64,000 nucleotides of DNA, from contig NC_088321.1 of NCBI RefSeq assembly GCF_910592395.1, forward strand, positions 8,120,001-8,184,000. Direction: 5' to 3'. This DNA comes from Lineus longissimus. Lineage: Eukaryota; Nemertea; Pilidiophora; Heteronemertea; Lineidae. Shown here one piece after another: positions 1-64,000 of this stretch. Position 1 is the first letter of the stretch. Each line of letters begins with the position of its first letter. The notes under the pieces were generated by a model. The model made no database searches and was not told where the DNA came from. It saw nothing but the letters and a program-made list of their open reading frames with translations. The translations under genes and the position numbers were made by a program.

Positions 1-1619
1 CAGTACATAATTGTGTTGCCAGTGATCAGTGATAGACCCGGGCTGGAGATCAGAGATGGCGCTGCTGTAATAAATATATATAGGGGCAGTCTGGTAGAAT
101 ATTACTCTTCGTCATTAAGAGGCAGTAATTAGGGAAAGTGTTGATACATCATTGATAGGGCCGGATTACATTTGTAATCACAATATTTGGGAAAGTGTTG
201 GGACGGTATATAGCGACAGAAAGTCATTGGTGACAGTCGTGGTAAAGCGGCATTGTCAGAGTCACAATATCAGGGTGGTGTTTCATCGTTATTGACAGAG
301 TTACGAAGTCAAGGAGAGTGTTGCGATGACACTGATCTAGTCACAATGTTAGGGACGGTGCTGAGTTGCCAATAATAAAATTCACAAGGCTATCGGCCTC
401 AGGTTCACAATTAGATTGGTTAGACCACAGGCCACTGAAACTTAGGTACTGTTGTATAGCTTGATATTCTTTTGGCACATTGCCAATGCCAATTGCCACT
501 TGCCAGGTATTGAACTAACCCATGAAAACGCTCAAAGTCACATGAGATACAAAATGGTGGACGAACCAGAAAATGTAGACAGCGAGATTTCAACATGACA
601 ATTGTCAACAAAAACACCTTTAGTTACGGACTTGATCTTCTCTTGCAAAAGATTGGATACATAATCTAACACATGGGGATGACGAAGGAATAGTTGTCAT
701 TAAAAATAAAAGCAATCTTACGGACCAAAACGCTACCGTAGTCGTTTCAATGTTCAACTTTCAGCCCTTCGATTCAAATTTACCGCCTGAAAACTTAGAA
801 GGCGGTACCGCACTCATGGAAATCAATGACGCAATACTCTATAAGACCACGTCGAAATAATCCTCAAAAATAAGAAATAAATTGCAATTAACATATAAAA
901 CGCGCACACATGAATTTTGGTGAAAAACACCTGGTTTGTCAATCACGTTCTATTTTACAATTCGGCATTCTCAAAGGGAAGGTTCTAATCCATGAAGTGA
1001 ATATACTCTCAACAATGTGAGCATATTTTCGTCATTCCCGCATAACTGTTCAACAGTTAACGTCCAACGACAATCCCACTCGACAAATGGTAATATTAAT
1101 TCATGTCAAATACCTTGAAACCTTTATTTGATTTTAAAAGCAGTAATCGAGGAAACGGACATCATCCAAAATATCCACGAAATAAAATGACCACAAAAAT
1201 ACCTTTTCTCAAAATAACTAGCGATTTATACCAAATAAACCTGACGGGAAACAGAAGAACTGCATACAAATTTAGCTAGGCTATGAAAAATGATAAGACC
1301 TGCAGTGATAGATTTCAAGGAGAAAATCGAGAGGCAAAAATAAGGATCACAATAATTAGGAACAGTGTATGTCCTTAATCAATGCAAAATCACAATGTTG
1401 TGAATAGAAACTATTCAAATTTGAACTGGCCGGACGATGTCTTATGGGTAACGTTTCAAACTATCTAGATTTGCAACAGCATGTGAAAGCGTTCAGATAG
1501 ATCAGCATATAAAATATCCGGACGAAAAAGTCTGAACACGATTCAGCCACTGACCTCCGCAGCGCACTGTATACCAACGCCAACATAGTACGCCAGTGGT
1601 TATATACTTGTTTATTTCG
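1..1619. other. Non-coding stretch with degenerate short repeats
   Basis: No supported gene. The first 400 bases hold a degenerate repeat: variants of a unit with GTCACAAT followed by TAGGGAAAGTGTTG or TAGGGACGGTGCTG recur near 124-143, 175-200, 259-281 and 339-363, spaced roughly 50 to 80 bases apart. From 400 to about 1600 the DNA is AT-rich. A 65-codon minus-strand ORF at 420-617 has no recognisable motif and is probably chance. Confidence 0.5.
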
Positions 1620-1756
1620 CACAACAAATTGTACAGAGATTTACAGAACTGGTGCTATACAAAAAAATTGGGTAGTGCGTGGTGCAGCGTGAAATAATTC
1701 ATTTACATACCGGCCTAGAGGCCTGACATATAGACTTGCTCATGACACAATGTCCA

Positions 1757-3544
1757 TTAATCGGACGAACATAAGAAATTTATAATATAAGCTAATTCCG
1801 CGTAATTTAACAGTCCAATCCCAAAGTCCCTCATCCCCAGAAGTTCCCTAATTTGTTCAAAAACCCTATTTTGTCTATGTCTATCATTCACCCTACCAAT
1901 TTCTCTTAACATATCCCAAGTATTTGGTATGTGATCCCTATCCCAGCCATATTTGTGAAACAACCACTTAAAACTACAACCCAATGAGGACCTACTCCCC
2001 TGGCTTGATCTGAAACATATATTGACATAAATATTATTTGACAAATAATTTCCCGAAATGAACTTAGCAAAGCTTTTCGCTTTTCTAACTGAATTTGAAT
2101 GCTATTATCATGAATTGTGAAAGGTAGGAGAACATTGTGGGTCCGATAAGATAACAGTAAAACCTGACGTACACATTTGCGCCATGCTACATACAATTCT
2201 TCCATATAGGGTTTCGAAACATCTAACATCTGGTAACCATAAAGTGACATACAAAAACTATTAAATAACTTATACCTTATGTCCCAATTAGCAAATCTCA
2301 ATTGTGCCATTAATATATTAGTCCTTTTATACAAGTCATTAATTGAACCCAGCACTCTCCGATGATGTACGTTCGGACCGATTAAAATTCCAAGACGATC
2401 TTCCCCAGTTGAAATACTAATCCTAGTCCCCTCAAATAAAATTTCCCGTGGCGGATCTTGAGACCCAAACACCAAGAACCTACTTTTTGACGCATTGAAT
2501 GATATGCGTGATTTAATCGAGAATTTGCTTGCAATTTTAAGCATTGCTTTTAGCCCAAATAAAGTAGGGGCCAACAGAATTATATCATCCGCATAGGCGA
2601 AAGCCTTGCAAAAAAGAGTGCCTACATGACAACCAAAACCAGCTGTTTTTAAACCCTCCAAAAGTTCATCAAGATATGTTCCAAAAAATATTGGAGATAA
2701 GACTCCTCCCTGTTTAATGCCATTGGTAACCGAAAATTCAGAAGATATATGTTCCCCGCTGAACTCTAACACGCTGTTGGGTGTAAAGATTTGCTAAAAA
2801 CCTTGCCGCTGACGGACACAACCCTTTCTTGATCAATAGACGAAATAATTTGATAAAATGGACGCAGTCAAACGCGCGACTCGCGTCAAGCATCATACAA
2901 TACACCGCAGTGTTACAATTGTTATGATAATTTATCACTTCATTGACCACCGTACTACACGATGCCGTAGAGAGACCTGACTTGAGCCCAAACTGGGCAT
3001 CAGATGATTTTAATACATTTTTATACTTTTTGAGAAATATGTTCTCCAAAATTTTAACAATAATGCTGCTCAAGGAGATTCCACGATAATTATCCGATAT
3101 ATTTAGCGACTTTCTGTTGTTTTTTGGAATAGGTATTACCCTTGTCTGAACAAAGCCACCAGGACAGTGCCCATGACTCATCATGGAGTTCAATAATAGC
3201 GAGATGTATACATTTAATCTATGCCCTCCATTTATAAAATGATCATACGCTAAATTCGGATTACTATCCTGTTTTCCTCTTTTCAAACGTTGCACCCCAC
3301 TCTGAACTTCCTGCACTGATATGCTATGGTTTACGCTGCATTGACCCTCTACACAGTGTGTAGCAATGCCCAGAATAATCTCTCTTTTCAGGTCGTTCAT
3401 TTCATTTGCATTGTATGATACCGAATTGTTTAGCCTCTTAAATTTATTACCGAACAGTTCACAGCTGGCTTCTCTGCCCCTTTTATCATCCATATTATTT
3501 GGAAGAACTCTGTCGGACCCTTTGACTTTTTTACACCTTTCCAA
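1757..3544 (-). pseudogene. LINE reverse transcriptase (decayed), C-terminal half of element
   Basis: This is the reverse transcriptase part of a non-LTR retrotransposon read on the minus strand in at least three frames: 3544-2738, 2772-1906 and 2044-1757. The first block has the RT palm motifs NYRGISLSS and LDASRAFD. The second has NGIKQGGVLSPIFF and the catalytic FAYADD box. The third has the C-terminal segment ending in INFLCSSD. Frameshifts near 2750 and 2000 mean no single product can be made. The same motif order and the C-terminal WRKCVR/SYRTH segment occur in the better-kept LINE at 43070-44546, so both belong to one CR1/L2-like clade; the clade name is inference. The endonuclease lies directly upstream at 3630-5954. 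Confidence 0.85.
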
Positions 3545-3629
3545 AATTCACTGTTATTATTATTGCAAAGAGACTCTGCTAATTTGTTGGCAGCTACTCT
3601 GTCTTGGTTTTTCTTATTTCTGTTAACAG

Positions 3630-5954
3630 CTAGGTGATACCGTGCCTTGTGTGACGGCGTACATCAGCTACAACCCCTTGACGTGGTTTGCCGTTTTCCT
3701 TCCACAAATTGTGCCAAAATAAAGCCCTTTGTTTACTCTCATTTAATTCCTCACTCCACCCAGCTCTACCCGGAGGTCTCCCTTGTACTCGTTCACTTTC
3801 AGGAATAGTTTCATTACTAGCACACATACAAGCTGTTATTATATCGTCATGAAATTCTTCTATTTGTTCACCATGAGTTGTACAAAAATAATCATTACAA
3901 ATTATGGCACCCATCGGTACATCGATATGATTTAATTTCTCGCTAAGATTCTGCTCATAATTCAATATGTTATGGTTCAGCTTTGCTCCATGCCAAGGTT
4001 TTCTTGGCCTCATCCTCATGTCTCAACTCATCATGAGCAGATCTCGCATTAACTTCTAAACCCATATGAAGACTGGAATGATCCGATGTATTATCTCCCT
4101 CGTTGAGAACATTGTAATTTACAATCTTGTTAAAAACACCTTCTGATACGTTAAAATGATCCAGTAGGGTACGTTCACCATTTATTTTACTTTCAAAGGT
4201 AAAATCAACATTACGTGTATTATGCGTGAGACCACAAATAAGGTTTTCCCGTTCAACGAAATCCAGCAGTGCTCTGGTGTGTTCCGACTGAAGCCTACTG
4301 AAGTCGGTATTCAGGTCTCCCCCTATTATAACCTCTCCATTGTTAGTAGCAAGAATGGCAGAAACTTCGTGTGACACTCTATTAAATTCTAATACATTTT
4401 CCCTCTTACCAGAATCGGTTGGCATATAAACATTGACCAGCAGTAAACCGTCTTTAATAGACTCGCTTTTTATATTAACAGCACACACTCGTTTTGAGTC
4501 ATGCTGCACTGGAGTTATACTCGCTTCGCTGCTTGCATTCCAAGCTATTGCAACGCCACCATACGGTCTACCAATTAACAATGACTCACCCTCCATGCCA
4601 GATGCACCATGGATATTAACATTGTTCCCAATGCCCCCCCTTAATTTGAGGAGTTGCTCATGAAAAAGCCACTGTTCCTGTAACAGGAGAAAGTCAGTGT
4701 TCACCAGGAGATCCTTCATGTACTGCTTTCTAGCGGGCCCATGGCCATTACTGTTAAATGTACACTCATGGTCAAAAGTAAATGGACACTAGTTTTTCTT
4801 GAATTTCTCAAAACCTAGGCTAAGCAGAAACATTCACCTAACACCGTTTGTAGCAAATGATCTTGGCTATTGAATGATGCTAAAATTTTAAAAATCTGTT
4901 TAGTTTTGCCTTTGATAGGAGAAATTTGGTAAATGTCTCTTTTTCACTACTTCTTAATTAGCAGGAATTCACCAATAAAAATTACATCCTCATGTTCGAC
5001 TCATGAAGGCCTTTCATAATATATCCAGTTTTTGAAATAATTCAAACTAGAAATGTGGTTTTTGGCCACTTTTACGGTAATGATTTTTACCCCACTGGAG
5101 ACACCTTTGACATAGTCCCATTAAACCATTGTCAACTCCAAATGAAGTGAAGTGGTTGTGAATGAATGCCAATTGTCTTGTATTGTGATCTGTCTGTTTC
5201 ACAATGACTAGGCACAGGCCCAACGATTATGGTCAGGTCTATTACCAATTGCGTTACATGGTTGTCATTTTAGTTAACTGGTCAGATTACTAATATGGGA
5301 ATCCCAACACAATTATTCAAGTGACATGAAGTGGCCTAGATGTTGATTCAAATTTAAAATGAACACAAAAAGGTAAATGACCACAAGTCACTTCTTAAAA
5401 GCATTCAAATTGATCAACAACCCACCACAATAATAATTGAATAGGCCTGTCAATATTCAAATTTAGATAATAATGTCCACCTTTTGTAAAAGGTCTGTTG
5501 ACCACCCTGCCATGAAAAACACAATGCCCACTCATTCACTCAAAAGGTCTGTTCAATAGAAAAGAATGGACCATGTCGTAGATGTGTCAAGCATGATCCA
5601 AATCATTACCGTAAAAGTGGCCAAAAACCACATTTCTAGTTTGAATTATTTCAAAAACTGGATATATTATGAAAGGCCTTCATGAGTCGAACATGAGGAT
5701 GTAATTTTTATTGGTGAATTCCTGCTAATAAAGAAGTAGTGAAAAAGAGACATTTACCAAATTTCTCCTATCAAAGGCAAAACTAAACAGATTTTTAAAA
5801 TTTTAGCATTATTCAATAGCCAAGATCATTTGCTACAATCGGTGTTAGGTGAATGTTTCTGCTTAGCCTAGTTTTTGAGAAATTCAAGAAAAACTGGTGT
5901 CCATTTACTTTTGACCATGAGTGTACATAGTCGCAACACATTCATTGTAGTCAT
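3630..5954 (-). pseudogene. LINE apurinic-like endonuclease and linker, interrupted by a MITE
   Basis: This is the N-terminal endonuclease domain of the same minus-strand LINE. The block at 4719-3970 has FLLLQEQWL, a metal-binding-type start, then IIGGDLNTDF and the C-terminal SDHSSLH, the classic exonuclease-endonuclease-phosphatase landmarks. A second frame at 4019-3630 is the linker to the RT. The first part of the domain is separated from the rest by the foldback element at 4763-5923. Across that insertion the reading frame rejoins at TA, and a TFNSNGHG segment precedes the block, with candidate ATG codons at 5954 and 5945. The frameshift near 4000 makes the copy inactive. The upstream 5' region of the LINE may run to the LTR-element insertion point at 6186. 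Confidence 0.8.
4763..5923. mobile_element. Tc1/mariner-type foldback MITE (TA target) inside LINE endonuclease
   Basis: A 1,161-bp non-autonomous element with very long inverted arms: about 4763-5086 pairs with about 5601-5923, roughly 320 bp with few mismatches. The outer ends read CACTCATGGTCAAAAGTAAA and its reverse complement, flanked by TA on both sides (4761-4762 and 5924-5925). TA target duplication and a GTCAAAAGT-containing terminus are typical of Tc1/mariner derivatives. The centre (5087-5600) has no ORF. It splits the endonuclease of the minus-strand LINE, so it is younger than that LINE. Confidence 0.85.
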
Positions 5955-6182
5955 TGTTAACAAAAGAGCTATTTGCAGACCCTGAGACATGAACTTAATT
6001 TTGACCCTTTTGTTCCCGATCTCTGAACGGTACGACATACCTCCTAACCATTACGCCCTCAGGCCACGTATCCTCACAAACGAGTTTTTGAAAGTAAGCC
6101 ACTGTTGTAGTAAGCTGTCACCAAGGGAATTAACAGTATGTAATTAGTTGTATGTAGATACAGTCACACTCGTTTGCCTATT

Positions 6183-6186
6183 ATTG
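6183..6186. repeat. Target-site duplication ATTG, left copy
   Basis: ATTG lies immediately before the left LTR and recurs at 22564-22567 immediately after the right LTR. A 4-bp duplication fits Ty3/Gypsy integration. The fifth base differs (T before the left copy, T after the right), so the length is four. Confidence 0.85.
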
Positions 6187-6861
6187 TGTTCCCAGCGTCC
6201 CTGAGGTTAACGAACATCCCTCAAGAGACCTGGTGCCGTAGACCGATGCTGAACTTGCAGACATACTAACTTAGCAGAGAATGAACTCGGAAGGCAGGAG
6301 TAATCATATAATAGTTTATTTGTACTTACTTGATATAGGAGTTTCTGATCTAGCTAGACACTATTGGATGCAAGCTGGGCCGCCCAAGAGAGGTAAGAGA
6401 GAGAGAGAGCCGGCGTGCCCAGTACTTAAATACCCAGATGCCAAGTCACGAGCTCAGAGTCCAGGATTACGGAAGACGAATACTAATTAAAGGAGCAACC
6501 CGGTCCAGGATACGAGGCCGTCCAGAGAGAGACCTAACAATGTCAAGTGCCTCCCCCTGGTAGCTGAAGACCATTGGGAAGCTATGATTGGACGCCTCGT
6601 ACCAGGTGACTATGATCGGAACGTTAACTGTGCCAAGATCACCGGCCATCCCTTTAAGGACTTACTGCTGTCACCGCAATCCTCCGACTTGGAACCGCGT
6701 GACTCGAACCCCTGGACTCACTGCTTATATTGTATAATAATATTAATCAAGGCTAAGAACAATGACGAATAGCTTGATAAGGCACGTTCGGTATACTTCA
6801 AACGAATTCAGTTAACCCTATGAACACCGTGAAGCCTACCTTTTAAGGGCTTCACGGTACA
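6187..6861 (-). repeat. 3' LTR (675 bp)
   Basis: Read on the minus strand it begins TGTACCGTG and ends GGGAACA, giving canonical TG...CA ends. It matches 21889-22563 at a fixed offset of 15,702 with no difference that I could find. Its first bases form a perfect hairpin, ACCGTGAAGCC with GGCTTCACGGT (6828-6860). A TATAAG box lies at about 6730-6724 and an AATAAA polyadenylation signal at 6320-6315 on the minus strand. Short ORFs inside it are present in both LTRs and have no motif. Confidence 0.95.
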
Positions 6862-6863
6862 TG

Positions 6864-6870
6864 CCCCCCT
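6864..6870 (-). promoter_or_regulatory. Polypurine tract for plus-strand priming
   Basis: On the minus strand the sequence AGGGGGG followed by CA lies directly upstream of the 3' LTR start TGTACC. Position and composition match a retroelement polypurine tract. Confidence 0.8.
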
Positions 6871-8943
6871 CGAAAAAGACCAGTCTGTCCCCAGACTGAG
6901 AAAGTTTTGCCCGATAATGAAAATATTGTAAGTGGCAGATCGCCAGTGACCCCAATGACAAACGGTGTTACAGTGTGACCCGTAGTAAATAAAAAGAGAT
7001 AAGGTACATTGATAATCAGTTGTGATAAAAACCCGAACGACCTTCCAACGCCGCTCACGCCTCGCCATGTTCTTTCTCCATTTTTACCCAGCAATTATAT
7101 ATGGTAAGTACAATTTTCTGATTCTCTATGTACTGCATCCTTGTTAAAATTAATCACTTATACCGAAAATGTTGCGTTCACCCCTGATAAATTCATAATA
7201 TATATACATGTAAGTGACAACTCACGAGAAAGGAAACAAACAAATCTCGGCTCACATTCGGCCTGTGCAAGACACTGAAACGTCGAAAAAAAAATTATTG
7301 GTTGAACTCAATGTTACTTGCCGTACCCAGGCCTATCACTTTCAGGTAACCGTCCTTCAACCCGGCATTATTATTAAAATATGCTTATCATTTCTATCCT
7401 TTTCACCGTAATGAAGCGGACCCTTAACACATGACAGCGTAACCTCACCAACACTGGGTAAAGTAACCCAAAGTACTCAATCAACTGGAGTTTGACAAGA
7501 AAAACTACCAAAAAACCAAAAAAAACTAATAAATATTGTGCTACTATTCCGTAATTCTTTTTACCCCAAATCTAACCCGAATCAGGTCCATTACCCTAGA
7601 CAAACCGGTCTATGAAAAATATAAAACGCCGTAAATATTCTTCGGTTTGCCCATTGTATGGAATATCCAGGACCATGACTCAGCTGTGTCATAACTAAGC
7701 CAGTGCAATCACGCAATCTGCACTAATGGTCCGGTTACTTCTTGCCTGAAACCTACTCCGTTCCCTTGAACGAGAGTAAAAATATCCTCTAGAGTCTGCC
7801 TTCTAGAACTTTGCTTTCATATCTCCTAGAGGATATCGCTACAAGAGCGCGTAGCCCATGCTATGAACACTCTTAAAGACAAACCACTGATTTTACAACT
7901 ATATATTAAAAAAAACAAACTCCGATGAGGCCCCGAATCAGGTGTTAAGGACGAAACAGACACAATTCTTGCCTTGGCTATCCCCATGAATAGCCAAGAA
8001 ACCAGTGCGTAGATATCAGGAAACGGTCAGGTGGAACAACCGCCCGACCTCCTCCTGTAGGGTCCAGCATACATTCCCTAGCTGGTTTCTTCCTCTACAC
8101 CCAAAAAAACTATCCTGCTAATAGGTACTCGCTTGACCCCAATGGCCACAACAATCCAATTAAATAAAAGTAATGGTGACACAATGATTCACCAGCCTGT
8201 GCTGAAAGCAAGGATGCACCCTGAGTAGCGACATATGAAAAAACATTATCAACGACCAAGGCCTATAAAAGATATTAGTTGTCTTTGCTTCAACCATTAG
8301 GAGGCAACGTAAGCGACAATCAATAATAAACGATAATGCCGTGCCTCCACGCAAATTAACAACAAACCACTACATTGACTACCTAATCAACACGAGACAT
8401 GCAATTGCCCCGAACATCCCTACGCCCCTTGGCTTGCAAAATAAACCACAGGTAAATCTGCCCCGAGAGTTGTTACCATAAAGATTTGAATACGATATAT
8501 CAATGCATATAGCATATACTAAAGATAACTTCAAACTTAATGCATAGCCTACAAGTATCAAGGCTCCGAGTTAATCTGACCTAGAAGGCACAAATTTAGT
8601 GAACCTTACGCAAGATGTCTTTATATGTCCCTATATGGTTATCAGTATGACACAATAGTGTGTTATATTTACAAATTCGATTAAACTAGCAAACCACCAA
8701 ACATATAGTACTATCAAAAGTCATAAGTTACTCTCGAAAGATATCTTTCATTCAAAAAAAATATTTATCAACACGGTCACCGTCATCAGTGTCTTGTAAT
8801 GCACAAACAAAACAAAAACCTCCGGCATGCTTAATCCGCGACAATCTATGCTGAAAAAACCCAAAACAATTATAATTACCTTCAGTTTCATTAAGATCTA
8901 ACTACTATACACCTTACAGGGATCAGAAACCATAATTTTGCAT

Positions 8944-9035
8944 GCACCCTCCGCAAGTCGGAAAAGGATGACTTTGGTCCAAACAAAATAATCTGAGTTG
9001 CATCCTCCGCAAGTCGGAAAAGATGACTTTGGTCC
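8944..9035. repeat. Duplicated 36-bp motif in retroelement 3' region
   Basis: Two near-identical copies, 8944-8980 and 9000-9035, share the core CCTCCGCAAGTCGG followed by GATGACTTTGGTCC. They are separated by 19 bases and differ by one indel and one substitution. It could be a repeated protein- or RNA-binding site; this is inference. Confidence 0.8.
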
Positions 9036-9198
9036 TGACAATCATTTGCTTCCATCACAGGAAATATAAATGTTTATATAATCAAAGTACAGTGTCTATT
9101 TCTGAAGAATGTTCGGTAATCCAAACCCACCGTAGTCGTCATATTCCGTTTGACAATCCGCACGTACCCGTATGACGATGCATTCGTAACAGACAAGA

Positions 9199-9243
9199 GC
9201 TTTCCAACGTAGAGTATAACCGCTTCCCAACGTAGTGTATAAG
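9199..9243. repeat. Tandem 22-bp repeat with TATA-like core
   Basis: Two adjacent copies of a unit containing TTCCAACGTAG followed by GTATAA lie at 9199-9220 and 9222-9243, just upstream of a plus-strand mini-ORF at 9288. The GTATAAG of the second copy could serve as a TATA element for antisense transcription. That role is inferred from position only. Confidence 0.6.
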
Positions 9244-9287
9244 ACTTATAACGAGTAATTCGTTGCAGCAGCGACTGAATGTTGAAG

Positions 9288-9398
9288 ATGGATCCTCCTC
9301 GCCGTGACCAAGATGAACCCTGGATATTGGACGCTCCCCGCTTTCAGATTCGGAAGGAGCATTTGATTGAGAAAAAGACGAAAAGGACCGACCGGTGA
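9288..9398 (+). CDS. Possible antisense mini-ORF or first exon inside retroelement
   Basis: A 36-codon plus-strand ORF starts at ATG 9288, about 45 bases after a GTATAAG motif. The product begins MDPPRRDQDEPWILDAP and is charged. The stop TGA at 9396-9398 is embedded in CCGGTGAGCC, a good splice donor, so transcription could continue as a first exon instead of stopping. No acceptor was identified with certainty. This may be chance; it is listed because promoter-like repeat, ATG and donor line up in the same direction. Confidence 0.25.
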   Translation: MDPPRRDQDEPWILDAPRFQIRKEHLIEKKTKRTDR

Positions 9399-10001
9399 GC
9401 CAGGAATGACCAAGTAAGAGAAACGGTGCCGTGGTGTCCGAAAATATTTACTTTAAAACGGGTTGAAATTTTGGTTACATTTTTGGTGTAGGTTTGACAG
9501 CAAAAAAAAGTTAGAAAATTGTTATTTTTAAAACGAAGATGACGCCCAGCCCGTGAACACCCTTGTTTACCACTGTTACCATTATTACGATATTTCCCAA
9601 AAACAATTACGACGCGGCGAACCCGCTTGCTATGTTAATCCAGACCAAAATAACTATCACCCTTCCATCTCACCACGTAGCCATCACACAGTGATGATAA
9701 TATAACAGGCTTTGGTTCCTCAGCGACCAAATGACCAGCCGTCGCTAGTCACCAGGAGCTGTTCCCCATATTTGCCTTTAAAATTTGATACGCTGGTCAA
9801 TGCATAACTGTGGCCTCATTTTGCTTTGGACCGAGGCTGAAGCTTTCACTCAGGAAAAACAGTCCAGCTGTTTCCCAATCTTATGCTTCGCCACTTGTCC
9901 TTATTTACCGCTCGATGCCCAGTATGTATAATATATATATGATATATGGTGTGACGCTAAACGTATCCTAGGAATGTGGAGAATGGACAGAGCGTACTGC
10001 T

Positions 10002-11084
10002 CTAAAAGTCGACATCATCGATGTCGACCAGAGGAGGCATTTCCTCCTCCTCTGTGGGAGTAAAGTGATCTAGCAAGCTGGCAAGCCACGTGTATGGTCG
10101 AAAATTTAAATGTTTGATAAATGCCCTAGGTGGGGCGGGACAATTTTTTTTAATTTCCTCGCGCTTTGCAAGGACCTGGGGGTCCGACCTCCCCGCTATC
10201 ACAGCGAGAGGACCATGCCTTCTATAACCGAAATGGGTACCACAGGCCGGACACAATAGCTTTGTGACAGTGTTAAACATGTGCCAAACTAATACGATCA
10301 CGCATCTGACATGCATTACGTGATGGCAACATGGCATAAAATATACCGAGGGCTGAGGATGGTAAAACGACTCCAACTCCGTATACGATTTGTCGCACCG
10401 TGCGCAGGTCTTTCCATATAAAAATTTTTGAAATAGATGAGCTCGGTGTCTAGTACGCCGGCGAAGCTCTTTGTTTAGAGAAGTTGCCACGAAAGGGCCT
10501 TTACCCACTCTCGAACGATCTACTAACCCAAAAATATGAGAGCGAGACATCCCCCCTTTTTCTGAAATGTATTTTACAATAGCTGGTGTAAACGAGTTGT
10601 GAACCCCGAACAAATTTAGTAGACGGGTCAAAATGGACGCCGCCGTTTGTAAGGTCAGATGCTGCTGCACGGCTTGCCGAATCATGTCAAAATGTTGACA
10701 TTGGAGTTGGGTGTACGGCCACTCCGAAACCCTACGGTAACAAACGTTGATGCTACCCTCTATATATTGCCGGAAGACAGTCTGCTGTAATGAGGGGCTG
10801 TCTAATATGAACGCCGCCTCAAAATAGTCATATAGAGGATAGCGGCCAGAGTCTGTGGGAAGATGTAGCAAATACTTCAACAGTTGTATAAAAACGACAC
10901 CGGACACCACCGCCGGCCAATCGTGATGGGTTAGGTCCCCCACGGACTGGCCCTGCAAACCCCTAAAACGATAGACCGCGCTTACATAGCCGGAAGCGCG
11001 GCAAAGAGTTTCTTGCTGCTTTTTCGTTAGCTCGGGTAGGCTCACCCGTGGTCCTCTTGCCGTCGTGGAGCCATTAGTCGCCAT
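10002..11084 (-). CDS. RING-H2 zinc-finger accessory protein of the retroelement
   Basis: A 360-residue protein encoded after env. Residues 227-281 carry a RING-H2 pattern: C227-x2-C230, then C252/C253, H254/H255, H258, C261, and C278-x2-C281. The spacing fits C3H2C3 RING fingers, which in many proteins recruit an E2 enzyme for ubiquitin transfer. The first 220 residues are helical-looking and unlike anything I recognise; the last 20 are strongly acidic. The ATG at 11084 directly abuts a strong splice acceptor (pyrimidine-rich CTTTCTTTTCTTCCTCAG), so it is probably translated from its own spliced mRNA. RING genes are not a standard part of Gypsy elements. Whether it counters host restriction, acts on Env or Gag, or was captured from a host is unknown. 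Confidence 0.8.
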   Translation of the reverse strand: MATNGSTTARGPRVSLPELTKKQQETLCRASGYVSAVYRFRGLQGQSVGDLTHHDWPAVVSGVVFIQLLKYLLHLPTDSGRYPLYDYFEAAFILDSPSLQQTVFRQYIEGSINVCYRRVSEWPYTQLQCQHFDMIRQAVQQHLTLQTAASILTRLLNLFGVHNSFTPAIVKYISEKGGMSRSHIFGLVDRSRVGKGPFVATSLNKELRRRTRHRAHLFQKFLYGKTCARCDKSYTELESFYHPQPSVYFMPCCHHVMHVRCVIVLVWHMFNTVTKLLCPACGTHFGYRRHGPLAVIAGRSDPQVLAKREEIKKNCPAPPRAFIKHLNFRPYTWLASLLDHFTPTEEEEMPPLVDIDDVDF

Positions 11085-11106
11085 CTGAGGAAGAAAAGAA
11101 AGCTGT
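11085..11106 (-). promoter_or_regulatory. Strong splice acceptor at the RING gene start
   Basis: On the minus strand a long pyrimidine run followed by CAG ends exactly one base before the ATG of the RING ORF. This makes the ORF the first codon block of a subgenomic exon. Acceptor quality is judged by eye from polypyrimidine length and the CAG. Confidence 0.7.
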
Positions 11107-11182
11107 TATACACTTGGTCTTATTTAACGATAAACGAAGCCCCCTGACGAAATGAAGCTTGTCGGCACCCATATTTGTTTTA

Positions 11183-13831
11183 TCAGTCAGCGAGAGGAAG
11201 AGATGGGTACAACGGAGCCGTGGGGCCGACCCCTCTGTCATGTATTTTTGGTTCAGGTTGCCTAAGATTGGACATGCTGGTTGCCCTATCCACTAAGATG
11301 GCATTTACAAAACTGGTTGGACCCAAGAGGTCATTTTTCTCGCAGAACATAACTAGGAATTTGGAGTTAACGCGGTAGTACAAACGGACTTGACACGTGC
11401 TCCGTATTATGTGTCGTATTTTCCACTGGAAAACGCCAAGCTCCATTTCGGTGGGCAACCTACATTGACTAGAACATTCCCAGTCCAACGCTAGTTTCAA
11501 AGAGAGGCACGTTGGATGCACGGTAATCCCAACATCTTTAATTGAAGAAATTGTCTTATTTGTCAACCGGGAAGTCTGAGGCACTTCTAGGAACTTTGAC
11601 ATGTGACCGGAACTAAATTCGATCACCAAACAGTTTGGACTTATGCCCAACAAATAAGAGATAAGCACTTCTGCATATTTAAGAAAAAGGATTAGTAAGA
11701 TTACACCTGTTATCGCCACGAGAGACGACAAAAGTTTTATCTCAATGTTTACTGCCCCAATGGCCTGTTCAACCTGTTGAGTAAAATTTCCTATATTTTC
11801 AGAATCGAGGTGAAATTGGTTAAGAGCTTGAACTTGGGTTTCTTCAGACCCCGCTTGTAAACTCCAGAAAGTAGCATTTATTGGACCTGCATCAGCCGTC
11901 GGTACCTGGGCAAAGGTAGCAACCGTGAAAATAGCTGGCGCCCGCACACCACACGTTTTACACAGAAGGTAGGTAGCCACTACGGCGGCATATACCGCTA
12001 AAACCGAGTTAACTACCTGAAACGAGATACCAAACCCTGGTATCACACTACCCCCGCCTACCGTTGCATGAGACTGAGTGGCCAGAAAATCTGCCTTAGT
12101 AGCAAATGTGCTGGCCCGTTCGGTACCACTGTCCAGGGTGGCTTTTAAAGAAGCCTGAAACTGTTGATCTTTGGCGGCAATATTTGTCCAATTCATCTCG
12201 TTCAGGTTAATGGGCGGTATCTCGATGGAAGGTGGAGTTTTCAAGGGCACCGAGTTTACGGCATATTTCATAACATCCTCAAGTGGATATGCATGATAAA
12301 GCAAGGGCAAATTTATGGGATGTTCATAAACCATCTTACCCTGGCTGGCTGCATCACACGTAGAAACCTGTGCGGGTATATGAAACTTTTTGGACGACAA
12401 TCCGCATGCACAACCAAGGGTCACGATCGCAAACTTGCTCGCTGGCACTGGAACGGTTGGTTTGCCCGCACAATTTTTCTGCCAAACGGGTTCGTCTCCC
12501 GAGGCCAAGTATTTTCCAGGGGCTAATTGTATGGCGCCATTTAAAAGACCACCTTCCTTTTGGTACCGGATATCACAAAACTTAATGGTGTCCGGGACAT
12601 TTGAAAAATAAATTGCCGACACACAAGAAGGTAGTGTCTTGCTTCGCAGTGCTACCGCCATATTACATCGAGTTTGATCGCCATCCTGCTCACAGGACGC
12701 CGTATATTCGTCATACCATTCATTAACAAATTCACCATCCAGAGTTACCCCAAAATACCTGGGTAAATTCATCACCTTCGATGTTGCGGTGGAAGAATGA
12801 TTAAGAGGAACCGGTAACGAGATTACCGAATACAGTTGCACCAATGATTCAGATGACGCTAGCGGCACCTTTACCGAAACAAATATGTTGTTATCATCCC
12901 TGCTAAAAAGGATATTTTTGATATCATAATAATACAAAGGATCAGGGTGAACCACATGAAACCGAGGGTATTGCGCGGCTAATCCCTGACTTATGGTCGT
13001 CAAAACGGTCTGTAAACTGTCTCTGGGGACAAAAGCTAATGGTAAATAACCTTGGACCAAGGTCCTTACCGCTAACACCCAGTTATATAATTCGGATTCC
13101 ACATCGGCTAGATAACCCAGAGTGACCACCGATTCTGTTATCAAGGCGCCTAAGGCCGAAATTGCTGCCTCAACATCTCTAAGTTTAATTGCCATGGTGT
13201 TTAACTGCATATTTAATATTTTAATTTGGTTATGATTATCCAATACACCGTCCATAGCATTTGTCAATCTTGCTGAAACCACTTTCATTACGGAATGCAT
13301 TTCCTTTTCAAAAGATTTTATCTCATTTGTATTTAGATCAACTTGCTGTGTTACGAGTGCCACATGGTTTTTGAATTTATTGAAATCTGCTTCCGTTACT
13401 AGGCCGAAAATGGAAGATGCTACTTGACCTAAACCGCCAAGAATAGCCCTTTTCGATCGCGGTTGCGGTTTACCCCATTTGACGGGCATGAGCTCCTGGG
13501 CTTCATTCACCCACTTTTGTACCCGTTGTACCATTTCCGTACGCCTTGTTCTCAAATTTTGGGCTGCTTCCCGAATTCGCTTGCACATTAAACCGGACGT
13601 AGTAGCGTCCGTGACACAATCATAAAATTTAATCTCCGAAACCAGGTTAGATAGGTTTGGGATAGGAATTTGAAAAGTCTGAAACCATGTGGACTCGGCC
13701 ACGTTGATCATAGATTTCTTTTTGAACACCACCCCAAAGGAAGCGCGAAGGACGACATCGTCCTCCAGAACTACCAGTGGTGGCAGCCCTAGTACTAGGC
13801 CCAAAAATAAAAGAAAACACCGAGCCTTCAT
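11183..13831 (-). CDS. env: Envelope glycoprotein, F-like, of the retroelement
   Basis: The frame is open from 13915; the first ATG is at 13831, giving 882 residues. It begins with a hydrophobic signal peptide (about residues 3-21 from that ATG). A furin-type site RSKR (residues 125-128 from the ATG) is followed by a hydrophobic, glycine-rich fusion-peptide-like stretch and then a long heptad-like region. The small N-terminal and large C-terminal fragments match the layout of class I F-type envelope proteins seen in baculoviruses and insect errantiviruses. Two hydrophobic segments follow, at about residues 603-624 and 698-729, and a long tail of about 150 residues, which is unusual. There is one possible internal break at neither end; the frame is intact. 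Fusogenic function is inferred. Confidence 0.85.
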   Translation of the reverse strand: MKARCFLLFLGLVLGLPPLVVLEDDVVLRASFGVVFKKKSMINVAESTWFQTFQIPIPNLSNLVSEIKFYDCVTDATTSGLMCKRIREAAQNLRTRRTEMVQRVQKWVNEAQELMPVKWGKPQPRSKRAILGGLGQVASSIFGLVTEADFNKFKNHVALVTQQVDLNTNEIKSFEKEMHSVMKVVSARLTNAMDGVLDNHNQIKILNMQLNTMAIKLRDVEAAISALGALITESVVTLGYLADVESELYNWVLAVRTLVQGYLPLAFVPRDSLQTVLTTISQGLAAQYPRFHVVHPDPLYYYDIKNILFSRDDNNIFVSVKVPLASSESLVQLYSVISLPVPLNHSSTATSKVMNLPRYFGVTLDGEFVNEWYDEYTASCEQDGDQTRCNMAVALRSKTLPSCVSAIYFSNVPDTIKFCDIRYQKEGGLLNGAIQLAPGKYLASGDEPVWQKNCAGKPTVPVPASKFAIVTLGCACGLSSKKFHIPAQVSTCDAASQGKMVYEHPINLPLLYHAYPLEDVMKYAVNSVPLKTPPSIEIPPINLNEMNWTNIAAKDQQFQASLKATLDSGTERASTFATKADFLATQSHATVGGGSVIPGFGISFQVVNSVLAVYAAVVATYLLCKTCGVRAPAIFTVATFAQVPTADAGPINATFWSLQAGSEETQVQALNQFHLDSENIGNFTQQVEQAIGAVNIEIKLLSSLVAITGVILLILFLKYAEVLISYLLGISPNCLVIEFSSGHMSKFLEVPQTSRLTNKTISSIKDVGITVHPTCLSLKLALDWECSSQCRLPTEMELGVFQWKIRHIIRSTCQVRLYYRVNSKFLVMFCEKNDLLGPTSFVNAILVDRATSMSNLRQPEPKIHDRGVGPTAPLYPSLPLAD

Positions 13832-13895
13832 ACCTTTAAGAAACTGGTCAGGCGTGCGTTTAAGAATTGACTTCAGCAAAACCGACAAATGGTAA

Positions 13896-13938
13896 TCTGA
13901 AACGATAAGGAAGAGTTAAAGTTTCTGAAAGGAAAACA
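13896..13938 (-). promoter_or_regulatory. Paired splice acceptors upstream of env
   Basis: On the minus strand, between the pol stop and the env ATG, there are two good acceptors: TGTTTTCCTTTCAG (exon starts 13924) and CTTCCTTATCGTTTCAG (exon starts 13896). Env mRNA in related elements and in retroviruses is spliced, so these are the probable sites. Which is used cannot be told from sequence. Confidence 0.65.
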
Positions 13939-13958
13939 GCGTGCCGCGTTTGGAAACT

Positions 13959-16900
13959 CTACCAGTTCCTCTTTTTCCCCTTTTTAATCTTCCTAGGTTG
14001 ATCTAGGAACGATTGAACCAAACCTGGGGTAACAACGGCCGATTGGTCTACCCAAGAGTTATGTTTGGGCCCATAATCTTTCCATTTCACCAGGAACTGT
14101 AATTTCCCCTTTCGTTCTCTCTTTTTGACGATTCCATCAATTTCATATATGTCATCAGTTTCAGACTCACTACTCGCAGCCTTGCTGCCAGCTTCCCCTT
14201 GTACGGAAGAAGAAGCCTGCTTACCCACCTCGTCTGCCTGGAGTTCAGTTTGGTGACCCCCGTCCGTCTCTGCATGAAGAGGCGCAGGTTCCCGATGGTT
14301 GAAAGGAATGTCTTCCTCAGCAAGAGGTTCACCCTCACAGGGAATGTCAGAAGGTTCAAAGGTACGCATATCATCCCAGAAATAACGCTTCATCCTATCC
14401 GGATGCATAAGATTTTTCAGGGTTGTATTTTGCATAGTTTTTAAACGAAAGGCCTTCGGGCGCACCTCTTCCATAACATAATATGGACCCACCCACTTTG
14501 AAGAAAGACATTTCGAGAGCCCTTTTGACGCCTTCTGACGAGGGGTCAGCAGTAAACACAAATCGCCCGGTTTCCAACCCGGTTCAACAGCCTTCTGATC
14601 GAAGCGCTGTTTCATGTATTTACGTGACTGCTGTAGCCTCAACCGTGCCTCCTCTTGTGCAACTTCCAAACCTTTCAGGAGGGTTTTGATATAACTGTCA
14701 ACGCTTTTTACCGCCGAGAGCTCAGGAGATAAGGCTATATCTAGGGGAGTTACTGGCATCCGTCCAAACATTAAGAAATAGGGGATCTGATTCGTGGCGT
14801 TGGTTATACTCGTATTGTATGCGAATGCAAGTGGAGCTAGGAAAAGAGGCCAGTCACGTTGGTCAGGGGAAACATATTTGGCTAACGCCGCAGCAATCCA
14901 TTTGTTGGAAACCTCAGCTAACCCTTGCACCTGGGGCATGTAACTGCATCCTACTGATTTAACAATGTTGCACAATTGACAAAACTGAGTCATATTCTTA
15001 CCAGTGAAATAGGCAGCGCCATCAGTGAGTATTTTCTTGGGTGGAAAAAACTTACAGACAATTTCATTAAACAATATATCTACAATTTCCTCCGATTGAA
15101 CTGACTTCAAGGGGAAAAGCCAACAGTATTTTGAAAAATGATCCATGATAACCAGACAGTGAAGGTATCCTTGGGATGATTTCGTGAGAGGTCCTTTTAC
15201 ATCAATCACTAAAACCTCCCCTAATTGCGATGTTTGCATGGGAAGCAATGGGGCCTTAGGATGTTTAATCGGAAAGGACCGAGCTTGACACGGGAGGCAA
15301 GTTTTACACCATTCTTGTATAGTTTCTTTCATATTTTTCCAGAAATACTTGTACCGAATGCGGTCATACGTTTTTGCTGCCCCCATGTGCGCCGCCATCG
15401 GCTGATCATGAGAAAACTCAAGAATCTGCGGAACCAGTTTCGAAGGGACAACCGTAAGATGCAAGATTTTCGGACCGTGTTTAGTGGGAAGCTGTACAAT
15501 TCGTTTTAATACCTGCTCCACTAGGGCATATTTATCAGCTTCTTTCTCTACCCTTGATGCAATGGACCTATCTTGAGGCAACGTGCCGTGTTCCAAATAC
15601 TGGATTATGTGTCTCAATTCAGGATCTTCGTGTTGTGCCGCCTGTAACGAATCTAAGGAAACTGGATATTTACTGCTGTCAGGAGTTTCCAAACTATTTA
15701 CCCCCGGCTCATTTGGCCTGGACAACAGGTCGGCCAAAGGGATGGTAGTGCCTTCTGCATGGAGTATATCAAATGAATATTGCTGTATGGCTAGACTCAT
15801 TCGCATTAATTTTGGTGAGTCTGTTCTTTTTTGTAGCAGATAGGTAAGAGCTTTGTGATCCGTTTTTACTAAAAAATGAGTTCCTGCTAGGAACATTTTG
15901 AAATGGCGAAGTCCCTGTACCAACGCAAACATTTCCTTTTCTGTAATACACCAATGTGACTGAGTTTTAGTAAGAGTTTGACTATAATAGCCCAACGGGT
16001 GTCGTTTGTTTTCTTTGACCTGATAGAGAACGGCCCCAATGGCAAAATCACTGCTGTCGGAGATAAGCAGGAAAGGCAACGACTCGTCCGGGTGATTCAA
16101 TAGAATAGGCTCAGTGGTTAAAGCTGTTTTCAACGTCTCGAAGGCCCGCTCACAGCGCTCATCCCAAACAAACTCCACATCCTTACGCAATAGTGCCGTC
16201 ATAGGGTATGCAATTTTAGAAAAGTCTTTAATGTATGACCTATAGAACGACGCAGCTCCCAGGAAGCGTTTGATATCTTTTACCGTTTTAGGCTTTGCAA
16301 AGTTGAGAATTTTCTCTACGTTTTGCGGATTTGGTTTTGTGCCCTCGGCAGATAGTATCTTACCTAGGAATTTAACTGACCCCTTGGCGAATACGCACTT
16401 AACTGGGTGCATCTTGAGATTAGCCTCACGAAACCTTTGAAAGACACGGTCCAAATGAGCCATATGCTCGTCAAACGTCGCAGAGTGAATTAAAATGTCA
16501 TCCAGATAAGCATTTGCAAAACTGGAAAGACCTGATAAGACTAAGGACATTACTTTCTGAAATTGGTGAGGAGCTGATTTGATGCCAAAAGGCAACCTAC
16601 TATACGAAAATTGACCAAACGGACAAATTGCCGTCGCAACGTCTGAACTTCTGGGCGTAAGCCCGAGTTGATGGTAGCCCGCTTTCAAATCTAGCGTTGT
16701 GAAGTACTTGGGATTTCCCGCATTCCCTAACTGCGTTAAATGCGAGGCGATGGGGAGGGGGAATCGTAGGAAGGGTAATTTTTTGTTTAACTCTCTAAAA
16801 TCACATACGACCCTATAAGTCCCATCGGGTTTGGCTACCAGGATCATAGGCGAACCAAATTCTGAGTTAGTTGGATGGAGGAGGCCTGCTTTTACAAGTT

Positions 16901-19900
16901 TGCCGACTTCTTGTTCTAAAATCTGACGACGTTTCGGTGATAACTGATAAGGCTTGGAAATAACTGGTTCCGTTCCCTTAAATCCCAAGTCTACTAACCC
17001 TTTTGTGCAGAGGCCTAAGTCCGACAAGTCCACGGCAAATAAATCTTGATTAGCGGTTAGGAATTCATGTAATTGTTTCTTTTGGTCTTCCGTCACCTCA
17101 GATTTTGATAAGTCAATTAGATCAATCGCTTTAGGCTTTTGAGTCGGTGCTTCTGGTCGTTGAAAAGGATGAAAAGAATCAGTCGCATTTAACAAGTCGT
17201 CTTCCTCCATTATTAAATCCACTGAAGCTACGGCCGGCAATGGCGACAAAATGGCCACCTCAGTGCCTGCCCGCAAATGTATTGGTTGCGATAGGACATT
17301 GATAAGTTTTAACGGCACGCGGTCATCAGTGACCTTTACTACGCTGTTTGGTATATAGATGTGAGAACTGCTAAATAAGTTTGGTTTTTCCTGCAATACA
17401 CCTTCATAGCCCTCTGGCTTATCGTGACTAAGTGGAACAAAGATTACCGTATCTGACCTCGGAGATAGAGTATATGACTGATCTAACAAGATAGTTGTGG
17501 AATTATCCAAAGATATACTGCCTATGAATGGAACAGCTGGTTCGTTTGGCATTCTTAAGGTGGCATTTCCAAAATCTAAAGTAACCTGGAACCCATTTAG
17601 AAAATTTCGGCCTAAGATAATCTGTTGCGTAGCTAACTGGCTTGGCAAAATGTAAAAAGGTACCTCGATGCGGGTTCGGCCTACTAACAGCGGAATTTTA
17701 ATCAACCCTTTTAGTTTTAGGGAAGTACCATTTACTGCCGCTGCTTGGGAGAACAGCCCTTTAGTCACTGGTAACCGTTGTAAGATTGGATCAGATTGTA
17801 TAACAGTTTCACTAATTATGCTGATGGCAGCGCCACTGTCAACCAATGCTAAATGAGATTTTGATCCAACCTGGGCTTGAATCAATGAGGTTACCGAAGC
17901 CAAAACAGGAGGGTTGCCACTAGCAAGATCCCAATCACATTCCGGTGCAGTTGGAAGTACTTGGAAATCTTCCTCAGACAGAGCATTACCCCCCGAGTCA
18001 AGTGCATTTTTCACCACCCGCGCTTTTATTTCCGATGAACTAGTACTAGAAACAGTTTGAGACTTTTCCTCTTCTAACGTCACGGCTTTCTGTAACTCGT
18101 CCTTTTGAGTTGGCATTTTTAGTTCCACCAAACCATTATCCCCTGTAATCGAACCATTGAGAACAGCGTCATCTTTTACTGTTGAACTTAACTTCAGTGT
18201 ACTAGAGTCTGACATTCCCCCTATTGCAACCGTTTCTTCAAGCTGATCTGTTTGCGAACCCTCTTTTGAAACCCTACTATACTGCGCTTTGACCCCAGGA
18301 CCGTCCTTCGGAGGGTCCTTAATCTCTTGGATGTTGGGTTCGTCGGGTAGGTCGTTGTTTGCACCCACAGTGATCAGTTTAGTTTTACTCCCAAGTACCT
18401 GCGATAAACCAACTGATTGTGTACTCAGATTTGGCAAGTGCCCCAGTTCCGCAGTGTCTGTAATATTACTTAATGGGGACTCGACCGCGTCCCGGTGTTT
18501 ATAAACTGAGTTGTTATCACTTTGACCTAGGCCTACCGTTTGCGAGGAACTCTGAGATAACTGTCCACTTAAAGGGAGGACGCCCGAAGTATCCATAATG
18601 TCCGATCTGGTTGGCCCCACGAATCCACCTTCCTTAGAAGGAGAGGATTTAGACCTGACTACTGAAATGTCCCCTTTTACATACTCATCACGGTCGCCGG
18701 GACCTGAGGGCTGTTGACCGATACTATCCCTAGGTTCGGCCTGAAGTACAGTAGACCTATGCCCAGCATTTTCATCCGATGGTTTGCTAACCCTACCAGT
18801 AGGCCTACGCAACGGTATACGCAGGGTTGGACCCAAAACTAAGCTTAACTGAGAATAGTCAATTCTAGCATCCGCATATTCTAAAAAATCTGCTCCTAGG
18901 ACCATGTCCACCTTAATACGATCACAAACATAAAACGAGAAACAAATTGAAAAACCCTTGAACCTAAGTCTAATTGAAACCGTGCCTAATAAAGGGATGT
19001 CGTGATTACTTGCTGACGATATGCTCTTGACCTTGCCCTCCGCTATATCTTTGAGGTCAAAACTGGAATCCCATTTCTGTAGTAAAGACGGGGTGACTAA
19101 CGACAAACTGCCCCCGGTATCAACTAAGGCCTCGAATCGCACACCCTGCATCTCTAGGTGTATCATATTTGCTTCTGAAAAATCTTCTACCGTACCTACT
19201 TGGTTCTCTGTCGACTTCTCCGACTGTTTGCATGCATGTACATCGACCGATTCTTGAAAACTATAAACTTCTGGTTGAACAAGACCTACTTCGGTTCGCA
19301 AATCCTGGGGTGAACACCTTTCCCCCTTGGTTTCATACCGCACTTCCTGTTCTTTCACTATTGCCTCCAAATACGCCTGGAGATTACCCCCATCAGCATC
19401 TAGGCCTGTTTCATCTTTATCTAAGGAACTGTTGCCTAGACCTTCTTCTAAGCTACGGGTAGTATCCTGACTACTCGGTCCTAGTGTATCTCTAACATAC
19501 TGCTGGAATGCCCGTTCTTCATCATAGGGCACCGTGTCGAAACTATTAACATCTCTACTGAATGTACTCGAGTCACTCGTTTCCCAATTGTGACCCGTAT
19601 TGCCACCATATAATTCACCTATGTTATCAGGATACCATTCCTGACTCTCTGTGCTCATATAAGCCTCGGATTCACACCCCTCATATCGAGACCTGATTTC
19701 AGTTTCCTCAGCATAACTATCATATCCCCTAAAATCTCCAAAATCGCCGTCATCATATGGATACCCATCTAGATCGGTATCAAAAATACAGTCAACCTCC
19801 GCATATTCCTCATCTCGGTAGTCTTCCCTAACATTTGATCTACCGCTAGGCCTATATCGATCACTATCCTGCCAGTCCAAAGTACAAAACTCGTCACTAT

Positions 19901-20053
19901 CAAGATTGCCAAAAGTATAATCTAAATCACTAAAAGCACTATCATAGGCATAAACGTTACTATTATCCTGCCCCTGACGTCGTATACGACTACTCTGTAA
20001 ATACCCGGGTCCATGAAATTTTAAGTTACCGTGATCATGGGCCCTACCAACTA
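13959..20053 (-). CDS. pol: Pol polyprotein: two proteases, RT, RNase H, integrase, chromodomain
   Basis: This frame is reached by -1 frameshift from gag and has about 2,030 codons; the upstream frame stays open to 20087 and has no suitable ATG. Numbering from codon 19880: retropepsin 1 at 238-350 (DTGG at 254-257, GADFL near 329), a 300-residue serine/threonine-rich linker, retropepsin 2 at 660-780 (DSGA at 681-684, LGRNFL), RT at about 975-1160 (YLDD 1125-1128), RNase H at about 1245-1365 (D1275, D1341), integrase with a H/C zinc site (H1491, H1498, C1528, C1531) and D1560, D1620, E1656 with the usual 35-residue gap, a GPY/F module near 1797, and a chromodomain at about 1909-1960. All catalytic residues I looked for are present. 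Two proteases and a chromodomain beside env are unusual. Confidence 0.93.
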
Positions 20054-20060
20054 GTTTAAA
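20007..20060 (-). promoter_or_regulatory. -1 ribosomal frameshift signal between gag and pol
   Basis: On the minus strand the heptamer T TTA AAC (20060-20054) sits in the gag frame directly before the gag stop TAG. After a 9-nt spacer, GGGCCCATG (20044-20036) can pair with CATGGACCC (20015-20007), eight of nine bases, around a 20-nt loop. TTTAAAC is a classic -1 slippery site, and shifting here enters the open pol frame, which overlaps gag from 20087. Slippery site, spacing and stem all agree. Confidence 0.9.
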
Positions 20061-21658
20061 CGCTGAGAGTATGAGGGACCCTGCCGGCTAGGCGGCTGAC
20101 TGCTTTTTGGACGGAATGGCGTAATATTATCGTGGGGACCCGACCTGTCCTGAAAGTTAGGCCTGTCCCTAGGTGGCCCATTATACCTAGCACTTGGCCT
20201 CGACATAGGCCGATACACCTGGGGAGTATAAGCATTAGTCTGAGACTCGGATCTATTCCTAGGACAATTTCTTGCGATATGATCTAAGGAATTACAGGTC
20301 CAACATGACCTAGGGACCTGTTGTTGCCGGGTGGTACCTGAACAGACCGAATAATGATGCGATCCTCCACATTTCTGACAAACCACATCACCCCTCTGGT
20401 CCCTAGCTGCCCTAAAGTTAGGATTACGGCCCACCTGCATACTCAATGTCTGCAACTGCTGCCGCACCTCGCGTAATTCCCTTCGAACACTTGACTCATC
20501 CCGGCCCTCGTTATCTGACAAGGGCTGTGTCTGACTTTGGCCCTGCCCCATGGTCTTGAATGACTCAAGCTTGTCTAGCACCGCTATGATGCCGGCATTG
20601 GTGGAAGCATTGGCGTCAAGGCTCTGCGTGTCCTCAAATAATTTCGCTGCCACCAAGGCCTCATCAAAGCTAAGTGGTGCAGCTCTTAAAACATGGGCTC
20701 GAATTGGTGGCCTAAGGCCACGGATAAAATAGCTTAATTTTTCAGGAGCTGATACATTCAAGGCCATGGAGGCTTGGACCACCTCCTGTGCATACTGATC
20801 AACCGAATCTGAGGGCCCCATCTGCTTGGACATGAGAGCATTAAGTTTAACAAACCTAAACTTTTCATTTTCGAAATGACTGAGGAAAGCCTCGGCCAGT
20901 GAATCCCATTCTGCGCGGATTTCTGGGCGTAAGTTTAAGAACCACAACCAAGCGCCTGAGCGCATATTTAACCCAAAGACAGCCACGCGCTGTTCTCGGC
21001 TTAAACCTTTCGTTTGCGCGTATAGCGAAAAACGGGTGAGCCAATCTCGGGCCCCAACGCTGTCCTTCATGCCTAACCAGGGTTCAAGTTTAAGCTCAGA
21101 AAGTTTTACGCTACTGCCAGTAAATTCGCGGAATGACTCTCTAATATCCTCCCACATTGAGCGGGAGCTTGGTACCTTCCCCCCATTGCCGTTTGAACTT
21201 TCCGTAAAGGAGTTAGAGGCCATTTTGTCGATGCTTTGATTGACTTTAGGAGTGGACGTTACGAAATCAACGTCAGTTTGAGTTTGGAAATTTTTTGATG
21301 GGATTTTTAAATCCGTTTGAGTGTGAACTGGTACTTTTTGGATTGGACTGTCCGGAAACGTTAAGTGTAAATGCTCATTAATATTGGAACCCGCCCAACC
21401 GTCGTCAAAATACTCGTCTGCTTCCTCAAATTTTACGTGCTTAGTTTGTGTGCCTTCTTCAGGCTGAGAGTCTTCTAGAATGGAACCAAAAGATGGAAAC
21501 TTTTCGTCGTCGATACCGCTTTCCGTTCTAAAATGCTTAAATATGCGATCAAGCTGACGGGACGTTGCTTGTGGGGTCCAACGTTGTTGGCCTAAAGGTT
21601 CTGGATTGTCTGGCTCGTATACGATGCGGTTTCTCAAATTATGACGTATCTGCGGCAT
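20051..21658 (-). CDS. gag: Gag polyprotein with capsid domain and two zinc knuckles
   Basis: 535 residues from a true ATG at 21658. Residues about 195-345 look like a Ty3/Gypsy capsid (retrotransposon gag) region with GMKDSVGARDWL and a YFIRGLRPPIR segment. A coiled stretch lies at about 385-410. Two zinc knuckles follow: C427-x2-C430 with H434/H435 and C439 (slightly irregular), and CWTCNSLDHIARNC at 452-465, a canonical CCHC. The arginine-rich tail probably binds RNA. The last sense codons overlap the frameshift heptamer, so the ratio of Gag to Gag-Pol is set there. Gag forms the particle core; this role is family knowledge. Confidence 0.93.
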   Translation of the reverse strand: MPQIRHNLRNRIVYEPDNPEPLGQQRWTPQATSRQLDRIFKHFRTESGIDDEKFPSFGSILEDSQPEEGTQTKHVKFEEADEYFDDGWAGSNINEHLHLTFPDSPIQKVPVHTQTDLKIPSKNFQTQTDVDFVTSTPKVNQSIDKMASNSFTESSNGNGGKVPSSRSMWEDIRESFREFTGSSVKLSELKLEPWLGMKDSVGARDWLTRFSLYAQTKGLSREQRVAVFGLNMRSGAWLWFLNLRPEIRAEWDSLAEAFLSHFENEKFRFVKLNALMSKQMGPSDSVDQYAQEVVQASMALNVSAPEKLSYFIRGLRPPIRAHVLRAAPLSFDEALVAAKLFEDTQSLDANASTNAGIIAVLDKLESFKTMGQGQSQTQPLSDNEGRDESSVRRELREVRQQLQTLSMQVGRNPNFRAARDQRGDVVCQKCGGSHHYSVCSGTTRQQQVPRSCWTCNSLDHIARNCPRNRSESQTNAYTPQVYRPMSRPSARYNGPPRDRPNFQDRSGPHDNITPFRPKSSQPPSRQGPSYSQRLN

Positions 21659-21870
21659 ACTAATGCTTGCACATATTAGATTATCTTATTACAACTTAAT
21701 AGCCCTATTGCTGATTGCCGACATAAATTTGTATCGGTTAATCGTGATAAAAGGCTCCCGTAAATGAATTGAAACTTAAAACGCTAGGCTCTGTAATGCA
21801 CCCCTGAATCATTCGGGCAAGGTAGACTTCATCCGCTACTTTATGAAAGTCTGTCCACAAGGTTCAGCAG

Positions 21871-21888
21871 AACAAGCTCTGACTACCA
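21871..21888 (-). promoter_or_regulatory. Candidate primer-binding site
   Basis: Directly after the 5' LTR the minus strand reads TGGTAGTCAGAGCTTGTT. It starts with TGG, as expected for pairing to a tRNA CCA end. It resembles an initiator-methionine site (TGGTAGCAGAG or TGGTATCAGAGC) but with one extra base, so I do not assign the tRNA firmly. Confidence 0.65.
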
Positions 21889-22563
21889 TGTTCCCAGCGT
21901 CCCTGAGGTTAACGAACATCCCTCAAGAGACCTGGTGCCGTAGACCGATGCTGAACTTGCAGACATACTAACTTAGCAGAGAATGAACTCGGAAGGCAGG
22001 AGTAATCATATAATAGTTTATTTGTACTTACTTGATATAGGAGTTTCTGATCTAGCTAGACACTATTGGATGCAAGCTGGGCCGCCCAAGAGAGGTAAGA
22101 GAGAGAGAGAGCCGGCGTGCCCAGTACTTAAATACCCAGATGCCAAGTCACGAGCTCAGAGTCCAGGATTACGGAAGACGAATACTAATTAAAGGAGCAA
22201 CCCGGTCCAGGATACGAGGCCGTCCAGAGAGAGACCTAACAATGTCAAGTGCCTCCCCCTGGTAGCTGAAGACCATTGGGAAGCTATGATTGGACGCCTC
22301 GTACCAGGTGACTATGATCGGAACGTTAACTGTGCCAAGATCACCGGCCATCCCTTTAAGGACTTACTGCTGTCACCGCAATCCTCCGACTTGGAACCGC
22401 GTGACTCGAACCCCTGGACTCACTGCTTATATTGTATAATAATATTAATCAAGGCTAAGAACAATGACGAATAGCTTGATAAGGCACGTTCGGTATACTT
22501 CAAACGAATTCAGTTAACCCTATGAACACCGTGAAGCCTACCTTTTAAGGGCTTCACGGTACA
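21889..22563 (-). repeat. 5' LTR (675 bp)
   Basis: Same sequence as 6187-6861. On the minus strand it has a TATAAG box at about 22432-22426, then a GTAAGT splice donor at 22031-22026, three bases, and an AATAAA signal at 22022-22017. The hairpin at the U3 end lies at about 22530-22562. The donor and poly(A) signal nearly touching is notable; see findings. Confidence 0.95.
22026..22031 (-). promoter_or_regulatory. Candidate major splice donor in the 5' LTR
   Basis: The minus strand reads ATCAAGTAAGTACAAATAAAC. GTAAGT is a near-consensus donor upstream of gag and could supply the leader for env and RING mRNAs. An equivalent copy exists in the 3' LTR (6324-6329). Use as donor is inferred. Confidence 0.5.
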
Positions 22564-22567
22564 ATTG
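22564..22567. repeat. Target-site duplication ATTG, right copy
   Basis: Matches 6183-6186 and bounds the large LTR element on its transcriptional 5' side. Confidence 0.85.
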
Positions 22568-23037
22568 TTAACCCTTGTGTAGTATACATTATTGTAGTGT
22601 AAAGTTAGTTTATATTGTACCGCTGTAGAAGTAACGTGTTATCTTTAGTTGTATTAAAGTTACTTTCGTGTTACCTTCTTCGTCGGTTGTGTTGTGTGGG
22701 ATACCTTGTCCATACTGGCGTGGTGGCAGCAGTGGGATTACGAACCTTCTGACAAACCGTACCAATCATGAAAAAAAACAACAACAAGACTCTTCTCACA
22801 ATATACGTGGATGTTCTCGCACAACTCCGTGAATACGCACGGGATATCAACCGGAATAGAACTGTAAGTGTAACCTTACTGTGACTCTGTCGTCATAATA
22901 CAGCGTGCACCGAAACAGTGATGTGTTACTAAGACCGAGGCTATAAACTCATTCGAAAGTTGGAGACAGAATCTGGTATTATATTATACACACTGTCCCT
23001 AGATGCTGACTTCACACCGTTTCTGATAGACGGCAAA

Positions 23038-23802
23038 TAGTGGGGAAAGAAAACAAAAGCAGCTCCACTCCGTGGCTTCAAAAACGATCCAGATACGGTT
23101 GCCAAAGCCAAAAGACGCACCGCAGAGCAGAAAGCCAGCCAGCTTGAGTTAATGCTAGGTCAAATCGCTAACTTTTGTCCTATAATCTCTAGAAACACTA
23201 TCGTGAAAAACTCTACGTCTATCGAAAGGATTTGGCAAAAGATCCGCCTCCATTTTGATTTCCAGACCACAGGAGGACACTTATTGGACTTTGCCGAAAT
23301 TCATCTCGAACCCGATGAACGCCCCGAGGACCTATACCAAAGGTTAACGGCGTTCGTCGAGGACAACTTACTCAGAGCTAACGGCATATCTCACCATGGG
23401 GGACAAGTCGGTGGGGACGAAGATCTCAGCCCCACCCTTGAAAACCTCATTGTTGAGACTGATACACCCAGACATGCCAAAGCTGGTAAAACAGAGATAT
23501 GGCACAGAACTTAGGTCCAAAACTTTAGCATCTATTAAAACCAGAAATTTCACAAGCTCTGGAATCGTTACTTAATGAGATCCATACGTCTGAAACAGTC
23601 AAAGTGATGCGTGCTGATGCATCACGACACTACAGACCGAAACCAAGTGCCACCCGCCCACCTACCAAAGCAACGAATTATCGGAGCAAATCGTGTCCGC
23701 TTTGCAAACAAGCGGGCCGCTCAGAGTATAGCCATTACCTCAGTGAGTGTCGACACCTCCCCGAAAATGACCGCCATACATGGTCAAGGCACGCCAAATA
23801 AT
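23038..23802 (+). pseudogene. Gag-like relic of Gypsy A
   Basis: The reading 23152-23514 contains [14 protein letters not shown] and [17 protein letters not shown], typical of the capsid region in a Gypsy family common in marine invertebrates. A second frame at 23604-23801 has a zinc-finger-like CPLCKQAGRSEYSHYLSEC. Frameshifts near 23515 and 23800 break it. The protease follows. Confidence 0.65.
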
Positions 23803-24380
23803 AGAAGTCCTCGAAAGTGACGTCGACAAGGAGGACGAACATTTGCCCTCAATCGATTCACACACCTACTCTGATGATCACCGAGACCCGTCCTCAACTG
23901 CAAGTAGAATTCGTGTCAGCCAGTCACCCTATATCGATGCGTTCTATAGACATTTTAGTACCCGTATAACGATAGACAGTGGCGCTACAGGGAACATGAT
24001 CAGTCTATCCGCTGTGAAAAGACTAAATATCGACATTCGCAATAGCTCTCAATCTGCTCACCAAGCAGACGGTTCCTCACCACTTAAAGTGATTGGTGAA
24101 ACAAGAGTTTCATTCGTTCGGCACAAACAAGAACTCTTTTTTGAAGGAATAGTGATCGAACACTTGGACGTAAACAGTTCTGGCAGGCATTCCATTCATG
24201 GAACATAATGACATTTTAATCAGACCCGCTAAGCATGAAATCAAACTCAAAAATGGTTCAACGTACATTTATGAGTCACTACACGCTACTGCATCCGAAA
24301 GTCACGCTGTCCGTCGCACTTATGTTCTCCGCGGTCCTGTACAACAATTTGGCCAGGTGAGTGCATTGAAGTTGAACTAA
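23780..24380 (+). pseudogene. Retropepsin relic of Gypsy A
   Basis: The frame 23780-24208 has RITIDSGATGNMISLSAV, with the DSGA active-site motif, and SAHQADGSSPLKVIGETR, then a second frame at 24198-24380 with MEHNDILIRPAKHEI. These are the flap and C-terminal parts of a Gypsy aspartic protease. The frame shift near 24195 and earlier breaks disable it. Confidence 0.75.
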
Positions 24381-24599
24381 CATCAGACGATCCAATCGAC
24401 CGCGACTCCGAATACGCAATCGAACCTCGCCCAGATTCGAGTCGCACCGATGAAACATGGCCGATCCCAGATATCATTACCAGTGTCGCGGGAAAAATCC
24501 GTATCCCAAACATGACAAATAAACCGGTTACGCTAAAGCGAAATGAACATCTCTGTCAAATGATAAACCGGCAGGTCTATCTGTAAAAAACAACATCTA

Positions 24600-25812
24600 C
24601 AGGCCGACCGCAAGCAAACTCCATCAAAAAACACTCTGCCAATGTTTGCCTTGACCCAGACGGTATATTTCCAACTGACATAGCCGCTAAATTCCGGTCA
24701 ACTCTAGATGAGTATGACAGCGTCTTTAACCCTGAATATAAAGGCTATAACGGTGCTTCCGGTCCATTCGAAGCTAAAGTAAATATGGGTCCCGTACAAC
24801 CTCCACAACGAAAGGGCCGCCTACCACAATACGCCCGCAACCAACTTGTAGAACTCCAGGACAAATTTGACACTCTTGAAGAACAAGGTGTGTTCAAACG
24901 TCCTGAAGACTTAGGTATAACTGCAGATTATCTGAACCCTTCATTTCTAGCCAAGAAGCCCAATGGTGGGTTTCGGCTTGTCACAGCATTTGCGGACGTG
25001 GGCCGTTACAGCAAGCCCCAGCCATCGCTAATGCCTGACGTTAATTCTACCTTACGCCACATCGCCCAATGGAAGTATGTAATAACCACAGATCTCACTA
25101 GCGCTTTCTATCAGATTCCACTTTCGCGTGATTCCATGAAATACTGCTGAGTATGCACCCCCTTCCGTGGAGTTCGTGTGTATATCCGATCCGCAATGGG
25201 CATACCAGGCTCAGAAACCGCACTGGGAAAGCGAATGTGCCGTGTCACTGGTCATCTTCTTCCGGAAGGTATAGTTGCTAAAATAGCAGACGACCTCTAC
25301 ATAGGAGGCGACACTCCTGAAGAACTATGGCTTAACTTCAGAAAGTTCCTGCCCGCCCTCCATGTTAATGGACTAGCGCTGTCCGCTCCAAAACAGTAAT
25401 CGCACCGAAAAGCACAACAATCCTTGATTGGATTTGGAACTTGGGCACCCTTAGAGCTAACCCCCACCGCATTGCTACCCTGAGTAATTGTAACCTCCCC
25501 GAAAAAGTGAAAGATCTTCGGTCTTTCGTTGGAGCATACAAAGTCCTCGCTCGAGTAATTCCAAACTGCTCTAACGCGTTAGTCGAATTAGACAAGTTTA
25601 ATGCAGGGCGCGAGTCAAAAGAGAAAATCGAATGGTCAGACGATACACGCGAAGCATTCAAAAATGCTCAGAAAATACTAGGATCACACCGTAGCATCAC
25701 GCTACCACGCACAGAAGACTGGCTTGTGGTATTCGACTCGATGACTCGACGACGCGATGGCTCGATGACGCGATCGTTGCTATGGATTTTGCTAAAATAC
25801 GGAATCCCATGA
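24600..25812 (+). pseudogene. RT relic of Gypsy A
   Basis: The block at 24785-25150 has [18 protein letters not shown] and [12 protein letters not shown] (RT fingers and palm). A TGA at 25148-25150 then interrupts. The block at 25178-25399 has [11 protein letters not shown] and IADDLYIGG, where ADD is the catalytic box. The block at 25441-25720 has the connection into RNase H with VKDLRSFVGAYKVLARVIP. The domain is cut at 25720 by the MULE-like element; the codons after it at 25721-25812 belong to that insertion. Confidence 0.85.
25712..25720. repeat. 9-bp target duplication CAGAAGACT, left copy
   Basis: CAGAAGACT lies here and again at 26664-26672. Excising the element and one copy restores an open RNase H frame, which confirms the boundary. 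Confidence 0.9.
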
Positions 25813-26663
25813 TCCTGGTCTCCGGGCTACCGCTGCAACAGCAGAGGTTTTAGCTCGGCCTTCCCATACCCAGTTACGGTATGTAGAAGGATGTGCCCCC
25901 CCCCCCCCCCAGCCATGGCCACTGAAGATTGGTCCCCGCGATTGATTTTGATATTTAAAGGACTCGCGGAAGTTTCATAGCATGCAAAATGACCGGAGAT
26001 TTAATTGACAAACAAGCTTCTAGTGGCCAATGTCAGATGTCATGTGGTAGTCTGTCAACAATCGGAATTTCGCATATGTGCAGTTTTTTAGACTCAGTCA
26101 CTCAGTCCCTCTTCCCCCTTGTCCGTCATTAAAGGCATTCAAGTGTGTTGGTCAACCATGACTATCTCCTTTGTCCCTCCACCACAGGCCTAGTTTCCCC
26201 TTATGACATCACTATTTCGGACACTCAGCGCCCCATTTCTGGAAAGGTGTAGGACATTTAATATTGCCGTGCTGAACGGATATCCAGAGCCAACCTTGTC
26301 TCCAGGAACTCGCGTGTCATTTTAACATTGGAATTTCTGCTCGTAAAGAACCTGGGTAGGAGGTTGATCTGAACCAGCTATATTTAGGTGTATTTAGCTG
26401 TGTTGACGGTAAGCTTGCATAGCAACATGGCGCATGGTTTTATCAAAAATGCGAACTTGTAGGAAACGAAAAATGGTCGGATTAGATACGGTGAAAACAG
26501 CTGGAAAGGGGTTGGTAATGATCGGGTTCTTTTTTATTTTCCTCCACTTATGATTCTATGTATAAATTACAGGCCAGGCAGTGATATTCTTTAAAAAGAT
26601 TCCAACTTGATCGCGTCATCGAGTCATCGCGTCGTCGAGTCATCGAGTCGAATACCACAAGCC
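25721..26663. mobile_element. 943-bp Mutator-like non-autonomous element
   Basis: The ends are inverted repeats of about 55 bp beginning GGCTTGTGGTATTCGACTCG, with a run of GATGACTCGACGACGCGAT-type motifs inside the arms and a single mismatch. The 9-bp duplication CAGAAGACT flanks it. A 9-bp TSD is typical of the Mutator superfamily; the assignment is inference. Inside are a 15-C tract (25896-25910) and, at 26112-26251, a segment that recurs inverted at 54095-54234. No transposase is encoded. Confidence 0.85.
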
Positions 26664-27620
26664 CAGAAGACTTACTCTGGATCGTTACTGATGGCGCTTT
26701 CCGTAAACCAGGCTTAGGCGCTACATTGTACGTAACGCGCGCAAATAAACTACGCCCAGCTGGATACTTCAGTGCAAAACTTCGTGATCGACAATCAACA
26801 TGGGTACCATGCGAGGTAGAGGCATTGTGTATTGTAGCTGCGATCAAACATTTCAGTCCGTATATCGTTCAGTCCTGCGTACTAACTGACAGTAAGCCAT
26901 GCGTACAGGCCTTTGGAAAAAAGGCTGCCGCGGTGAATTTTCGGCCAGTCCCCGTGCCTCTACATTTATATCCATAGCAAGTAGATACCAAGTATCTATC
27001 CGTCACCAAGTATCTATCTGGATCCGCAATACTCCAATCAGACTTTGCGAGTCGAAATGCCGCACAATGCGCAGACACTTCCTGTCAGATTTGTAGTTTT
27101 ATCAGACAAACAGAAGACTCAGTCGTCCGACGTACACCGGTATCCATCCCAGGCATAATATCTGGCCAAGCAAAACTGCCGTATACAGGCAGGACCTCTT
27201 GGCTATCAATGCATTCTGATTGTCCTGATTTGAGGGGAACACATGCCCACCTCAAACAAGGAACCAGACCATCCAAGAAGATAACTAATGCCAAAGACAT
27301 CAAGAGATACTTTAACTCGGTAACAATCTCCAAAGATGGTATTTTAGTTGTCCCTCAAAATGAACCGCTAGCTCCTACGCGCGCATTGTAGTCCCCCGAC
27401 AAGTCTTGGATGTACTACTAAGCGCCCTCCATATCCAGCTAAAGCACCCTCTTTACATGGACAAAGCCATAGAACAAGTCGCAGAAGGATGTCACTTGTG
27501 CAATTCATGCACTGCAGAGTACACCTAAAGTGCTGGTGAAACAATCAACCTGTGAACCACCGGACACAGTTGGCACCTCATTCGCTGGTGATGTGATTAA
27601 ACGCAACAAAAGCTGTCGCA
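26664..27620 (+). pseudogene. RNase H and integrase N-part of Gypsy A
   Basis: Directly after the MULE-like element the frame continues with [19 protein letters not shown], an RNase H start, then [12 protein letters not shown] and [14 protein letters not shown]. After a small disruption at 26976-27030 (including a duplicated CAAGTATCTATC motif) come the [14 protein letters not shown] segment and an integrase zinc-binding region with HIQLKHP and CHLCNSC at about 27440-27510. Several stops follow, and the frame is lost at about 27620, where the LINE begins. Confidence 0.75.
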
Positions 27621-28119
27621 AGCGCAAGATGTAATACCTAATCGCACTGATACAGAAAATGTCTCTCCTACTATACATTGGAACACTATTGTAGAGAATA
27701 AATTTGATTCAATTTGCAGAGACGATAACACGATCCAAAATAAGGAAGATATCGCTACTCTACCACGCAATACTGCCAGTACGCCACCTAAGCCAATCGG
27801 GACAGTGATATTCACGAACCAGTGCGTCACTCAGAAGCAAGTGGGAGATAGCAGAAGCAGTAGTGCTCTGGAATCATCGAGGAGATCCGAAGATGTATTC
27901 CTTGGCGTTACCAGAAACCGCCGTCAGAGAAAAGCGGTCGTATTCGATGAGATTGTTAACTTCTTAGAAAATCAAGGTGTTAAAACCCCAAGGGTTAGGT
28001 TGATGAAAAGCAAAGTAACCCAATCAGCAAAGGTTATAATAGACGAAAGGGATAAAGACGCACTTCTTGGTGAATGCTTTTGGCCGGAGGGAATCGCCTG
28101 TCGCGAATGGTTCGATTAG
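27620..28119 (+). pseudogene. LINE ORF1 C-terminal part
   Basis: An open frame of about 165 codons ends at 28119. Its last 80 residues include VFLGVTRNRRQ, VKTPRVRLMKSK and ECFWPEGIACREWF. The WPxGIxxR ending is typical of the RNA-binding protein that precedes the endonuclease in several marine-invertebrate LINEs. The N-terminus is missing or lost at the junction with Gypsy A. The endonuclease starts about 80 bases downstream. Confidence 0.6.
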
Positions 28120-28198
28120 TCCGTCCAGAGCTGAGAGAAATCAGTACTAAACGCTTATGTGATGAATGAGTCAAATATTACATTCCTTCGGGACAACG

Positions 28199-29819
28199 AA
28201 CTTAAGGTCGCTTGTTGGAACGCCCGTGGTGCTTTGTAAGGCGCAGACTATATTGACCACCTGCTTAAAGCCTGGTCTACACTAGCAAACATTCGCCAAC
28301 AATTGTTGGCCAACATGAGCCAACATCATGTTGGCGAATGTTTTGGGACCCGTCCACACTTTCAAACACAGGCAAACATTGCCAAACAAGTTTGACTAAG
28401 TTTGGCCGTGTTTGGCATGAATTTGAGGGCAATTTGGAGGGAAAATCAGTCATTTCTCTTCATTTTTTCTTTAAAACAATGGAGAACCACAGGAAGAAAG
28501 CATGCCTAGGTGCTTCAGCAGCAATTCTTTCAGTTGTGATTAACCCCCGTCGCCGCCGCAACTGACAAAAGCCATACTTGTGGAAAAAGCATGCATGGGG
28601 CCTATCACTGCCTCCTTCAAGAGTTAATGGCCTCAGACTTCAAAAGCCTCAAGAATTTCCTACGGATGGATGAAGCTTTTCGTATTCCGAAATTAAGTGT
28701 TCAATTTATTGAAATTGCCATTCTCTATCTTTCATTGAGGCTGCCATTTTGTTCCAGTAGCTCCATCACATGATCCAAATCTGTTCCCTGATTGGCTGCT
28801 GATTGCCCAACACCGACCAACATGTTGTTCAGAAGTAGCATGGCCTAACATAGGCCAACATTGGCCAACAAGTTGGCTGATGTTTTCACTTGTTTTTGGA
28901 CCCGTCCACACTGGCAAACAATAGCAAACATGCCTCTGCAACAAGGCCCAACACGATGTTGGCCAACATTTGTTGGTTCATGTTGGCTAGTGTAGACCGG
29001 GCTTAAGTCGAGCAGTTTAGATATCTTAGGAGTTTGTGAACACTGGCTTTACCCAGATTATCTAAAATTTCTCCAACCAATCGAGAATATTCGTCGCATG
29101 GTGTCTCTGACAATGACCTTCTTTCCTCACATACGAATCGCCGTGGTAAAGGAGGAGTCGCTATAATGTGGCATACGTCCCTATCTCACTTGGTAAGAAC
29201 TTTGGATATAGAAAGTGATCGTATAGTAGGAATAAGCCTCTCTCTCATAAACCGCAGACCAGTTTTCATTCTGATGGCTTACTTACCAAATTCCAATCAC
29301 CCAGTGGAATTCTTTATCGAATACTTAGAATACCTTGCCGAAATACATGATTTTTATGATTCTGCCGGAGATGTAATAGTTATGGGGGACCTCAACGCCC
29401 AAACTGGTGGGGCTAGAACCCCAACTGTTCAGAATTGCCGCAGGACACGAGCGCTAACTAACTTTCTCAATGGTGCAAATCCCGATCATCTACCAGTATT
29501 CTCGGTAATAAAGCCCTACACACGCGGTGATGGCACCGGCTCCACTGCGTGTCATGTTAATGTCAAACGCTCCAAACGCATAAAACTCCATTGGGCACGT
29601 TGTATCCGGTCTGATTTCGGTAAAATCGAACAATATCGGACAATTCTAAAAGCCAAACTACCAGTTTTTAAACCCGATATCGTAAGTTCAAGTGATGAGG
29701 TAGACAAGTATTACAAGGATATCATAAATGCGATGGTGAACGCGGCGGCGCTTTGTATACCTATAAGCCGGTTTAACAAAAGACTCCGTCCTTATTGGAA
29801 CGATTGTCTGAAAGACTGA
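28199..29819 (+). pseudogene. LINE endonuclease, interrupted by a MITE
   Basis: The endonuclease starts with LKVACWNARGAL at about 28205, then a stop, then DYIDHLL at 28250. After the MITE the frame continues in register with LDILGVCEHWLYPDYL (29010-29060). The block 29166-29819 contains FILMAYLPNSN and VIVMGDLNAQTGG, the endonuclease core, then an internal deletion before the linker ending RPYWNDCLKD. A stop at 29819 and several frameshifts disable it. Confidence 0.8.
28269..29003. mobile_element. PIF/Harbinger-type MITE (TSD TAA)
   Basis: A 735-bp element has ends AGCCTGGTCTACACTAGC and the inverse GCTAGTGTAGACCGGGCT, flanked by TAA (28266-28268 and 29004-29006). A 3-bp TWA target is characteristic of PIF/Harbinger. 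Both ends are full of short GCCAACA and TTGGC repeats. Removing it restores the endonuclease frame. A Harbinger transposase relic in this same window (62991-63975) shows the superfamily is present in the genome. Confidence 0.8.
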
Positions 29820-29828
29820 CACATTAAA

Positions 29829-32250
29829 ATGCGCAAAACACGGCATGCCTGGGTATTGGCAGGAAGACCCAGTGCACCCGTCAATACGATACGGAAGCAA
29901 TATAAGGACAGCAAAAGACTATTTCGGGCTGAAATGAGGCGTTTGAATGAAAAACTCGAAGAAAAATTTTATGACGAAATAAACGAGGCAGCAGAAGTCG
30001 ATCAAATTCAGTTCTGGAAATTGTTAAAAAGTAAGATTCGCGATCCCGAAAGACCACCTCCGCCAATGCGTTTTGACGGTGAAGTGGTTTACGATACACG
30101 AGATATCATTTGTAAATGGGCCGACTACTTTGCGAATCTGTACACTCCGGATCGTAGCGGTAAATACGACGAAACATTCAGACAAGAAGTCGAAAAGAAA
30201 GTGCGCGAAATGGAAACTGAGTCGCAGGAAAACTACATTTCTGTGTTGGACACTCTCTTCACTCAGGAGGAAGTCTCGTTATGCATGACTTTCCTCACAA
30301 ATGGCAAAGCAGCAGGTCTAGACAGGGTTTCAAATGAACATCTAAAGTATGGGGGTCCTGATCTCGCGAAGGCACTGGCCAACCTGTTCAACCAATTCAT
30401 GTTAACAGAGCACAGACCAAAATCCGCGAAACAAGGTGTCATCCATACCCTGTTTAAAGGGAAAGGAAAGAACAGATGTGAACCCAACAGTTATCGCCCG
30501 ATAACCTTATTGCCAACAGTGTACAAACTTTTTGAACGTCTCATTCTAGAACGGATTAAGAAACGGATCAATGACGCGAACATTGCATTCCCAAATGCAC
30601 AACAAAGCGCATATAAAAAACAACGGAGTTGCGTTTCAACTTGCTTCGTGTTTGAAGAAACTGTTTCGCATTTATCAGAAAGGCACTCGAAGGTTTATAC
30701 CTGTTTTCTCGACGCGGCTAAGGCCTTTGATAGTGTTTGGCTGGACGGCTTGTTCTACAACCTTTTAACTTTGGTGTGCGTGGAAGATTATGGCGTCTTA
30801 TTAAGCACTGCTATCACGACATAGAAAGCTGTGTCGCGGAAAACGATATGCGTTCCCCCTCGTTCAGCGTTAACCAAGGCGCGTTCGCCAGGGAGGAGTA
30901 CTCTCCACTTGGCTTTATTTGCTATATATGGATGAACTTCTCTAATCTCTCGAGGACACTGGTGTTGGCGTAAAACTTGGACAAATAGAAGGTGGCTCAC
31001 CCTGCCATGCGGACGATTTAACCCTTGTCGCGTTAGCCAAATATGGTTTAGACTGTATGATGCCATGTAGCTTTAAATAATCTGTCAAGTGGAGGTACGT
31101 CTATAACTCGGACAAATGCATAGTTATTGTTTTGGTGAGACCCCACATCAGTGGCAAGCGATCAGCTGCGATCGAACTTGGTGGCTTGGGCGAAAATCGA
31201 GCGAAAGAAGCTACCACTCTAACACATCTCGGAACAATACAGGACAAATATCGTCGCACGACAACACTGGCAATCACAGCTGCGCAAAAGCTGAAGAAAA
31301 CTCGTATGTGCATCTTAGGGCCGGGAATGCAACCGAACAAATTCAACCCGATTTCCAGTCATAAACTTTACCGCAGGATATGTCTTCCAAGGCATTGTAT
31401 GGCAGCGAACTCTGGTCTAGTATGTCAGAGAGGGACTTGATGATTCTCGAGCGAGTCCATCGGTTCTGCCTCAAAAGGATGCAAGGTTTCAGCAGGTTAA
31501 CTAGAACTGTGACTGCACAAGCCATGATTGGCAGTGTGAGTCTAAAGGCTTATATTGATAAACAGTGTCTTCTCTTCTTCGGAAAACTGACAAGGATGGA
31601 TGAACAATCTCACCCCAGACGAATCTTTGACTTTAGATTTCAGTCAATAAAAGATAGAAATAACAGATCCGAGACCTGTCTCGGATACATTCAAACCTTG
31701 TAAAAGTCATGGACAAATACGATCTGTCGAACGCCTTAAATGTGTACACCGATAGCGGTGAACTCGCGCCATCAGACATTACCTGGAAGTCTTTGGTTGA
31801 CAAGTCAGTTCTTGATAATGAAAACAAACGTTTTTTCCGCCGAGTGTGTAAAAAACAATCTCCTAAGAGTAGCAAACATTAAGAAATCATTAGATTATCC
31901 CTCTCTCATATAAATCGCTTCTCAGCCAGATCCAAAACACAGACAGGACTATGCCTTTCTCGCGAAATTAAACATACTGTCAGAAACAATTGTAGAGACT
32001 CAATGCAACCGTTGTAACCAATGCTATACCAATCCGCAGGTGCACTTCTTTTGTGGGTGTTCAGGCTATTCAGCCTATAGAGAAGATTTCTGGGAACAAG
32101 TTGTAAATGATCTCCCAGTTGACATATATAAGTGCCCTTCTTTGGAACATGAATGATGTAGAGCTAACATAAACTTTGCTGGGTAAGCAACTCAGCTCAT
32201 CAGACTTTGATGTAAACATGTCCCTCCTAAAGATCACAGCCAAATGCTGG
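29829..32250 (+). pseudogene. LINE reverse transcriptase and C-terminal zinc segment
   Basis: The frame 29829-30824 (331 residues) has the RT fingers GKAAGLDRVSNEHLKYGG, NSYRPITLLPTVYKLFER and FLDAAKAFDSVW. The palm catalytic segment at 30740-31080 is scrambled by frameshifts and shows only ADDLT-like remnants near 31010. The thumb and C-part at 31380-31703 has ALYGSELWSSMSERD. Near 31990-32080 a cysteine-rich CNRCNQCYTNPQVHFFCGCS segment resembles the C-terminal zinc region of LINE RTs. The copy is inactive. Confidence 0.8.
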
Positions 32251-32404
32251 AGTGTACATGTATAACGTAATTTAATAATCTCATGTTAAACTACTATAAG
32301 CGTGCCTTACAGTTATTGCTCAAACGCATTTGAACTGTTGTACATAGCTTTTTTTTCTTGTATTATTAATGTCCCTGTATTTTGTTTGACTTTCACTGTA
32401 AGTG

Positions 32405-32470
32405 TTAGAATCTTCTATGAGGAGGAATAAACAGATATATATATACACCACATCCTCCCTCATAGAAGAT
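32405..32470. repeat. Short inverted repeat at the LINE/Gypsy junction
   Basis: TCTTCTATGAGGAGG near 32411 pairs with CCTCCCTCATAGAAGA at about 32454-32469. It brackets the AT-rich junction where Gypsy A integrase resumes. It may be chance or a trace of the LINE insertion. Confidence 0.4.
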
Positions 32471-33483
32471 GAACGCCATAAAACCATACGCGACGCTCCC
32501 ATTCGCTTATGCATTGACGTGAGACCATTAGATGGCCACCTGCTGTTATTCGCACAGATCCGGGACCAGGTTTCAGAGCGGTAATCAACGATAAACAACT
32601 CTCGCACCAAAGAATCGCTATCGAGATCGGAAGAATAAAAAACCCTAACAAAAATCCCGCCGCTGAGAGAGCAATCCAGGAACTGGAACTGGAATTGCTA
32701 AAGATCGACCCCCAAGGTGGCTCGAATTCCGTGTCACATATAAAACTTAGCGTGCGCAACAGCAACCCTGAACGCGCGTATCCGCTCATGAGGCCCATCT
32801 GCACGCGAAATGTGACTAAAAGAGATGAATTCTCTAACCGACAATTACAATTCTCCGACGAAAAATTTATACAGAATCAAAATACCCAACGACACGAAAA
32901 TCATCAATACAGCGAAAAATCCAAAGCCCAACGAAACGAAACGCACAGAGAAGGTGAAGCCTTTGAAGACGGTGACCTTGTGTATCTTTTCTCAGATCGC
33001 AACAAGTCCGTCGCCCGTGACCGATATCTCGTTACATCCACGAATGAAAATTGGTATAAGATACGATAAGTTAGTAGATTCCCAACTCAGAAACGCGTCC
33101 TATCGGGTAAAGAAATCAGAGTGTTACAAGGTCCCACATTCAGAACCACGATATGCGCACAATTACGAACATGGATCAGATGCAATGATGACGAGGAGTT
33201 GGATGCTCCATGCGAACCACCGGTACCTATTATACCTAGCGAAATTTCTGCGCCGCTTCCCGCGAACAGCAACACTGAGGCTCCACCTGGGGCCACTAAC
33301 AGCATCGCTGATGCAACTCATGAGTTTAGTGTCAACGCGAATTGTGACGCAAGCGAGATACCGAACATCAATCCCCCTAACACCGAACCAGCGACTCCGC
33401 CAAGACGCTCAAGCCGCAACCGTAAACAGATCCAGTGCTTTGGCGACCCCATCACCAGCTTGAATTTTTCAAAATGCCTTTAA
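32440..33483 (+). pseudogene. Integrase core end and C-terminal domain of Gypsy A
   Basis: In changing frames the segment shows TTSSLIEDERHKTIRD, ALINDKQLSHQRIAIEIG, and KNPNKNPAAERAIQELELELL, where the E of AAERAIQ is in the position of the catalytic glutamate. FEDGDLVYLFSDRNKSVARD (about 32955-33030) and the YRVKKSECY segment are the C-terminal DNA-binding part. An acidic, serine-rich tail ends about 33480. This is the missing half of the integrase started at 27090. Confidence 0.75.
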
Positions 33484-33654
33484 TTTGTGATCACGAATTT
33501 AAAATTTCACAGATATTGATGGTGAATAAGAAAGTCAAAGCATCGAAAATTGAAAAACTAAATACGTTTAAAGTAATAGGCGGTTTTCTATTGCAGTATG
33601 TTTTTTCTTCCTCTGGTTCATCAGTTGGCTATTTTCCTAAACGTGTTTGATTAT

Positions 33655-33999
33655 TTTCCAATTTTAGCTCTCAGATAGTAGAAAAACGCGTGAGTGCACT
33701 CTGAGTTCACCTCACCCCGCTATAAAGACGCAACGTCATTTCCATTTGTCGTCGCAGTTGCGGGGTAATCAAGCACCATCAGCATGACTTCGGAAAAATC
33801 TATATCAGCAGCAGGACGTCAAAGGGTAGATCCTAACTCAGGAAACGCCTTACTAGTGCATCGTTCCGATTGGGAATATTCCGCCAGTCATTTTATTTCG
33901 TCAGTCACCAGTAATTTTTTAAAATTAGGCGGTAGCCTATTAGGCATATGGCATAAAGCATATTCGAAGCATGTTAAAGTTTTTGGTAAGTATAAGTAA
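33655..33999 (+). other. Promoter-like repeat copy 1 with small ORF
   Basis: A segment starting TTTAGCTCTCAGATAGTAGAAAAA (33660) with a CTATAAAGACG TATA motif at about 33720 leads to a 71-codon ORF (33784-33999) starting MTSEKSISAAGRQRV. The segment is related to 58146-58380, so it is a dispersed repeat with a TATA-like promoter. The ORF is not recognised. It could be a short gene, the start of a retroelement, or a MITE. Confidence 0.4.
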
Positions 34000-34010
34000 T
34001 AAACTTGGTA

Positions 34011-34166
34011 TCGTAGAACCTCTCTTAGCGGACACCTCTATATTAAGGACACGAGCTTTGGTCCCAAATTGGTTGTGTCCGTTCAATTTGACCTCTCTAA
34101 TCAGGACACCTCACAAGGACAGCACTTGTCAGTCCCGATGGTGTCCTTAATAGAGAGGTTCTACTG
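34011..34166. mobile_element. 156-bp TA-flanked MITE (pogo/Tigger-like)
   Basis: Ends TCGTAGAACCTCTCTTAGCG and the inverse GAGAGGTTCTACTG are flanked by TA (34009-34010 and 34167-34168). Inner bases GGACACC are repeated in inverted pairs. TA target and CAGTAGAACCTCT-like ends are typical of pogo/Tigger-type elements. No ORF. Confidence 0.7.
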
Positions 34167-34856
34167 TATTTAACGAATAAAGGTTTTGTAGTACCCCGTC
34201 ACACTGTATCTCTTATTCACGTCACAATGCTGCCTCTTCCGAATTCCTGGCCGGTATAAAATATGCGAAGTTTGGGCGGGGGGGGGCATTTACCTGCCCT
34301 TTTAACTTTCTCAGAATAAACTGACAAAGTGGGGTCCCCCCGCCATTCCAGAGGATAACATTAACACTATCAGGAACAAATCCATATGATGGAGATTGGG
34401 TAATTTTCAAGTTCAAGCCTGGGATTAGATAACCCCACATAATGGGAAGGCCCAAAATACCATTCATGTCAGCCCAAAATACACAGTTGAAGAAATGGAA
34501 AGTGTGATTATACCATCATAATTTATCAAAATAATCAATAAATTGTGTTTGTACAAATAAATATGAAAGTACAATACAAATGTATGTGTTCCTTACATAG
34601 CAAACTTCTCAACTCCGAAATTCCTTTCGGTTTTACCTCGCATTATCAGTATATGCACCAATCATACATGTTATGCTGCCAAATACGTCACAATCACTAT
34701 CAAACATGGTTAAGTTATAAAAAGTATTTGATTTTACCTTCAATCATACAGGATTTGGCACTTTTGTGCCGAATTTATAAGTTTTTAAGAAATGACTGCT
34801 GACTGGCAAAATAAAATGCCTGGCGAAATTCCCCAGTATGGCACTATCACAATGCC
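34167..34856. other. Non-coding spacer
   Basis: No supported feature apart from a 9-G run at 34278-34286. Short ORFs on both strands lack motifs. Confidence 0.5.
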
Positions 34857-37632
34857 ATGCCGATATCAAGGCACAGAAAGGACACAACCTTTTTAATAGC
34901 GGACACCAGTGGTCTCGTTATTTTCGAGATCGGCCTACCAACATGCGTCTCACACGGATTAGTTCAACTCAACTGTGAAGTAAAGTTAGTGCCCAGGACA
35001 CAGCATATCCGAAAATTCACTCTTCGAAAGTACTCCGTGAACTATACCCCCACTGCTTCGTGGACCTGGGAAAAATCAGGTAAACACAAGATTACGTCAA
35101 AAAAAAGGACTGCTAGTCAGTCATTCACGCTACGTGAACCTCTTGCCGAATTAAAGCGTATGATTCAAATGGTAGTCATCAAGCCCATCAATGAAGCCAC
35201 AGATTGGAGATCCAGTATCGCTTACAAGCCAGAGGATCGCTCAGGATATGTCTCGACCCCAAAGATTTAAACAAACATCTGATCGAAGCGACGCATGCAT
35301 CAAACGTCGACCCTCGAACAACTGTACATATCATTTCGCCGGCGCGAAATTCTTCAGCAAACTCTACGCAAAATCAGGATATTGGTCAACTGAACTGGAT
35401 GAGGAAAGCCAAGCGGCGTTAACAACGTTCAATAGCCCTTTGGGCGCCACTGTTTTCGCCGTCTGCCATTTGGTCTAAGCATCTCGCAGTACCTGTTCCA
35501 GCGTAGGATGGATGAGATCCTGGAGGGATTAGAAGGAGTAGTATCTATCGCTGATGATATTATCATATATGGGACGACTGAGGAGGAACACGATAGGAAC
35601 CTTCACAAGCTGATGCTACGTGCGCGTGAAAAAAAAGACTAATTTTCAATTACGTAAAATCAACCCGAAATCACGCCGTTTTGCGGAAACTTACACGGCC
35701 GAGATGGTGTAGGCCCTTGAAAGGTACAAGCAATTAACGAGCTAGCGACCCCAATCAGTGTCAAGACACTAGTCTTTCCTTGGTATGGTAACATACATAG
35801 CTACCAAAACTCAGTGAGTTAACCGCACCACTCAGAATACAATTGCAAAAGGACATTGATTTCCAATGGAATCACGAACGGCAATCCGCATCATCAGATC
35901 TGCAAAACTGCAACCGGGCACTCAGTTATTTTAACCCGAATGACAGACAGTCATTCAGGTCGACGCAGGCCTCTACGTGTCCGGAAAATAATTCATGATT
36001 GTATCAGATCACCGCCCGCTTGAAATGATCTGCTAAAATAATCAGACAGCTGCACACGCACGATAAAAAAGATGCTATTGCGCCTGCAGAGACACGATTA
36101 CGACATAACATACGTACCAGGGTGCGAAATGATACTACCTGACAGCTTGTCTCGCCTTCCGAAAACGAAACCAGATCCAGAGATAAATTTAAACGTGAAA
36201 GTCTGCCTGGTACAGTTTAGTGAATCTAAACTGATCACCCTCAAAAAGGAAACCGAAAAAGATGAAAAATGAGTGCCGCTTTGACCACTAATCGTCCGTG
36301 GATTCCCCGCCTGGCAAAAGGATATAGCGCCGAACCTTAAGACGCGACAGAGGATAGCCTAATCCTAAAGGGACCACAAATCGTAATCCCCGACGCACTT
36401 CGATCAGACTATCTCAAAGCAATCCATTAAAGCCACCAAGGCATCACCATAGGCCAACAACGAGCCCGAAGCGCCAAGTACTGGCCAGGAATACATCGTG
36501 ACATTGAGAACATTGCAAAATACTGCATTCCGTGTTAAACACATCAGGCGGCACAATCAAAGGAACCGCTTGATCCGATTATACCAAATGTCCCGAATAT
36601 ACCAATGCACACGATTGGGACGGACTACGTACATTACGCTAACAAGGATTACCCAGTAATATCCGATTATTACTCCAAGTTCCCATTTGTCGAGGAAATA
36701 AAGGACACTTCAAGCAAAGTAACAATAATCGTGAATGAGAAAATGTTTGCAACGTTTGGTATCCCAAACACCATAATCTCAGACAACGGTGGACCCGTCA
36801 TTGGCGGACGTCACCAAACAATGGTCATCAAAGTCGGCATAAACCACGAGACCAGCTCCCCAAACAATCCAAGTCGCATGGCTTCATTGAAAACAAGATA
36901 AATTTCGCTGAGAAAATGATTGAGAAAATTGCGAATTTGAAAACATCACTACTGGCGCACCACACAACGCTCTAAGGCCCGAAATTGCCTTCGGCAGCCG
37001 TAGTGATGATGTTCAAAGGGAAAATATCCAACAGTCTGCCAACTCATATCCGATCAAAAGAAACAGAGGCCGAAATCAAAAGTAGGCAGCAGTCACAAAA
37101 CAAAAACCACAGCTTGGTACAATCAGGACGGTAAGGAGCTACCAGAACAGTCCCTGCAACAGCCGATTTTCTATCCCGACGAGGCCAAGCGCACTTGGCA
37201 CCAGGTTGGTCATTGTTGGTATTGGCCCAAAACCTAGGTCATAATTATGCCATCACCTGCAGCATCAATGGTAGATTACGCCGGAACGGGAGCCTTCCAA
37301 GGCCAAGCCATGTAACCTTCGATCTTCCAGCAGACAACAACAGATTCGATGCATACGAACCAAATATGCACTCCCACAACAAGACAGAGCAGAGCAGGCC
37401 TAACGTACCTGAGTTGGGTGTGGTCATACCTCAAACACCTGCCAGCCCAGAAAAGAACGTGCCAATTCCTGCAGCAGCAGGAAACAATGCGCAAGAACCA
37501 ACAAAACCCGCCGATCGCAACGTGAAAGGCGACCTCCAAATTGGATGGACGATTTCCAAATTGGATAAACGATTATGTCAGGTGACGTGCTGGTGCCCTC
37601 TCCCTGTATTTTCTTTGCTTATGTTTAATTAG
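34857..37632 (+). pseudogene. Decayed Gypsy element B (protease to integrase)
   Basis: The block at 34857-35270 contains FLIADTSGLVIFEIGLP (protease-related), and LREPLAELKRMIQMVVIKPI (RT start). RT motifs continue in other frames at 35270-35720, with IADDIIIYG near 35550. RNase H/connection remnants follow; RHDYDITYVPGCEMILPDSLSRLP at 36084-36160 is the junction to integrase. The integrase has TIGTDYVHY, DYYSKFPFVEEI and TIISDNGG at 36605-36800. A gag-like/3' segment occupies 37195-37632. Many stops make it dead. It is a different family from element A. No LTRs seen. Confidence 0.8.
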
Positions 37633-38433
37633 TCTTAGAGGCATATAAAAAATTCAGAACTGCGTTGATGAACTCATGAACTCCAAGAACATCCTGGTAA
37701 AAGCTCAACTTGCCGCCAGAACACTGTGACAAATAAATGGACAGTTTACAGTCAAATCGCTCAGGTAACGTCACTTACAGTGAAGTCAGAAATTCAAGAC
37801 GACGATTATGTTATCATTGAGATGATAATATCATGTCACAACTAAACCTTTTTAAAAAATATGCATTGAGCATTGTAATTTTTGGTAAAAAATTTAAAAA
37901 CAATGCACTGGTACAAATTTTCTTGTCTGCCGTCATTATAAAATCATTCTTAATGAAGGGGATTTGGTATCATCAATCATACGCAGCGCCATCTGCTATA
38001 AGCACCATTAAACTGTAAAGCATCACTTGGCATTAATTAGCCATATTGCGACGATATTTGGAATTGGGTACCCAATCTAGTATTATTATTCTGTGTTCTT
38101 CCATGGCTGTCAGTAAACCTAGACACCCAGGATCGTTAGCTGCTTGAGTTTCAACACCTTTCTTCTTAATTGATCTCTTCTATTGTTTTATTATCTCTAT
38201 CTGTTAGTATTGATACAGCTGTGTGCTGATTGGTTGTTTCCTTAATTACCGAGTGCTAGTTGGTTTAGAGCCTGATATTTGGGCAGGGCTATTTACCCAT
38301 TAGGGGTGAGAGTAATCAGATATAAAGGTCATGTTTAGATGTTTTTAGCAAGTCCTGGCAGATCCAGAAATCAACTCGTGAAAGGTCTGTTAACCTCACT
38401 CTGTAGCTAAAGAAGATACTCTCTTGTCTTGTA
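37633..38433. other. Non-coding spacer
   Basis: AT-rich DNA between Gypsy B and LINE 3. Only a 61-codon ORF (37833-38018) without motifs. The 3' UTR of the minus-strand LINE may reach into 38300-38433. Confidence 0.5.
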
Positions 38434-40730
38434 TTAGTAGATCCCTCCGCTTGATCGGAGCACCTTGCTCGGGTCGATATCCTGATCCTCTGCAAGTAGT
38501 TTTTCGTTTATCTTAATGACTCGCGTAGTGTGCAGTTTGTGGCACAGAAAGTTTGAGAGTTTATTGGCACTTATTACGTTTTTGTTTAGCTTTAGCATGA
38601 TAATATTTCTACTGTTTCTAGTGTTATTTTGAGTGATATATCCCCATCCGTTCAGCCACGCAGAGCATACTTCATCGTCTGTCCTTGGTGGCGTCAGCTT
38701 TTCTTCTGTGTATAGTTTCTGGAGGTTCTCTATCCTGGCAGCTCTCATCTCTTGCATGATTGGGCATCTGATCAGGAAGTGAACAACATCCTCCTCCTCC
38801 TCTTTGCACAGGGGGCAGATTGGGGAGATATCCTTTTTTAAGAACTGGACCTTTGTGACTTGTACGCCGTATCGACCCACCAGTAGACGTGCCCTTGTGG
38901 TTGCAGCCTCCACCATATATGGTTTGCCTTTGCACGGAAGCCATAATGGGTGAGGTTTGCCTGTCCAAGTCTGATGAACAATCAGCCATTTGAGAGTCTT
39001 CTTACTGCCTGCCTCGATTGACAGTTTTGTGTACCATTTGTCCTTTACTAGTAGGGTTGTGTGTTCTCGCCAGGAGGATTTAGGCCAAGGGTACACTATT
39101 GCCTGATTCACATCAATGCCATAGTGTCATCCCAGCTTGCGGACCTGTGCAAACCAGCTCTTGGAAGTGTCTGTCTTCGTCGCTAATTGTCCAAGTGCCA
39201 CCTGATACAGTGGGTTAACCGTGTCTAGTCTTGTGATAGCCCCAAAGAGTGACAGCTGATGTATGTGAACAGTGGCAGTTATTGGAAGTGCACCTAATAG
39301 GAGATAGACGGCGGCTGAAGCTGTATTCTCTGATAGGCCCTGGATCCTGCGGATGATGGTTCTGTGGCATCTGTCAAGTGACTCTAGCTGTGTGGCTGTG
39401 GCGGTTGTGGCCTCCAATCCATACACGATTCGTGGGATGACGAATGTCTCGCAGAGCTTCTGGCTGGCTGGTGGGTCCAGCCCGTTGTTGCCGTGGAAAC
39501 CAATACCCATCAGCGAGTAGGCAGTCCTTCTTGCCATGGACAGTCTGCTTGTTAGATCTGGGGTTGCTTTACTCGCCTGCCAATTCATTCCTAGGTGGTC
39601 AAATGTTTCGACAGTTGGAGCTGGTTTGGACTTTAGGAACCACTGTCTGCTTGTCTCTCCGTCGTTGCGATGGATTTTGTGCGGGCATACCACTGACTTT
39701 ATTGGATGAAGGTCATACAGGTTGTCTTCGGCGTAGTTGTCGCTGATGGTCATCTGTGCCTGGAGTTCCTGGGGTTTTGTTGACATTAGTAGGATGTCAT
39801 CTGCACAACCTGGAGATCCCACGTATGTAGAGCCTATGTGTAATCCGATCCCTGATCTTTGTAGTGAAGTGAGGAGATCATTAGCATAGACTTTGTATAG
39901 TGTTGGGGATAATATGGCTCCCTGTTTCACACCCTGGTGGATGGCGTATTCTCTGCTATCTAATCCCTTCCATCTAACCACTTCGGATCCTGAGCAGTAC
40001 ATATCATCGATGAGCCTCCACAGTGACAGGTTAACTCCAGAGGTATACAGTTTGTGTTTCAGTTTCGGATGGTAAACTACATCGAAAGCTTTCCTTGCAT
40101 CAAGTGAGCAGATATATAAGCCTTGGCCATTCTCTCTCGTCTCTGCGATTGCTTCCGTTACCAGTAGGGAGGCCATGTTTGGTGATCGGCCGGTGGTGAA
40201 GCAATATTGTAACCCGCTTTGCTGCTGTATGACGACGTCCATATGTTGTAGGCAGATTGTTTCTATTAGCTTTCCGAATATCGAGGTCACTGTTATTCCT
40301 CTGTAGTTATCCATCCTTCTCGAGTCTTTGCCTTTTTTGGGAATTGGTAGCTTGTATGCTGATCTGGCTGCTTTAGGGAGTATTCCCGATTCTAGGACAA
40401 GGTTTACTATCCTTGTGAGTTCCGACACTGCCGTTGGGGAGAGAAGCAATAGTTTCAAGTGTTCTGCCTTGAGGCCTTCCTTGTCAGCTGCTTTGCCTGA
40501 GTTGAGCCCATTGATTGCCTTCCTGATGGAGTCCTCTCCAACCTGTATGGTTTCGCCCTCTCTTATTGCGATGTGCCTCATGTGGTTCAGTGATGCAAGT
40601 AGATCCGGGAGTTCTTTCTTCGGGGTTGCCAAATCCTCGTAGTAGTTAGCCCATTCTTCTCTGATCTTGAAAAGGGCCAGAGTCTTTTTCCCTGTGATGT
40701 TTCGGTGTAGTTTGTAAATGAGAAGTTTGA
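38434..40730 (-). pseudogene. LINE 3 reverse transcriptase with single in-frame stop
   Basis: A nearly intact minus-strand RT ORF, about 765 codons, open from about 40730, with a single in-frame TGA at 39127-39129 between the RT (39127-40632) and C-part (38434-39111). RT motifs in order: NSGKAADKEGLKAEHLK, NYRGITVTSIFGKL, SLDARKAFDVVY, GVKQGAILSPTLYK and the catalytic GCADDILL. The C-part has a zinc segment CPLCKEEEEDVVHFLIRCP. The endonuclease is absent, because the copy is 5'-truncated near 40730. Only the TGA prevents a full-length RT from this fragment, so it is a fairly young copy. A single read-through or sequencing error is possible. Confidence 0.9.
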
Positions 40731-40739
40731 GTGACGTGA

Positions 40740-42760
40740 GTAATAAATGATGTGAGTCGATATCCTAGTTGGTTTAGTCTTTGGGTTCGAGTTCAGAGTT
40801 GCGACGTTGACGGTGACTTACTATATAAGCCCCTTTACCGCTACAATATAAAGGCTTAACTCTCTCCCGAGGTCAGATGAAGCTAAAATGCACAATGGGT
40901 GATTTCAAAGTCGGTTTTGCATTTAACACTGACATTTAGTGTTAGAGTTATTATTAGTCTGCAGCCGTTAATCCTGAAGTCTGATTAAAATACTATTACT
41001 ATGTGTTTAATAGCTTACGCTAAAACTTGGTTTTATCATATCCAAGTGAAACACTTACACTTATCCTTTCTAAAACACTGGATTTGAAATATGGTTATGA
41101 GTTAGTTTCAACGCCTAGATTTAGTGTCATCTCACTTCAAAAATAAATCGTAGTGTTAAATTAACACCCAGGAATGTGGTTTTAATCCCGGCTTGGTGTT
41201 ACAGTCTCAGAGGAAGTAGTGCATTGTGTACTACCACAAACACAAATGCCTTAGGCATTAATACCAACCACAATTCAAAGTTTGTGTTAGAATCAAGCAA
41301 ACAAAGACGATATTTGTTCCCTTCAAAGAAGTTGGAGCTGGCGTTTTGAATGATGATGGTAATCGACAGCGGAGGAGACCTACCCATGTATGACGGACAG
41401 CGGCGTCAACCGAGGAAATTCTGCTCGAGGCAACATCGAAAAAACGCAACAACCACAACGAACCAAAAAACTCTTAGCAAAACAGTAAGAGACTAGAAAA
41501 GCACATGTTTCTTAGTATCAGTGTTTTTATCTTGGTTTTAGTTTTATGTTAGTTTTACCAGAAATTACACCTGTCCTTAGTTTATACACTATTTTGTAAC
41601 GGGATTAAGACTAACACCTATTGTTACACTCACACTAAGCATAATTCCATGGTTTAATCAATGTTTTTTGAGTGTAAAAACATGTGGTTTTTAATTCTAA
41701 AATACCTTGGTACCGTAAAGTCAACTTTTAAATGGAAAATGCATAAGCCTCGTTCTGAGAGTGGAGTGTTTTGGACACGCAACCAAGATGCTCTACCAAA
41801 GTTCCCTCGGGTTGCACTAAAATGTGGAAACCATGCACACAGCTCACTTCAGAAGTTTGAGGCTCTCAAAACACTGGTTCAAACACAAATCAGCCAAGGA
41901 AGCATCAACCACCCTAAGTTTTTTAATGAGCACTACACATATTTGCTGAGAAAAACGCTCCAAATAGCCCATTTGCGCGGATTTTAGCATCACTTGAGCG
42001 AGCCGATGCGGACTTCCTACTGATACGCGCTGCCCTAACATAATGTAAACAACGGCGGTACCGGCGCTCCGGGCAGGCGATGGATGGAATTTGCCAAATT
42101 CGCACATATTCAAGTTATTTTCGTGGCCTATCTTTTTAAGTTTGAGATATTTTAGAATAGAAATTGAACCCTCGGCTTCGGACCTTGGTTGAGTTACCAA
42201 GACACTCTCGGGTGGAGCTAAAATTTCGTTCAAACCCTCGCCTGTCGGCTCGGGTTTGGACTGTATTTTAGCTCCACCCTCGAGTGTCTTGGTAACTCAA
42301 CCAAGGTCCTCCGCCTCGGGTTCAATTCCTTAAACCACATCTTAAAACTGACTTTTGAATCACCCAATGTAGTCAACTCTTAGTGTGTGTATTATTAAAG
42401 ATCAATTGATACAATAACCAGCCTCCTCAATTCATATAAGATCGACAAAAAATACAACAAACAACTCTACTCAAGCGAAATTGTGTTTACTAAGAGGCAA
42501 CACAGACAACAAATGAACAAAGCGAGAAAAAAAACAGACGACGGGGCGAGGGAAAAGAAAATAAGGACAAAAGCTATGGAAAAACCAACAAAACACTAAG
42601 GTGAGTAAAAGAGTGGATGTCGCTCAGTTATAGCAAACGTCAGAATTGAAACTTGACAACACTACCTACATGAATATACAGGCATGACAGGCAGCAAAAC
42701 TAATTAAAGTCAAAATCTTCCTCTACTCGCTGAAGCACGAGCTGTGGATGGCCATCAATA
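40740..42760. other. Non-coding region with nested inverted repeats
   Basis: No gene. Short AGTGTTA/TAACACT motifs recur between 40920 and 41660. CAATGGGTGATTTCAAAGTC (40891-40910) is matched in reverse near 42342-42369, so 40890-42370 may be a 1.5-kb non-autonomous element with about 27-bp inverted ends. Target duplication was not found. Confidence 0.4.
42162..42327. repeat. Foldback hairpin of about 75-bp arms
   Basis: Left arm 42162-42237 and right arm 42241-42327 are near-perfect inverted copies, centred near 42238. AATTGAACCC opens the arm and GGGTTCAATT closes it. The interior includes CTTGGTTGAGTTACCAAGAC and its reverse. It is a short foldback or part of a larger MITE. Confidence 0.85.
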
Positions 42761-42764
42761 CTAA

Positions 42765-42780
42765 AAAGTGAAAGGATAGT
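42765..42780. repeat. 16-bp target duplication, left copy of LINE 4
   Basis: AAAGTGAAAGGATAGT occurs here and at 44547-44562, bracketing the 5'-truncated LINE. A long perfect duplication of this kind is the trace of target-primed reverse transcription. Confidence 0.9.
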
Positions 42781-44546
42781 ATGTTATGTTTGTGTAGACA
42801 TGTAGTTTTTTTCTTATTTTGCACTACAAAATCGTCCTTTTTGCTGATGCATTATTTATTTATTTAATCGTACATAATAGTACATTCAACATAGTGCAGT
42901 GCTGTATTGTGCAGTGAGAAAAATAATTAGATGGAAGAACATTTTAAAAACAAGTTAGAAACAGGCAGCGAATGCCACAACTAATTACCAGTGATACTCA
43001 ATTGAACTTGTTTATACAGATATTATATTGGCCATCAACAAATTATTCAGTCTCAGGTGTCTGTAAAATTTAGTTGACACATAAATCATTTAATATAGTA
43101 TTAATCTCATCAAGATTAAAGAAATTGCGGTCTCTATTGTCTCTCGAACTTATCATATCTCTGATGACATTTGCCTTGTCTCTTAGAATGACTGTTGCAT
43201 CATTTAAAAAAACAGTTTTATTTATAGAAATCTGTGTAACATCATATTTTGTAACACCCGCTTTTGCACACACGGTATTGATGTTGTTAGCGACCTGTGA
43301 ATTACTACCCTTAAGGGCCAACTGACCGGCAATTCTTAGCAATGGGTTAGTGCTTCTTGCTATCCCACCAATGCATTTTAAGAAGCGCGTATGGAGTTGC
43401 AGTTCTGGGGGTAGGTCTTCACAGATGAGTGGGAGCAGATTAGAGTGTGTCAAATAGGACACATTATATAATTTCCTGACACATTTCCTCCAGGCGACGC
43501 AGAATCGATCAAGTTTTCTGGGGGTAAAATTCCAGAGCACGCATCCATATAGTGCCATTGCGAATGATTTGAATAACTTGTATTTTGTTACTGAGTGGCA
43601 ATGTCCAAATTGAGCAACCAAAGTATTTACTCTAGAATACAAAACGTTGATGGCATTTTCAAGGTTTTTCCCATCACTATTCTCTCCAACAATATGACCA
43701 AGGTGAGTGGCCCAAGATACGACATTAATCACATGACCCTCCCAGGCAAAAGGGGGGTGATTCTCTACTCCTTCCCCTGAATACACTAGTTGACTTTTTG
43801 TTTGATTGAAAATAACCTGGTATTCTTTTGAGAATACCGAACATATTTGTAAGAGCATGCGTAACCCATGCCTAGTTGGGGATAATATTACTATATCATC
43901 AGCGTAAGCAAATACTCCCATAAATATATTTCCTACATAGCATCCGTACCCAGAATCCTTTAACCTTGACAACAGTTCATCGGTGTAAATACAAAAAAGT
44001 ATCGGGGAGAGAACACCTCCTTGCTTAACACCATTACGCACACCAAAATTTCTACTTCTGTGACCGTTCCAAGATACATTGACTGTTTGGTATGTATACA
44101 GGATAGCGAGGAACCTAGTTATGATAGGACAACATCCCTTTTTAAGTAATAACTTGAATAATTTGATGTAATTCACTCTATCAAATGCCTTACTTGCATC
44201 TAAAAACATGGAGTAAATACCACTTCCTCTGTTTCTATAATACTGAATCGTCTCATTATAAACGAAAGTACACTGAGTCGTGGACATTTTCTTCTTAAAC
44301 CCGAATTGTAAATCACAGGATGAAAACACTTTTTCGTTTTTTGACATCAGAACATGATCTAACACCTTCCCTAAAATACTACTAAGAGTAATCCCTCTAT
44401 AGTTGTCAGAGTCTTTCAGCGATTTTCTTTTATCTTTTGGGATAGGAAATATTGTCGATTCCATAAAACCATGTGGTACATATGCATGGGTTAACATCGC
44501 CGTGAATAATTTCGCTAGGCATTAAAGCTGGCCATTGCCACATCCT
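42781..44546 (-). mobile_element. 5'-truncated LINE 4 insertion
   Basis: 1,766 bp between 16-bp duplications. On the minus strand it starts inside the RT and runs to a 3' end with no clear poly-A. The 3' UTR (42781-43070) has no motif. The identity of the duplicated flanks and the intact frame show recent insertion. It belongs to the same clade as the LINE at 1757-5954. Confidence 0.9.
43070..44546 (-). CDS. LINE 4 reverse transcriptase, 5'-truncated but open
   Basis: One uninterrupted frame from the truncation point (about 44546) to the stop at 43070; the first internal ATG is at 44497, giving 475 residues. RT motifs in order: DNYRGITLSSILGKVLD, LDASKAFDRVNY, GVKQGGVLSPILF and the catalytic FAYADDIVIL, then the WRKCVRKLYNVSYLTH segment. 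The RT N-terminus and the endonuclease are missing. It has no promoter and cannot move by itself. The open frame is due to youth, not selection. Confidence 0.9.
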
Positions 44547-44562
44547 AAAGTGAAAGGATAGT

Positions 44563-47400
44563 CTGTGTATCTATACTATAATGCGCGTTGTGGCCGCTAA
44601 ATAGGAGGCGATTTTTGTTTCAAAATTGGGCCTCGAAAATGCGTCGAATTCTTGCAACTTTTGGTTTCGTAGGTGTGGATCATAAGTAAGAGTGTCACTG
44701 AGGGTGTCATACGTCGAATATCTTGGTGGTTTTAGAATAAATAACAACTTTTCAGAGAGCACGTCGACTGGAGAGCTCCGCTCATTCTCAAAAGCATACA
44801 CAAACTTCACGCATATTCTCCCTGCCACATCAGTATTAGCTTCCAGCACGTATGTAGTGCTACACAACCTGGTCCATGGTGCGGGGTATTAGCAGGGAGA
44901 TTAATGATTAGCCTATTCTATTTTAGTTCTATTCGAGAAACAGTTATGTCAGGATGGACAAAATATGTACAGTGGCCAGCGCTTGCTCTTTGATTTATTC
45001 TTTACTGACTGATGTTGTCAGTTTGAATTGTGTTCTGCATCTCTCCATGCACCTGGCTTTGATCCGACAGTGGCATTGGGTACGGGAGTGGGTAGGTGAT
45101 ATGCCTAATATGTGAGGGCCTTATTTGGAACAGGACCTGCTGTCACTGGTCTCAATGCATTGTGTAAAATAGCGTACTCCAATCAATCTATTGGGAGTTG
45201 CATGTAGATAGCAGCAATAAGTCCCTAAATGCAGTTCATTGCGTGTTTAACCTTTAATAAAACTTCAGTAACGTTAGAAATTTAATGCAGTTCAATCATC
45301 GTGCCCATTTAACTAATGTATATTACATTTCAACATTGCCCGCTCCATGGGTATATGCTAGTACAACTAATTACTTTCATTTTGCAGACAGGTGATGCAC
45401 TCTGGAAAGGGTTATCTCTATTGCATGAAGTGATTCATACATGTTGCAATCCTCCCATTCTTTGCATGAGAAAGTGATGTCGACGAGGAGCCTAAACCAC
45501 CGGAGCCAGCAAAACGCCGAAAGACAATCAGTAGTCTTGGGCAGACTATTGATTTCATGCAGAAAACCGAGACAATGACTTAGGGAAAGAGAACTACAGT
45601 TGAATAACAAACAGGTCGAACACGAGGAAATGAATTCAGGTTAAAACGGGAGGAGTGGCTTTGACGAATGGAACCTAAAAGGGAGGAAAACAACTTTTGT
45701 TGCTCTACGATGAAAAAAGGTCGTTATGGACAAATAGGCTGATTTGCCCCCCCCCCCCCGCGGTCAATTCTTTCAAAGTAGACCAGGTCATCGCTTTAAG
45801 GGCTTGTTCAAGCTAGAAATTACACTGATCTCCCATTGATGATCAATGCACATTTTCTTGCTGGAAACTGCAACATCTGCAGACAACTCCTCGACATCGT
45901 TCGGAATCAAAAGTAGGCAACAGTCTGTTTCGTCACCCTCTATTGAAAATCTACTGAAACGATGTTGTTTCCGCCATGGTAGCCAGGTTTTCTCACAAAG
46001 TGGATGAGTGTCTGGATGAGGATGTTGCCCAACCCTGTGGTGGATTATATCTTTGAATGTAGAATGACTGAATTCGCAATCGGTGTATGCATACTTGTTA
46101 TACGTGGATGGAATGACCGAAATACAAAATAAGGGAAAATATAGTTGTCAATGATTTAGTTTTGTAAATATTTCCGTATGTGGAGCCTCAGGGGAAAGAG
46201 ATTTAGCCAAACAGATTTGCAAATTTCGCAGGCTGTGGCGTCAAAAACACCATCGTGCAATAATAATTCTATCACTACAAGTGTAACCATAGCGGACAGT
46301 CATGACAGTGCACACAGGTTACCATCGTGGACAGTCTGCCTGTGGCTTACGATTTCGACTTTATAATATAAGTTTTAGATTGAAATTTCGATACTTGATT
46401 AATTGGTATCAAGTCTGTGTTTTATAAATGAACAATAAAGCATTTACTTCCGGGATCCTTGAGAATAAGATTGTCCGGGCAATACGCTTGAGTTAAATAC
46501 ATACATAGAGCCTAATTGGATCGGTCAGATCATGGAAGTTTGTGTTGGATTGAGGAACTCTTATGGTGCGTGGGTGGAGAGAAATTGTATATTGCCATAG
46601 TATTGAAAGACATACTCTATCAATTGTGTTGCTAGGCTTGGTGGCACATCGTAAAACATGCTTTGGACTTTCCTTCTGCTGCCTCTTGTGTAGGCGGATA
46701 ACTTCCGTTCTAAGTAATGAGTAATTTGCTGTAATCTTTACCGATGAGCAATTGTACGATCGTAACCCCTTGGTGGTCCTGAACGGAAGAGGACCTGGTC
46801 TCTCCGAATCTCGCCCACTCACGCCCACGCTTCAAACAGGAATCTCGATTTGAAGTATTCAGTGTAAAGGTAGATTCTGAAGTGTAAGGATCTCACTTCT
46901 TCATTCAAGTGTCGGAAACCGGAATAGAGCTCGGAACAGCAGAAAATTTCATCTGTCTTCATGTTAACAGGATGCAACACAGCCTTTGACTAAACAAAGG
47001 TCCCAAGCATGGTTTTCGCCGTTAGAAAAAAGTCTACATCACAGGTAACTTCACATAATGCCGTAGGGCTTTTGAATGTTAGAGTAACAAGGCCCAAAGA
47101 AAGCATTTTGAAAAAGTTGTGCTTGGAAAAAACACACGTCAGATAAGAACGATGAATTAAAGAGATGGATGGAACATGGTGAAATGAAATACATTCCGTT
47201 GGGACAATAGTAGGCAAGATCTTTCCAGTTGTAAAACTCGACTTGATGTTTAGATATACAATATGATAATCACAAGATTTTTGTGAGCGCAGATAGATGG
47301 TAGTGGGAGAAGAACAACTGACTCCTCAGCTTAACAGCGTTCGAGATCGATCAAGTGTCTTTTCCCTGGAAAGAAATTCTAAACAGACGTTAACGACTCC
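44563..47400. other. Region without supported gene
   Basis: Possible host DNA. At about 45396 a good acceptor (CTTTCATTTTGCAG) precedes an open stretch TGDALWKGLSLLHEVIH, and nearby in another frame lies DVDEEPKPPEPAKRRKTIS (45476-45586), a charged segment resembling nuclear protein linkers. Frames do not join, so I do not call a gene. A 13-C tract is at 45747-45759. Confidence 0.35.
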
Positions 47401-47462
47401 CTTCTGTGGTATAACGTCGTTCAACTATTAGAAAATATGACTGCCCTCGGGACGAAATCACT

Positions 47463-48678
47463 GCTGTACATAAGCTGAAAGAAAGTACCACCGCTCAAGA
47501 GTTAGCTATGACAGGACACTATGGAACGATGTCATCAAAGAGGCGAATGGCTTGTACGGCACAGAATCACCATGCTGGTCAATATGCCTACAAAATACTA
47601 TAGCGCTGGCAGGCCGCAATCTTTGGTTTATCGCGAAAGTTTTGTTCTTGTGCCTCAGTCTCATCTCAAACTAACTTTGGTAGAGGACTTCTGCGATAAA
47701 CAAAAGTGCGAACTGTAAGTTTCGTAATTGGTATGACGCTGAGGAGGAGCCATCCCGTTCCCGTCGCCGAACGAATTAGACGAAGTTATATTCATTTGTT
47801 GAACACGGTTGCTATATAAAATATACGCTTAGTGTCACCTGGATGCTGAAAACCTCTTTTACGACCCACGAGGACAATGCGTAGCACCAAGGGATATCCT
47901 TATTGCCATAAGCAACCAGACGCAGATCCACACGAGATTAAGGCCAGACAGGTAATGCCAGATTTTTAAAGTCCAAATTTAACCATAATTATTGGATGCA
48001 TAATCAATATAGAAAGGAAGAAAAAAAAGAAGCATTTCACGTACTTTGCCAGCTTTCCACCACAGTACTGCTCTCATATCTATAGTTCCATATAGTAAAC
48101 AATATTAGAAAGGATGTTGTTTAAAATTGTTTCAGTCAAGAAGATTTCAATTAAGATTTATAAGGCAAGTTGATATTCATTTAGTTCCAATGTTCCAGGT
48201 CGTTCTATATTTGCACGACGAAGAAAAGACTTGAGCACGAAGTGATGGAGGCAGGTCATGTCGACACGACTAGGAACAGTCAAGTAAACTGCACGAATAT
48301 CTTGCATGGTCCACTTCAGACAAGAACAATGATATCCGAGGTATGATCAGGCAACATGTGAATTTTTCGCATTTATTCTCCAAGTAAATGCCTAAAACAG
48401 TTAACAGGTTTTTTCAAGTGATGTCCATGCAGTTTTTTTGTTGATCGGGGTAACATGTTTACATAGCAAAGACGGATTATTTTTTGAAATTGCTATTTGT
48501 TTTATGTACAGAAATCACATCTTTGATTGAAAGGAATGAGGTCAAGGCCAACAGAAAAGAAGGGAAGGCTTCTCGATCTATACCTAATGCTGCAGCCAGA
48601 GAAACACAGCCTTTACTTAAAATCCGTTATCGCAGCAATAAATCTCAAATACCAGCGCACAAACGTCTCGGGATCTAA
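47463..48678 (+). pseudogene. Cluster of exon-like segments of an unrecognised gene
   Basis: Three stretches look like exons. First, about 47475-47717: frames encode YDRTLWNDVIKEANGLYG and, after a frame change, SHLKLTLVEDFCDKQKCEL ending exactly at a GTAAGT donor. Second, 47832-47951: after TTAG, CHLDAENLFYDPRGQCVAPR continues open to a GTAATG donor. Third, 48200-48341 and 48512-48678: acceptors TTCCAG and TTTATGTACAG, with KLHEYLAWSTSDKNNDIR in one frame and EITSLIERNEVKANRKEG ending at a stop. The phases do not connect without frameshifts or stops, so it may be an eroded gene. I do not recognise the protein. Confidence 0.35.
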
Positions 48679-49460
48679 TATCCATGTAATCCAAGGACAA
48701 TGATATGCAATAACAGCCTTATCCTAATTCATTGCGCCTCCGCCAATCCCTGACGCAAGGCTGGATTGCAGCTGTTATATACACGTCGGACAAATACTTA
48801 TGTATTGTCATATCGCTTCGTTTATTCGTTATCTTTTGTTTATTTACGTTACAGACGATTTGATGCAACTTTCACAAAACATAAAACATTTTGCGATCGT
48901 GCATAAATTCGTTGGTCCCGATTCGCACGGGTCGTGGTGACGAAAACGACCAAAGACAGGATGTGACATTCACTATCACAACAGTAGCTACGTTTTCAAT
49001 ACGTTGACCGGATCGATCGACCACCAAAATATCTCGAAATCGCGCAGGGAGGCTTGTGGTTTTCCCAGACTGATGCAATAAATGATTACATTAACACTAC
49101 CATCCCCTGTCAACCAACGTATTTGCAAAATTGTCGCTTTTTGAAAAGTAACGAAGAATGCATTATCATTGATCATGCAGAACTTTATGGATGGTTGCCG
49201 AAATATCAAATTCCTTGAAGTGCTGTTTGCCGCAATTGTGTGAAACGTATCTTTACTGTAAACACTCTAAATAACCCTTGAATTTTGGCAAACGGGCAAC
49301 GGCTCTCTACGAGGTATTTGCCAGAAAATTTGGTGGCTTTCATAAAAAAGATCAAGGCAGAATATCCAAATCATGTTTTATTAAAGACATGGAAATGGGT
49401 ACAGAATCCATATACTGGGAACATACCCTCTTGTGGTAGTTCATCGGGCTGCTTCTCATT
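48679..49460. other. Non-coding spacer
   Basis: No motif-bearing ORF. Short plus- and minus-strand ORFs (48872-49209) lack recognisable features. Confidence 0.4.
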
Positions 49461-49463
49461 TAA

Positions 49464-49580
49464 ATGTTTTCTGGCAACCTTTACACGAATACAAACGGTC
49501 CTGATGAAGGCCATGCTCATATATTGGTCACTCAGGTTAATTACGTTTAGAGATGAGCTCGTTTCCGCAAACATTACACA
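49464..49580 (-). pseudogene. Possible decayed C2H2 zinc fingers
   Basis: On the minus strand, one frame has CNVCGNELISKRN (49578-49540) and then YSCKGCQKTFK (about 49495-49464), each with a C-x2-C start of a C2H2 finger, but with in-frame stops where histidines are expected. The intact zinc-finger exon at 49796-50274 lies upstream on the same strand, so this may be a degraded downstream exon. Confidence 0.35.
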
Positions 49581-49795
49581 CATATATTACTCTTTGCTCC
49601 TGCTGGCATCGGATGTCCTACAAAAGAAGAAACAGACAGTGATCAAGCAATTGATATTTAGCAAGTAGTTTTAGGCTGACCTAGAGGAGTTGCGGTCATA
49701 TGAATTTAATACGTCTGAATGATGAAGAATCTAATTCCTGATATGTCTTCCTTTAGAGCAGCATTTTTATATCAATATGAAATAAAATAACTCAC

Positions 49796-50274
49796 CTCTG
49801 TGTCGTAGTTTATGGGAATCCATGTTTGTCTTCTTGGTAAACGATCTGTCACAGACCGGGCACTTGTGGCGCTGGATGTAGATGTGACCATCAACATAAT
49901 CCTCATTATTTGGGTTTCTTCGCCCTGATCCTCTGTGGTATTTTGTGACATATTCTCGATCTTCGTGCCATGGTGCTGCGATGATGTGGTGATGAAGGGG
50001 TGTCTACAAAACTAAGACCTAAGACCTAAGACCTACAAAACTAAGACCTTCCACCTACAAAACTAAGTACACTCCATTTTAATCTATAATGACAGACCGA
50101 CTGCATGCATACAAGTCTAGTAAAAGGATTGCCTACCCTTGGAACCATAAAATTTTTGTAGGTCTTAGTTTTGTTGGTGGGGATCCTAGTTTTGTAGGTC
50201 TTAGGTCTTAGTTTTGGAAACACCCGGTGATGAAGTCCTTGCCTACTTCCATATGATTTGCCACATTGATCGCA
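49796..50274 (-). pseudogene. C2H2 zinc-finger exon disrupted by a MITE
   Basis: After removing the 228-bp MITE (49998-50225) and one target copy, a single minus-strand frame is open from an AG acceptor at 50274 to a CAGAG|GTGAG donor at 49796. It encodes two C2H2 finger segments: CDQCGKSYGSRQGLHHHI at the start and CPVCDRSFTKKTNMDSHKLRH at the end, joined by a basic linker. C2H2 proteins usually bind DNA. The exon is probably a middle exon of a host gene. The MITE now adds stops, so the present allele would give a truncated protein unless it is spliced out. Confidence 0.75.
49988..50235. mobile_element. 228-bp inverted-repeat MITE in zinc-finger exon
   Basis: Element 49998-50225 begins GGGTGTCTACAAAACTAAGACC and ends with the inverse GGTCTTAGTTTTGGAAACACCC. 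It contains runs of AAGACCTA/TAGGTCTT. The 10-bp sequence GGTGATGAAG flanks it on both sides (49988-49997 and 50226-50235); an 8-bp core TGATGAAG would fit hAT, and a 9-bp one would fit Mutator. The superfamily is therefore open. Confidence 0.85.
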
Positions 50275-50279
50275 CTACC

Positions 50280-52110
50280 ATAGCTTAGACTGCTATTCAG
50301 GGGTTGTGACATACTTGTACGTCTTTTTAGATAAAAGCTTGTAAATTGCATGCTCGAAACAATTGATATTGACCTGTCGTAACAGTATCGTTCCACAAAT
50401 ATTCTGAGGGAGGCAGAACATCACATATTTCTAATACGTAAAACATGTAAACCTGATTAAATTACATGTGTACCCAAGGCGTCATGCAGGCGCTACAACT
50501 TAACTTATCCCACAGCGCGGCAAGTTGAAATTTTTTGTCGTGTCCTTACAGCCCATTATTTCATGCTACAATTACACAGTTTGCAGAGTTTATTGGGTCT
50601 TTTCGGGCATTCAGTGAACGGTTCCACAAACGGCGTCTCCTCTAATTCACTCAAGTTCCGTAATTCTTAAGATAGCAACGCATGCGCGTTCTATGACGAA
50701 ATTCATTTATTTCTCTTCTTATCTTCATATTTAACCAGTCGATAGATATGATCGATAAATATGATTGCCATAGAACAATGCTATTTGGATAAGTTTTGGA
50801 AACAAGGAAACGGGGGTATGAAAATAAAAATTGAAAGATGATTTTTTCCTACGTTTTTAAAAATCACCCGATTTCAATATTTTATGTCGATTCATATTCT
50901 TTGATATTTATTAAGCACTTTATCCCAAATTTTTATCTGAAATACACAATTTAAGCCAGTTCCATTATATTTTCTTTATATAATTTTGTGTCTGAATATC
51001 TTTGAATTCTTCAGCCCACAACACTGAGGTGCGGAAATTTAGGAAGAAAATGCAAAAAACTAAAGAGTAATGTTAATATTTCCTGATTTTTGGAATGGAA
51101 TGAGATAAACAATATTTTGAGATTGTGATGCTGCAAGAAGTTTTGAAATCGAATGATTTTTCATTTGAAAAATTTCACATTTTTGAATAATACATGTATA
51201 AGTTTTTTTCATTTCCCCTTTTTCAAAAAATAAACAGACATTGTTCTAAGACAACATATTTATCGATAAAAGTTAGAAACGTGAAATGCGTAGCTCTTAC
51301 GGTTAAGGAGGCATTCTTGTGTATTTGGGGTCTTTTTTAATACTTTTAAACGCTAATATGTTTTGCATGTGGAGGAGCCAAGCCCGCTGGGGCAGATGTG
51401 GGCCTCACGATAGGTTCATTCAGTGCCCGCAGGGGGTTTAGCGTATTAACTGTTTGTCTTGCCGTTCTCGCGAGCGCATAAGACACAACTTCATATAGTC
51501 GCTTTTATATGAAAATACCTCAGTTGTGTCCCAGGCGGGGGCAGGTCGGAAGAGGTCGGGAAAAAAACAACAGAAGACCAGTCCTGGCCCCGACGTTATC
51601 ATGCACACACTCACCTACAACATATGAAAGTACATGGGCTGTAATATAGACCTGAACAAATAGATATTCTCAGTGGGAATGTTCTTGGCGAAAAATGAAT
51701 TTGTGCAATAGTAATTCCCATGGCATAATCTGAAGGATTGCTTGAGAGATGTAGGTCACAAACGCCCAATATTCAAAATTGCCTTTTTAAAATAGCAGTT
51801 GTCAAACTCCTAGTAAGCCCCTGCAACCACTTTAGGCATAGGATACATGTACAACTTACAATGGAGGAGGTCGACCTAAAATACGCCCGACTGACCGCGG
51901 TTCTAAAATCTAACGGAATGCGGCAGGACAACTCTATGCTCGACTAGAAAAGCTTAACAACTCCAGAGTATTTTTGTTATGCTTGTTGCGGAACAAAGAT
52001 GGCGGACGGCGTTACACGGACTGAAAATCTGCTCCGATTTTAACTCCCATTTTCCGGATTTAGCCGATAGTAAGTGTCTCAAACTTGACGAAAATAACAG
52101 TGAACTTGTT
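50280..52110. other. Non-coding, AT-rich region
   Basis: No gene recognised. Several 60-70 codon ORFs (51738-51947 and others) have no motif; the part near 51860-52110 could be the 5' UTR of the LINE that follows, because it ends in an AAGATGGCGG context. Confidence 0.4.
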
Positions 52111-52126
52111 GTCTTTCGACTACAAT

Positions 52127-53024
52127 ATGCCAGGCCAAAATTCTGCACAGCCGGATAAGAAAAAAGCCCGTGCGAATTCTGCCGGTAACGTTTTGCCATT
52201 GGGCCAAATCCGTACCAGTACCCCAGCACATACATCATGTACAAGTAGTGCATTCGACACCGAATGCCATGCCGCGCCCAGTAGGCCCTGCCGCAATGCC
52301 CGGACAACAAGCTGCTCAACCACCCGTGACGTACATGACCACGACGGTGCCCAATCAATGGTTGGCGGATATTCAGGCAAAATTAAGCGATATACAATCG
52401 AAGTTCAGCAAACTTGATTCAATCGAACAAAAAACCCGCGGGACCATTCCCTTGATGTCGGACGGCTGAACAAAACCCTTGTAGAATATGAAAAAACAAC
52501 GAAGTTTGTGAGTGAAAGCTTTGATAGTGTAAAGGACAGCCTGAAAGAGACCAACCATGAAATCAGACAACTGCGTAAGGACAACGAGGCACTAAAGAGC
52601 TAAATCACAGACTTGCAGTGTAGGTCTATGATGACAACCTGTTATTCAAAAACATTGAGGAAACTGGTGGCGAAAACACCGAGGAAGTGATACAGAATTT
52701 CATTCGTAAGGAAATGCGTGTAAGTGATTAGGTAAACATCGAGGTGGCGCACAGGTACGGAAGGGGGTGGCGGGGCGGACCCCGGCCCATTGTGGTGAAG
52801 TTCTGCTCTCGAAAGGACAAGTCCAAAGTAAAGAGCAATACTAGAAACCTGAAGGACACGAGGTACCAAGTTCACGAACAATTCCCTAAAATCGCAAATG
52901 ACAGGCGGAAAATACTTTTCCAATACATGTACTTGAAAAAGGCTAAATCGGATGGGAGGCGGGCGCCCCTTAATAGAGACGTGTTATTTGTCGACGGCAG
53001 GAATACGATGTCTCTGATTGGTTA
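52127..53024 (+). pseudogene. LINE 5 ORF1 protein (L1-like RNA-binding)
   Basis: An ATG at 52127 starts MPGQNSAQPDKKKARANS. In other frames follow NQWLADIQAKLSDIQSKFSKL (coiled coil), and NIEVAHRYGRGWRGGPRPIV and YQVHEQFPKIANDRRKILF up to VDGRNTMSLIG, which are the RRM and C-terminal signatures of L1-type ORF1 proteins (Transposase_22). These proteins coat LINE RNA. Three or more frameshifts and a stop near 52600 destroy the frame. Confidence 0.75.
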
Positions 53025-53440
53025 AAGAAGTCCGCCGCGAAGGTCTCCCGCGAAATTTGCATAAGTCCCCCGCAAATCGTGCAGAAGACTCCCGCGAAAA
53101 TACCTCTGCCGCAAAATTCAAACCGTCCTTGGCTCCTGATTGGTTTAAATTGGGTCACGCGGCGAGATTTTTACGGCGCATTCTTTTGCGGCGTGTTTTT
53201 AGCGGGGCATTGTTGCGGCGCATCATTCGCGGGAGGCCTTTGCGGTGCAAGTAATTGATCGACCGATATATTCTGATTTATGTCCCCTCCCGCCTACCAT
53301 AGACGTTAAGATAGCGAAGACGTATGAGCCAGCCCATGGTATCAGGCAACGGGTGTTGGCCTGCGTGATGCTCCAAACCGACAAGGAGTAGAAATAGAGG
53401 CGAACAAATAGGATGCCGAGGGTGGACAGTGTGTTAAAAT
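53025..53440. other. GC-rich repeat-like insert in LINE 5
   Basis: Between ORF1 and endonuclease is a 400-bp segment rich in CCGCGAA and GCGGCG motifs. CTGATTGGTT-AA occurs at about 53017 and 53136, 119 bases apart, as a direct repeat. No coding sequence is recognised. Confidence 0.35.
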
Positions 53441-54475
53441 ATTGAGTATTGTGTGCGGACTGAAAAATCGGTTGCAACATGACGATTTCGTTGAATATAT
53501 CAAAAACTTTGACGTTTTAGCATTCCAGGAAACAAAGAAGATGAGGTTGATACGGAGACATTGAGGGACATTTTTCCAGGTATTGATTTTGATTGCTTCC
53601 CTAACCACAGGAAAACACTTTCCACTTACAGGTCTGGTGGTACAGCAGTATGTATCAGAAGTGTTTGCGTCAATAAATTACACCACTTAAACATGATGAT
53701 TCGAACCCCCAGTGGTTTCATGCAAAGAATGGCGTTATTCTTGAAACGGATTGTATTTTTGCCAATGTTTATATTCCCCCGGAGACCTCAAGGTATTCGA
53801 ATATTGAAATATTTGATAACATTGAACAAGAGCTTTTAGCTAAGGCAACATTTCTTTCTCCTTATATCTTTTTGGGTGATTTTAATGCTTATACTTCAAC
53901 TGTATCCGAGTTTGACATACTTGAAAATGATGCCAATGAAACCGACATATACGGAGAGTTACGAAACGATGTGGAAGGTATCCCACCACGGGCGTCCATG
54001 GATCAACATAATTTGAATAACTATGGTAGAAGGCTTTTGCAGTTGGGTAAAATTCTAATCTTGTTATCTTGAACGGCCGTTACGGACACGATATACACCT
54101 TTCCAGAAATGGGGCGCTGAGTGTCCGAAATAGTGATGTCATAAGGGGAAACTAGGCCTTATGGTGGAGGGACAAAGGAGGTAGTCATGGTTGACCAACA
54201 CACTTGAATGCCTTTGATGACGGACAAGGGGGGAAAAGTTAGTTCCAATGCAAGCCACCAATTTCGGGAAGCATGTGTAGGTGTGGGCGCTTTGACCTGT
54301 AAACTTCGCTCGGTGGTAGATTGTGTATTCACTTCGGTGCCCCTTATACAATCGATAGTAGACTTTTCAATCGAACCATTTGATCCACTTTTCTCTGACG
54401 TGCATTCACCCGTTTCTGTACATTTTCATGGTCACGTGAATCAAACAACCTTTTGTATAATCAGGAAAATGTAAA
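53440..54475 (+). pseudogene. LINE 5 endonuclease, with a repeat insertion
   Basis: Endonuclease motifs in order: FVEYIKNFDVLAFQETKK (53490-53545), YRSGGTAVCIRS (53628-53662), FANVYIPPETSRYSN (53758-53805), YIFLGDFNAYTS (53866-53895), and after the insertion SVVDCVFTSVPLIQSIVDF and SDVHSPVSVHF. The 140-bp repeat splits it after GRYGHD. Frames change at 53545, 53700, 53820 and the insertion. Confidence 0.8.
54095..54234. repeat. 140-bp repeat shared with the MULE-like element
   Basis: This segment is the inverse of 26112-26251, inside the MULE-like element. It includes AAATGGGGCGCTGAGTGTCC and GTTGACCAACACACTTGAAT-type blocks with a few differences. It lies as a discrete insert in the LINE 5 endonuclease. 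It may be an independent short element. Confidence 0.85.
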
Positions 54476-54499
54476 TATTGATAAAGAGGGCGCAGTCGA

Positions 54500-54690
54500 C
54501 CCAAGAGCGTAGAGACCCTAAGGAAAGGACGCCACTAACTACAGGGGCATCACTATTTTAAGTTGCCTAGTGTTCACGAGTATTTTGAATGAATGGTTGT
54601 ATTCTTACTGTGAGGCCAATAATAAAGTGATACATGCAAACCAGTTATCGACCAAATGTAATAAAAATGAAAAGTTTGTTTCAAAGTAAG
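54500..54690 (+). pseudogene. LINE 5 RT remnant
   Basis: A short stretch encodes GKDATNYRGITILSCLVFTS and NEWLYSYCEANNKV, which is the NYRGIT motif of LINE reverse transcriptase. Everything else in the RT has been lost by deletion. Confidence 0.55.
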
Positions 54691-54894
54691 AATCATGTAA
54701 AACTAGCCAATTTCCTCTTGGCGTGTCGCAGATTGTTTAATCTAGTTTAGCCCATATATGTGATTCATTTACCTTGTGTCCACCCTTGACCCTGTACGTC
54801 AGCCATCTGTATAATTACTGTTAGGTTTTTCTTCTAGGTACTTTTTTTAAAAGTGGAGAATAAATTGAATTGAAAATTGAATTGAATTGAGGGT

Positions 54895-56560
54895 CTTGCT
54901 GTGCGCTCAGGCTTTGGTATAAAATCGCCATTTTGTTTATATGTATTTTCGTAGTGTGCATGTATGCGTATACATGGTTGGATAGAGTGAAAGCACTTCA
55001 TCGCATCAATTTCACTATTACCATTTGCCACATCGATTTTTCATTGTTTTCAATAAACTTCGTAAAAAGCGGATTAAATTTCCGCAGATGCGATGATTTT
55101 CGCATTACAATAAAGTATTGTAAGCCATTGTGTTGAATTATATCAAAATGGCACTCCTATAAATGCCGCGTCATCTCACGGCAGCTCCGGAACGCCACAT
55201 TATCATTTGCACTAAGTCGCTCAACTTGGCGAGATGCATTTTGAAAACGGCCATTGCCTGACGCGTTGCGATTTTGTCATTGTCAGATTCCACTATGGAA
55301 GAGTGATCGAGGAGTCCCATTATATGTATATGGTACCGCGGGATCTCAAGCGGGATATAGGCCGTCCTTTTTACGTTATGAGACGAATTTTCAATTTACT
55401 TCAATTGGGTCTGTCTACCTATCAATCCCTCATCTGAACATGAAAACATACCAGGCATCGATCAATCCCTGATGATCAGATCAGGGAAAGCCGCATGTAC
55501 GTAATTAAATCAATGCACTTAAATGTTGATAACACTAGCCTTTTATACGTATTGGGAAATTTGAGAAATATCACGTTCTGCTGCTCACAGAACGTGGTAC
55601 TTCTCACAAACCTGATGCCCGCCTGATAAACGCCAAAATATACTCTCTGAAATATCGCATCATACCTGCATCATAACGCCTGCATTATCCACCAAAATGC
55701 ACAGTCTACAATGTTATCGACCAGAGAGTACTAAAATTTCACTCTTACTAATACACCTCACAAGCATGACAAATCAGACTTGACAGGCTGAGAAATAATC
55801 CGTACCAACAAAAATATGTAAGGCGAGCATGTTGACAATAACTAATTCAAAACATGTATACAACACAATTAATATCTGTCAAAATATTTTTTCTTTGTTT
55901 TCGCGGCTTCACTTCCCAAGTACAAATTGTTTTTAACGGTTAGGTTGAAATACAAGCCATACTTCTTCATTAGTCGATCAGCAATATGAAAATTTTGCCG
56001 CAGGGAAAACAGTAGCCATAGAAATTGAAATGCGATGTTGAAAATATAAAACATAAAATATTACGCTTACAGTTTCAGGGGAAAAATATGATTCGTTTAC
56101 GCGAAAAAAAGTGATGTTCAATTCATGGTTAGGCTTATCTCTCAATAATATCGATGCATCCAACCCCGGGCGCACTCATTATATGTACTTGTGCCTTTGT
56201 ATCATGATTGGCCCTAGGTATTTGAAAAATACGTCTTTGTGAGTGGCGGCATGCTACATATACTGGTAGTAGGTTTTGCGAATTCACGCCGGCGATGCAA
56301 TAACGAGATTTTTACATCAAAATGTGCATAAATGTGACTAAAACTTCGCTCCGATCAGCAGGTCCAATTGTCGCAACGGCGAGCGATTGAGTGAAATTAA
56401 GGCCGGGCAAGTGAAAAAATGCCGGGCAATGCATGTCTTCTTAGGGGAGATGATTCGTGATTGTTACATGAACGCCATGTCTCAATTGTGTTATTACGAC
56501 CTCGTACACGGGCTAACATGCTTGAAAGATAGTTTCATCTTTCTAAAAGCATTATAGTTC
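54895..56560. other. Non-coding region
   Basis: Many short ORFs of 60-70 codons, none with recognisable motifs; no gene called. Confidence 0.4.
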
Positions 56561-56570
56561 GTGACATGGA

Positions 56571-57470
56571 GACATACGAATATATGCCGCGCAGATAACA
56601 TCTTCAGTATACTGGTTCACATCACCATGCTATGTCTCGTACACGGGCCAACATGCTTCATATATTTAAATCGTTATACAAGCATTATAAGCTCGTCGGA
56701 TGAAACATACGCCTGTGCCGTGACATTAGAGAATTCAACGCGTTCCGGTAAGTCACGTTAACTCATTACAGAAGTTGCTAGTTTCGTCAGCCTCCATTAG
56801 ATGGCGTGAGCATCTGCTATTACATGTAGTCATCACATTACGGATAAAGTATTTTAGAGAGATTTCAGGGGGTTTCATTTGCAATGACATGGGGAGGGGG
56901 GGGGGGGGAAGCACTCATAACCACTCAGCTGTTTCAGTTTTATGGCGTCGAGTTTTGCCATTGGGTTTGTGTTCGAATACTGCGTCCACCTGACTTCGGG
57001 AAAAGGCGCCTGGTTGTGGACTACTTTTATTGTCAGCTTTTTTTCTTGAACTTGCTGGCAAGGGTTGTGGCCTGGTCATGGATTAAACTTTTGGGTAGAG
57101 TTTCTTGTCTAGCTGGTCAGTGTTGTCACAAGTTATTTGAATTGTGTTAATATGATTTTATTCTTGAAAATCGGTTATAATATTAACAGTACACTATTTT
57201 ACAGAAAAACGATTATATAGCTGAGTACAAAACATTAAAGTTTGATGAAATTCCAGCCTTTTTAAAGTGATGGAAGAGGGAGGCTGATAGATTAGATAGT
57301 CGATAGTCAGATGCTCACGCCATCTCATGGAGGCTGATAAAACTAGCAACTGCTGTAATGAGTTAACGTGACATTCCGGAACGCGTTGAATTCTCTAATG
57401 TCACGGCACATACGCCTATTCGCCACGCAGATAGCGTCTTCAGTTTACTGTGTTCATATCACGATGTTAT
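56571..57470. mobile_element. Foldback element flanked by a direct repeat
   Basis: Inverted arms of about 105 bp: about 56708-56812 pairs with about 57309-57413, including GTCACGTTAACTCATTACAG and GATGGCGTGAGCATCTG, with a few differences. Between them is an ORF-free core with a 13-G tract (56896-56908). Outside the arms, about 56571-56633 and 57408-57470 are similar in direct orientation (CATACG...GCAGATA..CTTCAGT). The whole may be an element inserted into a duplicated segment. Confidence 0.65.
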
Positions 57471-57479
57471 TGCTTTCAT

Positions 57480-58145
57480 GATCAGTACATATAAATATAT
57501 AATCATTCTAACAGGTATTTTAATTTCCAAAAAATTATTTTAGCCTACAACGTTCTTAGATGGGCAAGATGAAAATCTCTCTGCGAATGCTAGATTGCTA
57601 TATGCTGTAATAATATTCCATGCGGAACTCAGTTGATGTGCTTGAGCTTAATAAAGCTGACATCGTTTCTCGTGGGCCATTCGGCGAAATTTATCTTCCC
57701 GTTAAAGGTCAATATGTTTATAAAGTCACAAATAGACTAAACCCAACGATACCCGTCAGACATCCGCCTACAATTTTGCTATGGCTGCCTGGCGAAAAGT
57801 ATAGAGTATGCCCGAAATAATTATCACTGTCTTAAATTAACGAGCAAGAGAAATTATGAGCATTATATCCGCACACTTATGATACGCAAGAAGGAATTTA
57901 AGTCCGACTCGGCATATCTGTATTTTCACTTACCTACAGACTCTACTTTACTCTCAGACGATGATGAAGGCGCACTACGTACGTGAGCTGAAAAAAGCGC
58001 GTCGCCTGACTAGGATGATCTGGCCACGTGTCTACAGGCAATTACACTATGAGAGAATGATATTGCAGTAATATTCTGTATCTTTGCGCCTATCAAAATC
58101 GGCGGTATGGTCGGGACGAAATTTATATAACTTTTTCTGATTTTG
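57480..58145. other. Non-coding; one small orphan ORF
   Basis: An ORF at 57620-57820 (66 codons) encodes MRNSVDVLELNKADIVSRGP. It resembles nothing I know. It lies upstream of the promoter-like repeat copy 2. Confidence 0.3.
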
Positions 58146-58380
58146 TTTCAGCTCTTAGATTGTAGAAAAAGACGTTATACGCGTAAGTCCTGGCGCGAAA
58201 GACTTTTCCCGCTACACGTTAGTGCACGCCAACGTCACCCAGCTATTTATAAGACAACATTCTCCAAACGTCGGCAATGGCAAATCATCGTTGCCAAGTC
58301 GCACTCGATTTACTGACTATGCGAACTGAGAGAGTGAGTAATCAAGCTGACGTCGCGGGAAAAATAGTTATCACTATGAG
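58146..58380 (+). repeat. Promoter-like repeat copy 2
   Basis: TTTCAGCTCTTAGATTGTAGAAAAAG and, downstream, CCCAGCTATTTATAAGAC match 33655-33790 in order and spacing. GTAATCAAGC and GGAAAAAT lie at matching places downstream in both copies. It carries a TATTTATAA TATA-like element. It may be the U3/promoter of a repeat family or two paralogous promoters. Confidence 0.5.
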
Positions 58381-58659
58381 CCTGAAATCCCGACCTTGTG
58401 TCAGTAATTCATAGTTCGTCATGTGACATGTCATTAAGAAAGGAATATATTCCTCTGTAGGGTTGGTCTGCGTCTTGCACCTATCTAAATCGGTACGATC
58501 GAGCGATATAAAGCAGAAACGCAGAATTTTCTTAGACTTCAATTGGCTGCTGATTCATTCGAAATTTGACACAGTTAATGAAACGGCCAGGGGCCATTGT
58601 GCTCACCGTAAGTATTTTTAGTAGACAGTTACAGAAAGTGCTACAGTATGTAGGCCTCT

Positions 58660-60166
58660 CATAATTTATACATGCATCTGTGACCAGTTCAGAGCCGGCC
58701 CTGGCCAAGTGGTGAATCCGAGACTTGTGGTTCCAAGCTTGTAGAGTCTAGGTGAAAATGATAGTGAAGAAACGTGCCACTCTATGACAATGGTCACGGT
58801 GAATATATTTTTAACTTTGACCTCAGTGACCCTGACAGGTAGGTCAAATAACAAACCAGGGTGATATGTGATGTAGACACATCCACCTGACCATAACAAT
58901 TTCATCACTCGTTACACTACAGCAATCGGCAAAAAACGATTTCCAAGATGGCCGCCTAATTAAATCTATGGCACCAAATAAATCAAAAAATGAAGAAAAT
59001 GTAAGATAGAACTCAGAAAAGAAAAAAGGAAAAGATGAAAAATAAAAATAGTTTTGGCTGTCCTTGACCGGGGTTTGAACTCACGACCTTTGGATTGCCA
59101 CAATACGAGGAAAAACCCACAAAACATGCAATTTCGGCCATATTTGAATTCCGATCTGGCTGAAACTTGGCATACAAATAGTGGCTTCTTAGATGCATCA
59201 TTGCACAAAATTAAAACTCTTTACATTGAACAACGACAAAACGTACCAAGAACGGTAAAGTTTTCAACTTTGACCTCTGTGAACTTGAAAGGTGGGTCAA
59301 ATCAAAAACCCGTAAGATATGTGATGTGTCCTTGCTGGGAGTACCTACCATGAAACTTTTATCAAAAACAAATCAGTAATAAGCGAGAAATCACACTTTT
59401 TGAGTTTTGAGTTTGGGCCCCCTGGTGGCCAAGTCAATAATCAGACCGAACCAAAATTCAGTGTAAAAGGTCAACTGACCTAGGGGGTCATTTGTTCAAA
59501 GTTTCAAGTTCATAACTGTTGCGGTTGAGAAACGTGCCATAGTTACACTCAAACGGCAAATTTACGCCATTTGACCTCTGCGACCTTAAAAAGTAGGTCA
59601 AATCCAAAAAATCGTGCAACATCTGAGGTAACCTTGCTAGGGGTCCCTGCCATAAAAATTTCATCAAAAACAATTTGCTAATAAGCAGGCTATTGCACTT
59701 CTTACTTTTTCTGTTTTGGCCCCCTGGTGGCAAAGTCAAGATTTAGATCAGGCTGAAATTCAGCACCAGAGGTTATCTGATATAGATGGTTATATGTACC
59801 AAGTTTCAAGCTCATAGCTTTGGTGGTTGAGAAACGTGCCATAGTTACACTCAAACGGCCAATTCACGCCATTTGACCTCTGCGACCTTGAAAAGTAGAT
59901 CAAATTAAAAACCCGTAAGATATATGATGTATCCTTGCTATGAGTACCTACCACAAAAGTTTTATCGAAAACAAGTCACTAATAAGCGAGATATCACACT
60001 TTTTAGATATCCACATTTGGCCCCCTGGTGGCCAAGTAGAGAATCAGATCGGACAGAAATTTAGTGTCACGGGTCATCTGACCTAGGGGGTCATGTGTAC
60101 AAAGTTTTAAGTTCATAGGCCTAGTGGTTAAAAAACGTGCCACTGTTTTTGAACTAGGATACGACG

Positions 60167-60198
<32 letters not shown>

Positions 60199-60215
60199 AC
60201 GACGGACACTGCGGT
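58660..60215. repeat. Satellite-like tandem array, about 302-bp period, with (ACG)n end
   Basis: Units share TTTGACCTCTGCGACCTT (59571, 59873) and related copies at 58816 and 59269, giving periods near 302 with one 453-bp interval. Other shared blocks are GGCCCCCTGGTGGCCAAGT, GAAACGTGCCATAGTTACACT and GACCTAGGGGGTCAT. The array ends in an (ACG)n run at about 60160-60200. The longer first interval seems to contain an extra insert with a tRNA-like B box (GAGTTCAAACCCC on the minus strand, about 59065-59085). Such arrays are common in marine invertebrates. Confidence 0.85.
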
Positions 60216-61026
60216 ATCGTATAGACTCCCCTACGGTGAGCCAAATATGGATATTTAACCCGATTCTCTCCCGATTTCACCATCAGAGTTTCGAGCAGAG
60301 CACATATCACCATTTTTATCACGGCGAAACATGTGTATTATTGTTCATTGACTGGGTATCATATTTCCATCAACTATCATTTGACATACTCAAACCAGCG
60401 TTACGCTGGCACCAAGGTAGTCTGAATCTGAGACCACCGCGATCAATCAAGTTTCGCCTACGGCCCAGCATTGAACAAATACAAGTAACTTTGTTGGTGG
60501 CTTCAACTTATTCATTAGAATCGTTTTTACAAAGTCATCCATACATACTGGCTTTAGCATTAAAAATGTTAGTAGAAGACGGATTTGACTCTGGTAGATG
60601 TACCAAGCCATAAATTAAATTAAGCTCGCCAAGAGTCGACTAAATTTACGGTAACCCTGGCCTACGATTTATCGACAGAGTCACCGGGCGAAGGATAACT
60701 CTTCGAACGTGTCCCCCGACTAATGGCGCAAAGTTAATTACTGTTGCACCGAATTTGACTGCGCTGGCTGTGGCTCAGCAGAAACTAGTTTAATTCTGCC
60801 AATTTCTCGGCACGAACAAAGCTAAATTAACAACAATATATAATACTCGATTAAAACTCCAGCCGGGATTTAAAGATTTTTCAAAGTTATTTCTGTTACT
60901 GAGATATTATCCGGGTTTTTGTTGGTTTTTGACGTACTTTACAACGTCACAGAGCCTGGTCAAATAGTGTAAATTGACCGTATTTATTACATTTGCAATA
61001 TTATTTACGATAAAGGAGGTCGAAGA
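60216..61026. other. Upstream of orphan ORF; no gene
   Basis: A 125-codon ORF (60236-60613) has no motif and biased, satellite-edge sequence. The last bases before 61027 contain a GGAGGTCGAAGAATGG start context. No promoter is clear. Confidence 0.4.
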
Positions 61027-62028
61027 ATGGATTCCATAGGCAATGACCTATCATTTGACAAAAAATGTCTGTACAATTTATGCGATAAGATGACAGCGGC
61101 AAATGCATTTCAAGATGACGTAGATTACCACTTGTTATACGAAAGGATTGAGAGCCTAAGATCCTGGTCCGAATTTGTCTCCTATCTCTTTCATGAACTT
61201 AAACAGACGCAGTGCATATTTTGCAGTACTTTGGAGGGCGGTTTAATCTTGCCCGATGTTGAATCTTATAGGGGATGCGAGATCGAGTTTTTTGTGAACG
61301 TGAGTAATGGTACGGAAGAGGAATGCACTGTACAGATTATAAAATGTTTAGGGATGCTCCCCTGTTTTGAAACACCACACATGTTTGGCGCTTTGGATCG
61401 CTTTCAATTTGAAAACAAATTTGTCAAACAAATGATTTGTGCCAATGTTAGCGTTGGTAATTATTATAAACATGTTCGACCAGTTCTGTCGGCCAACAAC
61501 AGGATGCTAGACAGTCGAGCTTTTGTGAAAAAATGGTTAAGCCTAGTTAATGAACATCTATTTCGCCTGGTGTTCACTGACAAAAAAGAGGGCTTTTGTT
61601 TCGATGCAACGACTAATTTTTGCTGGTCGGCCGTCAAAAGTGCTGATTTGTACATATGCTGCATTGACCTATACCACCGTTGTCCGTCGCTTCTGCAGAA
61701 ATTTCCAAAAGCACCTATGTTACAGGCAAGCCCTAATCCTGTAATTGATACGAAACCTTTCAACTTTAATACAGGGGATGCGGCCTTTGATCTCAGTCTT
61801 GACAGCTTCTTAATGGAGCCCGCATTCAATCAACATCAAGTCGACAAATCTGATGCGCCTATTCTCAACGGCGGCAGTACATCAGTATTGGCGTTCTCAA
61901 CGGTGGTGCCTGACAGGTGTTCCGACTTGACCAAACCTACCTTCATTCTGTACACCCCCCCCCCCCCCCCCCCCGTCAGAGCATCAATTCCGCGAAAACA
62001 ATTTAACGACAAAATCGGACAAGATTAA
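61027..62028 (+). CDS. Orphan 333-codon ORF, function unknown
   Basis: A plus-strand ORF starting MDSIGNDLSFDKKCLYNL. It is not like any family I can name. The first 210 residues are a mixed, cysteine-containing region with FATL-type hydrophobic blocks (RLVFTDKKEGFCF, NFCWSAVKSADLYIC); the last part is acidic/serine-rich and has a polyproline run encoded by a 20-C tract (61955-61974). The frame breaks after 62028 at a tandem duplication, but coding-like sequence continues to about 62730. It might be a host gene, a retrotransposon Gag-like protein or part of another mobile element. Confidence 0.5.
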   Translation: MDSIGNDLSFDKKCLYNLCDKMTAANAFQDDVDYHLLYERIESLRSWSEFVSYLFHELKQTQCIFCSTLEGGLILPDVESYRGCEIEFFVNVSNGTEEECTVQIIKCLGMLPCFETPHMFGALDRFQFENKFVKQMICANVSVGNYYKHVRPVLSANNRMLDSRAFVKKWLSLVNEHLFRLVFTDKKEGFCFDATTNFCWSAVKSADLYICCIDLYHRCPSLLQKFPKAPMLQASPNPVIDTKPFNFNTGDAAFDLSLDSFLMEPAFNQHQVDKSDAPILNGGSTSVLAFSTVVPDRCSDLTKPTFILYTPPPPPPVRASIPRKQFNDKIGQD

Positions 62029-62110
62029 AACTACATAGCGCCTCCCGTCAGAGCATCAATTGCGCGAAAACAATGACTTAGAGGCAAAATCAGGCAAGAC
62101 TAAAACTAAG
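61971..62110. repeat. 71-bp tandem duplication in the orphan ORF
   Basis: CCCGTCAGAGCATCAATT and following bases occur at about 61972 and again at about 62043, with small differences, so the gene has an internal duplication that changes the frame. Slippage next to the C tract is a likely cause. Confidence 0.75.
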
Positions 62111-62730
62111 AGAAAAGCCGCATCCTCAACAAAAACAACACGAGACAAAAAGACCCCACGAAGGCAAACTCCTAAAGCTCCGAGCGTTCCTGTCTTGGAC
62201 ATGCCATTAGAAACCTACCAATGTGTCGACGATCCGTGCAGTCACTGCTGCACCTCTTTTATCGATAGGCACCTTAACAGATGACGATAGCTTTTCTGAC
62301 AATGACGATGAGACTGCCAAGGAATGGCAACCTGGTTTTAAAGTTTCTGTTGAAAGTCAATCAGAGGCTCCATCATTAAGTAGCATTATAGAAAATGTGA
62401 ATGAATTGAAATTGCCGAATTGCAAAATGTCCTTCAAACGAATGAAACCTTTACAAATGTTGTCGGGCCACTGGAAAAAATATATGGAGCTAAGTTGGAC
62501 AAGGCTGACAAATATTTTGCAGCTCTCCTCGATCAAGTTGCCCAAACAATGATCCTGGAATCTTACAACGTTTTGGCAATATCATTTGTAAAACGGGTTG
62601 TTTGCGACAGGACTGCACAGCAGACGATCTTAGACAAAATTACCCCATTCATATGGCGTTTTTGAGGACTTTACAAAAAAAAGTCAATCAAAAATGACCG
62701 AGAGATGGCAAAATACATCGAAAAGTGCAG
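62060..62730 (+). pseudogene. C-terminal continuation of the orphan ORF
   Basis: Different frames carry KSGKTKTKRKAASSTKTTR (62078-62150), then DDDSFSDNDDETAKEWQPG (62295-62350) and SIIENVNELKLPN, then LDKADKYFAALLDQVAQTM and DRTAQQTILDKITPFIWRF to 62665, then MAKYIEKC to 62730. The order suggests one original protein of roughly 550-600 residues broken by frameshifts. The Harbinger element follows. Confidence 0.5.
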
Positions 62731-62990
62731 GACCTGTTTCATAAAGCTTAATGGAGTTCCTTTAGGCCTAAAGGCACGTTAACGACGTTCCTTAAATGAC
62801 CTAGCCGTTTCATAAAGCTTCCATTAACTATCTAGGTTAATGGTGGCTTTAACGAGTGTTTCAGGTAGTGCCATTAACCTTCCTTTAGTTAACAGAGTTC
62901 CTTTAAATCTGAAGGAGGTTCGGGGTTCCTTCAAGCTTCCTTTACGAGTTTTTTCTGCCTTCGGACGTCGAGCAGAGTGGACGTGCCATC
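62731..62990 (+). other. 5' non-coding region of the Harbinger element
   Basis: Short blocks around ATTAAC, TTCCTTTA and AAGCTT recur several times, some in inverted order, up to the ATG at 62991. The start GGACCTGTTTCATAAAGCTT resembles a transposon terminus. No target duplication could be verified because the right end is outside the window. Confidence 0.4.
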
Positions 62991-63975
62991 ATGCTGCGCT
63001 TAATACGAGAGCGTGAGAGACGCGCTATTCGGCGGGAGAGGATATTCCGTGATCGATTTGACCCGATTGATTCGATGCGGGAGGATTTATTTATGAAACG
63101 ATACAGATTTCCAAAAAACATTTGCATCGATTTTTGTAGAGAGCTTTCGGAGGAGCTTCAGCATCCGACAGAGAGGAACCACGTCCTTACTGTGTCAATG
63201 CAAGTATGCACTGCGTTGCGTTTTTTTGCCAGTGGCAATAACCAGTCGAGTGTTGGGGACAAATCATCACATTAATGTGACAAGCACTTCACGATGCATA
63301 AATGCAGTTTCCTCTGCTTTGGCGGCTCGTATCGATCAACACGTGTACTTCCCGAACAATCTACAGCATGTGAAGGCGAAGTTTTTCGAAAAAACGGAAT
63401 TTCCCCGCGTGATTGGGTCGATTGATGGGACCCACGTCCGCATCAGCAAACCAAGCATCAACGAAAATATATACGTGAATCGAAAGGGGTTTCACAGCAT
63501 CAATGCGATGCTTGTGTGTGACTGGGACATGATAATAAATAACTGTGTAGCCCGTTTTCCTGGTGGAACACACGATTCCTACGTCCTTCACAGTTCAGCA
63601 CTAGGCCGAGAATTCGAGAGAAATCCAACAAATGGTTGGCTGTTGGGAGATTCTGGGTATCCTTCCAAGAGATGGATTATGACACCTCTTGGTAATGCTC
63701 AGACACGACAGGAAAAACATTATCAACGGAGGCAATGTAAAGCTAGGAGCATCATTGAGCGTTGCAATGGATTGTTGAAGTAACGCTTCAGATGCCTCAG
63801 GAAGGAGCTACATTACACTCCTGCAAAAGCATCTATGGTAATTCAGTCTTGCTGTGCTCTTCACAATGTTTCCGTCAGATACAAGTTGCCAGTCTTACAT
63901 GATCCGGATAGTACAGACGATGATTCCTCTGATAGTGATGCTGGGGATGACGAGTTTCCTCCAAGGTACAATGAC
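62991..63975 (+). pseudogene. PIF/Harbinger transposase (HARBI1-like), frameshifted
   Basis: An N-terminal frame (62991-63275) has RRERIFRDRFDPIDSMRE, ICIDFCRELSEEL and TALRFFASGNNQSSVG. A frameshift near 63260 leads to the catalytic domain (63290-63780): GSIDGTHVRI (first Asp), GDSGYPSKRWIMTP (second Asp) and ARSIIERCNGLLK (Glu), matching the DDE_4 pattern of Harbinger transposases. A TAA at 63781 is followed in frame by RFRCLRKELHYTPAKAS and an acidic tail, running towards the window end. The element is probably 5'-bounded near 62731 by GGACCTGTTTCATAAAGCTT. Its decay explains only the transposase, not the MITEs. Confidence 0.9.
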
Positions 63976-64000
63976 ACGAAGGAAAACCAAATAAGAGAGG

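What the first reader, a model, noticed from the sequence alone, without database searches (positions are those of the whole stretch)
6187..22563. Large env-bearing, chromodomain-containing Gypsy element with four genes
Gag, Pol, Env and a RING protein are all open in one 16.4-kb element with intact LTRs and TSD. Established knowledge: env-bearing metazoan Gypsy elements (errantivirus-like) normally lack a chromodomain, while chromoviruses normally lack env. Here both features occur together. That combination, plus size and an extra gene, suggests a distinct lineage of endogenous retrovirus-like elements.
Basis: partly seen in the sequence, partly recalled or inferred. Interest (0 to 1): 0.95.

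Follow-up and report, generated by a model that had tools for sequence, protein, structure and literature searches.

The report
Chromodomain retrotransposon with envelope and RING
A recently inserted 16-kilobase retrovirus-like element in an unidentified genome joins two parts usually reported from separate families, a chromatin-reading integrase tail and a viral-type envelope gene, and adds a RING-finger-like gene; related elements in the same genome share the first two parts and some also have a RING-like gene.

Summary
The element is real: window 6187-22563, minus strand, two identical 675-bp LTRs, 4-bp TSD, four open genes. The Pol chromodomain passes Pfam, as in 7 of 7 sister integrase ORFs tested. 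Env itself has no significant Pfam hit, but a 42%-identical sister and three others pass Baculo_F, so it is read as F-type. In the same 391-Mb genome 18 of 24 integrase loci whose match reaches the chromodomain have an env just downstream, against 5 of 52 that stop short; 6 of 24 have none in the capped list. ORF4 fails Pfam's RING cut-offs but has the RING-H2 ligand pattern, a likely 3' splice site at its ATG and dN/dS 0.26; RING-pattern ORFs follow env in two other families. Four of four gag-pol junctions held have TTTAAAC. The RT tree puts six own elements and one metagenomic Pol together (99/96), apart from other groups, but the AU test does not reject union with one chromodomain group. 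Best reading: an env-bearing chromodomain lineage with a spliced RING-like accessory gene. Host unidentified; the key survey paper was not held, so novelty is provisional.

The parts
21889..22563 (-). 5' LTR, 675 bp, TATAA at LTR position 133, AATAAA at 542
6187..6861 (-). 3' LTR, identical to the 5' LTR
6183..6186 (.). target-site duplication ATTG, left copy
22564..22567 (.). target-site duplication ATTG, right copy
21871..21888 (-). putative primer binding site, begins TGGTAG directly after the 5' LTR; sister C19 begins the same way; tRNA not identified
20051..21685 (-). gag, Ty3-type capsid (PF19259, PF03732 above cut-off), CCHC knuckle just under cut-off
20054..20060 (-). -1 frameshift heptamer TTTAAAC, in phase with the gag codons (TTA AAC), followed by the gag stop
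   Evidence: heptamer also in C19, C12, C6:13.9M
20007..20044 (-). hairpin nine bases downstream of the heptamer; same position in C19 with compensatory change
13959..20087 (-). pol, 2042 aa open frame
18885..19157 (-). first retropepsin domain PR1 (DTG), residues 311-401
17577..17885 (-). second retropepsin domain PR2 (DSG), residues 735-837
16359..16835 (-). reverse transcriptase, residues 1085-1243
15777..16166 (-). Gypsy-type RNase H, residues 1308-1437
14934..15449 (-). integrase zinc binding and core, residues 1547-1718
14001..14147 (-). chromodomain at the C-terminus of Pol, residues 1981-2029; Y, W, Y at the columns of the HP1 aromatic cage (cage positions recalled)
13897..13925 (-). 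two candidate 3' splice sites (AG ending at 13925 and 13897) after pyrimidine tracts, upstream of the first Env ATG at 13831
   Evidence: read by eye
11183..13915 (-). env, first Met at residue 29; read as F-type fusion glycoprotein through sisters
13448..13459 (-). furin-type site RSKR followed by a hydrophobic fusion-peptide-like stretch
11085..11110 (-). likely 3' splice site CTTTCTTTTCTTCCTCAG directly before the ORF4 ATG
   Evidence: read by eye
10002..11105 (-). ORF4, 360 aa from the ATG at 11084
10233..10406 (-). RING-H2-like ligand pattern in ORF4, residues 234-291
   Evidence: same sequence in the C6 copy scanned
6862..6871 (-). polypurine tract GAGGGGGGCA next to the 3' LTR
6872..10001 (-). 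3.1-kb stretch without an ORF over 102 aa between ORF4 and the 3' LTR

Best explanation
A recently inserted member of a Ty3/Gypsy lineage that carries a chromodomain on integrase, an F-type envelope and a RING-like accessory gene. Inferred cycle: full-length RNA gives Gag, and Gag-Pol by -1 frameshifting at UUUAAAC; spliced RNAs give Env, and ORF4 from a splice acceptor at its ATG. Env, cleaved at RSKR, would let particles pass between cells or individuals. The integrase chromodomain would tether integration to methyl-lysine chromatin. ORF4 would act as a RING E3 ubiquitin ligase, most likely against a host restriction or silencing factor. Shown: gene order, domains, recurrence in sisters, frameshift heptamer in sisters, recent insertion, constraint on ORF4 in one pair. 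Inferred: splicing, frameshifting itself, fusion, histone binding, ligase activity and target.
For: Identical LTRs and 4-bp TSD; second copy at C6 with identical LTRs and its own TSD CAAG. Chromo above cut-off here and in 7 of 7 sister integrase ORFs tested. Baculo_F: 5 of 8 env members match at E up to 1; of the 7 other than this Env, 4 pass the cut-off, one of them the 42%-identical sister at C19. Env within 3 kb 3' of 18 of 24 chromodomain-reaching integrase loci against 5 of 52 others. One RT clade 99/96. Strict RING-H2 pattern in 5 of 857 ORFs of the 20 stretches fetched, none in shuffles; three of the five lie 3' of env in two other families. ORF4 dN/dS 0.255, p 1.2e-9, against the C8 copy. 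TTTAAAC in 4 of 4 gag-pol junctions held.
Against: RING models stay below Pfam cut-offs; the C19 and C15 ORF4 relatives have T where the RING-H2 pattern has its first H and gave no strict hit; the N-terminal parts of the ORF4 group and the C6/C1 group show no detectable homology. This Env has no significant Pfam hit, and 3 of the 7 others, P0005, C12 and C1, have none at 0.01. 6 of 24 loci show no env. ORF4 constraint in a second pair is weak, 0.55, p 0.036. The window's junction fold is no more stable than shuffles. The C8 ORF4 copy stands without a gag, pol or env match in the DNA held. Both structure predictions failed, mean pLDDT 38.7 and 29.1. No transcript was looked at.
Confidence: 0.72

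Rival explanations
1. An ordinary chromovirus group that captured an F-type env, perhaps in this host's line only; the lineage is not separate and the combination is a recombination product.
For: AU test does not reject a clade with chromodomain group A, p 0.135. Six of 24 chromodomain-reaching loci lack a detected env, among them C10:6114175, 44% identical with an open frame of 1802 aa.
Against: Env pairs with chromodomain Pol in families whose env are 24-42% identical to this one, so the association is not recent; the free tree keeps the groups apart at 99/96; P0007 and P0005 are related Pol and Env in other data sets, though from different contigs.
Confidence: 0.2
2. An errantivirus-type element, env and Pol inherited together, that gained a chromodomain.
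For: Shared Baculo_F-type env with the group of P0102, whose predicted protein carries RT and PF12259.
Against: RT places P0102 and kin in another group (100/99); union marginally rejected, p 0.046. All 7 sister integrase ORFs tested have the chromodomain.
Confidence: 0.15
3. ORF4 is not a ligase but another zinc-binding protein, for example a nuclear export or RNA-binding factor; the pattern is only a cross-brace zinc fold.
For: Sub-threshold RING scores; T at one ligand position in the C19 and C15 relatives; no solved relative by sequence; the listing of PMC10309623 (title and start of abstract) describes an extra Cer1 protein needed for nuclear export of its RNA.
Against: The full RING-H2 spacing in three further ORFs of two element families at the same place.
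Confidence: 0.3

Closest known systems
Errantivirus and other env-carrying gypsy elements of metazoans
   Same: gag-pol-env order in a Ty3/Gypsy element; F-type (Baculo_F) env supported through sisters; recent insertions.
   Different: Chromodomain on integrase; RING-like gene; RT outside the group that holds P0102. The survey that covers metazoan elements (Chary and Hayashi 2025, eLife 108449) was not held; known only through passages and the reference lists of PMC13172572 and PMC12859917.
Chromoviruses (chromodomain Ty3/Gypsy)
   Same: Chromodomain C-terminal to integrase, HP1-like; PMC2774666 names chromoviruses by this feature (passages).
   Different: env and accessory gene present; RT not inside chromodomain group A in the free tree, though union is not rejected.
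Bdelloid rotifer Juno, Vesta and TelKA elements
   Same: LTR elements with extra ORFs beyond gag and pol (listing; passages of PMC5408684).
   Different: That paper reports no chromodomain in any of its lineages (passage).
Complex retroviruses (recalled)
   Same: Gag-Pol by frameshift, spliced env and spliced small accessory genes.
   Different: Here a Gypsy-type RNase H and no hit to a second, retroviral one; I recall no RING accessory protein from them, which was not searched for as such.

Membership tests
Ty3/Gypsy (Metaviridae) | LTRs, short TSD, PBS, PPT, and PR-RT-RNase H-IN order | tested here: met
   the tRNA of the PBS was not identified
Chromovirus | chromodomain at the integrase C-terminus | tested here: met
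   Chromo 41.1 bits, cut-off 25.1; HP1 alpha alignment
Chromovirus | RT groups with other chromodomain elements | tested here: inconclusive
   apart from group A in the best tree; joint clade not rejected, p 0.135; beside group B only at 83/62; no named chromovirus in the tree
Chromovirus | no env gene (usual, not strictly defining) | tested here: not met
   env here and at 18 of 24 chromodomain-reaching loci
Errantivirus | F-type (Baculo_F) envelope | tested here: met
   indirect only: own Env has no significant Pfam hit; its 42% identical sister passes the cut-off
Errantivirus | RT in the errantivirus clade | tested here: inconclusive
   separate in the best tree; union p 0.046; the group is marked only by P0102 with PF12259, no named errantivirus used
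Errantivirus | no chromodomain (usual) | tested here: not met
Retroviridae | second RNase H with tether domain | tested here: not met
   one Gypsy-type RNase H region found by Pfam
Troyka | 3-bp TSD and CG...CG termini (PMC12440569, part 1 of 5 of its text read) | tested here: not met
   4-bp TSD and TG...CA
RING E3 ligases | eight zinc ligands in RING-H2 spacing | tested here: met
   by pattern, (C6 copy of this ORF4)
RING E3 ligases | match to a curated RING model | tested here: not met
   best 15.1 bits against a cut-off of 27.9
RING E3 ligases | E2 binding and ubiquitin transfer | not testable with these tools
   none

The most novel reading that the evidence does not exclude
A deep clade of infectious Gypsy-type retroviruses that joined chromatin-reading integration with F-type envelope entry and kept spliced RING genes behind env as counter-defence tools: a gypsy-side counterpart of complex retroviruses.
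Probability: 0.4. Interest if true: 0.88.

Novelty: new variant of a known kind. Interest (0 to 1): 0.7.

Why it matters
Integration targeting by a chromodomain and spread by an envelope are mostly reported from different elements. A lineage with both would let one ask how an infectious element chooses integration sites. A RING gene carried behind env would be an accessory gene of a kind that I recall from large DNA viruses rather than from LTR elements, and would point to a host target to look for.

Tried and rejected
Structure of ORF4 alone and of Env with one homologue: useless models (mean pLDDT 38.7 and 29.1), so no fold search was run. ORF4 in the 5.8-billion-protein set: none of 2885 candidates scored. 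Four scans of viral contigs with Env, Pol, P0007 and P0005: no relative. Solved structures: one chance-level hit for Env, none for ORF4. Idea that the C8 ORF4 copy is a retrocopy of a spliced message: rejected, its homology includes the intron side of the splice acceptor. Idea that a Polinton carries ORF4: rejected, the C7 and C15 ORF4 lie beside matching env pieces of LTR elements. Common origin of the whole RING proteins: not shown (the RING part alone aligned at E 9.4e-5, probability 58.8%). Host identity: three tries for COX1 met a busy machine, so the host stays unknown and 'marine invertebrate' was not tested. RNA families in the window: none at gathering score. Passages of PMC9040795, PMC8556966, PMC12992720 and PMC8220671 held nothing on chromodomain and env together.
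Full report
The element. Window 6187-22563 holds a 16,377-bp LTR element on the minus strand. The LTRs are 675 bp, identical, with TGT...ACA ends, and a 4-bp TSD, ATTG. A second copy at C6:4592037-4605719 also has identical LTRs and its own TSD, CAAG, but lacks about 2.7 kb across the end of gag and the start of pol; the two elements' LTRs differ at two positions. Both insertions are therefore recent. The LTR search listed 64 matches, with 40 of 91 candidates scored; 14 cover the whole LTR at 96% or more, four of them those of these two copies. I did not test how many of the other ten are paired. Further copies of env and pol at C11:7.39M and C4:12.26M have stops inside.

Genes. Gag has a Ty3-type capsid; Pol has RT, RNase H, H2C2, integrase core, chromodomain and two RVP stretches, with whole-protein scores above Pfam cut-offs. 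The second retropepsin is the one shared with P0007 at 51% over 135 residues and with C19. A DTG/DSG scan shows one protease-like site in C19, C12 and C4; C6:13.9M has one besides three repeats of another kind. A frame at C6:8.57M matches the first retropepsin at 59% over 71 residues, cut by the end of the stretch held, and has the second too. The chromodomain segment matches an HP1 alpha chain at 9.2e-14, with Y, W and Y in the columns that I recall as the aromatic cage. Among the 7 sisters W is kept throughout, the first position is F or C in some and the third C or L in two.

Expression signals. Gag and Pol overlap at TTTAAAC, in phase for -1 slippage here. The heptamer is also at the gag-pol junctions of C19, C12 and C6:13.9M, the only other junctions held. 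A hairpin nine bases downstream is shared by the window and C19, with five changed columns, ten of ten pairs standard in C19 and nine of ten in the window; random substitution gave ten standard pairs in 0.15% of trials. Against this, the window's fold is not more stable than shuffles at either length tried (z 0.93 and -0.34), C19's is so only at 71 bases (z -2.2) and not at 91 (z -1.0), and C12's best fold does not show the hairpin (z -0.57); C6:13.9M has a 9-bp stem six bases downstream (z -4.4). In C12 the pol frame is broken behind the heptamer (read by eye). Pyrimidine-rich 3' splice sites precede Env, and one ends directly at the ORF4 ATG; they were read by eye, not scored. I found no splice donor in the leader by eye.

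Env. One relative with E up to 0.01 among 7999 scored candidates of 5.8 billion proteins, P0005, 27% over 64%. In the own genome 54 matches, 50 of 119 candidates scored; 16 loci other than the window and C6 copies have an open frame of 780 aa or more and no stop in the match, at 26-42% identity (my count). The 8 aligned members share cysteines and a fusion-peptide-like stretch. RxKR before that stretch is present in 5 of 9 env looked at (window, C19, C12, C19:9.4M, C4), not in P0005, C1, C6:8.57M and C6:13.9M. Baculo_F matched 5 of 8 members at E up to 1. Of the 7 other than this Env, C6:8.57M, C4, C6:13.9M and C19 pass the cut-off; C12, C1 and P0005 have no family at 0.01.

ORF4. No hit among 2885 candidates. 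In the own genome 21 matches, including open frames at 23-24% identity at C19, C7 and C15. The strict RING-H2 pattern was found in 5 of 857 ORFs of 60 aa or more in the 20 stretches, some of which overlap; the window itself was not in that scan. The five are the C6 copy of this ORF4, the C8 copy, a 75-aa frame at C19:9.4M and two ORFs at C6:8.57M; residue shuffles gave none. Apart from C8, these lie 3' of env. The C19:4.42M and C15 relatives of ORF4 and the families C12, C4, C6:13.9M and C1 gave no strict hit; behind env only about 2 and 1.5 kb were held for C4 and C6:13.9M. C12 is 99% identical to C19:9.4M on both sides of the stretch that holds the RING frame there and lacks that stretch of about 1 kb. 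Pfam RING scores stay under the cut-offs in all seven further proteins tested, and three of these, from C15, C1 and C19:9.4M (the latter a 170-aa frame in front of the RING frame), had no hit. Selection: window against C8 dN/dS 0.255, Fisher p 1.2e-9; C19 against C7 0.55, p 0.036. The N-terminal parts of the two RING groups do not match (hhalign probability 0.2%), the RING parts do at E 9.4e-5; common descent of the whole gene is not shown.

Association of chromodomain and env. The integrase-chromodomain search gave 81 matches, 80 of 1597 candidates scored. Merged to 76 loci, 24 reach the chromodomain; 18 of them have an env match within 3 kb downstream on the same strand, 6 do not, the closest of the six being C10:6114175 (44%, open frame 1802 aa). 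Of 52 loci that stop short, 5 have one. Odds ratio 28, p 2e-8. Both searches were capped and ranked by likeness to this element, so likeness itself inflates the contrast, and absence of env means absence from a capped list. I chose the cut at query position 505 and the 3-kb distance.

Phylogeny. The Pol search scored 8000 candidates and listed 120 of 284 hits. RT-RNase H tree of 59 rows (6 own, 52 chosen of the 120 listed, Ty3): the 6 own elements and P0007 form one side of a branch at 99/96; chromodomain group A is at 100/99; the P0102 group, marked by Baculo_F in P0102's predicted protein, at 100/99. A quick tree of 126 rows has the same 7-row set at SH-aLRT 94, not starred. AU tests: union with group A not rejected, 0.135; with the P0102 group 0.046; with group B already present at 83/62. 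The groups were named after the first tree was seen. No named chromovirus or errantivirus was in the set.

Literature. PMC2774666 (passages) names the chromodomain branch chromoviruses; PMC12440569 (part 1 of 5 and passages) does likewise and reports env gained independently, that of Errantivirus likely from baculovirus. PMC4724089 (passages) counts 'chromodomain and/or GPY/F' in HERVs; its table does not separate the two features, so it bears only weakly against calling the combination unusual. PMC13172572 and PMC12859917 (passages) report env-carrying gypsy elements widespread in metazoans. Ten searches of the held library listed no paper whose title or shown abstract start describes chromodomain and env together in an animal Gypsy element, or a RING gene in one; ten papers were opened, in parts or passages, and the most pertinent was not held, so this is no claim that it is unpublished.

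Noticed in passing
G000 C7:13075402-13129464 (L026-L029): An element of the C19 family is split between env and ORF4 by about 42 kb; the pieces of that insert that were read hold ORFs with a motif that I recall from Polinton-type DNA polymerases. Similar ORFs lie beside the C15 ORF4 remnants.
   Followed up: partly
G000 C8:9007533-9008720 and C8:8998062-8998979 (L032, L006): Two ORF4 copies, one open over 396 aa, with no gag, pol or env match of this family in the DNA held around them.
   Followed up: partly
G000, several places, e.g. C16:12708339, C20:12928816, C14:3179251: A related LTR form whose matches skip positions 200-377 of this LTR.
   Followed up: no
G000 C12:9841023-9844700 (L035): A 1226-aa open frame, running to the end of the stretch held, that joins gag-like and env-like parts; apparently an internally deleted element.
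   Followed up: no
G000 C19:4426811-4428684 (L024, L025): Two ORFs of 291 and 182 aa on the opposite strand in the long 3' region of the 21-kb sister element.
   Followed up: no
P0024: A Gypsy-type polyprotein filed under a bacterial MAG (Sedimenticola), probably a eukaryotic contig in the bin.
   Followed up: no
window 59269-60142: Tandem array of a 302-bp unit, about 2.9 copies.
   Followed up: no
window 1906-4788, 29040-30824, 38434-44521, 63097-63783: Pieces of reverse transcriptase and endonuclease ORFs, as of non-LTR retrotransposons, and a DDE transposase ORF around the element.
   Followed up: partly
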